A DNA stretch of 64,000 nucleotides. It comes from Pisolithus tinctorius. Taxonomy: Eukaryota > Basidiomycota > Agaricomycetes > Boletales > Pisolithaceae. Location: contig JANFAH010000011.1 in assembly GCA_024663395.1 (NCBI GenBank), positions 1,426,001-1,490,000 of the forward strand. The letters run 5' to 3'. This document shows positions 1-64,000 of the stretch, piece after piece. A program made the position numbers and the translations under genes. The notes under the pieces are model-generated. The model searched no databases. It was not told the DNA's origin and was given only the letters and a program-made list of their open reading frames with translations. Position 1 is the stretch's first letter. Every line of letters begins with the position of its first letter.

Positions 1-2646
1 GAGGAACAATCCATATGCTTCATCAAGAGGGGAGACCAAAATGACCACATAAGACCTTTCTAACCAAGTGACAAACCTGAGGTGACCAAAGAACGTCCTT
101 CTGGAAGTCATACTGACAAGGAGAACACACTGACCAAGCTGCATGGGACAAGATGGGGCTGACAATGATGGGATGAACCAGGAGGCTTCAGGACAGAAGC
201 TGGTGGGAATGCCTGGCAGATATACATAGCCACTGTCTCTGGCAAGTGAGACAAGCAAGATGATTGATGAAGAGGCAGCCATGATTGATGGACCTAGCAA
301 AATGAGTGTCTGATGGATGGAGTGCTGTAGAAATGCATAGGGTGCGAGGATCCTCTCCAAACCTGGAAGGCAGAATCGTGTGGCTGAGCACTTCAAGTGA
401 GTGTGAGAATGGAGTCAATATCTTTGGAAACAGTGGAGATATGATGAAAACTGAAATGCCATACACAGGTGCTAAAAACTTTTAATGCACACTTAACTTG
501 CTTCCTCTCCTCTCTTTAGCACTGATGACTTGTTCTTGTGCAAAGGATGACTGCTTACATCTGGCAGTCTTTCTACACATGAGGCCTTTAGTCTTCATCT
601 GCATGTGTGGGCATTGCATGCAACTCATCAACAAGTTAGGCAGAGTCAGCTGTAACCATGTCCACAACACCTTTGGTGTGTGACAGCAGCAGTTCTTCAT
701 ATCCTGCATGCTCCAGGAGCTCCATCTGCAGTGCATTCCTGGGCTTTACCACTCGAGATGCTCATCTCCTGGCCTGTTGCTTTTCCTTCTCAGTGGAGAT
801 CCCCTTGATCTTGTAGAACTTGGGATTTGTCACCAGAACCACCTTCTCACCCTCCACCTGGCTAGCAAGGCCCTCATCTTAGAAAGGCAGAGGCTGAAAG
901 AAGCACAGACTAAGAAGTCATCAAAGGCAAAGAATGCTTGAAAGCCTCCAGCAAGAAGAGGCAAGGCCTTGCATGGGGTGGAGGGTTAGGGGACCACCTC
1001 CTAGAGGGAAGCAGAGGGATGGGGGGGGAAGGCAAGGATATGGGTACAGAGAGTGATGAATGCAATGTTGATATAGATTGTGGTTCCCATTCCTGTGGAA
1101 CTGAATCCCAGTGTTCCCTAGTGTAGTCTGATCAGGTAGCATCATGTTTGGCATCTTGGGATGATACCTGGCTCCAACATGAACCCCCCTCTTCAGCTTC
1201 ACTCCATCAAAACAATTCCAGATCAATCCAGCTGTCCATACCATGTCTGTGCCACTTGAATGACATGGCAGGACCATTTGGATCACACCAGAAAGGACCC
1301 TATGTGTCATTCCCCTCCTCTTATCCTGGGGGTGCTAATCCTGTAAAGTTTAGGAAGCATGAAAGCTTGTCAGGAATGGTTGTCCTGGAGGGCCTGAAAG
1401 TCACAACAGATGATGACAATGGTTGCAGCATTCCTAGGTGTCAGAATATCCATGTAAGATATGTTACCCCCCCCTCCCCATATTCACTCCATCAAAACAA
1501 TTTCAGAGATCGATCTGGCTGTCTGAATCATGTCTACCCCATCTGTATGACATTACAAGACCATCAGAATTGCATTACAAAGGTCCCCATATTTGTTTCA
1601 TTGACATACCTGATCCCCTCCTCATACCCCAGGGATGGCAATCCAGTAACATCAAGAGGGGGTGCCAGCTTGCCAGGGATGGATGTCCTGGGTATTATCA
1701 ATGCCACTGAAGACAATGGAAATGATTTCCAGCCTCCCAGAAGTATTACTGAAGAGATACCACTTCATGGTCTGACCATCCTTCTACCCCCTGTAGATTT
1801 TTTTTCCAACTGCCAATTTCATTCAAATTTCACCTGGGACATCCCAATGGACATATCTATCAACTCCCAGCATTATTTCCCCCAAATTATGGTCAGGAGT
1901 TTGTAGTTATAATTCCCCCAGGGGCTGTATAGTAGATTATTAAGGTGTGTTTGTGGCTATACACAGCTTTCAGTGACTGTGTGATTTTTTACATTTTTTG
2001 CCTGCACAAGTCATCAATGAGTTGTGCAATTACCATATATAGCAGGCGCTTTTTTGATTTTCCTTTTATAGTAGGTGCTTTTGAGACTGGAACTGGGCAG
2101 ATGGTTTAGATTATTAGGTGCATCTGGAGAAGAATAAACAATAAAACAAACATGCTTGGATCACAGCCACTACATACCCACTATGATATGGATGTATGAA
2201 GTACATGGCAAAGTTTCCCACCTTGATGGAAGATGACCTCTGTACACAGATTTTGCTTGTGTCTTCCCAAAAGCAACATAGAATGTGATAAAAAGTTGCA
2301 AATTCTCACTTGTTGCAAACCATCAACATTGATGGTTCCCAGATCTGTTCCAACTGGAGCCACTTTGTCCTGGTAAGTTTTGACTGGGCATCAACTACTG
2401 AGCTTCACCTGAAAAAGACATGAATATCCTGCCAAAAAGGTCACTGCCTTCAGGGTACTCATTTTCACTAGGAATGAGCCCCTAAGAGCCACATGTGCCA
2501 TGCAAACCTTACCATAGCCCAGTGTGTTTTTTCTGCATACAAGTACAAGTACTGGCCAGTATTTAGGGCAGTATTTATTACTGGTATTGGGGAAGTAGTA
2601 CGAACAAGCCTAATTATGAGTAACGGCACATCATGGGGGGCTTAAC
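1..2646. other. Gene-free, CpG-poor repeat-like stretch
   Basis: I recognise no conserved protein in any frame. Short open frames exist on both strands, but none carries a known motif or a convincing exon chain. CpG is rare compared with the gene block that follows, which fits old transposon-derived sequence. It contains the imperfect duplication listed separately. AT-rich sequence with T-runs lies near 1,980-2,070. Confidence 0.5.
1197..1740. repeat. Imperfect tandem duplication, period about 287 bp
   Basis: A block starting TTCACTCCATCAAAACAATT at 1,197 recurs at 1,484. Each copy continues with related sequence (a CTGTC segment, a CATGTCT..CC segment, a CATGGCAGGACCAT/CATTACAAGACCAT segment and the CCTCCTC..CC segment). 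The copies are diverged. No coding role is evident. Confidence 0.6.
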
Positions 2647-5205
2647 CTAGTTAGGCCCTGTATTCAGCCGCGGACGCTTGCTTTCTGGCTCGTCCACATT
2701 CTCGCTCTGTGTCTGATCATCCTCACGACGCTTGTCCCCCTTGTTGAAACTTGTGGTTATCTGTTCCAGCATGGCCAGATCATGCTCAGCCTCGATCAGA
2801 GCGCCATCGAACACCCCGGAGGGCCGCCAGATTTCTCTGTTCACATTCAGCGGATACCGCACCTCTCCGATCTTTCCCGCCCAGTCGAAGTCAACGAACA
2901 TGAACTCTGTCATGTCAGATTCCAACACCATAATGTTCATGCTACGAACGTCACCATGAACATAGCCATGTTGATGTAACTCATCAAGGTGGGTTCTGAT
3001 CCGTTCGAAAACCAAAGGAGGCGGGTGGACATCACAGAGATCCTTGTAACCGTCCAGTGAATCCATCACCACCATGTACCACCCCCCATGTAGCGCGTCG
3101 AAGCCGCGGAGCGCTGGTGCCCGTCCCCGTGAAGCGGAGAACCGGTGAACCTCCATCGAATAATGACGCGCAAACTTGATACAAATGCGCTGGCCAGCAA
3201 GAGTACCAAAAAAGATAAGCTTGTTTGGGTACTGCGATGTGTATTTGAATTCTTTCGTTGCGTCAGCGTTACTTCCGAGAGGCTTGAAAGAGGTGGGATA
3301 CGGGAACAGTTGCAAATGGTGCGAGCCGGATGGGTTATTATTCAGTGAGAGACGTTGATAATACCCTTTAAGCGTGACAACAGCATTCTTAAACGCTTTA
3401 AGGTGACGAGCCACTTTGGTCCGCATATAGGTATCTGTTGGATGGTAGTGGAGTGGGAGAACGAACGAGAGAGGTTGGATAACCGGGCGAACGTTCCACA
3501 CTGCTCCTGCAAACATAATTAACGGTCCTGATTGAAAAATACGGTTATTCATGGTGCATAGCGAACAGGAACAAATTGAACAGACCAAAAAGAAGAATGA
3601 TGAAGCAAGGTAAAGGTGACAACGCCATCGTTTCCGCGTACTGTCTCGAAAATTCCATGTAGTAGAAAATCGCTTGGTTATAGGGATCAGCTTGCGTGCT
3701 ACCGACTTCATTTTTGATTTCGGCGATAGCATAGCGATACTCTCCCTCGCGCATATCCCCATCCGTCACGTAGTCGTGATGCGTCGCGGAGGGCACGAAA
3801 GTCAGGCCCCACCCTTTAAACAGCTCACGGAGTTGAACAGCGCGCTGCCGTTCATCATCATAATAGTTTGACATCACAGTGTGCAGCTTCATCACGAAAG
3901 AATTATCTTCGGAGGTCGGTTCAACCACGTCACAGTCATGAAGGAAGTCACCAAATGCACGGTGAAGCAACGTCGGAGGTATGATGGCCACAGCATCGGC
4001 AGGGCGGTTGCAGTAAATAGTCTGACCATCGATCGCTTGGAACTTAGAAAATTCGGAAGGTCGCGAAACGGACGACGGGGCCTTTGGCTTAACTTGGGCA
4101 AGGAAAGCACCTCGCTGTGCCGCCACGAGGCGTTGCGGATGCAAAGGGGGCCCCTGCTCTACGCATGGATATACAATTAGACAGAGCTATGATGCGATCA
4201 TGACGGACGGCTCACCGGTATGTGGTAATCCGACAATGATATGAAGATGCTCGGGAACAGGGGGTTCTGCAAAGATCGTGGACAATCTCTTCACACTGTG
4301 CAAAGATCTCTCGGGACGGAGGTCGAGACCCTCAATTGTTTGCTTTAGCGCATCGTCGCACAATAGGGAAACGTTCCAAAGTGTTAACAGGCGCGTGTCC
4401 GTGGTGCGAAGGGCAGCTGCGTTTTCTCCTTTGATCAATCGCTTGAGGTCAGAAACCGTCTGCGTCATAGCGACCTTAACCCCGAAGATGGCGCGGATGT
4501 CTTCACCTATTATCCAGCAATTGAGAGTAATGACATCTTGGCGTGGAAACTGGACAACAACACAGAGAGTCTCGAGAACTGTAGTACCCTCGAAACATGC
4601 GGATATCTTCTGCCTTCCGTTGAGAAGCGTACCGTCATTGTTCGTGTTGAGACTCTCCAGGAGATGACCCTCCGAGATCACGAACAGCCCGATGGAAGAA
4701 TCGGGAAAATCACGGAGATCATTGTGACTGTCTTGGATTTGCTGTTTGAGCGCAGTGACACTTGCATCCGAACGGATCCGAACCATTCGCTCTTCCGATG
4801 CATCTGCGCCTCGAAACCAGTAGTAAATCTCTGGGTATGGTGCATCTGCAAAGCAGGTATGAGTGGCCAGGAAAGCTTGGATCGCAACTGCGCCTTACCC
4901 ACTATGATATGGATGTGGCACGTTGGTGGTGGTGCCGTGAACACCCCTGATATCTCATCCGAAGGATCCAAGAGTTCCCCGTCCGTCGAGAGGGTGACAC
5001 CATTGAGAGTCTCCTTATAGGGTCTTCCCAGGGGATCGTTGAGCTTGAACAGCCGGAGAGTTGAAGCTGGCACTTCAAGCTTCTCGGATTCCTTTATAAG
5101 CTGTTTGAGGGTATAGACGGTTTCAGTCGGTGAAATCTTGATAATGAAGGTGGCATCGACGGAGGTACCTCGTACCCAGCAGCAGAGGCTGAGATCGTCG
5201 GACAT
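2647..5205 (-). CDS. Crinkler (CRN)-type effector: three header domains, nuclease-like segment and protein kinase
   Basis: Four exons (5205-4899, 4845-4216, 4158-3586, 3527-2647) join in frame through introns of 53, 57 and 58 nt and give about 796 aa. Three ubiquitin-like CRN header modules follow one another (starts SLCCWVRG, IYYWFRG, LNCWIIG; two end in HIHIIV or HLHIIVG). A middle segment has an EIK motif near residue 459 followed by a Gln-containing helix, as in restriction-endonuclease-like folds of this effector class. The C-terminal kinase has a Lys in CIKF, a catalytic HGDVRSMN near 694 and DFDWAG near 716. Family knowledge: Crinklers are secreted or intracellular conflict effectors acting in host nuclei; fungal members are largely unstudied. 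I see no classical signal peptide. The gene looks intact, with CpG-rich normal codon use. It is divergent to the deaminase gene at 5,588. Confidence 0.85.
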
Positions 5206-5587
5206 GGTCGATGGAAGTTGAGAACAAGATTGGACACCACGGTGAGCAAAATGATGCTTATGTCATACATTCAACGGCGGATTTGGCCCAGTCACCGAGT
5301 CGACCCCCCCCTTGCGTCATCACAACAATTGCCATTTCGGGCAAGGCTGACTCAGCTACCCACCAGGACTGTGGCTTTGCAGGTGATCAGCTTAGATTCC
5401 CACCACCTTCCCAAAACGTCTGTAGTAACTGCAGACGCGATACGAACCTTTCGGAAACAAATCCTGTACTGGTCGAGAACGGTTCAGGGAGATTCTTGGT
5501 AGGCTATTAGCTTGATTCTGGGGTTGTGGCGACACTGACCAGCCCACCCCAAAAGCAGATTGTGAAACACTCCTATTCATACGTAAC
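5206..5587. promoter_or_regulatory. Divergent intergenic region between Crinkler and deaminase
   Basis: These 382 bp separate two start codons facing away from each other, so both promoters must lie here. I found no clear TATA box. The sequence is CpG-containing like the flanking genes. Confidence 0.5.
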
Positions 5588-7015
5588 ATGGCAGACAACC
5601 TGGAGGGCCAGTCTCGCCTTTCGGAGCAGCTTCAGCTCCTCGATCAGTTCGGTTACTCAAACATCGAGAGGTTCGTTGGCGTCGGCCAGCACAGTAACAA
5701 GAATATGCGGAACCGCACTATTCGCATTCTCGAAACCATTGCAGCTGCACTGACAACCGGCAACCCTGGAGAGGTCTTCGCTGCTGCATTTGACAGCCGT
5801 AACACTCTCACGCTTGTGTTAGCAAAGAACGACTGTGTCACCGATGAAGATAATCGGGCTGTTCGCCGCTTGTTCAATGCCATCACTGCTCCGGAGACTC
5901 AAGATGCTTATGATGTTTTGCCTTTCCTACTTTCTCGTTGTGGGCGGAATATGGAGAAGCGAGTCACGAAGATGCATGACGCAGTGACCGCATTCTCGCA
6001 TGACCTCGATATGGTCCTGAGGGACTACCAGCCCTTGGACTCCATCGAGGACGAGTTTCCGAAATCCGAGGTATATCGTGAAAAAAAGTATGGTGGAAAA
6101 CGAATCTCATCCACACAAATGATGCGTGATCTTTTAGCGGATATCACAAGAACGGCTCGGGATTTCAATTCCCAGAGTCTTTCGGCAAAGGACCTCTACG
6201 AGGACCTTGCTGTCTACATCCCCATTCTCAAAAGATCCCGTCTCCTGCGTTCGCTCAGCGAAGCCACTGATTCTATGGATCTCGACCGGGAACTGGAGTT
6301 GGAAAGACTGAAACACCGTCTCGAAAAGGTTTCCCAGTATTATTATGGAATTAACAGCCTGATCAGGTATGCCAGGCGTTATTTCCCACAGGGCATTAAT
6401 CATCGTTGGGTCGACGCTATTCCGGGCACCGGTGGGACTACAATTGTTCTGGACGACGACTACTTGGAAGCTGTGTCACGTGCACTCGGCAGCCGCCCCT
6501 CTGAGGACACTCTAGCTACGCTGCGTACGGAGTTCCCGAAAGTGGAGGAGATGTGGCGCAGCCGTCGTTCCGTCAAGACGAAGCTTCACGCCGAAATCCA
6601 GATCGTGCTTGATCTCAGCAGCCCGCTTGATACTTTGGATCATGAGCATCAACAATCTATCGGCTGTGGCAAACGGAGCTGCCTATGCTGCACATTGTGG
6701 ATCCGGGCGTACAATAGGACGTTCGATACTCAATGGCTGACGAGTGCCTCTCACGGCGGTGCGGACGCCACTTGGGCTTTTACAGGTTGTTCTTACGCAC
6801 GTGCTAAAGTGGAGGGCAAGAGAAGTGCAATTGATAAAGCTGTCATGAGAGGAGTCGAGACACGCTTGAGTAACACTCTGGATAGTCTGTTTCCGGACCA
6901 GGGGAGACCTTCTGACGAAGCAGACAGTGAGAGTGAGATGTGGTGGAGTAGTGGGGCAGCCTCACGAGTAATGAGCAGAGCTCGGGGCAAGTATGAGGAC
7001 GATGTATCTAGCTGA
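5588..7015 (+). CDS. OTT_1508-like deaminase-fold protein
   Basis: A single uninterrupted 475-aa frame. Near the C-terminal third it carries the zinc-site signature of the cytidine-deaminase fold: HAE at residues 334-336 (on beta/alpha 1) and C365-L-C-C368 in the IGCGKRSC context, followed by a His-containing ASHGG segment. IGC(S/G)K..C..C with an upstream HAE is the hallmark of the OTT_1508-like family, which is widespread in fungi and related to bacterial toxin deaminases. Substrate and role are unknown; nucleic acid is inferred only from the superfamily. The N-terminal 300 residues are helical and not recognised. No signal peptide. The divergent Crinkler neighbour suggests, but does not prove, a role in biological conflict. 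Confidence 0.8.
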   Translation: MADNLEGQSRLSEQLQLLDQFGYSNIERFVGVGQHSNKNMRNRTIRILETIAAALTTGNPGEVFAAAFDSRNTLTLVLAKNDCVTDEDNRAVRRLFNAITAPETQDAYDVLPFLLSRCGRNMEKRVTKMHDAVTAFSHDLDMVLRDYQPLDSIEDEFPKSEVYREKKYGGKRISSTQMMRDLLADITRTARDFNSQSLSAKDLYEDLAVYIPILKRSRLLRSLSEATDSMDLDRELELERLKHRLEKVSQYYYGINSLIRYARRYFPQGINHRWVDAIPGTGGTTIVLDDDYLEAVSRALGSRPSEDTLATLRTEFPKVEEMWRSRRSVKTKLHAEIQIVLDLSSPLDTLDHEHQQSIGCGKRSCLCCTLWIRAYNRTFDTQWLTSASHGGADATWAFTGCSYARAKVEGKRSAIDKAVMRGVETRLSNTLDSLFPDQGRPSDEADSESEMWWSSGAASRVMSRARGKYEDDVSS

Positions 7016-7955
7016 ACATGTACATGTCCACCTCCGTCTGACCGTCCTCGCCTTCTGACCCCAGACCTCCCAACTACTGCAGACAAGTCGGTTCCGTGAC
7101 GACATCGGCAAGGGGATCCAAGGTCACCTAGAATAGGGGCTGAAGTGTGCTTTTACTATCTGTACGAAACGCAAAGCAATATGTCGCACAAGACAGGGTA
7201 TGGGATGTCCTCTCCGTCAAGCGTATCACATTGAAAGTCTGCTCAGTATCATGGGGGTAGGTCTGGGCCTGTTCCCTCGTGCATGGATGGGTGTTATGAC
7301 AGATTTTGTTGCGATATTCTTGCTGCACCTCATGTTGCACCATCAATCAGCCGACGTTCATGTCTAGTAGAATCACGGCGTCCCCCGTGTCTGAGAAGGA
7401 TCCCACGCTGGTCAACCAAGTGCAGCTGCAAGACAACGAGGATAGGGATGGAATGCAACACGATAATGAAACTAGCGAAGTTGTGAGAGCTTGGGGGAAG
7501 CTGAACCCCTGAGTCATATGTTTCTAGTGCCGCACGCACGTTTGCCTCTGCATCGACGAGAGATCAAAGAATAGCGTCCTGAGCGTCAACTCGGCTTTCG
7601 AAGAGCCTAATGTCCACGTGAACATTCCTCATCTAAGATAATTCATTGTAAGTGTTGAAAGCCAGTTTAATGGCTCTGCAAGGTAAGATTATTTCCTCCC
7701 GTGTCAGCAGTGAGCAAGAACAACACCTCTACATAAGTAGGTGGAAGAAAAAGACTTCACCTAACTATTAACCGAAGATGGTTTTTCGGCAACTAGGCCT
7801 TAGCGTCACAGGCAAGTTCACACAAGAACGAAGTCTAGAATTTGCACTAATTATATTTATTGTACTTACCACGTACTGACTCCACTAGTCTCAACTGGGG
7901 AACGGAACACACTCAACATCCACCGACAAATCGAAAACTCGTCACATCCCCGATC
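7016..7955. other. Convergent intergenic region, nothing recognised
   Basis: This lies between the 3' ends of the deaminase (+) and SEC27 (-). Short open frames are present on both strands but show no motif or plausible exon structure. It must contain both 3' UTRs. Confidence 0.5.
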
Positions 7956-10900
7956 TTATCTCGATTCAGCCTCGCGACTGAGAACGTCTTGCCATCCTTC
8001 CTCGAACAGCTCCGTGTGTTCAGAGGGGTGGCCAATCGACGCGGCGATCCTCGGTCTGTTCTTCATCCGCAGTTCCGTGCGCCATGCGTCTACCGCTTTA
8101 GGCACTTGACTGTGCGCAGACGTCATAGGTCAGCAATCATGCACTCACACCTTCTTTGCGTAGGGGATACATTACCTCGGTGCATAAGTCCGTGCGAACA
8201 ACGCCGCCTCCGGTGCACGATTCGTCTTCACGAGCAAATCCACACATGCCTGTGTATCGCCTAGCTGGAAAAAAGTCGCGAACGCCAGATTGTTGGCACC
8301 TTTTTGTTCTGTAACACTTTCAGTCATCTTCCAATCACACAACACACTCCCCCACACGACAATAAACCAAAATACAAGGGAGACAAGGGCTGAAAATGCG
8401 AACACATACCAGCCAGGCCACCCACTTTCCTCAGCCCATCCCCATCCCCAACAGCCAGTAACAAGAGCATCAACGAACTCAAATCCCCTGCTCTCTCGAA
8501 CGCCTCTTTTGCCAAGTCGAATCTCCAAACTGCTAGTGCACGATCCCCGAGCGCTTTCCACTTTGATTCTGCCTCAGCTTCCGGCACAGATCGCGTGATG
8601 TCTGTCGCAACGTCTAGATCGTCGAGCTGCAGTGCAAGGTCGAATCTGTGATCAGGGTCGGTGGATATTTGAAGCGCAAGTTCTTTCATGCCTAATGGAG
8701 CATGGTTTATTATAAATTTTTTGTGAAGCGGACAAAACGACGAGGGAAGAAACATACCGCGAGCTTCTAAAAACCGAGCCACCTTATTCAACTGCTCTTT
8801 CGGTATAGAGGGCAGAATCTCGGCTGCGGAGTCCATGTCTCCGCGTAACACCGCTGTCTGGTACTCCACAACACTGAGGGAAAGGGTGTATGCATATATG
8901 TTCATGTCCTTGTCAGCTAGGTAGACGCGATTGTGGGCGGGGACATATCCGAGAATGTACAATGGACTGCAGCGAGGGTCAGCAACATAAAAGGTATACA
9001 CATTAGCAAAACGAGAACAAAGACAGTCAGACACGTCGACGTACATATCTGATGGGCTGATTGTATACGACTCCGTTCCGACGAAATAGTTGATCCTGTT
9101 ACTCCCCGTCGTATAAATGAAACAATCCCCGACCCATTTCGCTGTCTTGACACTATATCACCACCACACAAGTCAGATATGTCAGGAATGCGGACATGAA
9201 CGCACCTATCGGAGATCTCAGCGACGACGTCAAGCGCTTCCTCGACTCCTTCATCAGTGATCTCCACACTTTGCTCTACTTTTGCGTTGTATGCGTCCCG
9301 GTCGAAGCGGAGGACATAGAACGAGTCCTCAGAGGTGATAACGACAAACGAGCCTGTTCCCGACCAGTAGATCTGTCGTGGAAGGGTTCGTATCAGCGTC
9401 AACAGTCATAAGCTACAGTGCGTCAGCGTCGCTCCGAATCCAACCCGACTCGATCTAGGACACCACACGAATACGAAGATGCACGCACACTTTTCGCTTC
9501 GACATCAACCCTCCTCACCACGTCTCCCGTCTCCCAATCCCAAAAGACCACGAACCCTTTCCCACGCGCACCTAGCACAGGTCCTCCAAATATTGCATCG
9601 ACGGACCAATTCCCTGATCCCTTCATCCCGACCCCACCTCTCTCCTTGAAATTTTTGTACACGCGCAACTTAACCTTGTTTTCCAGCACGGCATACGTAT
9701 TCGAATCACCTGCCCATGCAAAGGATAATCCCGCTCCAAAACTCTTATTCCTCCACGCCAACGCTGTATAGATGATATACTCGCCATCGCCCACGACGGT
9801 AACGAAACGACCGTTTGGGCTGTGTAAGAGGGCATTGCCAAAGATCTCCGTCGTACCGAGTTCTTTGATGCTGAGTGGGATGCGCGTGCCTTCGGGTGAG
9901 GAGTCATCGGGAGAGAGGGTTTGGATATTACCGGACAGGACGAGTTGGTTACGGGTGTAGATGAGTTTTCCGGAAGGGTCCATGCTGTATGTTGGTTCAT
10001 CCCGGCCAAGCTAAGGCAGCGGTAGCGTCGCTCATGAGATGAGGTGTGGGAGTACAGAGGGAAGGGACATACCTTTATAACGACGATACCCTCATCATAG
10101 CCAACGGCAATTTCGTTGGCATCTTTGCGCAGCGCGACACACCAAGCCCGCTCGAGGGCATAGCTCAACGTATTCTCCAATCTATACGTGCCGCTATTCC
10201 AAAACTTGACGGTCCCGTCTTCACTGCCACTAATAATGATCGGCAAATTCGGATGAAAGACCGCAAACGAGGGATTATTGATATGTCCCTCCATCGTCTG
10301 TACACAACTCTTGCTGAGATAGTCCCAGACTTTGATAGTCTTGTCATCCCCGGTGGTGACGATGTACGGACGGTCTGGGCCGGGATAGAAGTCAACATAG
10401 TTAACGCCCTTGTCGTGTGCGTCCATCGTGAAATTGGGGTGTGGGGATCCCAGTGACCACATTTTGACGGTGCGATCGAGGCATGCGGATGCAAATGTGT
10501 TGGCATCTTTGGGGTTGAATGCGATGTTCATGACGTAGTGGGAATGTCCTTCGTAGACCTATGCGTGGACTTGGACGTGGATGTGGATGGACGTGAGGAG
10601 AGATGGGCACGAACCTGTATGCATTTCCACTGCTTGTCCCAATCCCATGCCTTGATGGTCATATCATCGCTTCCAGTAAGGACGATGCTTGCAGACGGAT
10701 GAACGGCCAAACAGCGAATATAATCTGGATGAGCCTCGAAGGAAGCGACTTTTTCATGGGTGTTATAATTGAACACGCGTAGCTGGAAATCGTCTGACCC
10801 AGCGACGAACCAGTTCTTGCGTGCGATAAAACGGACACAACGGACTGGGACTGTGGATACTTCGAATGTTTTGGCGAGTGCGCCTGTTTCGTGGTTGTAG

Positions 10901-11070
10901 ATGTTGACGGTACCGTTGTAGAGGCCTGTGAGCAGCCATGGTTCGGTGGGGTGAAAGTCGGTGCCTTTGACTCGGTCTGAACGCGAGAACAACTTGCGCT
11001 GGTCCATCTAATTTAGAAAAGCACACTAAGGCCAAATCCAAGTCGTACTCACGGATACGTCGAGCAACAT
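7956..11070 (-). CDS. SEC27: Coatomer subunit beta-prime (COPI)
   Basis: Ten exons (11070-11053, 11007-10615, 10558-10073, 10010-9489, 9372-9206, 9152-9045, 8966-8758, 8691-8410, 8308-8176, 8109-7956) join in frame and give about 823 aa, close to yeast and human beta-prime COP. The protein begins MLLDVS.DQRKLFSRSDRVK, the family N-terminus, split by a 45-nt intron after six codons. Two WD40 propellers fill roughly residues 1-600 (for example GSDDMTIKAWDWD) and a helical solenoid follows (NNLAFATFFQLGD, ALFARTYAP). It coats Golgi-to-ER vesicles and binds KKxx-type retrieval signals through the first propeller. A single-copy housekeeping gene, it anchors the window as nuclear fungal DNA. The 116-nt intron 4 is the longest. 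Splice choices at exons 4/5 and 8/9 were picked by homology. Confidence 0.95.
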
Positions 11071-11190
11071 CGTAGCGTGGCCTGGGTGAGTATTTGCTAC
11101 AGTAATATTGTAGACAGATGGCTTACAACCCCTCCGATGGGGGGTTGCCAACACAATACCCGCCAGGTGGTGCTCCTCAGCGTCCTCACC
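11071..11190. promoter_or_regulatory. Compact divergent promoter, SEC27 and the 268-aa gene
   Basis: Only 120 bp separate the SEC27 start (11,070, -) from the start chosen for the next gene (11,191, +). A GGGGGGTT run and CCTCCGAT lie within it. No TATA box is evident. Confidence 0.4.
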
Positions 11191-12110
11191 ATGAACTTCC
11201 TAAGATCTCGTTTCAAAAGGAAGAAACGCCAAAGCAACCAATCCCTTCCTTCCGTGCTCTTTCCAATTCGCAGCTACACCGCACCGATACATACATGGGC
11301 CGGCGCGATCCAATTACTCGACGAGAGTAAGAGTTGTCGTCTTCGAAAAATATGCCATTGTAAAGTTATCGGTATCGATTCAATGTCTGTCCATCACGAA
11401 TTTCTCCTCGTGTATATCAGACATCCATCGGGGAGAGAGGCGATCGGACGCGTAGAGAGAGAGACCCGATTGCCGCCCTCTGTCCCAGTATTACCGCTCA
11501 GTATCGGTAACCTCCACAGCGAGACATCAAATCCAACCCACAATGACCACGACAGAATCAGCTTGTCGTACGACGGGACTTTGAAATCTCTCACGCAGCG
11601 TCTCGACTACGCCCAACTCTACACACTGACGTATTCGAAACCATCCGAGGCACCGTCCGCCGCACATCTCGCTGCCCTTCTTGTCACTATAAGTACACAT
11701 GGAGGGCCTACGTCCACTACCAGGTCTACAGCAGAACACCCGAACGCGTGGTTCGCCTACAGCGTCATAGAAGTTCTGAGGGAGATATTTAGTGGAAAGG
11801 GAAAGGCGAGTAAGAATGGGTCAGAGTGCCGTACGGTGAGATGAGGGTAGACCCTCCAGATAGAGTCGACGTCCTGGTGCGCAAATATAAAAGCACATGG
11901 GAAGACTTTTCAAGAAAGATGGGGAGCACCTCGCAACGCTTGCAACACGACTCCGAAGTAAGTCGGTATCTACACGAATGTAGTGACTTTTGACGCGAAG
12001 CATGCACCGGGTAGCCACAGGATGTAGCGGCCCACCGTCAGCAGGCCAAAGTAGATAAAAGGGCAGAGATAGATGCGTTTGCAGACATGCTAAGGACGAT
12101 GGGGTCGTAG
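11191..12110 (+). CDS. Uncharacterised Agaricomycete protein, 268 aa
   Basis: Proposed exons 11191-11809, 11860-11957 and 12021-12110 (introns of 50 and 63 nt with GTAAGA..CCAG and GTAAGT..ACAG) join in frame. The protein starts with a very basic stretch (RSRFKRKKR), then a globular part with HHEFLLVYIRHPSGREA and AWFAYSVIEVLREIF, and ends in a charged helix (KYKSTWEDFSRKM ... AADMLRTMGS-like). I recall similar layouts in many Agaricomycete genomes (HHEF..VYVRHPSG followed by a WFA..V motif), but I know no assigned function. An in-frame GTAAGA near 11,329 could mark a further short intron. Start codon choice is uncertain. Confidence 0.6.
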
Positions 12111-12647
12111 GAGAGTGACGTTTACAGCTTGCTGCCCCCTGTCCCTGTGAGGCTATGTATGTCGACTGCTGTGAGCGTGAGCAACGGTGGGGCAACCCGT
12201 CGCGTTCGCTGGCTCATACCAAAAGGTTTGTAGCTTGACAGTGACTTCCGGGCTGTGCAATTCCATACTTACACGCCGGTACTCTCTGGAAGTATGACTA
12301 GGCACACGTCGAGGGGGTCCCAAACTAGGTGCACGTCATTCAATATGTACTATGCGGTGGTCGATGTCGACAATTAGGGTAGTTGATGGTACTCACATCG
12401 TTCGATCCTATTTCTCAACGTACTTGGCACCCAGTGATTGTCCAAATGCTCTCCTGGAACATGTCTTTTGGTTGGCGGTGGTCGATGATCAGCTAGTGTA
12501 AAGGTTTGATATGGTTTTGCACAGCCATGAGCGCCTCAGCCTGCTCGACGACGGACGCTAGCCCTTGTATAAATCACTCGGGTCCACCGTTTTAGGCCCA
12601 GGTAAACCCAACTGATCGCCTTTAATCACATCCTAGCGTCCATACAG
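12111..12647. other. Intergenic region, nothing recognised
   Basis: About 540 bp between two same-strand genes. No motif-bearing frame was seen. It should hold the promoter of the Nudix gene. Confidence 0.4.
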
Positions 12648-14790
12648 ATGACCTCCGATGACTCCCGATCGTCAGCTCCCCGTCCCAGTCCGCAACCCAC
12701 CGACTTTATGCGATACCCCCGACCTATCTCGGAACTCTTTGAAACGACGCTAACAACACTCAAGGAGGAGTCCAGACGGTATGTATCGTTTGGGAGTCCG
12801 TGTTGGAATACATCATCATAATAGTTGACTTTTAACGCGAAGGTGTATCCAAAACCTCTTAGATTACCGTGCTCGCCGCACCCACGCTCGGTTTCCTCGT
12901 GCTCAAAGCGCTGCTGTTCTCGTGCCATTGTTCATCGGTCGTGCTGGGGATGTCTACGTTATACTGAGCAGGTTTGTCTTTTGCTTCGCGAGCTACACAG
13001 CCGGCCAATTGTAACTTGTACTCATCAATCACGCTCTTGTACGACTTTGTGTAGACGATCGTCCGTTCTGCGTGAATATGCCGGTGACACTGCCTTGCCG
13101 GGAGGAAAGGTGGACCCTCGGGATGTCACTGTGGAGGATACCGCGGTACGGGTTTCTACCTTTTAGCCTCAATGGTCCTCTCATGTAATCTTGTAGAGGC
13201 GCGAAGCGTTCGAGGAGGTAATGCATAGGTGTCCTCACAATGCACAATATCACTGCTAATTGTGAGTGTGGGTTAGACCGGATTGCCTCAGGACCCGGAA
13301 AGGGTTCCACTTTTATGTGTCATGGAACCTTTCCTCGCCGGGAACCAGACCGTAGTCACTCCGTGGGTTACACTTGCACTAACAGTATACACCTGACCCA
13401 ACCGCTTATGTCTCGCCCTAGTGTAGTCGTCCTCATCCTCGACAAGACACTTCAAGTGCGCAATCAATCCCTCCTTTTCACATGTTGTCATGCTTACGCT
13501 CTGTACCTGTCTCAGCCTAATCTGAATGAATCTGAAGTAACTTCGATCTTTGCACAACCTCTATCCTCCTTCTTGCGAACCGATCGACCGTCGGCCGACT
13601 CGTCTAAACCTTACTACTCATACGTCGATATACCATGGAGTCAAGGCGGATCTATACGTGTTCATAGCTTCCTCACGGGGAGAGAAGCCGATGGCGTCAA
13701 ACCCGTCTTTGGGCTCACGGCGTATGTTCCCTCTCGTTGTTCTTCGTTGGCTCGTCCATTTAATGTTTGGCTATTCCCATGACCACGGCTGGCCCCGCAT
13801 TTTACGAACAGAAACATCCTCATCCGTGTAGCAACGGTCGGGTACGGACATGAACCAACGTTCCAAGTCCAACCACCGAACGCACCCACAATCGCCCAAC
13901 AAATTGCATATGCTCTCCTGACCCCAAACAACCCCCTTCGTGTCGCCTGTGACCGAGAAGGCGTGGATGCTGATAAAACGGCTGCCCGCATTCTACGTCC
14001 GTCGCCGGTTCTCAACGCACCGCGCATAGCTGAGTGGAAAAAGATTGGGTGGGATTGGAAGCGACTTATGGAAGGACCAGGAATAGCATTCGCACGTGAC
14101 GCACCTGCTGTTAAGGCGCCAGTCAACGAGTTTGGTAGTACAGAGAATGGTAAGATTTCTGGAGGGTTCAGGGACGGCGTTCCGGAAGGGTTTCAGCGGC
14201 GAGTAGATGGTATTGCGAAACATGTCGAGAGTCGCGCGGAAAGCGAGAGTAACGAGGAGGGGAGGCTGAATGCAAAGATTGAACAATATAGGGAACGAGC
14301 TGCCGAGGGCAAGGCAGAGCCTGCAGAACACAGCAGCGATGCTGGAGACGCGCCGGGTGCGGACGTACCTGATACGAAGAAACTTGAAGAGTACCTCGAC
14401 AAGATCCGGGATATGGTGCAGAAGCGGAAGGAAGAACTGGTGGGTGACGAAGAGAAGTTGGCGAAAGCAAGGAAGGCGTATCCAAGAGTGATGAAGGAAG
14501 TCAAGAAGCAGTTTGGTGTGATGCGCACGGGTGATGGACAGATCAATCTTAATGCGTTGATGGCAGTGATCCCCAAGGAGGACGTGGAGAGTACAGCGAG
14601 TGTGTTGGGCGTTGGGAAGGAGGAGGGGAAACGAGGAAGTGACGGTAGCAAAGAGAGAGGAGAAGGCATCAGGAAAGGAAAAGAAGGTACACGGAAGGGA
14701 CTCCAGGAAATGAAGAAACGTATTGCAAAGGACGAAGATGGTCATGATCCGGAGCAGTTGATTCGCAAGAAGCGGGACGCTAAGCTTTGA
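12648..14790 (+). CDS. Nudix hydrolase (CoA-diphosphatase-like) with long charged C-terminal tail
   Basis: Eight exons (12648-12778, 12843-12971, 13055-13145, 13197-13217, 13277-13362, 13422-13455, 13516-13721, 13812-14790) join in frame to about 558 aa. The Nudix box runs across exons 3 to 5: GGKVDPRDVTVEDTA, then RREAFEE on a 21-nt microexon, then TGLP. Upstream, LSRRSSVLREYAGDTALPGG matches the CoA-pyrophosphatase (Pcd1/NUDT7-type) layout, and downstream MEPFLAGNQTVVTP and PYYSYVDIPW fit the same fold. Such enzymes hydrolyse nucleoside-diphosphate-X compounds, often CoA, commonly in peroxisomes or mitochondria. The last 260 residues after the fold are Lys/Glu-rich and helical, with no known domain. 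The tail could be a genuine extension or a separate downstream gene, but no stop or start separates them in this reading. Confidence 0.8.
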
Positions 14791-15222
14791 TGACATTGAT
14801 CGGCGTTATACATACCTCCAGCTCTCCGTCTATGCTGCCGTGGAGTTGGACCTATTTCCTACCTTTGTGAGAGTTGATTTATTATTCATACCTTCTCTGT
14901 AGCTGCTTGATATCGGGGTCTACTAAATTGGTACCGAGACTCGGATGGCATGAATGTTTCGGGCCTAGGATATCAGGTGGTAGGTTGGAAAAGGTTGCAT
15001 TCAGTTATCCAATAATATCTACACCTACAATTCCATACTATGATACAATGTGCATAGTTATTCAGAGATTGTTACGGTGATGCTCGGGCTATCTTCATCA
15101 CCATTGCATACGTGTTTGGGGGTACCGTAGTGATGCAAAAGACTGTCTCGTCGCTCATCGTCCACGTCGATCAACTGGCGTGATTCGACGTGCACGACAA
15201 TCCATACAGAATGCATCGGTTA
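14791..15222. other. Convergent intergenic region, nothing recognised
   Basis: Lies between the Nudix gene (+) and the DUF6534 gene (-). It is AT-rich near 14,870-15,060, which fits 3' UTRs. No coding signal. Confidence 0.4.
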
Positions 15223-16770
15223 CTATCTCAATAAGGGGCCAACAGTAGATGGTTTACGCACCTCCGGCTGTGTAGTTTGTGATTGAAACACAATCGACTG
15301 ATCAGGGGAAATAAGATAGACGTCGTGACGAAATAGCCCTCGCAAGAGCACTCACTTGATGAGTGTTAACACCCCCACAACTCAGCTCTTGCTCTAACGA
15401 TCCATCGTATTTCCGTGCTCTGCGAGCATTCAGGCTGGATAACATGCAGTTCGTATATAGTTTTGAGAGTGGGATGTTGAATATTAGGTGGCTTGGAGGG
15501 GCATCGCTTGAGAAGCGTCATTGTAGCAGGTAAAGGGAAATACTTACATGCCAGAATTCTATAGACCAACTAAGTGCACTGCCCGTGTCATTGATTGCAT
15601 TGGCGGAGAAACACAACTTACGATGGTCAAATAGCACGCCAAGTCTATGATAGCAACGATGGTCGTCAGGACTCCGGTCTGTACAGTCACTGGATTAAGT
15701 CAGCAAAGCTGAATCCGACTACATATTGCACGACTCACTCCTGAGGATGCGATTAATGATGCTGGCCAATGCAGGGTAAAAATGTTTGTATCTTCGCTAC
15801 TTGGTTTTAACGAGGAAACGTGACAAGAGACCAAGAATAAATATTTACCAGGTGCCATACGAGAGAAACGGCAATGATCATATCAGCGAGGACTGCCCCA
15901 ACCAACCACATCGTAACCTCCACTGCAAGACGCGGCAACTCAGAAAGATTGGGGTTGACGGCAACGCGGATAGTGGCACCGAGTGAGCCTGCTAGGTTGA
16001 CTAGGCTACATAGGATGATGGCCAACACAATGAACACCTTTTTGGTCATCATGTATACCCGCCATGCAAAGAAATGTTGCACCACCGCTCCAATCGTGCC
16101 CTTCCGCAAGTTATCACGGGGACCGGAGCAAAGAAAATGAACGCGCACCGTCAAGACTGCATCTGTAATCGTGGAAGCCTTCGTTAAACTGGGGAATATA
16201 AGAATATCATGTACCAGTTGCAAATGCTGCCAAGAGAAGTTAGTTAGCCTGGTTTTCATGGAAAAATCAGGGACTGACCCCAGCTGGCCCTCAGGAGGTT
16301 CGCCTCATCACCTACATCCCAAATATGCATCTACTTGAGCTCGTTGTGTGAACGCTAACAAGAAGGCGCACCAAAATGAGAGACCAAAGCATCATAGATA
16401 TAATAAATACTGATGATACAGTTGAACGTATCTGCGATGTACAAAATCACTACACTGGGTTTTGTGGAAAATGAGCGCACCATATAGGAAACAGGAAATG
16501 GGGCTGACAGCATCTTAAGCCAAGGTCTATCTCTATACGCAAAAAAAAAAAAAAAATCGTTGAGGGGTTGCACGAGATAAGTTCTAAATCTGACACGCAC
16601 TTTTTATATGCGGTGAAGTATAAGTACACTTGGGTGGTGAGGACACCGTACAAGAAGATGTTGACAGTCAGCCCGATGAAGAATGGCCCTTGGCTACAAG
16701 GAGAGACATAAGTTGCCAACCAGTCGCTGCTCACAACAGCTTACATGTTTTGTGCTGGACTTCCTGCCAT
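15223..16770 (-). CDS. DUF6534-family multi-pass membrane protein
   Basis: A many-exon gene. The 5' exons 16770-16745, 16693-16601, 16532-16509 and 16454 onward join in frame; the start gives MAGSPAQNI then QGPFFIGLTVNIFLYG. Hydrophobic segments follow (VVILYIADTFNCIISIYY; KVFIVLAIILCSLVNLAG; MWLVGAVLADMIIAVSLVWHL; TGVLTTIVAIIDLACYLTI). QHFFAWRVY, the A(D)xIIAxSLxWHL segment and the C-terminal KLYTNCMLSSLNAR are hallmarks of DUF6534, a large Agaricomycete family of seven-helix-like plasma-membrane proteins with no assigned role. The second intron contains a 16-nt homopolymer (16,541-16,556). Middle exon borders (about 16,320-15,600) are approximate. The stop at 15,223 follows a last exon read as SIVFQSQTTQPE. 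Confidence 0.8.
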
Positions 16771-17245
16771 GGCCCGAGTCGTATGTCCCCGAGCGAACGG
16801 GAGACGAAGGATGCCAGACTATGAAGAGATTCTCACTGGGGTGGAGGGCGACCCGTCTGAATCGAAGAGAGGAACTCTATCACTGACGGTGAATTCGGAT
16901 AATGTGCAAACCTACTCGTCCGTGACCGTAACGATGTCAGATTGTTGATCCCATTGGACTCAGGTCACATGAAACTAAGTCATCAAATTTCAAAATTTCA
17001 CATGTAGACCTTCAAGGTCTCGATCCAGACGTTGCTAATTGGGGGCTAGAAAGTCTGTCTGCAAAATTAACCGAGGGGAGTACCAGTCCATACCAACCTC
17101 TGTTTGGAAGTGACAATAAACGTACTTGAAGTACATACTTCCATATATTACTTTATTGAAACCAAACACAGCGTGGCAAGCAGCCGTGTACGTGGCGTCG
17201 GTCATTTGGCATCACTCTCCATATCGCCACCATTTACTCCTGGCA
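16771..17245. other. Intergenic region upstream of the DUF6534 gene
   Basis: It holds the promoter of the DUF6534 gene, which is read away from it. Short frames occur, but no conserved motif was recognised until the Crinkler-header relic that follows. Confidence 0.35.
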
Positions 17246-17372
17246 CAGCACGGAGACCCTCACCCTGTCCTGCTGGATTCGCGGTGAAGAAGAAGTGTTC
17301 GAGATCGAGATTTCGACGAAGGTGAACGTAGGTCAGCTTAAGAAAGTCATGAAACACCGAAGATCCGGCGGT
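17246..17372 (+). pseudogene. Crinkler N-terminal header fragment
   Basis: One frame reads LTLSCWIRGEEEVFEIEI followed by a VNVGQLKKVMK helix. This is the beta-hairpin plus helix start of the ubiquitin-like CRN header, very close in pattern to the three modules of the Crinkler at 2.6-5.2 kb. The rest of a header and any effector domain are not found in a continuous exon chain downstream, so I treat it as a relic. A cryptic gene with unrecognised exons to 17.9 kb is possible but unlikely. Confidence 0.55.
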
Positions 17373-17969
17373 ATTCAGCACAACATTACCTCAGTCTGCG
17401 GTTTGAAGTGCCCTGCAAAACACGAGTTTTCCTGTAGGCAGTGGCCCAGTTGTGATTGCACTGCTGTGTTACAACAGGATGTTTGGAGACCGTTGAAGTA
17501 CGTTCTCAGTTTCACTCCCCTTGGCAGTTGCGAAATCGAGTGGCTCTTGAAATTCAGGAACAGGCCCCAGAGTCAGAGTCTATTGTAATGAACGAACGGG
17601 AAGTCAAGTCGTCGTCCAGTCCGATCTCATCCTAGCCGGATGGAGAGCTTTCCTCTAGTCTTCACACTGATGTGCCCCTTTGCCACGAGGTACGAGTGTG
17701 ATGAATAAGATGACTGTGGATGACCATGACCTAGTTACCCATGCTCTAGGCTCTCCCTCTGTATTGTTCACCTCAACAAGCTGAAGGCATTGCTCGTGAA
17801 GTTGACACAGCCTTTGCTTGCAAGGCTGAAGCTGCTGCTGTATGGGGTGCAAAACACGCTGCTCGAAGTACTAAAGCCAAGGACTCAACGTTCAATGTTC
17901 AACCTCCAGGCTCCCATCACGACACAACACTGGTGACCATCTAACACGAATCTTTACCTGCCGGTGACC
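17373..17969. other. Region between the Crinkler relic and the FunK1 gene
   Basis: No convincing gene was found. Frames are broken. The region should contain the FunK1 promoter. Confidence 0.35.
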
Positions 17970-20558
17970 ATGTCTGATCCCGGCGGTGCAGCAGTGGAAG
18001 GTCTTTCCCCGCCATGTGCACGCACCGCTCCAGATGCCAACCTACTTCAATCGACTCCGAGCGACCAAGGCCTCTCTGCGGCGAGCGGACAGCTCGACAT
18101 CCATGGCGTTCCGTGCGTTCATCCACTTCCGTCCTCATCGGAATAAACCTGATTCATGGCACCAATCAAGTATTAGCGATCTGATACCTTCGGTCGTGGA
18201 AGTCGTCTACAAAGCACAGCAATGCGAGGCAGATGACATGCTCGAGTACATATTGAGCCGGGCTTCGAAGACGCCGGGTGACCTTATCGACTTGAATGGC
18301 CATGTTTTATTAGACAGATGCATCAACAAAGTCCTGCCCATATGTAATGGGCACACCCAAGATATCAAGGGATTCCCGGTCTCAGATATCAGGAAGGCTC
18401 TCATAGATTAGTAAGTTTCGTGACTTGCATGCCGGTGTTGATGTCAGTGTTCTTTGCTAACGTCTTGTACTAGCACGGCGTGTAAACAGGAGGATAACTT
18501 GTACAAGCCCTTTGTCCTGGCGTCCAACACTGCTCTTGCGCACCTGAAGAGGCTCAAGATCGATGGTATGCGTGAAGAGGAAAGCAAGGAAGTACAGATG
18601 TTCTTTCAAGGGCATAATTCGAGATGCAAACCAGATATCATCGTTCTTCCATTCCCGAACTACTCCGAGTATTTTACAGACCCTAGGCTCGGCGGCTGGG
18701 ACGAGCATGTATTGATGATAGGCCGAGATGAGACACCTACAGCGAGCTCGTGGAAGGATGTGCTCGGTGTCTTCAAGTTGAAGCGATCCAAGTTGGAAAT
18801 GAGGTCTCCTCCCGAGGAATACTTCGTGTCAAAGTACCAAGCTTCCAAACCAAAGTTTTTGAAGATTGGCAAAGATGGAAATGAACTGGAAGAAACAGAG
18901 CCGCAAGAGGCACCTGTTGCCGAGCGAGCGACACTCGCAGAACAGGCTCCGCGTAGGTAATGGAACTACACTGTTCAGTTAGGCTTAACATGCAGCCAAT
19001 AGTGCGCAGATCAGCTCGCAAGACTACTCAGGAAAGCACTCATATGTCATCCAGGAAACGCGCGTTGGAGGCCGACTCTGAGTCTCGCGCAAGCAAGCGA
19101 TCTAGGACGGAGGAGCCCGGGGCACACGTAACAATTCAGACAGCGCTGTATGTTGCCGAGATGCAGTACGCCAATATTGCGATGAAGCATGCCCTCAATT
19201 GTATTGTTATTGGTACGTATTTTTTTCTCACTAGTGACCGGATTGCGCTGGACGCCTTTCAGGCGACAATATTTGGATTTGGTATTACGACCACCAAGGC
19301 CTCATCAGCATGGCAGGGTTCAATTTTGTTCAAGATCTCCCTCGCTTTCTGGTGTTGTTATACGCTCTCCAGCGATTCAATTTAGAGGACTGGGGTCGAA
19401 ACACAGACTTTAAACCGCATCTCAAAGGGGACGACGTTGAGTTTTACACCGTCGAGGTCGGTAGACACAAACTGGAGCTGGTCTACCTGAGAAAGCCTCG
19501 GTATGGACTGGTAGGACGTGGGACTGGCGTTATGGACGTCACCTGTGAAACACTAGAGGAGGAGAATCCGGTCGGTGGCATGGTGGCGAAACTTTACTGG
19601 GCAGAGGAGGCACGAATCTCAGAGGAAGAAATTTTGGGACACGTTGAGGCAGTTGGGAAGAAATTCGAGGACGTCCGAGGACACGTGCCAATTTTGCTCT
19701 TGTCAAAGAGGTTTCCAGTTTTCACGTCTACAATTAGGAGGGCTCTTGGCCTCAAGAACCCTGACAAAGGCAGCCGGACGCTCGTCCTGCTCATATTCAA
19801 GAAGCTTTTGCCAATCAAAGAGCTCCAAGGCGATGAACTGGTCGACGCATGGCGGCAGTGCGTTTTGTGTAAGCCTCACTTTGTTTTTGCGGTGTCTTGG
19901 TTCTGACAGTCATTCTAATCTAGGTCACTATACCCTCTGGAGGGAGGGGATCCATCATCGTGACGTCAGCTGCGGAAACCTGATGTACTATAGGGTGGGC
20001 GGCAAGGTGATGGGCGTCTTAAATGATTACGACCTTTCGTCTTTGGCAAGCTCTGCCAACCCGTTGAGTAACAAGCGGACTGGAACGATACCATTCATGG
20101 CGATCGATCTCCTCAAGGAAGATGGCCAGGATGGTGAAGTGAAGCACCTATACCGCCATGATATGGAATCATTGATCTACGTATTCATCTGGATTTCCCT
20201 GCAATACAAGGATGGCAAGCCGCTGAACTCAGGACCCCTGGATTCATGGGCCAAAGTCGATGCCTGTGGATTTGCTGCGAAGAAGATGTATTTCCTGATT
20301 GCCGGTCGAGTGCCTGACGACACCAACAACTACATGCTTGTGTTGGATCTCATGGAGTTCCTTTCGCAGGAAATCCAAACACGTGGACGTCTCAAGAGAG
20401 CTAAAGACCATGCTCAGGTACGGCTGATAGGTGCAAGTACAGAAACTGTCAAAGACGATGCAAGGAGGGCAATGGAGGCGCTCGACCGTGAACTTGAGAA
20501 GGAAGGAGACGAGGACCTGTATAACAAGTTTTTATCGAAGATTCCATCAGTATATTGA
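17970..20558 (+). CDS. FunK1-type fungal protein kinase
   Basis: Six exons (17970-18112, 18171-18410, 18474-18956, 19010-19212, 19263-19868, 19924-20558) join in frame through 50-63 nt introns to about 769 aa. An N-terminal half of unknown fold (SDLIPSVVEVVYKA, PNYSEYFTDP) and a basic linker (SARKTTQESTH, SSRKRALEADSES) lead to the kinase: HHRDVSCGNL with catalytic Asp near residue 572, NDYDLSS in place of DFG, RTGTIPFMAIDLL as activation segment, and YRHDMESLIYVFIWI. These are the diagnostic motifs of FunK1, a kinase family greatly expanded in Agaricomycetes. Targets are unknown; a role in multicellular development has been suggested for the family. The first exon is less certain than the rest, because it was chosen for its good intron and an ATG. 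Confidence 0.88.
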
Positions 20559-20604
20559 TAAATGCCAGGCCTCCCACCGTAACATAGAATTTGGCTGTAT
20601 CACC

Positions 20605-21040
20605 ATTCTAAGGCATTTTGCTAATATGGGTTAGGGTCAAAGTAGGCTTGACACAATGGATTTTGGAGAGTTAAGTGTTGGAAATACTGGTTATGGTATT
20701 TCTCATAGCTGGTTCTAGACTTGCTTACTAGATGAGTTTTACTCATGTGATGTTATGACTGCTAAGTACTTCACTTAGCTCCACTTGTTCTACAATGTTC
20801 CATGACATTCATTACTATACATAGTATGTACTTTCTCTTTATGGTTATACTTACCATATGTGCTACATGGTCTGTGTGCACTCATACATGTATATAAACC
20901 CACATAATGTAGTCATGCTTAGTCACAACATATGGGTAGCCTGTGTGCCAAATTACCATTACTGATATAGAACCTGATGTGGGCCTGTCAAATTAATTCT
21001 AAGGGATTTTGCTAATATGGGTTAGGGTCAAAGTAGGCTC
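20605..21040. repeat. 44-bp direct repeats flanking an LTR-like insertion
   Basis: ATTCTAAGG(C/G)ATTTTGCT and the 27 bp after it occur at 20,605-20,649 and again at 20,996-21,040. The segment between includes TGTTGGAAATACTGG (20,677) and ends GGGCCTGTCA (20,991), an LTR-like TG...CA outline of about 315 bp. Its last 85 bp resemble 61,845-61,925. No matching short target-site duplication was seen, so solo-LTR status is tentative. Confidence 0.4.
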
Positions 21041-21656
21041 GAGTAGCATTGTGTCATGAAAATAGCGCAAACGCGCAAATCATATGGTGGTATGAATTGC
21101 ACAAACAGATGGACAAGAATAGAAATAAAGTGATGATAGTAGTGATGATGGTTCATATACAATAAAAAACAACATGGAGTGGAGGAGATGTGGATTGATA
21201 AGAGGAAAACTGATATGTGAATGGGAGCCTGAGGAGATATACATGATACGCAAATCAAGCAATGAGATGAATTGCGCGAATGGATAGATAAGGAATCTGA
21301 CACACACGTGGGAGACAAGTGACTACACTGACAATATGGACAAGTATACCTATGTATGGAACAAAGAAAAAGTATGCACATGACACAAATGATGGGCACC
21401 ATGGATTTGGGTGATGGAAGAACAGGATGAATAGGGTATAATGTGAGAAACCAAGGAAATTGTAGAGGAGGATGGTTATGAGATATAAATAGAACAAGTT
21501 GATTAAAATAGACCTGAGGTGAATAGTGCAAATGAGGGGAGGGTCTGGAATGCATGACGAAGGGACGTGACATGATGAGTGACATAGATACAAAATTTCG
21601 AGACATCGAACACTACCACCAACAACCATCATCGCATCACACACGATCTAACAAGC
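21041..21656. other. Intergenic, upstream of the GGQHR-family gene
   Basis: Low-complexity GA/TG-rich sequence. Open frames on the minus strand are hydrophobic and cysteine-rich translation artefacts with no domain. It probably contains the promoter of the next gene. Confidence 0.35.
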
Positions 21657-22759
21657 ATGCCACCGAGAGCAACAAAACGTGGAGGTAAGGGCCAAGAGGG
21701 AGAAGGAAGCAAGGTAAGTGACAGGGTGAGATCGGCAGATGGATGAGAATGCTGATAGTATACATGATGAACAGCGAGTGAAGAATACGATGTTGCTGGA
21801 TCAGTGAGGGATGTGTGGAGGGGGGTTAGAAGATGAGGTAGAAGAAGTGAACATGCTGAACGAGAAGATGAAAGCAGCGCTGATGGGATATGCGCGACTG
21901 GACGTTCTCAAAAACTGAGAGAATTTGGAGTTTGGGAAATGGAACCCATGAAAACTGGTAAAGACACAGATCTCTGAGCTTGTTGAATCGTTTCAGGTAA
22001 ATGGGGTACATCGGTTCAACCGAGCGCACGCGATCCCATTGATCGTATCAAAGAGCCTGATCAAATGGGATACATATACGCTGGAGGATGTGCCGAGGGA
22101 CGAGATTCCGATCCTGGAGATAGCGACGAACCACAGAGATGGGTGGAAGGTGTATGCAGCTGGAGGGCAACATCGATTGGAGGCGCTGGCGATCTGGTTC
22201 GAGAAGAAGAAAAAGCAACTGGACGAGTTTGTATCTCTGGAGCAGTCAATTGCGAACAAGGATGTAGATGAGGTGGATGTGAACCAGCTGAAGAAATGGA
22301 ACGAGGAGCAGAAGGCGGAGAAAGACAAGCTGGAGGCGATCATCGCATACGAAGGGCAATGGCTTGTGTTGCTGTTCGATGACAGTAAGTGATCACCTAT
22401 GTCAGTGATGAATCCGAGGGCATATGTATGTGCAAATGGAGGTGTCGATTGATTTGCGCACAACGGAACTGTTGTATCACACAAGATAGGGATTGATGGT
22501 CACAGCGCAATTCACACTGTTGATCCATTTGCGCATATCAAGGTGTCACTGGATTTGCGCGATACAGTTGGCTGACACGAACATTTCTGTAGGCAAGATC
22601 GATGAAACCCTCGCTCTCCATATTGCAAAGAACAAGACGAAACATGTGTACATGGAATCACCAATGGAAGGACTGATTCAGTTCTTCAAGGCGATGAAGT
22701 CCAAACAGCAGACGTTCCGCAACGTCAAGGCCATCCCTCAATCGAAAGGGAATGCCTAG
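21657..22759 (+). CDS. Shorter copy of an unnamed family with a ParB/sulfiredoxin-like GGQHR motif
   Basis: The first exon 21657-21713 (MPPRATKRGG, basic) ends at a good GTAAGT. The main exon, about 21,999-22,384, holds HAIPLIVSKSLIKW, then KVYAAGGQHRLEALAIW (GGQHR at 22,162-22,176), then a long charged helix and a Gln-Trp-Leu strand. A last exon, about 22,593-22,759, reads GKIDETLALHIAKNK and then stops. The predicted strand plus G-G-x-H-R plus helix resembles the ParB/Srx fold (GGCHR in sulfiredoxin), where this motif binds nucleotide. The match is by pattern only. The second exon (about 21,775-21,920) may be frameshifted. The homologue at 41,160 is much longer, so this copy is short or truncated. 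Confidence 0.5.
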
Positions 22760-23709
22760 AGATATGTTTTCTGGCACCATGACCAGGTTCTGAGGAGATG
22801 TAGTGGGAGTGTTGATAACACGTTACTCTCATATTAGACGCATGCCGGCAGGCTATGTGACCAATTTTCCCACTTGACCCATGAAACAGGATCACACAGA
22901 TAGCAAGGCAATATGATAGAACAGATGGCAGAGCACAATTACAAGACAGACCAGGCAGCAGCCAGGAAATAAAGAACTTGCAACTGCCAGTGCACCATAG
23001 TAACTACTACTTCGAAGTTAGTACTAGTGTTGATAGGGTGAATTTTTAGAACGAAAGGTCATCAATGTCAGCCTCTTTGAACTCATTGAGTTCATCACCA
23101 TCTTCGTCATCCAAATACTAGGGGGTTTTTGTAATGGTGGTTCAGGTGAAAGTAAGGTTGGGGTGTGAAATCTCTGATTTTAAGGGAATATTTCTATAAT
23201 GCGAGCCATAAAAAGCAGAGTGTTAAGTAGGAGAGAGGGGTAATACATATGTCTGATGAAGCCCAAGTTGATGATGAAAGGAAGGAAATGACGAGCATCC
23301 ACTGAAACAACTGTAACATTGAACATGCACAAAGGTATATGGATAGAGAATGTGGATAAATATGGATGGTGCTACTGATAATATACATGATATTGTAGGT
23401 GTTGTGTAATGACACAAATGTTGAAGTATAGTGTTTGCATGATACAGATGAGTTTGTAGGGATCTAAAATGAATGGCAATGTATAGTGATATTATGGATG
23501 ATAATGTGCAAATGTTGAACTTCAATATTTGCGTGATTGATAGCAAATCAATAATATGACATGACCTGAACTACAGTGTGGGATGTGAACTATATATAGA
23601 GAGTCTGGACCATTGATGTAGTGTGAATCAAATCTAAAGATGTGAAGAGTATGTATTTCATTAAACAGCGGAACAACACATGACATCTAGGTTCTGATCA
23701 TACAGACCC
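22760..23709. other. Non-coding flank left of the KDZ element
   Basis: AT-rich and CpG-poor, with frames too broken to call. It includes repeated TATGTCTGATG- and TGATATTATGGATG-like words. Nothing else recognised. Confidence 0.4.
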
Positions 23710-23788
23710 TTCAGTCACATGTAATCCAGAAAGTGGGTCATCCGACATGCACATTTGGTCCTGAAAGTGGGACTAACCGACATCGGCC
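23710..23788 (+). repeat. Left terminal inverted repeat (79 bp)
   Basis: It begins TTCAGTCACATGTAATCC and ends ACCGACATCGGCC. It contains two versions of a motif AAAGTGGG-(5 or 6 bases)-CCGACAT, the likely transposase-binding unit. Confidence 0.75.
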
Positions 23789-23837
23789 TATAGACCCTGA
23801 TGGTGGATAGGCCGACATGTTGGAGGGAGGTCGGCCG

Positions 23838-24795
23838 GCCTCACTGGGGGATGGACCCACACCCTGGAAGTGGTGTCGGCTGACCTCACTGGACGATGGA
23901 TCCACACCCTGGAAGTGGTGTCGGCCGACCTCACTGGACGATGGATCCACACCCTGGAAGTGGTGTCGGCCGACCTCACTGGGGGATGGACCCACACCCT
24001 GGAAGTGGTGTCGGCCGACCTCACTGGACGATGGACCCACACCCTGGAAGTGGTGTCGGCCGACCTCACTGGACGATGGATCCACACCCTGGAAGTGGTG
24101 TCGGCCGACCTCACTGGACGATGGACCCACACCCTGGAAGTGGTGTCGGCCGACCTCACTGGACGATGGATCCACACCCTGGAAGTGGTGTCGGCCGACC
24201 TCACTGGACGATGGATCCACACCCTGGAAGTGGTGTTGGCCGACCTCACTGGACGATGGACCCACACCCTGGAAGTGGTGTCGGCCGACCTCACTGGACG
24301 ATGGATCCACACCCTGGAAGTGGTGTCGGCCAACCTCACTGGACGATGGATCCACACCCTGGAAGTGGTGTCGGCCGACCTCACTGGGGGATGGACCCAC
24401 ACCCTGGAAGTGGTGTCGGCCGACCTCACTGGACGATGGACCCACACCCTGGAAGTGGTGTTGGCCGACCTCACTGGATGATGGATCCACACCCTGGAAG
24501 TGGTGTCGGCCGACCTCACTGGGGGATGGACCCACACCCTGGAAGTGGTGTCGGCCAACCTCACTGGACGATGGATCCACACCCTGGAAGTGGTGTCGGC
24601 CGACCTCACTGGGGGATGGACCCACACCCTGGAAGTGGTGTCGGCCGACCTCACTGGACGATGGATCCACACCCTGGAAGTGGTGTCGGCCGACCTCACT
24701 GGACGATGGACCCACACCCTGGAAGTGGTGTCGGCCGACCTCACTGGACGATGGATCCACACCCTGGAAGTGGTGTCGGCCGATTTCACTGGGGG
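23838..24795 (+). repeat. 45-bp minisatellite, about 21 copies (left arm)
   Basis: The unit, of the form GGACGATGGATCCACACCCT, then GGAAGTGGTGTCGGCCGACC, then TCACT, repeats with almost perfect 45-bp spacing (four units per 180 bases). Variants differ mainly at GGACGAT/GGGGGAT and GATCC/GACCC. Because 45 is a multiple of three, long frames appear on both strands; these are translation artefacts. The palindrome TCGGCCGA sits in most units and keeps its CpGs, although the surrounding element is CpG-depleted. Confidence 0.95.
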
Positions 24796-24830
24796 ATGGA
24801 CACAGACCTCACCACCTGGAAGTAGGGTTG

Positions 24831-25096
24831 GCCAAACCCTGAAAATTCCCTTGGCATAATCAATTGCTTGTCAATTTAGATGTTACCAGAAGTATTGACT
24901 CTGATGACACTTCCAGATGGACATACCCCCTGAGACCAGTGTTGGCCAACCTCACTGGGGGGTGGCCTTACCCCCTGAATCCATGGCCATTCTTCACCTC
25001 CAGGTGATGTCAGTGATCTCACAGGGTTTGAAACTTGCAATGAGCATGGGTAGCCATATATAGGGATCCTTTTGATTCACACCATCTACAGTTTAT
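24831..25096. other. Spacer between left minisatellite and accessory gene
   Basis: Contains a degenerate half copy of the 45-bp unit (GTTGGCCAACCTCACTGGGG near 24,940) and otherwise nothing recognisable. Confidence 0.4.
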
Positions 25097-27475
25097 TTAT
25101 AGACCAAGACCCAGAGCTCTCTTGGTTGGTTGACGAGCTCTAGTTGATTTCTTGCTTGCCTCTTCACCCTCCTTTGCCATCTTCTGATCAACATCCCCAC
25201 TGCCTCCCCTTTTTCTTTTCCTCACATCCTTTCTTGTATTCCGGGATTCCTTCATGCCACCCCCCTGGGTGGGACAGGAATCCCCTGCACTGACCCCAGT
25301 TGTTTCCTGTGCACCAATCCCTCTGCTTGAGCCACCAGAATTCTGCTGCAGTCTTGCAACTACCAGCCCCACTGCACCCATAACATCTTCCCCCTTGTGG
25401 ATATCAAGACCTGAGCCTAGCAAAAAGCCCAGATTAGCAGCTTCAGGGTCATCTGATTCTATGTCCTGTGCTCTTTTGCACTCCCTCCACAACAAACCAA
25501 ATCCCAGTACAATGGTAAGACCTTTTTGGGTGGATGCAAACTTTTCACTTTGCAATTGATACAGTGCCTTCCAGAAGGAATCCCCATTGCCATGCATCTC
25601 CTGGGGCAAATACTGGGCACTCCAGGCCCAAGATGCCCAGACAGGCAGGTTGACTGGTCCAGCATCAGGTTCCTGTACAAAATGTTTGTTAACCTGGTAT
25701 TTGAAGAAAGTTTATCACTTACTGTCTCTGGCAAGCCATCTACAAGCTCAACAAGTTCCTGGTACCTGGGCATGATGCAAAGGGACTTTAAATATTTCAC
25801 CCTGTCCCCATTGGCATGACAAGCAGGGCTGGATTCATGAGGGGTATCTTCAGATGGGGCCCTCCCAGAGTCAAGGATATCCTGGGCCCCTGATGAAGTT
25901 GCTATAGGGGTCATACCAGCCCCACCAATTTCTTCCCCTAAATCTGAGGGCTTGGCCTCCACCCCAGCTTCACTGTCCTCCCCAGGGCTCATCCACTCTC
26001 TCTTTTTGGATGGGGTTTTCCTGTTCCAGGGCCTTCCCAATGGCTCGTCCTCCTTTTTGCACTTGATGAATGAAACAATCACCTTATCCTCCTCCTCTTG
26101 GGAATTCCAATGATTCCAAAGCATCCACATGTCGGCCTTGGTCCATTTTGAAGGATCTTTCATCATGAATCCTTCTGGGATGGAATCGGAACTCAGATAC
26201 TCCAAATGGGACTTGATAAGCAGGCCCCAGGGAACCTTGGCCTTGGGCTTCCCTGTAAACTTTGCTATGTTTCCAACTTCCATCAACAACTGTAGATGCA
26301 CTTGACAATCAAGAACATACCATAGGCAGCCTGGAAGACCATTCTTGCCAAACTCTGCTGGACCTTGAGTTTCTGACCAGTCCAAGCTGGTACCTCTGGG
26401 TTTCCTTCATCATCCAAGGCTATCTCCACCTTTGGATTCTCATCATTCAAATCTTCCTCAGCTGAGTATGGAATCAACCTAGGTACACATATTACATTGA
26501 TCACCAATGTTTATCACTTACCAGCTTCAGTCAAAAGATAATTGGTTAACATTTGCTCTCCCTTTAGAACCCAATCCTTGGTGGGCTCTGAAGACTCTGA
26601 GAAGGCCTTCTTCCCATCAGGGGGTTGTGTTTCAAAGCTAGGTTTCTTCATTAGCATTAGATAGACAAGGTAAAGGGGAACCTACACTGCCATCTTGATC
26701 TGAGAATCAGTAGTCTCATGAGCCAGAAACATCACTATATTTGACCCCATGGTCCTCCTGACTGTTTCAATAAAGTCTCTGGCCATGTTGGGAAAATTTT
26801 TTCTCCTGTACCTGAATTATTGCATGATTAGTATAAGACATTTGAAGTAGACCAGCACTGACAATTCATGAGTTTCTTTTGGAGCTCCCAACTTATTCCA
26901 CTTGGAAGCAGCCCTCCCTGCTTCAGCCTTCTTGTCATCTGCAAGAGACTCCCACCACTGTTGGATGATTTTGGTCCTCTGACCTATGGTCTTGGGGTCC
27001 TTGGTGTCCCTCCTCTCCCTATCATAGGCATCCATGTCCTCTTTGAAGAGCTGCTGGGAGGCAGTAAAATCAGTGAAGGGTTTTCTGTAATTTCCAGCCT
27101 TGGTAGGTCTGGTCCTCTCCTCTCTGCCATCCTCATCCTCACCAGTCCCAGGCTGCTCCTTCCTCTTGTCTGTTGCAGCCAGGATGCTCTCAATGATGTG
27201 TTCCTCATCATCCTGGTCTTCAGGGTCTAGTTCTGGCAAAAACACCCTTCTGATGGCCTAAATACACTTGAGATATGTGAAACTTGATGAAAAAGATACC
27301 CTACCACTCTCAAGTTCTGGGGCAATTCCACAGATCCTGAAGATGCTTGCTGAAGGATCTGGGATTTCACATCAGCCAGGATCTGGGCCCTGAGGTCAGG
27401 ATTCCCTCGGGCATCTGTGTACTGCTCCACATAGGAGGACAGCAGATCAGAGTAGACTTCAGACCAATCAGCCAT
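25097..27475 (-). CDS. KDZ-element accessory gene, uncharacterised, HMG-like segment
   Basis: Starts at 27,475 (MADWSEVYSDLLSSYVEQY) and ends at 25,097 with a basic tail (KKSTRARQPTKRALGLGL). It is read as several exons: an acidic region, then KPFTDFTASQQLFKEDMDAY and QWWESLADDKKAEAGRAASK, whose spacing of Trp, Lys and Ala resembles an HMG-box-like helix bundle; then a middle part (VPWGLLIKSHLEYLSSDS, WTKADMWMLWNHW); then a Ser/Pro-rich linker and PRYQELVELVDGLPE. Exon borders between about 26,640 and 26,500 are uncertain, and one stop may be present near 26,690. Same strand and order as the transposase, so possibly a DNA-binding partner; this is inference. I know no described function. No CpG at all in 26,401-27,000. 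Confidence 0.6.
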
Positions 27476-27708
27476 GAGAGAATAGAATCAGGGGGATAAT
27501 TAGCAGCACAGATGATGGAGGTTGGAAGCAAGGTGAAAATTTTTCAGCCTTTCCCAATTTAGGCAGGAGGTTGAAGTTTTCGGCCATCACTCTTTTAGGA
27601 AAGGTACCATTATGGTATGATTGTTTTGATGTATTTGCTATTCACTTTGATTCAGATACCAAGTGCAAAGCAAGGGTAATCGGAAAACTATACACATATA
27701 CCCATGTT

Positions 27709-30700
27709 CTAAATACAATCCATTTGTTTACCTTGGAACATCAATTGGGCCTTTTTGGAAAAGTCAGTCCACAACACTATCTGCTTATGAGCATAAGCCT
27801 TTTTCCCTGGTTCCAACAATTGTAGAGCCCTTTTCTCCCATATGTCCTTCTGGAACTCAAACCATAAGATGGCCCAAACCATCTCATGCCTCACCAATGA
27901 CAATTCTTCTTTCCACCTGTCCCTTCTTGCCCTTGCTTTGAGCCAGTTGATCCTGTAAACTGCCCCACAATTTATTGGTGAGATTTTTTCGAGTAGTATT
28001 AACACTTACACTCCTCCATTAAACCCCCCTTCTCAGCATTCAGTTGACCCTGTTCACCATCCATCATCCAAAACCATGCCATTTTGCTGGTTCCCTGCCC
28101 AAACCGGTTCTCCTCTGTAACATCCTTACTCACTGCCAGGTCCTGGGGCTGAATAGCCTGATATCTTTGTCCAATCTCTTGATTGGGTTCCAACTGGAGA
28201 ATGGCCTGCCTTGCCCTCTGATAACTTCTGACCTGCTTGTTTATCCGAGCCACCACTTTTTGGATGTCCTGCTTGGTTCTTGTACCTTCCCTAGTTGATT
28301 GTGCACTGCGGAAGTTCTGTCTGTATAACATTGCCTTGTGTCCAAGGTTGGTTCGGAGCTGGTCTAGACAATCATTAGCTTGCCCAATCCTGAGTTCCAT
28401 TTCTTCTTTGAGGAGGTCATGAAGGCCAAGCTCCATCAGTTTGGTTGCTCCAATGGATGAGGGCATCCATATACTCATGAGCTCAGCAGGTAGCTCCTCT
28501 CCTTCTTCTGTAGCCTCCCAATCCTCATCATCTTCCCAGTACTCTCCATTGTCATCAATTTCTTCACCTTGCCCAAGGAATGCTGGATCATCCTGGGGTA
28601 TGAAGACATCATCCACCTCCAAACCTTTGAGAAATGCCTGGCTGGTGCCATGGAATTTGTCAATCCTGGCAGAAAGTCTTTTTCTTTTCTCTGAGACTTT
28701 GATTTCTTGTCTGGTAGACATGTGGCTCTGTCTAAGCTCAGATCTTAGCTGGTCCCTGCAGGTCTGGTTAGCAACCTATTGCTTCTGGAAACCACAGACC
28801 ATACTGTGCATCCTCTATGCTAATTCCTTCCACAAGCCAAGCCACAGAACCATGGCTCCCTGGGGACACAGGTGGATTTTTCATGAGCTTTAACTGCACT
28901 TCACCCATGGTAGGGGCTACAGGCCATCAGACATGCCCAGGGTTTCTTAGGAACATACTGACCTTTTTCCCCTTTCAACAAATAAATGTCTAGGGAATCA
29001 CCTCGATTTGCTTCTGCCTCAAGAACATCTGACTCCCATTGGGCAAGTTGGCCAGGGTCTAGAACAGCTGTCAACTGCTCATATGCCTGATTCATTTCTT
29101 CTAGGCACTTGTGTGAGGTCTTGTATTTTTTCAACAGTGCAGGAACTGAGATGTACAGGGTAAATTAACTTCTCTTTGAAGAAAAGGTCTCTCACCCATG
29201 TTGACAATTTTTTTCCAGTTAGAATCTCTCATATGGTCATCATACACTTCTTGTCTGTGGGCCTGAGTCATAGACCTTGCAGTGGGAGAGATCTTATTGA
29301 ATGGAGCCCACAATGTCTCCAATATTTCACCATCCAGATGACCAGCACCCTTGATAAAGTTGAGGCTATATCTTGGAAAGCAAGAGAGTTTGTGGGCAGC
29401 AAGATGAAACTTCCCCACAGCAGGAATGATTTCCAGGGAGGGAGGGAGATGGAGAGAGCAGCTGGATTTTACCCGACTCTGGAAGTTAATACTCCACTGG
29501 CACCCAACATCATAAATGACAAGGGCCTTTGTGATGCTTTCTGAATGATAATCAAGAGCACTGCAGATGGAGTAATCTGTGTTCATGTACCTAGCACAAA
29601 ATGAGTTCCAAAGGCTTCCAGTACATCCATCAGGTCCACTCACTTTTCCCCTTTCTGAAAGTCCACCACAGAATGGGGAACAAAGCAACCATGCCAAGCA
29701 CAGGCTGTGGCACCAATCCCAGTGGACCGGAGATTGGACTTGTTAATATTAGCAGCATTGATTGCCCTGTGATTGCTGCAGGTGGATCTCTACCAGTACA
29801 GTGGGTCATTTAAACTCCATGACCTTGGGACAACTCACCTCCTTGTTATCCAAAGACTGCTCAAGATGGGCCTGGTAGGGCTTTTCAGCAACCATGTAAC
29901 CAGTTCCATCTGATAATGACACATCCAACTCAGGCTTGTTCATTTTCATATGCTGAGCAGTGAAGTTGCCATCCATGACATATTGCCTCATTATGGTATC
30001 ACTAAGGGGGGAGGGGAGTTAGAAATCAAAACCCTACAGATTATCACTCCATACCTGTCATATCGGGTTTTCCAATCTGGAGGTAAATTAATACCTGGTT
30101 GTGGGCAGGCAGGACAAAAGAGTGCAAGTTCTCCTTGTCTAGGATCTTGTTCTTTATCATGACCAAAGCCAAACCATTTCCTATGTTTCAAATCCCTCCA
30201 CAGTCTGGAAACCCTCATCAGCTCTCGGTACCTGTCCTAATTGGAAATGAATGCATTAATAGAACCCCCTAAGAGCAAATAGTGCATGGCACTCAACTGG
30301 TATACAGTCAGGAAATGCATTGTTGGTGAACCTCTTCAGCTTCTGATAGAAACTCATAGCTGAAGTCTTGCATTCCAGGGCATCAATGAGAAAGTGATTA
30401 AGAACATCAAAGGTGAAAGCAGTCTTGGGCTTTGTTATACTGGCTGGAAAGAGTCTTTCCCTGAGTAAATCAAGGTGCCAGTCCATTGGATCTGACCCAG
30501 GGCAATTGCACCAAGAAATCTCATGAGTGAAAATTCCTTCTGTGTGCACTATGGTCATTTTTGATCTGAAGGATCTCCTGCTACCAGAGGTTAACATGGA
30601 GGCTACAGGATATGACTGCCATTGACCTGTAATTGGGAGGCCCTTCCCCAGAAGTATAGCCCAACTCCTCTGAGTCTGGATCCTGATTCTGTCTGTTTTG

Positions 30701-31309
30701 AGGGCAAGGACGACCCCCATGGCCAATGTGCCAAAGGAACCCAAGTGCCATCAAAGAGGTAGCCTGGTAATGAGTAGCATTCCATCTTTGTACCTTGTGG
30801 AATGGAAGATTTTGATGCACTTTCACAGCACAAGGACCACACCAGGCATGCACACCAATGCAGGACATGCATCTGATACTTCCTTCTGCCTGACAGCACT
30901 GCTCACATATCCCCCCCTTAGCCAGCTGCTCTCCCTCGAGAATGACTTTGAGATATTCTGCTCTCCAAGGCAGCCATTCTCTGATGAAATCATTTTGACT
31001 CTAGGGGATAATTTAGCCAATGCAGTATCAGGCAAAACTTCCCACCTTGGTAACCCTCCTAGTATTTGGGGTATCTTCCTCATCATTCCAGTCCAAGGTA
31101 GGCATGTCAAAGGAGTCTGGGACAACATTTTGGGAGCCTATTGTCCTGGGGGTCCTTGGAGTTGAAGGTTGACTCTGAGATGGGAGGTAGAGGTGTCTAG
31201 CATCCACCTCCTTGTAGGTGTCCTTTCCTCTCCGGGTTTTAGTCACTTCAAATTTATACAAACCTCCTGCAGAGCTTTTGCCAAGGACTTTGGTTCTATG
31301 ACGACGCAT
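27709..31309 (-). CDS. KDZ (Kyakuja-Dileera-Zisupton) transposase
   Basis: Exon 1 (31309-31046) starts MRRHRTKVLGKSS. Exon 2 from 31,000 holds the CxC2-type cysteine cluster (CEQCC ... CMSC ... CGPC ... H) and LPFHKVQRWN ... GHGGRPCP. Further exons carry FTFDVLNHFLIDALE, GHDKEQDPRQGELALFCPAC, the catalytic-core blocks YDVGCQWSINF, VGKFHLAAH and GAGHLDGEILETLW ... VYDDHMRDSNWKKI, then a C-terminal helical part (LRIGQANDCLDQLRTNLGHK, VRHEMVWAILWFE). These match KDZ transposases from N- to C-terminus, giving roughly 950-1,000 aa. Several short introns are needed; some borders are unresolved and I cannot exclude one or two frameshifts (for example near 29,130). It would cut and paste the element by binding its ends. 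Largely open despite CpG loss. Confidence 0.85.
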
Positions 31310-31453
31310 GATTGAGCACAGGAAGAGTCAAAAGCAAGGTTTTCAGCTGTATTGAAAATTTTTCATCCCCAAAACAACACCACACAAGTCCAGAACAAGG
31401 TTATCAAATGTATTTAAAATATTTGTACCCAAAAATTGCCACTAAAATGTGTT
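31310..31453. promoter_or_regulatory. Short spacer between TET/JBP and KDZ genes
   Basis: Only 144 bp separate the TET/JBP stop from the transposase start on the same strand, so the transposase promoter must be compact or overlap the upstream gene. Confidence 0.35.
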
Positions 31454-32780
31454 TTAAGTGTATCTGACAGCCAACCCAAGAATGTCCTTTTGGGTAGTCC
31501 ATGCTGGTCTTGTGACCTTGAGTCGGTCATGTACTTTGTCCTTCATATAATGCACCAATGCAATTCTTTCTCCCTTCTCCCACTTTGGCACAGAATGTTG
31601 AAGGATTTTTCCTGATAGGAAAATCATGGTGCCTGGGGAATAAGCCAGTTCGGCCCCCAGATCTGGAATAAGGAATTTAGCATTGTGAGAACCCAGGCTC
31701 ACTAATGAATCCAGAAGGGTTGGGGTGGATGTGACATCTCGGTGAGAGGGAGTTTCCTGATTGACAATAATATCAATGTTGGTATAGACCGATGGCCAAT
31801 CCAGGGATATCTCATTCTCCACCCTGCCAGCCTTGGCCAACATTGCTTGATCACCAGCCCTGGCCATATCTGGCAATGAGACCTTTGCTATATTGCTCCA
31901 GAAGTGTTCCACATAAGAAATCTTGAGCAGCCATTCCCTATTGGCTTTCTGTTTGAGGGATGTGCTTTGATAGAGTGTATCAACCAACCTCTTTAAATTT
32001 GTCAGCCCCTACCATGGAAATCACAGCACCTGGACAAACCTCATGAGCCTGTTGGAATGTGGCAGGAGACATGGAAATCCTGCCATGTCCATACATGACT
32101 TGGTCAACAGGCTGATGCTTATGGCCATATCGTTTGTTAAGCTTGCTTTTGTCTTTTGGCTTGTTCTTGGGCTCAGTCTGAAGATTGTCTTTTATGGAAA
32201 GGAGAAGGGAATTGAGAAGTTCCTATGATATAAAAGCTGTAGTGAAGGGTTGTCAGAGAATGAAAACACTCACTATCCGTGCATCTGGGACAATACCAGG
32301 CAGATACCATACTATCACCCTGCCATGCACATCCAGAACTGTGGCAGGAGCATTGATATACCCAATTTTTGGGTTTTCAAAATGGATGGTCCTGTCCTTG
32401 GCATGCACCAATGGTTCAGAAAACCTGTCTGCATCCCAATGCATCACATCTATTAAGGGTCAGACTTGGATCACTTGGAATTGTTGTGGAAATCACCTAC
32501 AGGGATTGAGGATGGCATGTGTAATGACTGCAGATGCCAGCCTAACTTCCAAAGATGTAATAGCATCTGAAGTTAGACCAGATTCCCCTTGCAATGTTGC
32601 CCTGACTTGGGTTAACTCAGCCAAGGATCGAAGTCTATTATCCAACTAAATACATAGCAAGTGTAGCATCACTGCTTATGGCTTACCTTGGCTTCCTGAG
32701 CTGGTGATTTGAGAAAATAGAGCTGGAAGAGATCATAGGGACTGTTCCAAAGGCAGCCTTCAGCATTCCAACCACCATTG
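31454..32780 (-). CDS. TET/JBP-family 2-oxoglutarate/Fe(II) dioxygenase
   Basis: Exons end-32687, 32645-32501, 32449-32274, 32222-32040 and 31990-31454 join in frame with introns of 41-51 nt and no stop; the last four give 346 residues. The protein has the fungal TET/JBP order: IHFENPKIGYINAPAT then VLDVHGRVIVWYLPGIVPDA, MSPATFQQAH, and the double-stranded beta-helix core with the iron ligands H-R-D (31,744-31,736; PSHRDVTS) and His in LQHSVPKWE, and the 2-oxoglutarate Arg in GERIALVHYMKDKVHDRL. Such enzymes oxidise 5-methylcytosine. The 5' exon (NAEGCLWNSPYDLFQLYF) has no start codon in frame, so the true start is upstream or lost. The last intron uses an AAG acceptor. Linkage to a KDZ transposase is typical of the family. 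Confidence 0.85.
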
Positions 32781-34099
32781 TATGCAGGGAATCATCCATG
32801 ATGATGTGGGGGGTGTTGGAAAAGTCAAAGGAAAATTTTTCAACCGTGAGAAAAATAGTTAAAAATCACTCAGTACATAAGTTGGAAGTTATTCTCCACA
32901 AGGGACCTTGCTTGACTTGGGGGAAGATCCAGAAACCAGAAACCCAACTTAGTCTACTAGATACACCATGTTTCTTGAAACATCTAGTCATGTAAGCAGG
33001 GGCCTGGAATGGTGCAATCAAACTCAGCAGCAGTTGAACTCCAAGTCAATCCAGTCCAGCAATCTCTTGAGCATCATGGGAAACCATGGAACACCAATAC
33101 TAATCTAGCAATCTAGCAACATCCAACAGCTAGGAACACATCCAGACAGCATTTGAAGGGAAGATGTTGGGTTGCTAGTAATGCCATTGGCAAGCTCTTG
33201 AGCATCAAAGGGAAACCTTGCTTAAGAAGATCAGCCATGGAACACCAGTGCTAATCTAGCACCATCCACCAGCCAGGCAGACTGACATGAAACAATACAC
33301 CAAGTCATTTGCTAAGGTTAGGGTTAGAAGCAGACTTGCATGAAGAAATACACCAAGTCTTATGCTAGGGTTAGGGTTAGCACATGCTTCATTCAAAAAA
33401 AGAAGCATAGATTCCCACACAGCATTCAAATCCAATCAAAGCAGTGACATTTACAAGTCCATACATAAATTCAACTACAGTTACAATTTCAACTACAAAG
33501 GTATAATGGTTTCATAAGAAACCAAGGCTTGCCTGCATTCCAGAGGGGGCCCTCCTCCAGAAGTACAGTTGGGCCAATAAAAACCGTCCTCAATTCAACC
33601 AAGTTCCCAAAAAAGCGCACAAAAGCAGATAACAAAGATCCTAAAAACACATTAGCATCAACACAACTTTTCAAAGTTCACATACCTGAGGTGCACTATT
33701 TATTCACCAGGAGTCAAAGACAAACAGCTCTAGAAAGTTTATGTCAGTACAACATAGATTATACAGAAGTTGAATACTCACTACACCAAAGCCTGACCAA
33801 CTAGCTACTACCAATATATACCAACACATACCACACAAAAAAACGTCATAGGCTGACCCACACAGGTGGGTACAGACCAAATAAAACGTCATAAGCTGAC
33901 CTACAATGTAGGTACAGACTAGCCCCCAGATCCCATGAGCTGGCCTACAATGTAGGCACAGACTATTCCCCCAGACCCAACATATTACCCAACAACCAAA
34001 AATTGCGCTGGCCAAGCACAATCTAAGGTCAAGGGTAGCCCCTCCCTACATCCTGTAGCTGCAGACTACAGTCAATAGTGAGGCGCCAAGGATGCTGCA
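32781..34099. other. Internal non-coding part of the KDZ element
   Basis: CpG-poor sequence with repeated words (CTAGCAATCTAGCA, AACACCAATGCTAATCTAGC-like, GTTAGGGTTAG). Three diverged copies of a roughly 60-bp unit with the small inverted repeat CTACAATGTAG lie at 33,844-33,965. It may include the missing 5' exon of the TET/JBP gene, but I could not define one. Confidence 0.4.
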
Positions 34100-35030
34100 A
34101 AGTAACGGTAATCAAGTAATGTGAAAATTCTGGGATCAGAGGTGCCACTTACCTTATGACAGCCGAGACGACGGGCTGAGATAAAAACGAAGATGACGTA
34201 GCACAGAAAACGGGAAAGAGAGAGGGGGAAAGGGAGAGGGAGATGGAGGGAGAGGGAGATGGAGGGAGAGGGAGGACGACGGAGGGGAAGCGTCACATCG
34301 CAGAGAAACGCAGTAAGGGAAAAAATATGCCACTGACTGGGGGGGATTTATATACTTGAGTCTTATGTACCGTTGTTTGGCCACAGTCCAACTAGCGAGG
34401 TCGCCGTCAATGTCACGTTCTCGGCCTCGGCGCGTGTTCAGTTGCCGTGAGTGCCGGCAACTTCCTCTGAGTCAGTACCGCGTGTCGTACTATACATCGC
34501 GAATAGCGATGTCACGTGACTCCACTGTCACCGGATTCGGCTTCTATATACTAAATACTAAATGTTCGCTTGACATTCTCGTAATTGCATTGTCGAGCCG
34601 AGCAAGCACTCCCTCGTGCCGTTGGCTGAGCGGTAGTGGTGGCTTACCCTTGGGATTTCACAGAAAATGTATTGTAGTAGCACTACCGGATCATTTAATA
34701 CATGTAGTCACTTATTGAAACCGGAAATCGGCCTAGCGGCGACGGACCACTCCGTATATAGTCCTACGTAATGTTCCAGAGACGCATCCGAAGTACGGGT
34801 AGACACGTGTGATAATCATGACAGCCGTGACGTTGTTCATGTCACAATTAAGGTTGTGTCCAAGATTATCACAGGTCTCACTACGTGACCTGTCCAAAAT
34901 CGAGATCTGTGCATCCGAGTATCCGGATTGACACAGTCTTTTGCTCCTCTCCTCTTGCCACACAGTGTCTCCCTCACCGACCGTCGTTGCGTTATCCCAC
35001 TCTCTGGCCCCGCTGCGTCTCAGCGAAATT
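34100..35030. promoter_or_regulatory. CpG-rich island, probable bidirectional control region
   Basis: CpG content rises sharply here inside an otherwise CpG-depleted element. The region lies between the minus-strand gene trio and the plus-strand H3-mimic gene. It contains the 10-bp palindrome GTCACGTGAC (34,511-34,520), several other TGACGT/ACGTGAC words (near 34,411, 34,826, 34,883) and TATA-like stretches (TTTATATAC near 34,349; TCTATATAC near 34,545; GTATATAG near 34,755). A GGGAGAGGGA purine run sits at 34,212-34,275. Promoter role is inferred from position and composition. Confidence 0.45.
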
Positions 35031-36410
35031 TTTGGTACGTCGTCGTCCTCTGGATCTCTCGCGCCTCTCCCTCTCTAAACACAAAATAGGTACGTCGTGC
35101 CGCGTCTCCCTTCAAAAAAAAAACAAAAAAGGTATGTTGTCGAACCTCTCATGGCTTCAACACTCACATCACACACCAGGACGCTGCCATTCTTCTCAGT
35201 CTATTGCGCGTTGTTCAGTGTCCCATACTACTCACAAAGCCCGTTCATTCAAAAAGAAGGTAAGTAGCTCGCAGCGTCCCTCTACAACTCACAAAACACC
35301 CCCCTCCTCTCGCCGGGTCTCATCCAAAAAACAGGTATGTCGTCCTACTTCCCGGCGTCCCTCTACCACTCACAAAAACACCCCCTTGCCGTGCTTATCC
35401 AAAAAAAAGGTATGTCGTCCCAACTTTGCGGCGTCCCTCTACAACTCACAGAACACCCCCTCGCCGTGCCTTATCAAAAAAACAAAAGGTAAGTCGTCCC
35501 AGGTCGCGGCGTCCCTCTACCACTCACAGAACACCCCCTCGCCGTGCTCATCCAAAAAAAAAGGTATGTCGTCCCAGCTTCGCGGCGTCCCTCTACCACT
35601 CACAGAACACCTCCTCGCCGTGCCTCATCCAAAAAAAGGTACGTCGTCCCAGCTCGCGGCGTCCCTCTACCACTCACAAAACACCCACAGAACACCCCCT
35701 CGCCGTGCCTTATCAAAAAACAAAAGGTAAGTCGTCCCAGGTCGCGGCGTCCCTCTACCACTCACAGAACACCCCCTCGCCGTGCTCATCCAAAAAAAAA
35801 AAGGTATGTCGTCCCAGCTTCGCGGCATCCCTCTACAACTCACAGAACACCCCCTCGCCGTGCCTCATCCAAAAAAAAGGTACGTCGTCCCAGCTCGCGC
35901 AGCGTCCCTCTACAACTCACAAAACACCCACAGAACACCCCTTCGCCGTGCTCATCCAAAAAAAAAGGTGTGTTGTCCCAGCTTCGCGGCGTCCCTCTAC
36001 AACTCACAGAACACCCCCTCGCCGTGCCTTATCAAAAAAACAAAAGGTAAGTCGTCCCAGGTCGCGGCGTCCCTCTACCACTCACAGAACACCCCCTCGC
36101 CGTGCTCATCCAAAAAAAAAGGTATGTCGTCCCAGCTTCGCGGCGTCCCTCTACAACTCACAGAACACCCCCTCGCCGTGCCTTATCAAAAAAAAAAAGG
36201 TATGTCGTCCCAGGTCGTGGCATCCCTCTACCACTCACAGAACACCCCCTTGCTGTGTCTCATCCTACAAAAGGTATGTTGTCCCAGTTCCTGGTGTCCC
36301 TGTACCACTCACAAAACACACTAGTAGGCTATCAATTCATATCTCCCTCCTGCCACACTGCATCTCCCTTGCTGTGTCTCATCCAATAAGGTATGTTGTT
36401 GGACTTCTAC
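35030..36410 (+). repeat. Splice-donor-like minisatellite, about 15 copies of 75-90 bp
   Basis: Units start AAAAAAAGGTATGTCGTCCC (variants GGTAAGTCG, GGTACGTCG) and run through CGGCGTCCCTCTACCACTCA, CAGAACACCCCCTCGCC and GTGC(C)T(C)ATC to the next A-run. Each unit therefore contains a consensus 5' splice site (GGTATGT/GGTAAGT), a CTCAC branch-like word and a CACAG acceptor-like end about 42 nt later. CpG is retained in the middle units and decays to TG/CA in the last ones near 36,270-36,400. Long basic open frames across it are repeat translations. Confidence 0.85.
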
Positions 36411-36686
36411 TTCATGGTGTCCAGATGATACTTACATATCACCCTCTTTGGTCTGCTTATCCAGTGCCCAGTGTTGTGTAGTTGCATACATTGGCTTGTC
36501 TTTTCCATAAATATGTAGATATCTATCCCTGCTGCATGATATATGTACTAAACTAAATGCATTTATTGTTATCTTACTGCTTGTCCCCTACACCTTTTGT
36601 GTCTTGTAAAGATAATAAGGTATGCTACTGTTCCCTTCTGTGTCATATGTTGCTGCCACTCACTAATATTGGCATAATACACTCAG

Positions 36687-38274
36687 ATGGTGAAGACCAA
36701 GCAGACAGCTAAGAAGACCACTGGGGGTAGAGCTCCCAGGGTATCTCTTGCTGGTCTGAAAGCTAGGGAAAAACATGCTGCCAAGTCAAGCAAGGCCCAT
36801 GCTAGGAAGGCTCCTGTTGCCAAGAAGAGAAGGATGAGGAACTTGGCAAGTCTCTTTTTATATTCCATCCATCTTTCTAACATTCTATGCAGTTCTGTGT
36901 GATGTGCAGGGATGGAGGGACATTGTGGCCTTGTGATCAGGCAGGATGCAGAAGGGTAGTGTGTAACAAGTGTGTTGTAGTACCTGAGGATTGCCTTGCA
37001 GAGGTCACCCAGCTTCCTGTGACCTTCAGGTGTGTTAACCTCCCTTTTATGAATTAACTCCATTGACTCAAACTCTGGATGAACTTCAGGTGTGTTGCCT
37101 GTCATTGGAAAATGACAAGATTTGAAAGTCCTCAGCCCTATTTTGTAAGTGCATATTGCTACCCCAATCACTTCTAACTCCAAGTACAGGGCTTCTACTT
37201 GTCAGGCAAGCCAGTCCTGAAACACCCTCTTGTGGTCATTGGGGGGTTTGAGCATGCCACCACCTCTGAAGTGGCTGGTAACTCTACTGCCATTATCCAC
37301 CTCCACCTTGAGTCTCTAGAGCTTGGCCATGCCCCTGTGCATATCCTTCACACCATGTTGCAGGGATATTTCAGACAAGACACCTACCACTTCTCACAAC
37401 TGTCCTTCAACTTTGCCACCGAGGAGTCCAGAGCTGCCTATGACACTGCAGCATCAAAGCTAGCTTCAAGTCTGACTACCTTTGCTAAGGTAGTCATTTT
37501 CCTTACTACCCATACTGATGAAGACAGGGGGGATCTGTTCTCTGGAATGGAGAATAAGGTTCCAATAGCCACAGAGGTCTTTGAGGTAAGTCACCATTGT
37601 TTGACTGTCACTCCCATCTGACCAGTTGCAGTTTCTGCAAGGCCTTCTGTTACCCCTCTCCAACATTGTCAAGGGTGGAGACCTCATCTTCTTTGTATGT
37701 GGTTCTACTGTAAGGAAGGAGCAGAGCTTCCAAGGACTGAAGGCAGCTGTGCAACAGTAGGTTTTCTTTCAATGTTGGTGGTTATGGCTGACACCATATC
37801 AGTTTCAAGCCAAGGTCCATGTTGCTTTTTGATGCTGAGAGACTTCAACTAGTCACCACCATTCCCTTCCTCATGAGTGTCCTTGACTCCACCCTTGTTC
37901 AAGGCTTCCATGTCCAAAGTGCAGTCAGGTATGCCCTGAATGACTGTGGTATGTTGGGTAGGCACTCCAACATCATCCTGATGTTGTGGCAGGAGAAGGT
38001 AGTGGTGGAGAAATTTGTCTGGACTGACAAGTTCATCAGGCCTTGGGGACAACAATTGCCTGCCCAGTGCCCTCAGTGTTATAGCATTCAGAAGTGGGAA
38101 GCTGGTTGTTCAGGGCAGACTTATTCCTATGAGTGCAAGAATCCTGGCTGTGGGAAGGACACACAAGGCACATCTCAGCCTCCCCAAACCTATACTATCT
38201 GCATGTCCAAAGGGGCTACCAAACTGACACAGGGAAAGGGGCAAACATCATCCTGGCTGTTGGAATCTTTGTAA
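36687..38274 (+). CDS. Histone H3-tail mimic with PHD-like finger, possible His/Cys-dyad domain and zinc ribbon
   Basis: Six exons (36687-36845, 36893-37029, 37090-37144, 37190-37585, 37632-37756, 37803-38274) join in frame to 447 aa with no stop. Residues 2-17 read VKTKQTAKKTTGGRAPR: histone H3 residues 1-17 with Lys4 and Lys9 kept, Ser10 to Thr and Lys14 to Arg. A Lys/Arg-rich stretch follows, then a PHD-like finger (FCVMCRDGGTLWPC, CRRVVCNKC, FRCVACHW). A globular domain has VVIFLTTHTDEDRGDLF (His225) and DLIFFVCGS (Cys272), and the C-terminus has a CPQC ... CKNPGC ribbon and ends SSWLLESL. Intron 1 has a GCAAGT (GC-AG) donor and a CTAAC branch site. I recall related unnamed proteins in other Agaricomycetes. 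Function unknown; binding or decoying H3-tail readers is inference. Confidence 0.8.
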
Positions 38275-38689
38275 AATACCCTACCTTGATACATATGATA
38301 TGCATGTACTACAATCAAAAATAGCTGCTTTGTGTTTTCAAATTTCATATGACATTGAATGTTCAGAAAAAAAAGTAATTTCCTGCAGGACAATTCCTCC
38401 TTAAGTACTGATACACAACTGAGTAAATTTGCCCAATGTTAATTCCAATACAATCGCCAGATTGGTAGAGTTAACTTCAATACCACAGGATAAGGATAGG
38501 ATATAGGATTTTTCCACAACCATCTGGGTTCAGCCAGCTAACTACCAAGGAAGTAGTGTACTGAGTAATAAGATTGGCCAGCCCCACTAACCCACTAGCA
38601 AGATATTGGTCTTTCTTGCAAAGTGTCTGCCCAACCACAACTCCAGGTCATGGTTCATTCCCCCCAGCCACATCAGCTGACCCCACTGC
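38275..38689. other. 3' flank of the H3-mimic gene
   Basis: AT-rich, no gene recognised. It leads into the right minisatellite through degenerate units. Confidence 0.4.
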
Positions 38690-40665
38690 CAGGACATCAT
38701 CCCTTCCCCCAGCCATGTCAGCTGGCCCCACTTCCAGGTCACTAATCCATCCCATAGCTGGTTTGGCCAACCCCACTTCCAGGTCACTAACCTATCCCAT
38801 AGCTGTGTCAGCTGACACCACTTCCAGGTCACTAATTCATCCCATAGCTGTGTTGGCCAACCCCACTTCCAGGTCACTAATCTATCCCATCTGTGTTGGC
38901 TGACCCCACTTCCAGGTCACTAATTCATCCCATAGCTGTGTTGGCCAACCCCACTTCCAGGTCACTAATCTATCCCATAGCTGTGTTGGCTGACCCCACT
39001 TCTAGGTCACTAATTCATCCCATAGCTGTGTTGGCCAACCCCACTTCCAGGTCACTAATCTATCCCATAGCTGTGTTGGCTGACCCCACTTCTAGGTCAC
39101 TAATTCATCTCATAGCTGGGTCAGCCAACCCCACTTCTAGGACACTAATCTATCCAATAGCTGTGTCAGCTGACCCCACTTCTAGGACACTAATCTATCT
39201 CATAGCTGTGTCGGCCGACCCCACTTCTAGGACACTAATCTATCTCATAGCTGCATCGGCCGACCCCACTTCTAGGACACTAATTCATCCCATAGCTGTG
39301 TCGGCCGACCCCACTTCCAGGACACTAACCTATCCCATAGCTGCATCGGCCGACCCCACTTCTAGGACACTAATCTATCTCATAGCTGTGTCGGCCGACC
39401 CCACTTCTAGGGCACTAATTCATCCCATAGCTGTGTCAGCTGACCCCACTTCTAGGACACTAACCTATCCCATAGCTGCATCAGCCGACCCCACTTCTAG
39501 GACACTAATCTATCTCATAGCTGCATTGGCCGACCCCACTTCTAGGGCACTAATTCATCCCATAGCTGCATCGGCCGACCCCACTTCTAGGGCACTAATT
39601 CATCCCATAGCTGTGTCGGCCGACCCCACTTCCAGGACACTAACCTATCCCATAGCTGCATCGGCCGACCCCACTTCTAGGACACTAATCTATCTCATAG
39701 CTGCATCGGCCGACCCCACTTCTAGGACACTAATCTATCTCATAGCTGTGTCGGCCAACCCCACTTCTAGGACACTAATCTATCTCATAGCTGTGTCGGC
39801 CGACCCCACTTTTAGGGCACTAATTCATCCCATAGCTGTGTCGGCTGACCCCACTTCCAGGACACTAACCTATCCCATAGCTGCATCGGCCGACCCCACT
39901 TCTAGGACACTAATCTATCTCATAGCTGTGTCGGCTGGCCTCACTTCTAGGACACCAATCTATCTCATAGCTGTGTCGGCCGACCCCACTTCTAGGGCAC
40001 TAATTCATCCCATAGCTGTGTCGGCCGACCCCACTTCCAGGACACTAACCTATCCCATAGCTGCATCGGCCGACCCCACTTCTAGGACACTAATCTATCT
40101 CATAGCTGTGTCGGCTGGCCTCACTTCTAGGACACCAATCTATCTCATAGCTGTGTTGGCCGACCCCACTTCTAGGGCACTAATTCATCCCATAGCTGTG
40201 TCGGCCGACCCCACTTCCAGGACACTAACCTATCCCATAGCTGCATCGGCCGACCCCACTTCTAGGACACTAATCTATCTCATAGCTGTGTCGGCTGGCC
40301 TCACTTCTAGGACACCAATCTATCTCATAGCTGTGTCGGCCGACCCCACTTCTAGGGCACTAATTCATCCCATAGCTGTGTCGGCCGACCCCACTTCCAG
40401 GACACTAACCTATCCCATAGCTGCATCGGCCGACCCCACTTCTAGGACACTAATCTATTTCATAGCTGTGTCGGCCGACCCCACTTCTAGGACACTAATC
40501 TATCTCATAGCTGTGTCGGCCGACCCCACTTCTAGGACACTAATTCATCCCATAGCTGTGTCGGCCGACCCCACTTCCAGGACACTAATTCATCCCATAG
40601 CTGCATCAGCCGACCTCACTTCCAGGTCATCAATCCATCCTATAGTCATGTCAGCTGACCCCACT
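38690..40665 (+). repeat. 45-bp minisatellite, about 44 copies (right arm)
   Basis: The unit has the form GCTGTGTCGGCCGACCCCAC, TTCTAGGACACTAATCTATC, TCATA, spaced at 45 bp. Units at the left edge (38,690-39,130) read TTGGCCAACC/TCAGCTGACC, that is CpG-decayed; central and right units keep TCGGCCGACC. Higher-order blocks of four units (180 bp) recur around 39,780-40,500. In reverse complement its core AGAAGTGGGGTCGGCCGAC matches the left array core GGAAGTGGTGTCGGCCGAC. The 628-residue frame through it is a repeat translation. Confidence 0.95.
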
Positions 40666-40746
40666 TCCAGGGAAGTTGATCCATCATCCTGTGACATAGG
40701 CCGACCCCACCTTCACAGTCTGGCCTACCCAACCCTAGGGACCACC

Positions 40747-40825
40747 GGCCGATGTCGGTTAGTCCCAGTTTCAGGATGAAATGTACATGTCGGATGACCC
40801 ACTTTTAGGACTACAAGTGACTGAA
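40747..40825 (-). repeat. Right terminal inverted repeat (79 bp)
   Basis: Read on the minus strand from 40,825 it begins TTCAGTCACTTGTAGTCC and ends ACCGACATCGGCC, matching the left TIR at 71 of 79 positions. Confidence 0.75.
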
Positions 40826-41159
40826 TCATGTGGATCATAAGATGTGAATGAGGATGAAGAATGAATATATGTGATCATGCAGTTTAAATTAAATGGAGGA
40901 GTATTGACACTTAAACACTGACAACACAAGCAGGTACAGGATGGACACAGGTATGATAGTATGCTGAATGAGGTGAACTGATTCAGCAGGTCGACTCAAT
41001 GGCATCTAATCTAGGATATTTGCAATGATAGATGGACATGATTGACAAAATGAGGTGGATAAGGGGAGGTAAGATATGTCACAGATGGAAGAGATAAAGC
41101 ATTGACTGACCTGTTTTATCTCACACTGATACCAGGATGATGACCATGCTTGAGATGAT
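40826..41159. other. Flank between KDZ element and long GGQHR-family copy
   Basis: AT-rich, no gene seen. It should hold the original promoter of the next gene. Confidence 0.4.
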
Positions 41160-44100
41160 ATGCCACCTAAGAAGTCAGCACAAGGTTGTAGCAGGAAGGA
41201 TGGGCAGGAAGGGGTGGGGAAGGTGAGTGTCAGATGTCTGAGTGGAAGTAAGATACTCACAAGATGAGGCTGATGCACAGAAGATGATGCTTGGGGAGAG
41301 TCTCCTCATTGGTGGTGGAGGGAGATCGCAGAAGGCGACACTCGATGATAAGGCACAAGCTCACCAAGAGCTTGAGAAGGGGGCGAAGCGAGTGATCGTT
41401 GGGATTGTGAGGTTTGATTTGATCGAGAACATGGATTGACTTACATTTGGGATCTGGAATTCACGACAGGTCATTCAGATGCAGGTAACGAACCTTATGA
41501 ATTCATTTTTGCAGAACGGATTGGATCGATTCAATGTGGCACACACAATACCACTGGTGATTGACAAGCGATGGATAAAGAAGGATTCGTATATGACTGG
41601 AAACCCTATGGACCTCGACATTGACCAGATACCACTGCTTGAAATCGACAAGACCATTGCCATGAAAAATTGGAGCATCCCTGCTGCTGGGGGTCAGCAC
41701 TGTACGCATGTGCTGAAGGCCTGGCATGAGAAGAAGAAGACATGATTGCATGAGCTGGAGTTGTTGATCAACCAGTTGAAGAAGCAGGATATGGAGGAGG
41801 CAACTGAGGCAGACATCATGGAACTCAATGATTATCTCAAGGAGGTCAACGTCATCAAGGGTCTACTGGGATATGGAGGGCAGTGGTTAGTTACAATATA
41901 CAGCAAAGATGAGTGTCTATGATCTCTCAGTCTTGATGGGTGCAATCCCGCACATGTTGAGAATCCAGATCTGCATGTTTATGCAAAGATCTGCTAGTGA
42001 CATGCCCAATGTCATTGGATCATATGTATATCTACACAGATATAGGTGCTCAACATCTGCATGGATATCGACATGCAATCTTCTATCCACCACCCACGAA
42101 CCCACAAGCTGACTATCAGTGCAAATGTTGGCATCAAACATTTGCACATTGTGTTCTATTATATGAATACTGAAGGATCACACAGGTGACATTGATGAAA
42201 AACTGGGACTGTTCATCTCGCAAAACAAACACAAGCACATGTATGTTGAAGCACCAGCAGAGGGCCTCATCCAGAGATTCAAAGAGGCCCTCGTATTGGG
42301 TCACAAGTGGTACAACATCCCTCATGCCAGAGTCAATGCTGGTCCTGTCGGAAAACAGACAGAACTCCTATCCCAAGATTATGCATTCAAGTTGATGTCA
42401 TTCATGAACTCAGCATCTACCCATTACATACATTCCCCAATATTCAACCTCAACAAACTGCATGCAATGATGATGAGCCCAGGCGGCAGGGTAAGTGCAA
42501 TGTCATTGATGTACAGATCATGCTGACTATACTACATCGATAGATCATTGCTTATGTGATGTCTGCCCTTGAAGAGAAGCTCGCTCTATGTTTCAACACT
42601 GTTGAATTCACCATGGCCGAATTCAAAGATCTCAACAAGAAGGCAAGCAAGTGCGATGTGTCTGTTGAGAAAGATCAGGCCCGTGACCATCTCTGGTCAA
42701 TACTCAACACCTTGAAGCAGGCCTCGCCTCTGCGCCAGGTGATTGTTCCAAAAGTCCAGGATGTCACCAATGTGGTCTTTGCAGGCCATCTGGTTGCTGA
42801 CTCCAAGACTTTGGGTCATCTCTGTCAAGCACTTTCGTTCATATACCAGTCTGCATTCGATTGATATTGCCATGCTCTCGTCATCATGCTTGAGGAGGAG
42901 ATCATGCAGATGAAAGAGGACATTTCAGTATATGAGGACGATGTAAAGCAGGCGATCCAGACATCCCCAGCAAAGATAAGTCTGATGCTCAGTGAATGGT
43001 GTTCTGACGAACCATTCTACCTCTTCCCCCTCCCATTGTATCATCTCATCGAGGTGATGAACAAGCACCTTCTCAGGATCAATGGTGCATTGCTGGAAGT
43101 AAGTCATCCAATCATATCCATGTCAGCATCTAACCATGCACACAGTATGCATCATGGTGGTCACCATTCATCCACCATGACAAGTTCCATCCATGCGACT
43201 GGTCGCCTGGATCAGCAAGTGCAGACATGGTCAGGGTGGTGTTGGCACACAGGTCGCTGAAGATGGATGGGTGCATGTCAGCCATCAACGAGGTCTGTCT
43301 CATAACATGCTATTCATGTTCGGTTGTATTCATTCCATGACAGATCATTGCTATGATATTCTCACAATATGCAACGTTCTTACAGATGGAAGAGTCTCTC
43401 ACACACAAAGGGCCCATCTGCCATCAGCTAACTCAGACAAAATTACTCTCCATATTTGGTCAACTCAAGCAGGATGATGATGAGGACTTGAATCCAAAGG
43501 GAAAAGGAAAGGCAAAGGCAAGGGTGCAGGACGATGAGGGAGATGATGATGGAGGACTGGAGGACATGCCAGTTGGAAATGATTGTGATGATGATGACAC
43601 TTCTGGTGGAGACATGTCTGAGGCATGCAATTGAGGTGAGCAGGAGAATGCTGACATGAATATCACGAGAGAACAGCGGGTGGAAAGGAGAGCTCGTGTG
43701 AAGGAGCAGGCAGCTGCCCACCGTCAACTCCTTGTGAAGGAGGCCGAGACCGCCATCATGTATCTCAATGCTGTGGAGAAGCCTCCAAAGATCACTCCAA
43801 AGGATTTTGGTGTGCCCACTGACTGTCTTTCCAAACTCCCTTCCCATGTACCAAAGAATATCTTTCATGGCCAGGAATTCGTCGTACATCATACCTATGA
43901 GTGGGCCAACCAGCTCCCCAACTCCAAGAAACGATTCATGTGGCAACTTGCATGCCTTGCCATCTATGAACATGCCATCATCCACCTATATTGTCCTCAG
44001 CTTCTGTGTGACATTGCTTCAGGTGCACTGCTTTTACAATGAATGACAGAGGACTGTATTGATGAGTACCTCATCGCCCCCAGTGCATCTCAGCTGCGCC

Positions 44101-44900
44101 AGAGTCACCTCACTGTTTCTCTTGCCAAATCTACTACCTCACGCCCACCTGTCCCTCACCTCGTTTGGCCAGATGGACTCTCCATCGACTGCGATGGTCT
44201 CACATTGCGAGAGTTCTCCATCGAACATCAGCTCAACAAGATTTGTGTCAAAGAATTGAAGACATGTCAGGAGACCAAACTCCAATGCATCATCGATACC
44301 ATCCAGAACATGTCAATTTTGTGGCAAGATCTCACTGGAAACGTGAAGGTACGCAAACATCCCAAACTCAACCCGGACGTGTCGAAGGCAATGTTGGGTC
44401 TGGTACAGGTGTGTCTACAAATCTATTCATGCTTCATATGCAGTCCTGACCTATATTCATCAAGTGCCTTGATTGCAATGCACTAGAGCAGAGACAACAA
44501 TGATGTGCCAATGTGGGACAGGATCTCAGCAATGTGATGACTCGACTCCAATTCTCATTTCGTGATGGCACGACCCACTCTGGCACCTCTGACTTGAACC
44601 TGCAACCAAGAGACATTGCATCCATCATCTGCACTCAAGCATCGCAACAGATCAAGCTGGAGAAGTTCATGGATTCATTTCACCGCAATTGCAAAGGGCC
44701 TGTTGCTGATCTTGATTGCATGGATGTTGAAGGTGAGTGGTTTTCCATCGACATTTAATACCCATCATGCTCATTACATCCATGCAGAAACTCATGATGA
44801 CAATATGTCTGGACATGGTATGAACAATGCTTGTGATGTGACAGATCCCAAGCATGATGGCAAGTGTTCAAACACTGGAGAATCAGAGGTGAATGGCGAT
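41160..44900 (+). pseudogene. Long, decayed copy of the GGQHR (ParB/Srx-like) family
   Basis: It starts MPPKKSAQGCSRKDGQEG at 41,160 with a donor at the same place as the 21,657 gene. Homologous blocks follow: FNVAHTIPLVIDKRWIKK, then AAGGQHC (Arg of the motif replaced by Cys, CGT to TGT), GYGGQWLV, and GDIDEKLGLFISQNKHKHMY. Beyond the point where the short copy stops it continues through about 2.5 kb of exons with no known domain (IIAYVMSALEEKLALCFNTV, FYLFPLPLYHLIEVMNKH, a Lys/Asp-rich acidic patch near 43,500, VPTDCLSKLPSHVPKNIF, LRLQFSFRDGTTHSG-like). Premature stops are all TGA: 41,743, 42,862, 43,632 and 44,040, each explicable as CGA to TGA. Gene boundaries at the 3' end are approximate. 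Confidence 0.55.
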
Positions 44901-45181
44901 ATGGGTGAAGGTGAGTCCCTGGTCCCCCACTTGTCCATATTGCACAAACATTGGTCACCCACGTTTGCACATTCTGCATCAAATACACCATGTATTGGAG
45001 GTTGGGATTGCACGAGAATCCCAGGCTACGTGGTGTTACATCATCCATTTTCATGCATTCATTGAATGTCTGTGTTTGTGTCTTTTATTGCTTCTCTCAT
45101 ACTATGGCACTATCATGGTTAGGCTATGATCACCCATTCCTTTCCCTAACCCCCTGATCATTCTGACACATATCTCATCAG

Positions 45182-46905
45182 ATTCCTCAGATTCTTATCC
45201 ATCTGACGCTTGGCCATCAGCACAGCAGACAATGCCTGTCAACAACGCCCCATCCCCCCTCTCCATCATCGACAGTGTCAGGCAGGTCACTGTCACATCA
45301 ATGCATTCCTCTTCTGCCCAGACATCCAACTCAAGGTCTGTGCATCCATTCCAGTCATCATCCTCCCTCACCCCCTCTCAGCAACAACAATGTCGCCTCC
45401 AAATCAAAGGGCAAGAAACATTCCAGATCCAACACCACTCTCAATTCATCCCCAGAGTCACAATGCACCCATTGGTCCCATCCATTCATCTATGTCTTCA
45501 CAGTCTCACCACACTCATCCACACAGGTGCATCCGCTCGATCAAAATCCTTTGCTCAATCCAGAAAGGCTTGTGCCAATCCTTCCTCCTCCAAGACTCCT
45601 GCATCACCAAAATCATTGCTCCCTGTCAACAAAGGTCTCGCAGACAGCTTGATGTGATGTCAGATTGTCATATCTTCTTACTACTTTTGTCTAGCATGTT
45701 CTCCACACGTCACATGTATCAGTACATGTCTCTAATCAATTACATGCTCTCATCTTGCCTCTCCTGCTTGAGTCCATCCATCCCATCAATCTGTTGTTCT
45801 ACATCCTTCCTTGCTCTCCACCATCTCCCTCACAACTCAATTCTCCCCTGTTCGTCCACTCCTTCCACTCCCTCACCTTCCTTTCACCATCACAGCACCA
45901 TGCCCTATATCCATCTCCCCCTTGTCCCATGACATCTGGTACATTCATCTTCCCTCTCCACTTCATTCTAACTCTTCCTCTCCCCTCCACCCTATCATCA
46001 TCTCCACATCCTTCCCTTCTCTCCAATCCTATCCACTGGCAGGTCCAACCAAGGGTTGCACCTTTGTAAACACAAAATTTGTAGCCACTGCCAAGGCATC
46101 TCCTTCAGTGACCTCACCTGTGGCCCAAATTATTGACTCAACTAGCAACCATCTTGGTGGCATTGTCAACTCTCTGGCAAGATCTGGACTAGTGGCCCAT
46201 TGCTCAACTCTGTCCTCTCTCACTTCTCTCAGCAGTCTCACTGGTAGTGGTGACTCCAAATCCACCACTGGTGTTCAGGATTGTGTAGAGACTGTCCACT
46301 CCCAAGACCCTCATCAGGCTTCTGGGAAGGATGTAATACCAATCATAGTTGCTTGTCCTCCAGGCAAGCTTCCCACTGCAACAGAAGGTTTGAGTGGTAT
46401 GAAGTCACAAATCTCAGCTGTCCCAACCCACAATCAGCCTGCTCCTGTTTTCTCATTCAGCTCTCTCCACACATCTGGACTGGTGACAAACTCCCCCCCT
46501 GTTGTGATTGTAGAGTCACAGCCAGAAGGCCCTCCTTTGGTTCCTTTGGTTGGTAAAGTCTCACCTTTTTGAGGTGGATGTGGAAGGCCATTAGGGGCAA
46601 GAAAGAGTGGGTTGTTTTCTACAAGTCAGCTGGCAGCCAGCCCTTGGACTTGCCACCTGAGGTTCCCTATCCATATGAATACCTGCCAAACACAGTGGAC
46701 TTGTATGTTCACCAAGATTGAAGCAAGGGCACATTTCAGGTCTGGATCTGGTTAGATGATAAATGAGCTGATGCTCAGATCAACACTTGTCATCCAGTGT
46801 TGCCCAGATATCATCTAAAGTTATTGGACAATGGAGACCCATCATGGGTAACCAGGAAAATGATAATTACTGACCAAGGCAGGGCAGAAAGAAAACTTTA
46901 GTGCT
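45182..46905 (+). pseudogene. Ser/Thr/Pro-rich frames plus a conserved Trp/Tyr-rich end module
   Basis: A Ser-rich stretch (45,190-46,560) is followed in another frame by KKEWVVFYKSAGSQPLDLPP, PYPYEYLPNTVDLYVHQ and LDNGDPSWVTRK with TGA stops between. The module (WVV-Y-S, PLxLPP, PYPYEYLP, LDNGDPSW) is familiar to me from uncharacterised Agaricomycete proteins, but I cannot name it. It may be the tail of the same degenerate gene that starts at 41,160. Confidence 0.4.
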
Positions 46906-47189
46906 GAGCTATTGAGCCCCTACCTCCTACTCCTGTTATAATTATAATGAACAAGATTTTTTCTATATGACCTTAGTTCTAGGCAGATTCAGAAAAAACA
47001 TGTGTTGTATTGCTGTATTGAATTGTGACAAGGTAGATGTTCAGCTCAAAGGTAGGTAATAGAAATCAATGTATTCAGGATAAAGTGCAGCACAAAAATG
47101 ATTAAATGAGAGTAGCCCTATTGACAAGTTGTGAAAGAGCAGCTACAAAACTTGGGAATATCTCAACAACTGCTTGACAGAATTGGATG

Positions 47190-48060
47190 AATGAGGCATC
47201 CTAGAGACACATCAGTCAGGAGAGCAATCCACCCCAAAAGCGAGAGAAGTGGTGGTGAGACACACAAGATATGATCATGGGACTTCAAGGGTGGACCTTG
47301 CCACAGAAATCAAGATATCTTGACAACCACTGGATGGAATTATATGAACAAGGCATCCCTCAAGACGTACTAGTCAGGAGAGCAAGCCATCCAAAAAGAG
47401 AGAGAAACAGTGGTGAGATGCATGAGATATGATCACAGGGCTTCAAGGGTGGACTTTGCCACAGAAATCAAGATATCTTGACAACTTCTGGACAGAATTA
47501 GATGAACAAGGCATCCCTCGAGATGGACTAGTCAGGAGGGCAAGCTATCTAAAAAGAGAGAGAAGCAGTGGTGAGATGCACAAGATACAATCATAGGACT
47601 TGGAGGGTGGACCTTGCCACAGAAATTGAGATATCATGACAACTGCTGGATGGAATTAGATGAACGAGGCATCCCTTGAGATGGACTAGTCGGGAGAGCA
47701 AGCCATCCAAAAAGTGAGAGGAGTGGTGGTGAGACACATGAGATATGATCACAGGACTTTGAGGGTGGACCTTGCCACAGAAATCGAGATATCACAACAA
47801 CCACTGGATGGAATTAGATGAACAAGGCATCCCTAGAGATGGACTAGTTGGGAGAGAAAGCCATCCAAAAAGTGAGAGAAGCAGTGGTGAGACACATGAG
47901 ATATGATCACAGGACTTTGAGGGTGGACCTTGCCACAGAAATCAAGATATTTCAACAACCACTGGATGGAATTAGATGAATGAGGCATCCCTTGAGATGG
48001 ACTTGTCAGGAGAGCGAGCCATCCAGAAAGTGAGAGAAGGGGTGGGGAAACACATGAGGT
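47190..48060. repeat. Satellite, period about 157 bp, about 5.5 copies
   Basis: The words GTGGTGAGA(C/T)(A/G)CA(C/T), AGATATGATCA and GGGTGGACCTTGCCACAGAA recur at about 47,251, 47,408, 47,565, 47,725 and 47,882, with GGCATCCCT(C/T)GAGATGGACT later in each unit. Not coding. Confidence 0.85.
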
Positions 48061-48869
48061 GTTACAACAAGCATGCCATTGTGTTTCTCCAATACAGTGG
48101 GATAATAGAACATCATTAACCCCCAGGGAGGAATTTTCCAGTATAAGTTAGTCTGAGTCTGGCAGAGTGGTATTTGAATAACTCTCATATATTTCATCTC
48201 TCATGATATGAGCATTATATGAGATGCCAATTATGATATTGTGGTATGAAGTACAGGAAAACATTATTTGAACAATATGACTGATTTGGTTTTAAATAAC
48301 TCTTGTATATTTCATAGTACATAATGCAAGCATTATCCAAGATGCCAATTCCAATATGTGGTGATGACATACAGGAAATGTTATTTGAACAATATGACTA
48401 ATTGCCATTCAAATATTGCAGGCTAGTGTGCAAATAATGTTGCTCCCATAATTATGTAATTATATTAAACCAATAATGACACATATGCAAGAGATATTTT
48501 GACTGAAATTTTGCTTCCATAAGCATATTGCACAACACAAGATGTGAACATTACACTGATTTGATTTAAGATATTTCTGTCATTATGTCATACACATTAT
48601 TTTGAAGTTATTCAAACTAATGTTTACTATAATGTCATGAAATATGGTAAACATTATTGGAATTTGCACTTTGTGCAAGGCAAGGCAATCTAGCTCACAT
48701 GTGAAACAATCCAAAAATCTGGAGCAGAGGCTAGTACAACTGTGCAGGTTGCATGAGCCAACCGCTCTGCCTATTGTCTCAAGTGGAAGGGCAGATATGG
48801 CTGGGTTGAACATGGATATCATGGCTGGTGAGTGGGTATGATTTCTCTCCAAGCTCAACAACAAACATT
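48061..48869. other. AT-rich non-coding spacer
   Basis: Two related blocks containing ATTTGAACAATATGACT and AACTCTTGTATATTTCAT lie near 48,170-48,270 and 48,290-48,400. No gene recognised. Confidence 0.4.
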
Positions 48870-48877
48870 AGTGGCAC

Positions 48878-49010
48878 TGTAGTAGGGGGAGAGGGGCTAG
48901 TCAAGTATGAGAAGCACTTAGTCATACGGGCAGAAGGGAGCAAGGATGGAGGTACATAGTGTGTGTATGTTACTAGGAGACGAACAAGGGAGAAGGTTCT
49001 TCCTACTTCA
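48878..49010 (+). repeat. 5' LTR of the gypsy element (133 bp)
   Basis: Same length as the 3' LTR and differing at roughly ten positions, mostly C/T or G/A. An unusually short LTR. Confidence 0.85.
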
Positions 49011-49256
49011 TCATGGTGATGACAGTGCGTTCAAACCCATGAACCCAGACACAACAACCAACGACCCGAAGCCACCCTGAAAACCTGCATAGAACCAATA
49101 TCCTGTGTCGACCCAAAACCACAAGAAAAACATGAGTCAAACCCACAAAAACTGCACACACAAAAACACTACCCCCTCGCACACACAACCATCCTGCCTA
49201 CCAGAAGACAACAGCCATGAGATGAACAGGGACGCTACATGTGAACACTAACAGCT

Positions 49257-52200
49257 GTGGCTTTGCAAGAACCTTCCCCCATAGATACCCCACAAATGGA
49301 TAGCAACCTCGCCCTCACATCAGAACAAGAACCCGTAACAGATTCACCACCAGAGTACACATCCACACAAGGCATCCCCCCTACAAGCCCACAAAGCCCA
49401 GGGTCAGACAACTCAAACAGAGACAGTGAAGAACAGTGGTTGGGTGTACTGGGACTGCCAATGTTCTACACAGGATGACCACCCACAGCACGACCCCGGT
49501 TCAGGACAACAACGCTAACACCAGATGCCGCCCCCACCATGGTGTCACAGCCAGCACCAAGATACACACTGTTCCCCAGCCAGCTACCAGTACACACACC
49601 CACCACCACCACCATTCCCACACCCAACCACTCAACAACAGCCCTAGCATGAGGCACTGTAATGGACAGCCCCAAACCATTCAGGGGGGATGAAGACGAT
49701 CCACAAGATCCCCAGACATTCCTATGAATGTTCAAGCAAGTCATGAGGATTGCAGGAATAACAGATGAAGCAGAGAAGATAGAGGCACTACAGGACTACA
49801 TAGTACCACACTCAGAGGCACAGAAATGGTATGACAAACTAACAGGCTCACAGCAAGCTGCATGAGCAGCACTAGAGACTTGTTCAACCAATGATGGGAA
49901 CCCTTACCACCTGCAGAGAAGACAGCTGAGATGTACCAAGAAGAGCTACTCACACTGACCTTGGCTGATGAAGAGGTGGGGATGACGAAGGAGGTCAATG
50001 GGATGAAGGTCTGGACACACGTAATATGGGTGAGAGAAGCACTCCATCTGGTGAAAGCAGCAGAGGTAGCAAATAACATCAGCCTAGTCTGCATTGTCCA
50101 CAAGAAACTACCAAAGGTCGTCCGACACATGATGAAGAACAAGTACAAAATGTTCAAGGAACTAGTGAAAGAGGTCAGAGAACTGGATGTGGAAGAGATG
50201 CAGAGGGAACAGGAAGAATTGGATGAGTGCAAGAAAGATGACGAGGAGAGGGAGAGAAGGATCATACAACAGCAAAAAGCCTCCATCACAGACATTACTT
50301 CCTGTCTCCAGAGCCTCACAATCCAACTGCAGAGAACCCTACCACCAATGAACATGACCAACACATGCTATGCCATACAACAAACTCAGTGTCCAACACC
50401 ACCACCCCCACTCATGGAGACACAAAAAACCATTATACACAACAACATCATGCAACTCCAGCACCACACATCAGACAATGCAGGATGGAGAGCATATAAC
50501 ACACAAGTGACACAATGGATGAGAACACATGGAGAAGGAACCCAAGTAACAGAGAACACACCATACCCCATCAGTAAATCACTTTTGCTGGCCAGAGCTG
50601 TCCAGAGCTGTCCAGCACTGGACAGATTCCCTAGGACTGCCAGCACACAAAGTGGTTTACTGATGCCTCTCAAACTGGGCACCGCAGCAATATGCTCGGG
50701 TGAATGCTACAAATGTGGCACACACAGACACACAAGCAGGGACTGCCTGATAGCCCCAGGGGACCCTATGCACCTCGACCCCAAAGAAACCGCATGGAGA
50801 GCCATTTGCAACAGAGCCTTGGGACCATTCAACAGAACAGTGACAGTGGAAGTTAGATTAGTCATCATGGACAAACCAGGAAATGGGAAGGGTCATTGTA
50901 ATGGACAGACCAGCGATCCCACATACACCAGATCTTCGAGTACCCAGTACAATGACACATGTAACAATCAACAGTGGAGTAGCCGATATATACACTGCGA
51001 GTCATGACATGACAACACTCGAAGACAACAAGACTGTCCCATTCGTTCACCACATAATGATCGTCAGCAACAGTGGAGAAAGAGTATGAGTACAAGCCCT
51101 CTTTGACAATGGAGCAATGATTAATGCGATGTGCATCACTGTTTACGAAGAGATAAAACATAGACTAAGGGGGTGGTCAAATTGCTCACAAATGCTAAGA
51201 ATGGCTAATGGCATGATCACCCCAGCAGTAACACAGTGGACAGGACAGATAATGATTGGACCAGTGCAAACTGAAACAACATTTGTCATGTTCAACAGTG
51301 GGGGAAACTGGGCATTCCTACTAGGGAAACCACTACTGCAAGCCCTATGAGAACAACACAACTACAGCACAGACAATATAACGATCACAGACAGCATCAA
51401 CACCAGGGTACTGACCAACAGATACCATGACACAGAATACACTGATACGTTCGCATGCTCTGTCAAAGAAGTCCTATTGGTCCCAGAAGCATCAATAAAC
51501 CTCAACATACCAGAAGGACTCAAGTTCACAACATCCCCATGACAACAACCCCTATCACCACCACAAAAAATGTTTATGCATAAATGGATGCAACAGATGC
51601 TCAATGCAGGAATGATAGAGCAAGTGGATGTCTCAAGAATCAAGCACATTGCACCGACAGTCCTCACACAGAAAACACATGACAATAAAGCAAGCCTAAC
51701 ACTAGAAGACCTACAGCACAAACTAAACAGGCAATGCGAACAAGCCAGAGCGGAAATACCATTCCCAACAATACCAAAAGTGAAGGACACCAGCCAGATA
51801 CAAATGCAGGAGGACAATAGGACCACAAAATGGCAAGTAACACAGAACTTCGCAGAACTGAACAAAGTCATGCAGATACCACTGCTGCAACAAGGCAACA
51901 TAAGGGCTAAGCAACAATGACTCAGCAGACATAAATACATATCAGTATTTGACTTCACATCTGGCTTCTATGCAATTGCAGTACCAGAAGAATGGAGACC
52001 GTACCTGACATTCTTCATGGAAGGACAGGGGTATTTCTGGTACACAAGGATGGCCATGGGCCTCATGGGAGCACCAACAACGTTCTCACCAGTGGTAATG
52101 AACATACTACATGACTTACTAGCTGACAACGTCATAGAACTATTCATCGATGACTGTCGATGCAGCAATGACACATTCAGGGGCATGATAACCACCCTAC

Positions 52201-54425
52201 AATGTGTATTCCAATGTTTTCGTGAAAACCACCTATCAGTATCACCTACAAAATGCAAACTCTTCATGTCAGAGATGACATTCACTGGAGCCACAGTAGG
52301 ACCAAGAGGAGTCCAACTGGACCTAACTAAACTCACAGCAATCATTAACTGGAAACAACCAGATGATGCGTTGAACCTAAGCTCATTCTTAGGATTAACT
52401 GGACACTTTAGGGACTTGATCAAGGGATATGCAAAAATAGAAGGACTGCTGAGGGACCTCATAAAACAGGTCGATATACCACACCCAGTAGCGAAAACAA
52501 CATACAGGAGAGCAATGACAAGTTACAAACTAGAAGACAAGTGGACAGAGAGGCACATGGCAGTGTTCATGGAAATGAAGACAACACTAACCAGCGAACC
52601 AGTACTACAAGCGCCCAGATACAATGGAACACCATTCATTGTCACAACAGACAGCTGCCAAGAAGGACTAGGAGCTGTACTAACACAACATATACAAATG
52701 CAAACACCAAGTGGGAAAACCACAAGCAAGATCGTACCCATCGCCTTCATGTCCAAACAAATGTCAATGGTGGAACATAACTATAAACCATTCCTACTAG
52801 AGTTTGCAGCATTGAAATATGGCTTAGACCACTTTTCTGACATCATCTGGGGATACCCAGTAGAAATAGAAATGGATTGCCAAGCACTCAAGGACATCTT
52901 ATTGAACAGCAACATTTCGGCAGCACATGCATGGTGGAGGGACAGTATCCTAGCACACAATATCATCGCAGTCCAACACATACCAGGCAAGGTAAACATA
53001 GTAGCAGATGGCCTAAGCAGACAATGGGACAACACCAAATGAACACGGGAGGACAGAAGCCAGTGGACAGTAGACCCAGACCCAAAAACATTAACAGGCA
53101 TAATCAATGACATATTCATGCTAAGTAACATCAACGAACAATACCAAAAACTATGCAACCATTTCACTAATGAACCAGTGTTCTTAGAAGTAATCAATGC
53201 CATGCTCAACATCGACACAAATGTGAACCCCAGGGAACAGAACAGAGCACACCACAGGGCCTCGCAGTACATGATAGAAGACAGATGCCTGTGGTGCATA
53301 TATGGAGGGACAAGCATATGGCTGAGAAGCAAAACAGAATGCATCACAAAAGAGGAAGCAGAATGAGAGGCAAAACACATCCATGACACCAGCAGCCACT
53401 GGGGACATGATGCACTCAAAATGGCACTCACCAACAAATACCATTCACCCAAGATAGACCTATTGATCATGAATGCCATCACAAACTGCACTAAGTGCAA
53501 AAACTTCAGAACACAACATATACACTCACTACTAGAACCAATCACATGCAGGCACCCATTCGAGCTGCTCATAGGGGACTACCTCAGCATGCCCACAGGA
53601 AAGGGAGGTTACCACACACTAGGAGTATTCCTAGACACGTTCTCTCAACATGTATGGGTCATGAAGTTCAAAACAGCAGGCACTGCAAAAACAACAATGG
53701 ACAGCCTATTAATAATCTTCAACACATATGCCACACCAGAAACATTCATGACAGATGGAGGGAAACACTTCAACAACAAGGAAGTAAAAGAGTTCTGCAC
53801 TAAGTGGTCCTGTCACCATCACATAGTCACAGCATACTCACCATGGATTAATGGCCTAGTAGAAGGGATGAACAAACTCCTACTCCATGTACTCAAATGC
53901 CTCAGTGCGCCAGAACTAGGCGAAGACGACCAGGAAATATCAGACAAAAACAATGTCCTGAAGAATTGGCCAGACCACCTCAACGACACAATACATGCAC
54001 TCAACAACCACATATTACCAGCCCTCAAACATATGCCCAAGGAACTCCTACTAGGCATGGTCATCAACACCAAATGTGCATGACCAAGCAATAACACAAT
54101 GCCAATTAACAACATTGACACCATGATGCATGTTGCCTATGCAACACAACAATGCTTAGATGGTTATGATGAGGCAGTCAAACATGCAATAAAGCACAAG
54201 GCAGTTTTTGACAAGTGCATACTACAAAGACACCCAGGAGAAGTAGTGTTCAATACCAGACAGCTCGTCCAAGTTTACCGAAGCGACACTGACTACACTT
54301 TCAGAACAGATCAAAAGTTAATGCCAAAGTGGTCACAACCACACCAGGTCCTATCAAGAATATGCAACTCATACTGGCTCGAAACACTGAACAGCACACA
54401 ACTACCTGGTGAATACAGCGCATGA
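49257..54425 (+). pseudogene. Gypsy gag-pol polyprotein, degraded
   Basis: Gag helices (KPFRGDEDDPQDPQTFL, WYDKLTGSQQAA) lead to a CCHC knuckle CYKCGTHRHTSRDC at 50,705-50,746. The protease region has FDNGAMINA, with Asn in place of the usual Ser or Thr of the D-S/T-G triad. Reverse transcriptase has RMAMGLMGAPTTF and FIDD at 52,143-52,154. RNase H follows with TTDSCQEGLGAVL. Integrase has Asp at 53,577 (GDY), Asp at 53,754 (TDGG) and Glu at 53,862 (VEG), an intact D,D,E set. Stops such as TGA at 49,863 (before AALETC, expected Trp) and frame changes in gag make it non-functional. A 91-bp MITE interrupts gag at 50,572. Confidence 0.85.
50572..50662. mobile_element. 91-bp MITE, copy 1 (inside gypsy gag)
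   Basis: It begins CAGTAAATCACTTTTGCTGG and ends AAGTGGTTTACTG; the ends are inverted repeats with CAT before and ATG after extending the symmetry. The centre holds a CTGTCCAGCACTGGACAG palindrome. It lies just upstream of the zinc knuckle and differs from the copy at 62,983 at one base. Confidence 0.85.
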
Positions 54426-54724
54426 TGACTACCGTCCTTCATACCGAAGGAAGGAACCAGACTACATAAGGAGCAAGAGGAATATATAAGGGGGTTAGTG
54501 CAACGAGTGGTGGAGATGAATGGGGAGAACAAGAGAATAAGGGAATCAGTGGGAGACATGGGACAAAAGGACAACAAAACCACAGATGGTGGGACTGAAG
54601 AAGACAACGGGATCACAAGTAGTAGAACCGAAGGAGCCACCACAGATGTGGAAGGCCCAGAAATGGATGGAGTGGTAGAGGCTTTAGGCAACAAGGACAC
54701 TGCTGTTTTTTTGATGGGGCCACA

Positions 54725-54857
54725 TGTATTAGGGGGAGAGGGGCTAGTCGAGTGTGAGAAGTGCTTAGTCATATGGGCAGAAGGGAGCGAGGACAGAGGT
54801 ACATAGTGTGTGTGTGTTACTAGGAGATGAACAAGGGAGAAGGTTCTTCCTACTTCA
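54725..54857 (+). repeat. 3' LTR of the gypsy element (133 bp)
   Basis: Pairs with 48,878-49,010. A short open frame of unknown nature (54,498-54,720; MNGENKRIRESVGD) lies between pol and this LTR. Confidence 0.85.
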
Positions 54858-54861
54858 GCGC

Positions 54862-54887
54862 TCAAGGTGGCTTTGGAAGTGCTCTGG
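54862..54887 (+). repeat. Harbinger left TIR, displaced inner part
   Basis: TCAAGGTGGCTTTGGAAGTG and six more bases; continues the 8 bases left at 48,870-48,877. The gypsy insertion separates the two parts. Confidence 0.75.
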
Positions 54888-56621
54888 AAGTGGCAAATTT
54901 GAGAGCAATGCCATGATGGAGTTTGAAAATTATGCCTCCCTATCAATGACACCCATGGCTTCATCGAGTGGACAAGCTTGTCGAGGAAGGCCTTCTGTAA
55001 CTGTGACTACTGGTGGTGGATCGTCCTCACAAGTACCTGGGAGTGGGAGTAAAGGGAAGGGCCCAGCATCCAACAAGCAGCTGGTGGCTGACTCCTCAAT
55101 GGAAAGCACCCAGCCAAAAAACATCAATTGGGATACTCCTCATACTGAAATACTTGTCCAGTGGCTTCTTAGCCATCCTGCTAACTGCAGGATTCTTTTC
55201 AGTGACAAAAACTCAGGTGACTTACCCCCATCATTATCATCTACTTCGACTGAGAGACTGGTGGGCCACAACAAGAAGGAGGTCCAAGCGATGATCACCC
55301 AAGCCATTTTTGAGGATGACAGCATCTACAAGGACATGTACACAGCAAGTGCTGCCAAGTTTCAAGTCAGCATGGGCAACCGTCTCAATATGTGACTCTC
55401 CAATCATCTGATAAACCTGGGATTTGCTAATGATCATCTAGGCTGAAAGCGAGCTATCAAAAGTGCCATGTGTGATTCAAACAGTCTGGGGAAGGCATCA
55501 TACCTGGCCATCCAAAATTTGCCAACCTTCATGGTATGTTACATGACTGATGTACAAGAATGCAGGGGCTTATGTGTACATACAGATGTCGTTCTCAACA
55601 ATTTCCCTTGGTATGACAACTTACATTCCATTTGGCCAGGGAACCCATCATTTGATCCCAAGCCCTTCAACTCTGAGCCAAACAAAAACTATGCAGAGGG
55701 CTTCTTAGCAGTTATCCAAAACAAGACACTTGGTATGAAGAATGTTTCAGGTTCTAGGGCTGAGATCACAGGTGATTGCATGGGTGCAGGGGGAACAGTG
55801 GGGGAACTTGAGGAAGCTGAGGAGGATGTGCCATCTCAAGCTGGTGGTGAAGTCACTAATGAGGCCAAAGAAGATGGTGGAGCTGGGTTTGATGAGGCAA
55901 TGCCAGGGTTTGGGGATGAGCAGACCAGTGGTGATGAGTCCCCTGATGTCAACATGGACTCTGCATCTGTGCAGGGTGACAAGGTATGTTCATGTTCATT
56001 CAGAGCAATGTTAATGAAATTTTACTGATATGCTATTGCTAGTTACAATGGCCTTCAATGCCAAGTGACTCTCATTTCCCCTCTAGGTTCTCCCTCCTGT
56101 GAAGGGGTCATACACCCTCATCGGATAGCTGAATTGCCTTCTCTTGGTCTTTGCCATATCTTTGCCCTCCTCCTCCATCTGCAAGTATCACCTCTACGAC
56201 AACATCTGACTCCTCTGGTAGCTCTTCCTGAAAACCTAGCCAGTCCCTCTGGGACTCGTCATTGAAGACAAGTTCAATGAAGCCAAGTTTGATGCTAACT
56301 AAACATGGCAAGTCTCAGCTTCAAGACCAGGTCATCGACTTGAGTCATGAAGCTGAGTTGCTAGTGGCTTCTTCCTCTTCTGGTAAGACTAAATGCTATA
56401 TGGTCAAGATGGAATATCTTTGTAGGAAGGAGGAATTGATGAAAGAGCAGGCAGAAATGGTGACTAGGATGGAATTGGAGTTGGAGGCGAAGAAACTCAA
56501 CATCCAGCTGATGAAGGCCCAGGAGATCACCTTCAACAGTGAAGCAGAGATGCTTTGCCTCAAAATCAAGCTTGTGAAACTCATGAAGGCCGATTCGGAC
56601 ACAACCCCTCCTGCTGCATAG
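54886..56621 (+). pseudogene. PIF/Harbinger Myb/SANT-like DNA-binding protein, decayed
   Basis: After a Ser/Gly-rich start (GSGSKGKGPASNKQ), the blocks NINWDTPHTEILVQWLLSHP, LFSDKN, KKEVQAMITQAIFEDD and NNFPWYDNLHSIWPGNPSFD match the Myb/SANT-like partner of Harbinger transposases, and a Lys/Glu/Met-rich coiled coil (56,262-56,621) ends it. Two in-frame TGA codons (after MGNRLNM near 55,393 and near 55,443) break the domain. The partner normally carries the nuclease to the element ends. Confidence 0.7.
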
Positions 56622-56850
56622 GTTTATCTTGTCATGGCTGAGTTTTTACCCCACCCTTCCCCACTGTATCCATCTCTGGCACATTCCCACTATGTACTTG
56701 TGTCATATCCATGTTTCTGCTATTCTCTTGCAAGATGTACATATGGTGAATGTATTTTTTTCATCTTGCTAATACTGCCATCTCCCACAACTGCTGTTAA
56801 TTGGTTCATTCCCATCTGAGATGTTGAAACAACTGATCCAACAGCTTCTC

Positions 56851-58337
56851 TCAAAATCGCTGACCAATAGTCTCCACAGCCTCCACTGCAGCAATTCCAT
56901 CCCCATCATCAAGGCCACTTCCTTCATTGACCGCCCAGTCAGTTGAACACTTGATCATATTGTCCATTTCCTCTTCAAACCAGATGATCATGTTATGTAG
57001 GATGATGCAACAAAGCACCCAGTAAATGGTGACTTTCATATCTTTCTCTGTCTGGATTTTTAGGTGCACTTCATGGAGGCTTTGAAAGCACCCTTTCAAG
57101 GTGGCAAATGCGTGTTCAACTCATATGCAGATCTTCCAAAGCTGTCAGCACGTATACTGCAGCAAAACTAGGTGCATACCTTTGAAAGGTACTTGTTATA
57201 CACATTCTGATCTCGAGATAATCTCCCACCTTCAGGCTTTTTGAAGGGGACAACACACCACATCTCCAATGGGTATGCACTGTCCACCCACATCCAATGA
57301 TCATGTGGAATCAACTGCATAGGATTTGAAGTGATGCGAGTCCCCTGGAAGGCCCACACATCATGGACACTTCCCGGATGTCCAAGTCCATAGTCCACAA
57401 CAAGAAGATTGTGCAGCAAAATAATAAGCTATCTCAGTAAGTTTCTTCTGCTGTTCACACTCAGCATTTGAGTACACACCTGACAGTTCAACAAATACCT
57501 AGATTTTCTATCATAGAATGTTTCCCTGAAGATATGTGGTTTCTCAAAGAGGGGAATACTCGAACCATCAGTGGCAAACATGCCATTCCTCCAGGCTGAA
57601 CAGGTGCGTGATTCAGTGAAAACACATGCTCTCTCCATCTCCTGCAAGTCTCCAGATGGAATATTGATGAATCTATCATGCTTGTCCAGTATAGCTACCA
57701 TCACATGGTTCATACAATTGACAACTGAGCCAACACTAACACCTGCCCACTGTGCTACATCCTCAGGTGATGCTGCATTTCCATAATGCCCTGTGCAGAA
57801 AAGGAAGATCACCAACTGGACCGTGACTGCCAGCTGACAGTTTTTGGAATTGCTTTGGAATATTGCATGTCCACTAATCTGATCCAGAATGCAATCAAGA
57901 ATTGGTGGGTCTACACGAAGGCACTTTCAAAACAGGTGGGGCCAATGATCCACAAAATGGTTGAGGAGGCACAGCTGAGATGCCTGCATCATTGGCATCT
58001 TGGGTCTCTCAAGAATATGTGCATGCTCTACTTCATCTCTGAGAGCTGTGATTGCATTTAGCAGCCAAGCATAACACCCATCATGCTCAGCTGTGGAGTC
58101 TGTGTCATCAGAGGTGCTGGATTCGAAATCTGACAGGATTGGAGTGACTGGCGATGGTGGAGTGATGAAGAAGAGAGTTGTGGGGGAGCTGGAGCCCAAA
58201 CTCAGCAACATTGACATAGATTCTGAGCTGCTACTGTCAACTCCACATTGTGCATTTTCAAGCCTTGCTATCACAACATGAAGGCTAGTCTCATCCAGCT
58301 GTTTGAGCAGATCTTGGCAGACAGATTTCTGGGGCAT
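56851..58337 (-). pseudogene. PIF/Harbinger DDE nuclease (DDE_Tnp_4), decayed
   Basis: The order is an N-terminal helical region from 58,337, GHYGNAASPEDVAQWAGVSV with the helix-turn-helix-like repeat, then catalytic blocks: TDGSSIPLFEKP (first Asp), FYDRKSRYLLNCQ, GLGHPGSVHDVWAF (second Asp), DSAYPLEMWCVVPFKKP and VEHAFATLKGCFQSLHEV (Glu). The Arg expected just before VEHAF is TGA (57,121-57,123), a CGA to TGA change. Introns are likely between blocks. It converges on the Myb/SANT gene, as is usual. Confidence 0.75.
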
Positions 58338-58537
58338 CTGGTAGCTCTTGGATGATGGGTAGACATTTATTGATCATGTATAATGCATTAATACAAGTTC
58401 GATATGTTATTTGACATGTATCTTCCAGGATAAGTAACTACCATGTATTGCTAGTCAAGCAGTGCTACAGGGCCTGGCATGTCGGAGTCAAATTTTATGG
58501 CAGCAGTGGCTGGCCAGAGTGCGATTCCAGAGCACTG

Positions 58538-58571
58538 CCAGGGCACTTCCAAAGCCACTTTGAGTGCCACT
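58538..58571 (-). repeat. Harbinger right TIR (34 bp)
   Basis: Reverse complement starts AGTGGCACTCAAAGTGGCTT. It matches the reassembled left TIR at 32 of 34 positions. Confidence 0.75.
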
Positions 58572-60477
58572 ATTGTTTGGCTATAGATTCATGTGAAAAC
58601 TTGCTGGATCAGTTCCTGCAAGAAAGGGAGCCAACCCCTCCTGCAGAGGACAAAATCATGGGCAGGTCTTCAACACCCACACAAGATGTTACTATGCAGG
58701 TCAATTTTCTGGCAGATTTGCAGAATGCACAGGAACCATCACCTCCACCCATCATCCATGAATTGTCAAATCCAAGGGATGGGTCTCCTCAACCTGATTC
58801 TGCACCTAGCCTGCTTGTTCAATTGCAGGATATGAGGGAACCATCACCTCCCCCACTCATTCCAAATGTACCCATCCAATCTTTTGACTTGGCAGCAGAT
58901 GAGGACAATGGCAGCAACCCTCTGACTTTTGGCATGGCCAAACAATGAGAGATGAGGGATCTGTTCAAAGAAATATGCAACAGTGAGTATTTATTTTGTG
59001 TGTTCCATTTATGGGATCAGTGATATCCATCAATTATGTAGGTGAACTCCCATCTGAACAGCAATCTCTTCAAATGGAACAATGGGGATTGGCACCTGTT
59101 CTGCATTGCAATCAAGGCATGGGCATGAACTTAATCTGATACACCATTGGCATTGATAATTTTAGTCCTGCATGCCTTACATGCAGTGGTATCTCACTAC
59201 TGTGGAAACACCACTTCCAACAACACATTTTTTGATCCCACCCTTGATAGGCACCTTGTGCAGGCTGCAAATGCCATTGTGAGAGAATTGGGCACAGGCC
59301 TCTCAGGGCCTTTGACTCACCAATATGCTCAATTTGATGGAAGTTGTTTGATATCTGCATTCCACCTTTGAAAATTGCCCTGAGTCATTCATTGCCAGGC
59401 AATGACACCCATCTCACCAGTCTGTGGTAGAGATGGGTATCCTCTACTTGGCATGCTGGATCAAGGTGGCCTCTGTACATCTGAAGTGGATGGCCAATAT
59501 CACAGGATGGCCCACACATTGGTTTGCAAACCTAGCAATGGACTTGGTGGGTTTTACATCAGTTTTTCATGGTGCAGGATTGATACATATTCCTTCAGAA
59601 TCAGCTTAATAGCTTGATTCTGGTGATGGTGTTGTGTGCCAGTTACAGTATACTCCTCCCCTCCCAGCATGCTACCATGCATACCTCAGACACCAACCTG
59701 ATGAGGTTAGCTTCTGTGATCAAATGCAGCTAATTCCCCTTAGTGCATTTTGCATAATTGACAATATCAGCACCATTGTCCCACATTGGACCCCACATGC
59801 AGCTGATCCCAATTCTGGCTTTGCATTCCCTTTGTGGCTATATTGTTCCAAGGAATACAAAGCAGATTCCCAAAGACTGCAAGGCAAGGGATTGTTTTCC
59901 ACAGCCTGGGATTTTTTCAAGGTATGCTGCTTATTCTCATTGCTACAAATAGTTGATGATGGCCCAGGGCTTATGACCATTGCCTGAGGCCAATCACAGA
60001 CTGTCTCAATGGCCATATCAAGGAGCAGGTAAACTACTGCATCAAAAATATTTGGAAATATGCTGATGTTGTCAATGGTTGGGGTCAACAAATAAACCAT
60101 TTCTATGCTAGGTGGTGGGCATTGCATGGGTTGTTGGGCATGCTGCTTCAATAGTTTACATGTTTTTGACTGTGGAGTTGGTTGTATATACATTGCTGTG
60201 AATGGTGATCATTTATGAGATCCCACCTATTCACATGATGTCTGAACCCCCACCCATCTGTGTGATGTCTGACAACCTGCCCATCTGCATGATGATATGC
60301 ATAGTTTTGGTTTTGTTTTGGTTTCTGATACACACCCTTTAGCTCTGAGTATCCATCCATCTATGATGTCTAAGCACCCACCCATCTGCAAAATCTCTCA
60401 AATGCTGCCCATCCAAAGTTTGAGAGCAAGCATATCCTAAGAAAATATGAGATCTGCATTGCCTACTAAATTTTACA
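58572..60477. other. Degraded sequence of unknown origin
   Basis: A 166-residue frame ending at 58,948 (its first part is read through the Harbinger TIR) has two near-identical Pro-rich blocks (QEPSPPPIIHE, REPSPPPLIPN). Other short frames at 59,400-60,000 (NITGWPTHWFANLAMDLVGF; PNSGFAFPLWLYCSKEYKAD) look like old coding sequence, but I cannot name the family. Confidence 0.35.
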
Positions 60478-61821
60478 TTAAATGTTGCAGCAACAAATTA
60501 GTGGCTCTCCAGTTGGAACTGGTGTAGGTAGTAGGGCGTCCATCCACAGTGATTGACACATAGGAATGTGAACTGACTGATGTACATTGGCATGCATGTA
60601 GTATGCCAGGCATGCTCTGTCACCATCTACAGTGCCCACCCCATGCTCCAATGCTGAACCTGCAAATGCAATGATCGTACCAAGGTTGTAGTGTAGCCAC
60701 AGATTCAATGTTGGAATGACAAAGTCCAAGGGCAGGTAGTCACCCATGGTTACCAGCATGTCATACCATGGATCCCATCCACTGATATCCCTGTGATAAC
60801 AAATTGCCCAATGAAGTAGGAAGAACCTTCTTCCTCCCTGATCTCATAGTAACACATGCACACACTATGTACTTCTGTCCTCACTCCCTTCTGCCTGTAT
60901 GATGAGGCACTTCTCACACTCAACTAGCCCCTCTCCCCCTACTACACTGATTCACCATCACAGACATGCTGCTATACATGGAGCTCCATATTGGCAGTAT
61001 GGAGCTCATATCTGAATCCACCCACTGTTCACCAAGGCAGATCAACACTTCCCTGCCACCTGCATACATTCACAGATGGATGACATGCAGGATTGCAGAT
61101 AACAGGGCATTGGTGTCAGACATTTGCTTGACCCATTCCCTTGCAGAAGTGTTTTCTGTCCTGGATTTGAGCAGCCATGAGACCTCCAGGAAGCCATTTT
61201 TGGGCTTCAAGATGGATATGAGTGCTTTATTCACAAGGTGGGAAATGATCACCCACCCCATGACCCTGTTGAAACCATGCAGGTGACAGGTTGATGGCAC
61301 CTTTCAACTGAGCATTATTGCAGAAATATGACTTGTCAGTCTGCCATGCCTGTGGGGAAGCCTTTATGCTCTCCCACAGTGGTTCCCTCAGAAGATGAAG
61401 GCAGTTCCATATGTTGGCCTGCCATTCCATTAAGTCAGTAAAATATGAGATTCTGCATTTCCTTACCCTTCTTTTTGGGCTGAGAGCATTTGGCAAATAC
61501 CATATGCAGATGTTGTTTGAGTCAGTCACCAGAATGGATGGCTCAGTCACTTCCATGTATTTCTCAGCAGCTTCTGCATTGCAGGTTTTTCCACCCTGAT
61601 TTTTCCCAACATTGACTGCAGAAAGATGAAAATTTCCATTGGACCATTATGATGGACTTACTTGGGTGATGATAGGCCTGTGAGATCACTGACAATATGT
61701 GATCTGCTTCACATAACACTGGAAACAGAATTGATATATCTGGAAGGGCACAAGGTCTGCTGAATACCTCTTCTTGAAATCTGGCTTTCATGTATGATGC
61801 AATGCAGTCTGTTAGTTCCAT
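60478..61821 (-). pseudogene. Second TET/JBP dioxygenase copy, disrupted
   Basis: It starts MELTDCIASYMKARF and FSRPCALPDISILFPVL at 61,821. Then come ICIWYLPNALS, LREPLWESIKAS and NLSPAWFQQGHGV, the fungal TET/JBP N-terminal blocks, followed by the core: SVMVNQ, HRD (60,795-60,787), LPLDFVIPTLNLWL, ALEHGV (iron His) and DRACLAYYMHANVHQ (2-oxoglutarate Arg). The iron and cosubstrate residues survive, but the copy is broken by TGA at 61,070-61,072 (expected Arg) and by a solo LTR between SVMVNQ and HRD. Arg in PVLREADH has become Cys. It belongs to a different TET/JBP subgroup from the copy at 31.5 kb. Confidence 0.8.
60812..60946 (-). mobile_element. Solo LTR of the gypsy family
   Basis: On the minus strand it starts TGTAGTAGGGGGAGAGGGGC and ends CCTACTTCA, the same LTR as at 48,878 in opposite orientation, with about two extra bases. 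It sits 16 bp upstream of the HxD codons of the second TET/JBP copy. No target duplication is visible (CCAA and CTGA flank it). Confidence 0.85.
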
Positions 61822-61844
61822 TTGCCATCCATGGGGGACCCCAT

Positions 61845-61925
61845 GTAGTCCATTTAGTCACAACACATGGGCAGCCTGTGAGCCAAAACACCAACACTTA
61901 TATAGACCCTGCGATGGGCCTGCTG
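61845..61925. repeat. LTR-end-like fragment related to 20,907-20,991
   Basis: TTAGTCACAACA(C/T)ATGGG(C/T)AGCCTGTG(A/T)G(C)CAAA and GGGCCTG are shared with the LTR-like segment at 20.9 kb. Confidence 0.5.
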
Positions 61926-62029
61926 AAATAGATTAGCCAGTCACATGGACAGGCATGAGGGACTAAAGTGAAAGCAACATATGTATGGGCCTGTAAGTGC
62001 ATTACCACAATGTATGGGAGGGCCTGTGG

Positions 62030-62642
62030 TGGGTAAGGATGTTGAAACATTTAGACAGGCCCATGACCAATTAAGAATACTGAGCTGCTGTAAGACATGG
62101 ATGGGCCTGTCCTGGTAGGTTACACCCCTGTCACAACATCAAGGTGGGCCCACCTATCATAACATGGAGAGGGTCACAACATAAGGACAGGCCTGGGATG
62201 AATATCATTTATGGTGTTGCAACATATAAACAGGCCTGTTCATAATGAGCCATATCCCTGTCACAACATAAAGATGGGCCTATCAGGAATGTTGTTTCAT
62301 AATGTCACAACATATGGATGGGCCTGTCAATAGTAAGATGTATGTACCACTGTTGAAACATAAAGACAGGCCCATCACTAATATCATTTAATAGAGTCAC
62401 AACATAAGGTTGGGCCCTTCAGTGGTATTATTTATAATGTTGCAACATATGGACAGGCCTGTCCACAGTAAGATATACCTCTGAAGAAGCATAAAGATGG
62501 GCCCATCAGTAATCTCATGTATAGCATCACAACATATGGATGGGCCCTTCAGTAGTATTATTTATATTGTCACAGCATATGGGTGGGCCTGGCCCCAGTA
62601 AGATGTACCCTGTTGAAACATAAAGATGGGCCTGTCACTAAT
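62030..62642. repeat. Tandem repeat, period about 132 bp, about 4.5 copies
   Basis: ACATATGGATGGGCCTGTC-like words occur near 62,309, 62,444 and 62,576, alternating with CATAAAGA(T/C)(G/A)GGCC(C/T)(A/G)TC words near 62,267, 62,360, 62,490 and 62,620. Spacing is 131-135 bp. Not coding. Confidence 0.75.
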
Positions 62643-63130
62643 GGATGTGGTATCCCTGGAACCACTGAACAGCAGCTTTCAATGGACACCATGCTGGCAT
62701 GAATCAGAGATGATTTGAGTGACCCAGATCTCACAAGCTGCACCCTGGATGTATTTGGCATTAATCAAACTATTTCCAGCCATCAACCCATCCATATTGC
62801 ATGGATGTGGTATCCCCAGCACCCACTGAACAGTGGCTCTCCATGGACACCATGCTGGCATGAATTGGAGATGATTTGAGTGACCCAGACCTCACAAGCT
62901 GCACTCTGCATGTATTTGGAATTAATCAGACTATTGCCAGCCATCTGCCCATCCACATTGAGTGGATGCAGCATCCCTGCATCAGTAAATCACTTTTGCT
63001 GGCCAGAGCTGTCCAGAGCTGCCCAGCACTGGACAGATTCCCTAGGACTGCCAGCACACAAAGTGGTTTACTGATGTGGCACCCCCTCAATAGTGGCTTG
63101 CCATGGACATCATTCCAGCATGAATTGGAG
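62643..63130. repeat. Tandem repeat, period about 160 bp, third unit carries the MITE
   Basis: Units starting GGATGTGGTATCCC at 62,643 and 62,811 share ACACCATGCTGGCATGAAT(C/T) and the following 100 bases. A third unit starts GGATGCAGCATCCC at 62,964 and is interrupted by the MITE, resuming with CAATAGTGGCTTGCCATGGA. Confidence 0.75.
62983..63073. mobile_element. 91-bp MITE, copy 2
   Basis: Differs from copy 1 (50,572) at one base (CTGTCCAG to CTGCCCAG) and is also flanked by CAT and ATG. Insertion into a tandem repeat shows it is a discrete mobile unit. Confidence 0.85.
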
Positions 63131-63179
63131 CTCAAAATCCATGCTTGTCCAACCTCTAATCCTTGATGATCACTGTCAT

Positions 63180-64000
63180 AGATTGAACTGTAGTTGTTGT
63201 GATCATCTTGCTGTACTTCCTCACATCTCTTGTTTTTAGTTTGTCAGAGACTCTTGCATTGCAATCACTATTCATTGTAGACATCCAGCTTCCCTAGAAT
63301 AACAAAGATGTATGTAAGCAAGACATTTTGAAATCAAAATGAACCCATGAACTGTCAAGCTCATTATCTGCACTCCTCACACCCCATTCCCATAAAATGG
63401 CACTCCCAATCTTGCATGGCTGTTGATGCACACTAAGTCTAGTTGTTATCATCGTTTCTTGTATTGTGATCACTGTTTGATGTAGTTGTCCTTCTTCCCT
63501 AGAGTAATGATGATGTAAGTAAAGTACTATGAAACCAAAACAAAACCTTGAGCCATAGTGCTCAGTATCTGCACTCCTCGCACCCCACTTCCACAGAACA
63601 GCCATTCTAGCCTCATGTGTCTGCTGATTGGTGTCAAGTCTTGTGGTTGTCATCATTGTTATCACTCTAGCTGCTGCCCTTTTCCTTGTTGAACCTCCAC
63701 ATGACCTTCATTCATAGTTTATCATAGACTCTCAAGCTGTGATTGTGAGGATGTCAGTCATACTTCATTGTATATATCTGGCTTCACTAGAATAACAAAG
63801 ATGTAAGCAAAATGTGCTAAAATTGATGCCAACCATTGAGCTGTCAAGCTCAATATTCACACTTGTCATGCCTTGTCTCCATAGAATGGCTGTTCTAGCC
63901 TTGCACAGCCATCACTCTGCATACAGCACCATTGTCATCATTTCTTGTATCACAATCACAGTTTGTTGTAGACATCCATTTTGCCTAGAATAAGGTAGAT
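63180..64000. repeat. Diverged tandem repeats of 200-290 bp at the window end
   Basis: The block CC(C)TAGA(A/G)TAA(C/T)...GATGTA(A/T)GTAA and the words TCTGCACTCCTC(A/G)CACCCCA and TTCTTGTAT recur near 63,290, 63,500, 63,785 and 63,980. No gene recognised. Confidence 0.6.

Follow-up and report, generated by a model that had tools for sequence, protein, structure and literature searches.

Mimics of histone tails are known from viruses and from a few cellular proteins, and KDZ elements and TET/JBP were reportedly treated by Iyer and others in 2014. The H3-like ART/VRT motif of PAF15 and DPPA3 competes with H3 for the PHD finger of UHRF1, and mouse DPPA3 inhibits the binding of UHRF1 to chromatin (PMC11187062). 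An H3-like stretch in the histone-mimicking linker of BAZ2B can bind the PHD finger of the same protein (PMC5663869), and CHARM is an engineered fusion of the H3 tail to Dnmt3l (PMC11875203). Two TET-carrying Kyakuja families with 7-bp duplications, 5'-CA..TG-3' ends and no TIRs have been described (Kojima 2025, PMC12730594), and a term search of the main text of that paper returned no PHD, zinc finger, mimic or Pisolithus. A literature search found no description of an H3-tail transposon protein, though absence from print is not thereby established.

The window, a stretch of 64,000 nucleotides of Pisolithus tinctorius contig JANFAH010000011.1, includes a gene for a protein that begins like histone H3. 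The earlier note had placed this gene within a KDZ/TET element, and this was borne out by matches to PF18758, CxC2 and Tet_JBP, by the element borders and by a target duplication. The features of the element are as follows.

23703..40832, no strand assigned, whole KDZ (Kyakuja-type) element of 17,130 bp, 5'-CAGACC ... CATGTG-3', with borders common to two other copies
23696..23702, plus strand, left copy of the 7-bp target site duplication GATCATA, read directly
40833..40839, plus strand, right copy of the 7-bp target site duplication GATCATA, read directly
23830..24808, no strand assigned, 45-bp subterminal tandem array, left side
29134..29742, minus strand, open frame that matches positions 98-217 of the 217-position KDZ transposase model (PF18758, E 1.9e-28)
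30259..30750, minus strand, CxC2 cysteine cluster associated with KDZ transposases (PF18803, E 5.3e-24)
31457..32008, minus strand, TET/JBP dioxygenase domain (PF12851 Tet_JBP, E 3.2e-9, 36.7 bits, cut-off 34.9)
35269..36319, no strand assigned, 76-bp tandem array directly upstream of the H3-tail gene
36687..38274, plus strand, H3-tail protein gene (six exons, 447 aa, stop-free spliced translation)
38726..40671, no strand assigned, 45-bp subterminal tandem array, right side

The KDZ transposase, CxC2 and Tet_JBP matches all lie on the minus strand of the element that carries the plus-strand H3-tail gene. The 7-bp duplication and 5'-CA..TG-3' ends were found in two of the three element copies compared; the C2 copy has GGGGGGC on both sides, which is of low complexity, and the C46 copy has no matching duplication. 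The element ends share about 67-69% inverted likeness across the subterminal arrays. No fewer than 23 of 41 tail sites have a divergently oriented TET match at most 15 kb away to the 5' side, a lower bound taken from 150 listed TET matches entered by hand, and the distance was 4.3-5.5 kb at at least 20 of the 41. The 41 sites possibly include allelic copies, and their count is to be read with care, because the Pisolithus assemblies that have been published contain both primary and secondary scaffolds (PMC10066745; we infer that the assembly used here is the same). The H3-tail gene is most likely an accessory gene belonging to a Kyakuja KDZ DNA transposon in which a TET/JBP gene is present as well.

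On contig 42 there is a diverged element with its parts in this order. Its KDZ is 92% identical to that of the window element, while identity is 83-91% for the CxC pieces, 42-62% for the TET pieces, 46-52% for the tail protein and 51% for one ORFx piece, indicating that the tail protein and TET are among the fastest parts of the element. At least two lineages of the tail-protein family ride on KDZ transposons beside a TET gene.

The KDZ element includes more open frames at 25100-27487 on the minus strand, pieces of which are 51-73% kept in the contig 42 element. Some of these frames were scanned against Pfam with no match in those scanned, and one gives the impression, and only that, of being HMG-box-like. 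Nothing in the interval 20000-46000 reached the gathering score in Rfam. By eye, open frames at 51000-54500 (plus strand) resemble a Ty3-type retrotransposon polyprotein and those at 56854-58373 (minus strand) a Harbinger-type transposase. Arrays like the 76-bp array are apparently translated as an N-terminal extension before the tail in the gene models of some relatives.

The exons of the H3-tail gene (36687-36845, 36893-37029, 37090-37144, 37190-37585, 37632-37756 and 37803-38274) give a spliced coding length of 1344 nt with no internal stops. The introns are of 47, 60, 45, 46 and 46 bp; intron 1 is GC-AG and the remainder are GT-AG. The splice sites are common to most of 44 aligned copies, and the GC-AG form of intron 1 occurs in 42 of them, the exceptions being L056 (GT-AG) and L040. 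The parts of the gene referred to below are as follows.

36690..36740, plus strand, H3-like tail VKTKQTAKKTTGGRAPR (H3 positions 1-17), read directly
36893..37029, plus strand, exon 2, ligand cysteines one to six (C55 to C80) of the PHD-like finger
37090..37144, plus strand, exon 3, the two remaining ligand cysteines together with CHW, from the finger alignment
37190..37585, plus strand, exon 4, first part of the CHAT/caspase-like domain, with the putative catalytic His225 codon at 37511-37513
37632..37756, plus strand, exon 5, putative catalytic Cys272 codon at 37698-37700 (Cys 98% conserved)
37803..38274, plus strand, exon 6, end of the CHAT-like domain and a C-terminal CPQC...C...C zinc-ribbon-like part, from the alignment

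The N-terminus of the protein, MVKTKQTAKKTTGGRAPR, aligned with H3 residues 1-17 without a gap. An intact six-exon gene with an H3-like start had been described in the earlier note and is confirmed, but the H3-like residues are precursor residues 2-18 (17 letters) and not 2-17. The changes S10T and K14R were given correctly there; A1V, R2K and R8K, which also distinguish the tail from the canonical H3 sequence, were not named. The H3 genes of the host, fetched from the same genome, encode ARTKQTARKTTGGK, to which the window tail is identical at 13 of 17 positions. As position 10 of host H3 is Thr, read in L009, L010, L011, L012, L013 and L014 where the 5' end was read, Thr10 of the tail is the host state, and its interpretation as a departure from H3 was ruled out.

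As to a possible origin of the tail from a host H3 gene, its codons agree in part with those of host H3, but divergent copies use different codons. The tail codon pattern was found at 41 exact sites in the genome and the reversed pattern at none, and a profile of 11 family members picked up chains of histone H3 in the PDB set, at best with E 7.4e-6 and over profile positions 1-40. Together with the slow site rates reported below, these results rule out a chance likeness to H3, and the H3-tail likeness of this transposon gene is, judged from sequence, real and beyond chance.

Among the 44 aligned copies in the host genome (the window copy and 43 others), 26 were free of stops and frameshifts, including L042, whose third donor site reads AT. 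In pairwise comparison with the window copy, dN/dS was mostly 0.1-0.7, with one copy at 1.17. The tail row of this comparison was inflated by the broken or misaligned copies L037, L040 and L057, and the pooled ratios were therefore restricted to the 26 open copies. Across these, tail codons 1-18 show 1 silent and 0 replacement differences, residues 19-52 show 4 and 4, the finger 4 and 8, and residues 108-447 show 14 and 46. Pooling gives a replacement/silent ratio of 0.97 in residues 108-447 and of 0.74 in the whole protein, both close to no constraint, and among these recent copies the value of 0.97 counts against strong constraint on residues 108-447. This near-neutral ratio in recent copies would suit a captured or chance N-terminus that has no histone function and is carried by copy number.

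Two protein searches returned 122 distinct homologues, most of them from eight named Pisolithus species. The other named hosts are Suillus, Rhizopogon, Boletus, Butyriboletus, Lanmaoa, Melanogaster and Paxillus, and the only named host outside Boletales is Dentipellis. The earlier note had set a lack of the tail in homologues against its proposal, and this was not what was found, as 91 of the 122 carry a tail of the TKQT kind. The 31 that do not comprise 8 with a partial or altered tail (P0018, P0037, P0057, P0071, P0109, P0110, P0115 and the Dentipellis protein P0120), 21 gene models in which the stretch before or at the finger is missing, and 2 (P0069 and P0070) in which the finger is present and the tail absent. 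P0120 has the tail TRTIASAPKATSSSAPRK, in which position 4 is Ile. The likeness to H3 is greater in some divergent members than in the window copy, and ARTKQTARKTTGDKAPR, for example, is identical to H3 at 16 of 17 positions.

Alignments of 55 and 46 rows were selected from the 122 proteins, and 51 of the 55 were kept for the site-rate test. In the alignment of 55 rows, 96% of 50 sequences retain Lys4 and 94% of 52 retain Lys9, and position 14 is Lys in 25% of 52. Over the 51 rows the mean site rate was 0.46 for H3 positions 1-9, 1.22 for the linker, 1.03 for the finger and 0.93 for the CHAT part, so that the average rate of positions 1-9 is roughly half that of the remaining sites and no part of the protein is faster than the linker behind the tail. 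The difference between positions 1-9 and all sites after the tail was supported by a Mann-Whitney test (p 2e-4; 51 sequences from a search that favours tail-keepers). T3, K4, A7 and K9 are within the slowest 3-7% of sites, with Lys4 and Lys9 within the slowest 6%; positions 1 and 8 are unremarkable and position 14 is within the fastest 10%. The initiator Met is among the slowest 2%, an argument for a translation start at this residue. Against this, only 41 of 86 tail-bearing gene models start exactly at the tail; the others have additional residues in front of it, and the tail would be buried if these are real.

The tail recurs in open copies, which the earlier note had named as support for selection for mimicry, and in distant homologues, with strong conservation of Lys4 and Lys9, and the likeness to H3 seems to be kept by selection. 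Two points speak against a captured or chance N-terminus: the tail is slower than the rest of the protein, and it persists in relatives whose identity to P0025 is only about 25-35%.

Protein searches that work by shared words are biased towards relatives in which the tail is kept. The host genome was therefore also searched with parts of the query holding neither tail nor finger, and upstream exons were read where they had been fetched, a procedure that corrects the search bias only partly. Among clades found in this way, a tail of the MARTKQTAKKSACGTATRV type was present at five places (8 loci; one place with Gln2), MPRTKQTAKKSNGGVAPRV at two places and MARTKQTAKKVTGGHAPRL at one place. Six loci of one further clade have a tail of the MARTRQNAKKTTSG type (K4R), and three loci have one of the MVRTRSSTKNAKGGSASRV type (K4R and K9N); K4R is thus found in two related clades, one of which also has K9N. 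The tail of L093 is VRTQQSTKKTTSRIAPR without Met and with K4Q. No tail was seen in the upstream reading of L058, L062 or L090, all three of which look decayed, L058 retaining the remnant TGHAPRLNL. For several of the other tail clades (those of P0109, P0111 and the K4R types), the copies were alike across the fetched flanks.

H3-likeness is general among the clades read, with Lys4 and Lys9 usual and not universal. Its presence in clades found without it is a further point against a captured or chance N-terminus, which was already disfavoured by the site-rate test and to which we give only a slight probability. As Lys4 or Lys9 is replaced in the K4R and K9N clades, in L093 (K4Q) and in Dentipellis (Ile4), modification of these lysines cannot be the function in all members. 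The conservation of Lys9 with Ala7 in most members would also be expected if a methylated tail recruited HP1-like or other silencers to the protein of the element, restraining the element itself and not serving escape. However, position 8 is Lys in 51 of 91 tails, position 10 is variable, a K9N clade exists and the element also carries a TET gene, a pointer to anti-silencing; such self-restraint is very unlikely.

Remote matches to the C-terminal part on C19, C67, C99, C106 and C122 were in all five cases about 7 kb from a Plavaka transposase match. The C67 locus (L095), the one locus read, holds a C-terminal fragment only, the main piece of which is 61% identical to P0025, and Plavaka is therefore not claimed as a second carrier. 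No relatives of the H3-tail protein were found in IMG/VR viral contigs. A wider hunt for other H3-tailed proteins was little informative, with only three candidates and two family members returned.

The tail is followed by a finger. Nineteen fingers were selected for alignment out of 36 detected by their motif plus one recognised by eye, and the eight zinc-ligand cysteines, in PHD order, are invariant in all 19. A profile of these fingers matched ATRX in the PDB set (9.5e-7), followed by CHD4, AIRE and SP140, which upholds the PHD-like finger of the earlier note; that ATRX, CHD4, AIRE and SP140 are its apparent nearest relatives is newly recognised here. In Pfam, PF00628 (PHD) matched 4 of the 46 members, the best of them with E 0.0018 and 18.7 bits against a cut-off of 24, PF21255 (DNMT3_ADD) matched 8 of 46 (best E 0.0011; P0028, the one shown, was below the cut-off), and the commonest weak match was to the zinc part of CK II beta (19 of 46, below the cut-off). 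An ADD domain has a GATA-like finger before the PHD part, and a true ADD domain was ruled out by the lack of any cysteine before the finger in the window protein (none in residues 1-54). The fingers of ATRX, CHD4, AIRE and SP140 read the H3 N-terminus with unmodified Lys4, and that of ATRX also trimethylated Lys9. Profile comparison supports a PHD-type finger whose nearest matches are readers of the H3 tail.

Where the DNA of a clade allowed both to be read, the tail was accompanied by the finger, and the same holds for 74 of the 91 gene models with a tail, the finger motif being absent in 17. This, and the H3-tail-reader kind of the finger, would fit a protein locked in cis, in which the tail occupies its own finger and restrains the protease described below until nucleosomal H3 with unmodified Lys4 displaces it, so that the protein is active only on chromatin. 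The logic is that of DNMT3A autoinhibition. A precedent is offered by BAZ2B (PMC5663869). However, self-docking of the tail was not predicted in a structure model with the tail starting at residue 1, where residues 1-13 were undocked with pLDDT below 50, and Lys9 and Ala7, kept together with T3-Q5, are more than one K4-type finger in cis would need. We regard the cis lock as a serious rival to action in trans and, on balance, unlikely.

For the middle of the protein, modelling predicts a CHAT/caspase-like fold (clan CD) with a conserved His/Cys pair, a feature missed by the earlier note and newly recognised here. The His is conserved in 0.98 of 54 sequences and the Cys in 0.98 of 51, and in the model Cys272 comes after a strand that has a helix between it and the strand bearing the His. 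The matches listed from three Pfam scans, in one of them 25 of 32 families, include neither CHAT nor caspase families, and among the matches listed no Pfam family was above its cut-off for the H3-tail protein, the cut-offs for the 46-member scan being shown for one member. Foldseek against the PDB gave nothing at 0.001 (best 1.5e-3, procaspase-1), and a viral structure library gave two matches at 0.001, to an unnamed phage protein and to a caspase domain protein from a giant-virus sample. Combined with a finger of the H3-reader type, this modelled fold and its conserved His and Cys could indicate histone clipping, in which the finger brings the protease to H3, the H3 tail is cut, and the protein's own tail is an auto-processed, substrate-like pro-peptide. 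However, no cut site is evident, catalysis is putative and the linker that follows the tail evolves faster than any other part, and we consider clipping improbable.

It is highly likely that the KDZ element encodes a real H3-tail mimic with a PHD-like finger and a caspase-type fold. The best overall explanation, which we put at a little short of even, is that the product is an anti-silencing accessory protein engaging factors that bind the H3 tail. Removal of the initiator Met, which is permitted by A, V, T or P at position 2 in 82 of 83 Met-preceded tails, would expose the H3-like tail. The exposed tail could then be mistaken for H3 by host factors recognising H3 residues 1-9 (H3K4 and H3K9 writers and readers) and would compete with nucleosomal H3, weakening the silencing of the element alongside the action of TET on DNA. 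The bound factor, or H3 itself, may then be cut by the putative protease, as suggested by the conserved His/Cys pair. A decoy or bait in trans was judged the most likely of the readings because Lys9 and Ala7 are kept together with T3-Q5, and the neighbouring TET gene fits anti-silencing; a trans-acting role of this kind is possible and somewhat below evens.

A bolder version is unlikely. In it the mimic would lure H3K4/H3K9 readers or writers to their destruction by a caspase-fold protease, while TET, acting together with it, would clear DNA methylation; the system might have spread through KDZ-type elements of Boletales, and an arms race might have diversified the mimic into clades with K4, K4R and K9N.

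A working mimic would offer a direct view of a DNA transposon fighting chromatin silencing and a natural tool to find or manipulate H3-tail-binding silencers in fungi. What appears here is a selection-kept family of mimics joined to an H3-reader-type finger and a caspase-like fold, on a KDZ element beside a TET gene.

The element shares its KDZ transposase, TET/JBP gene, 7-bp duplications and 5'-CA..TG-3' ends with the Kyakuja elements of PMC12730594, whose hosts include Boletales, like the host here, and in the parts examined that paper does not describe the H3-tail protein. The finger has the metal-ligand pattern and sequence profile of the PHD-type fingers of ATRX, AIRE, CHD4 and SP140, with Cys at the usual PHD His ligand position as in ATRX, whereas the GATA-like finger that precedes it in true ADD domains is absent. 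CHAT/caspase proteases (8tl0 SAVED-CHAT, C11 and caspases) have the same predicted fold, with His and Cys after successive strands, but identity in structural alignments is about 10% and the activity of the family protein is putative. PAF15 and DPPA3 resemble the family in an H3-like motif, which in them competes with H3 for a PHD finger, but they are cellular vertebrate proteins and the motif shared is of three residues. They are not known to be mobile or to have a caspase-like domain. BAZ2B likewise combines an H3-like stretch and a PHD finger in one protein, but the stretch is an internal lysine-rich linker and not an N-terminal tail, and neither a transposon nor a protease is involved. CHARM also has an H3 tail grafted onto another protein, in its case to engage a chromatin enzyme, but it is man-made and promotes silencing.
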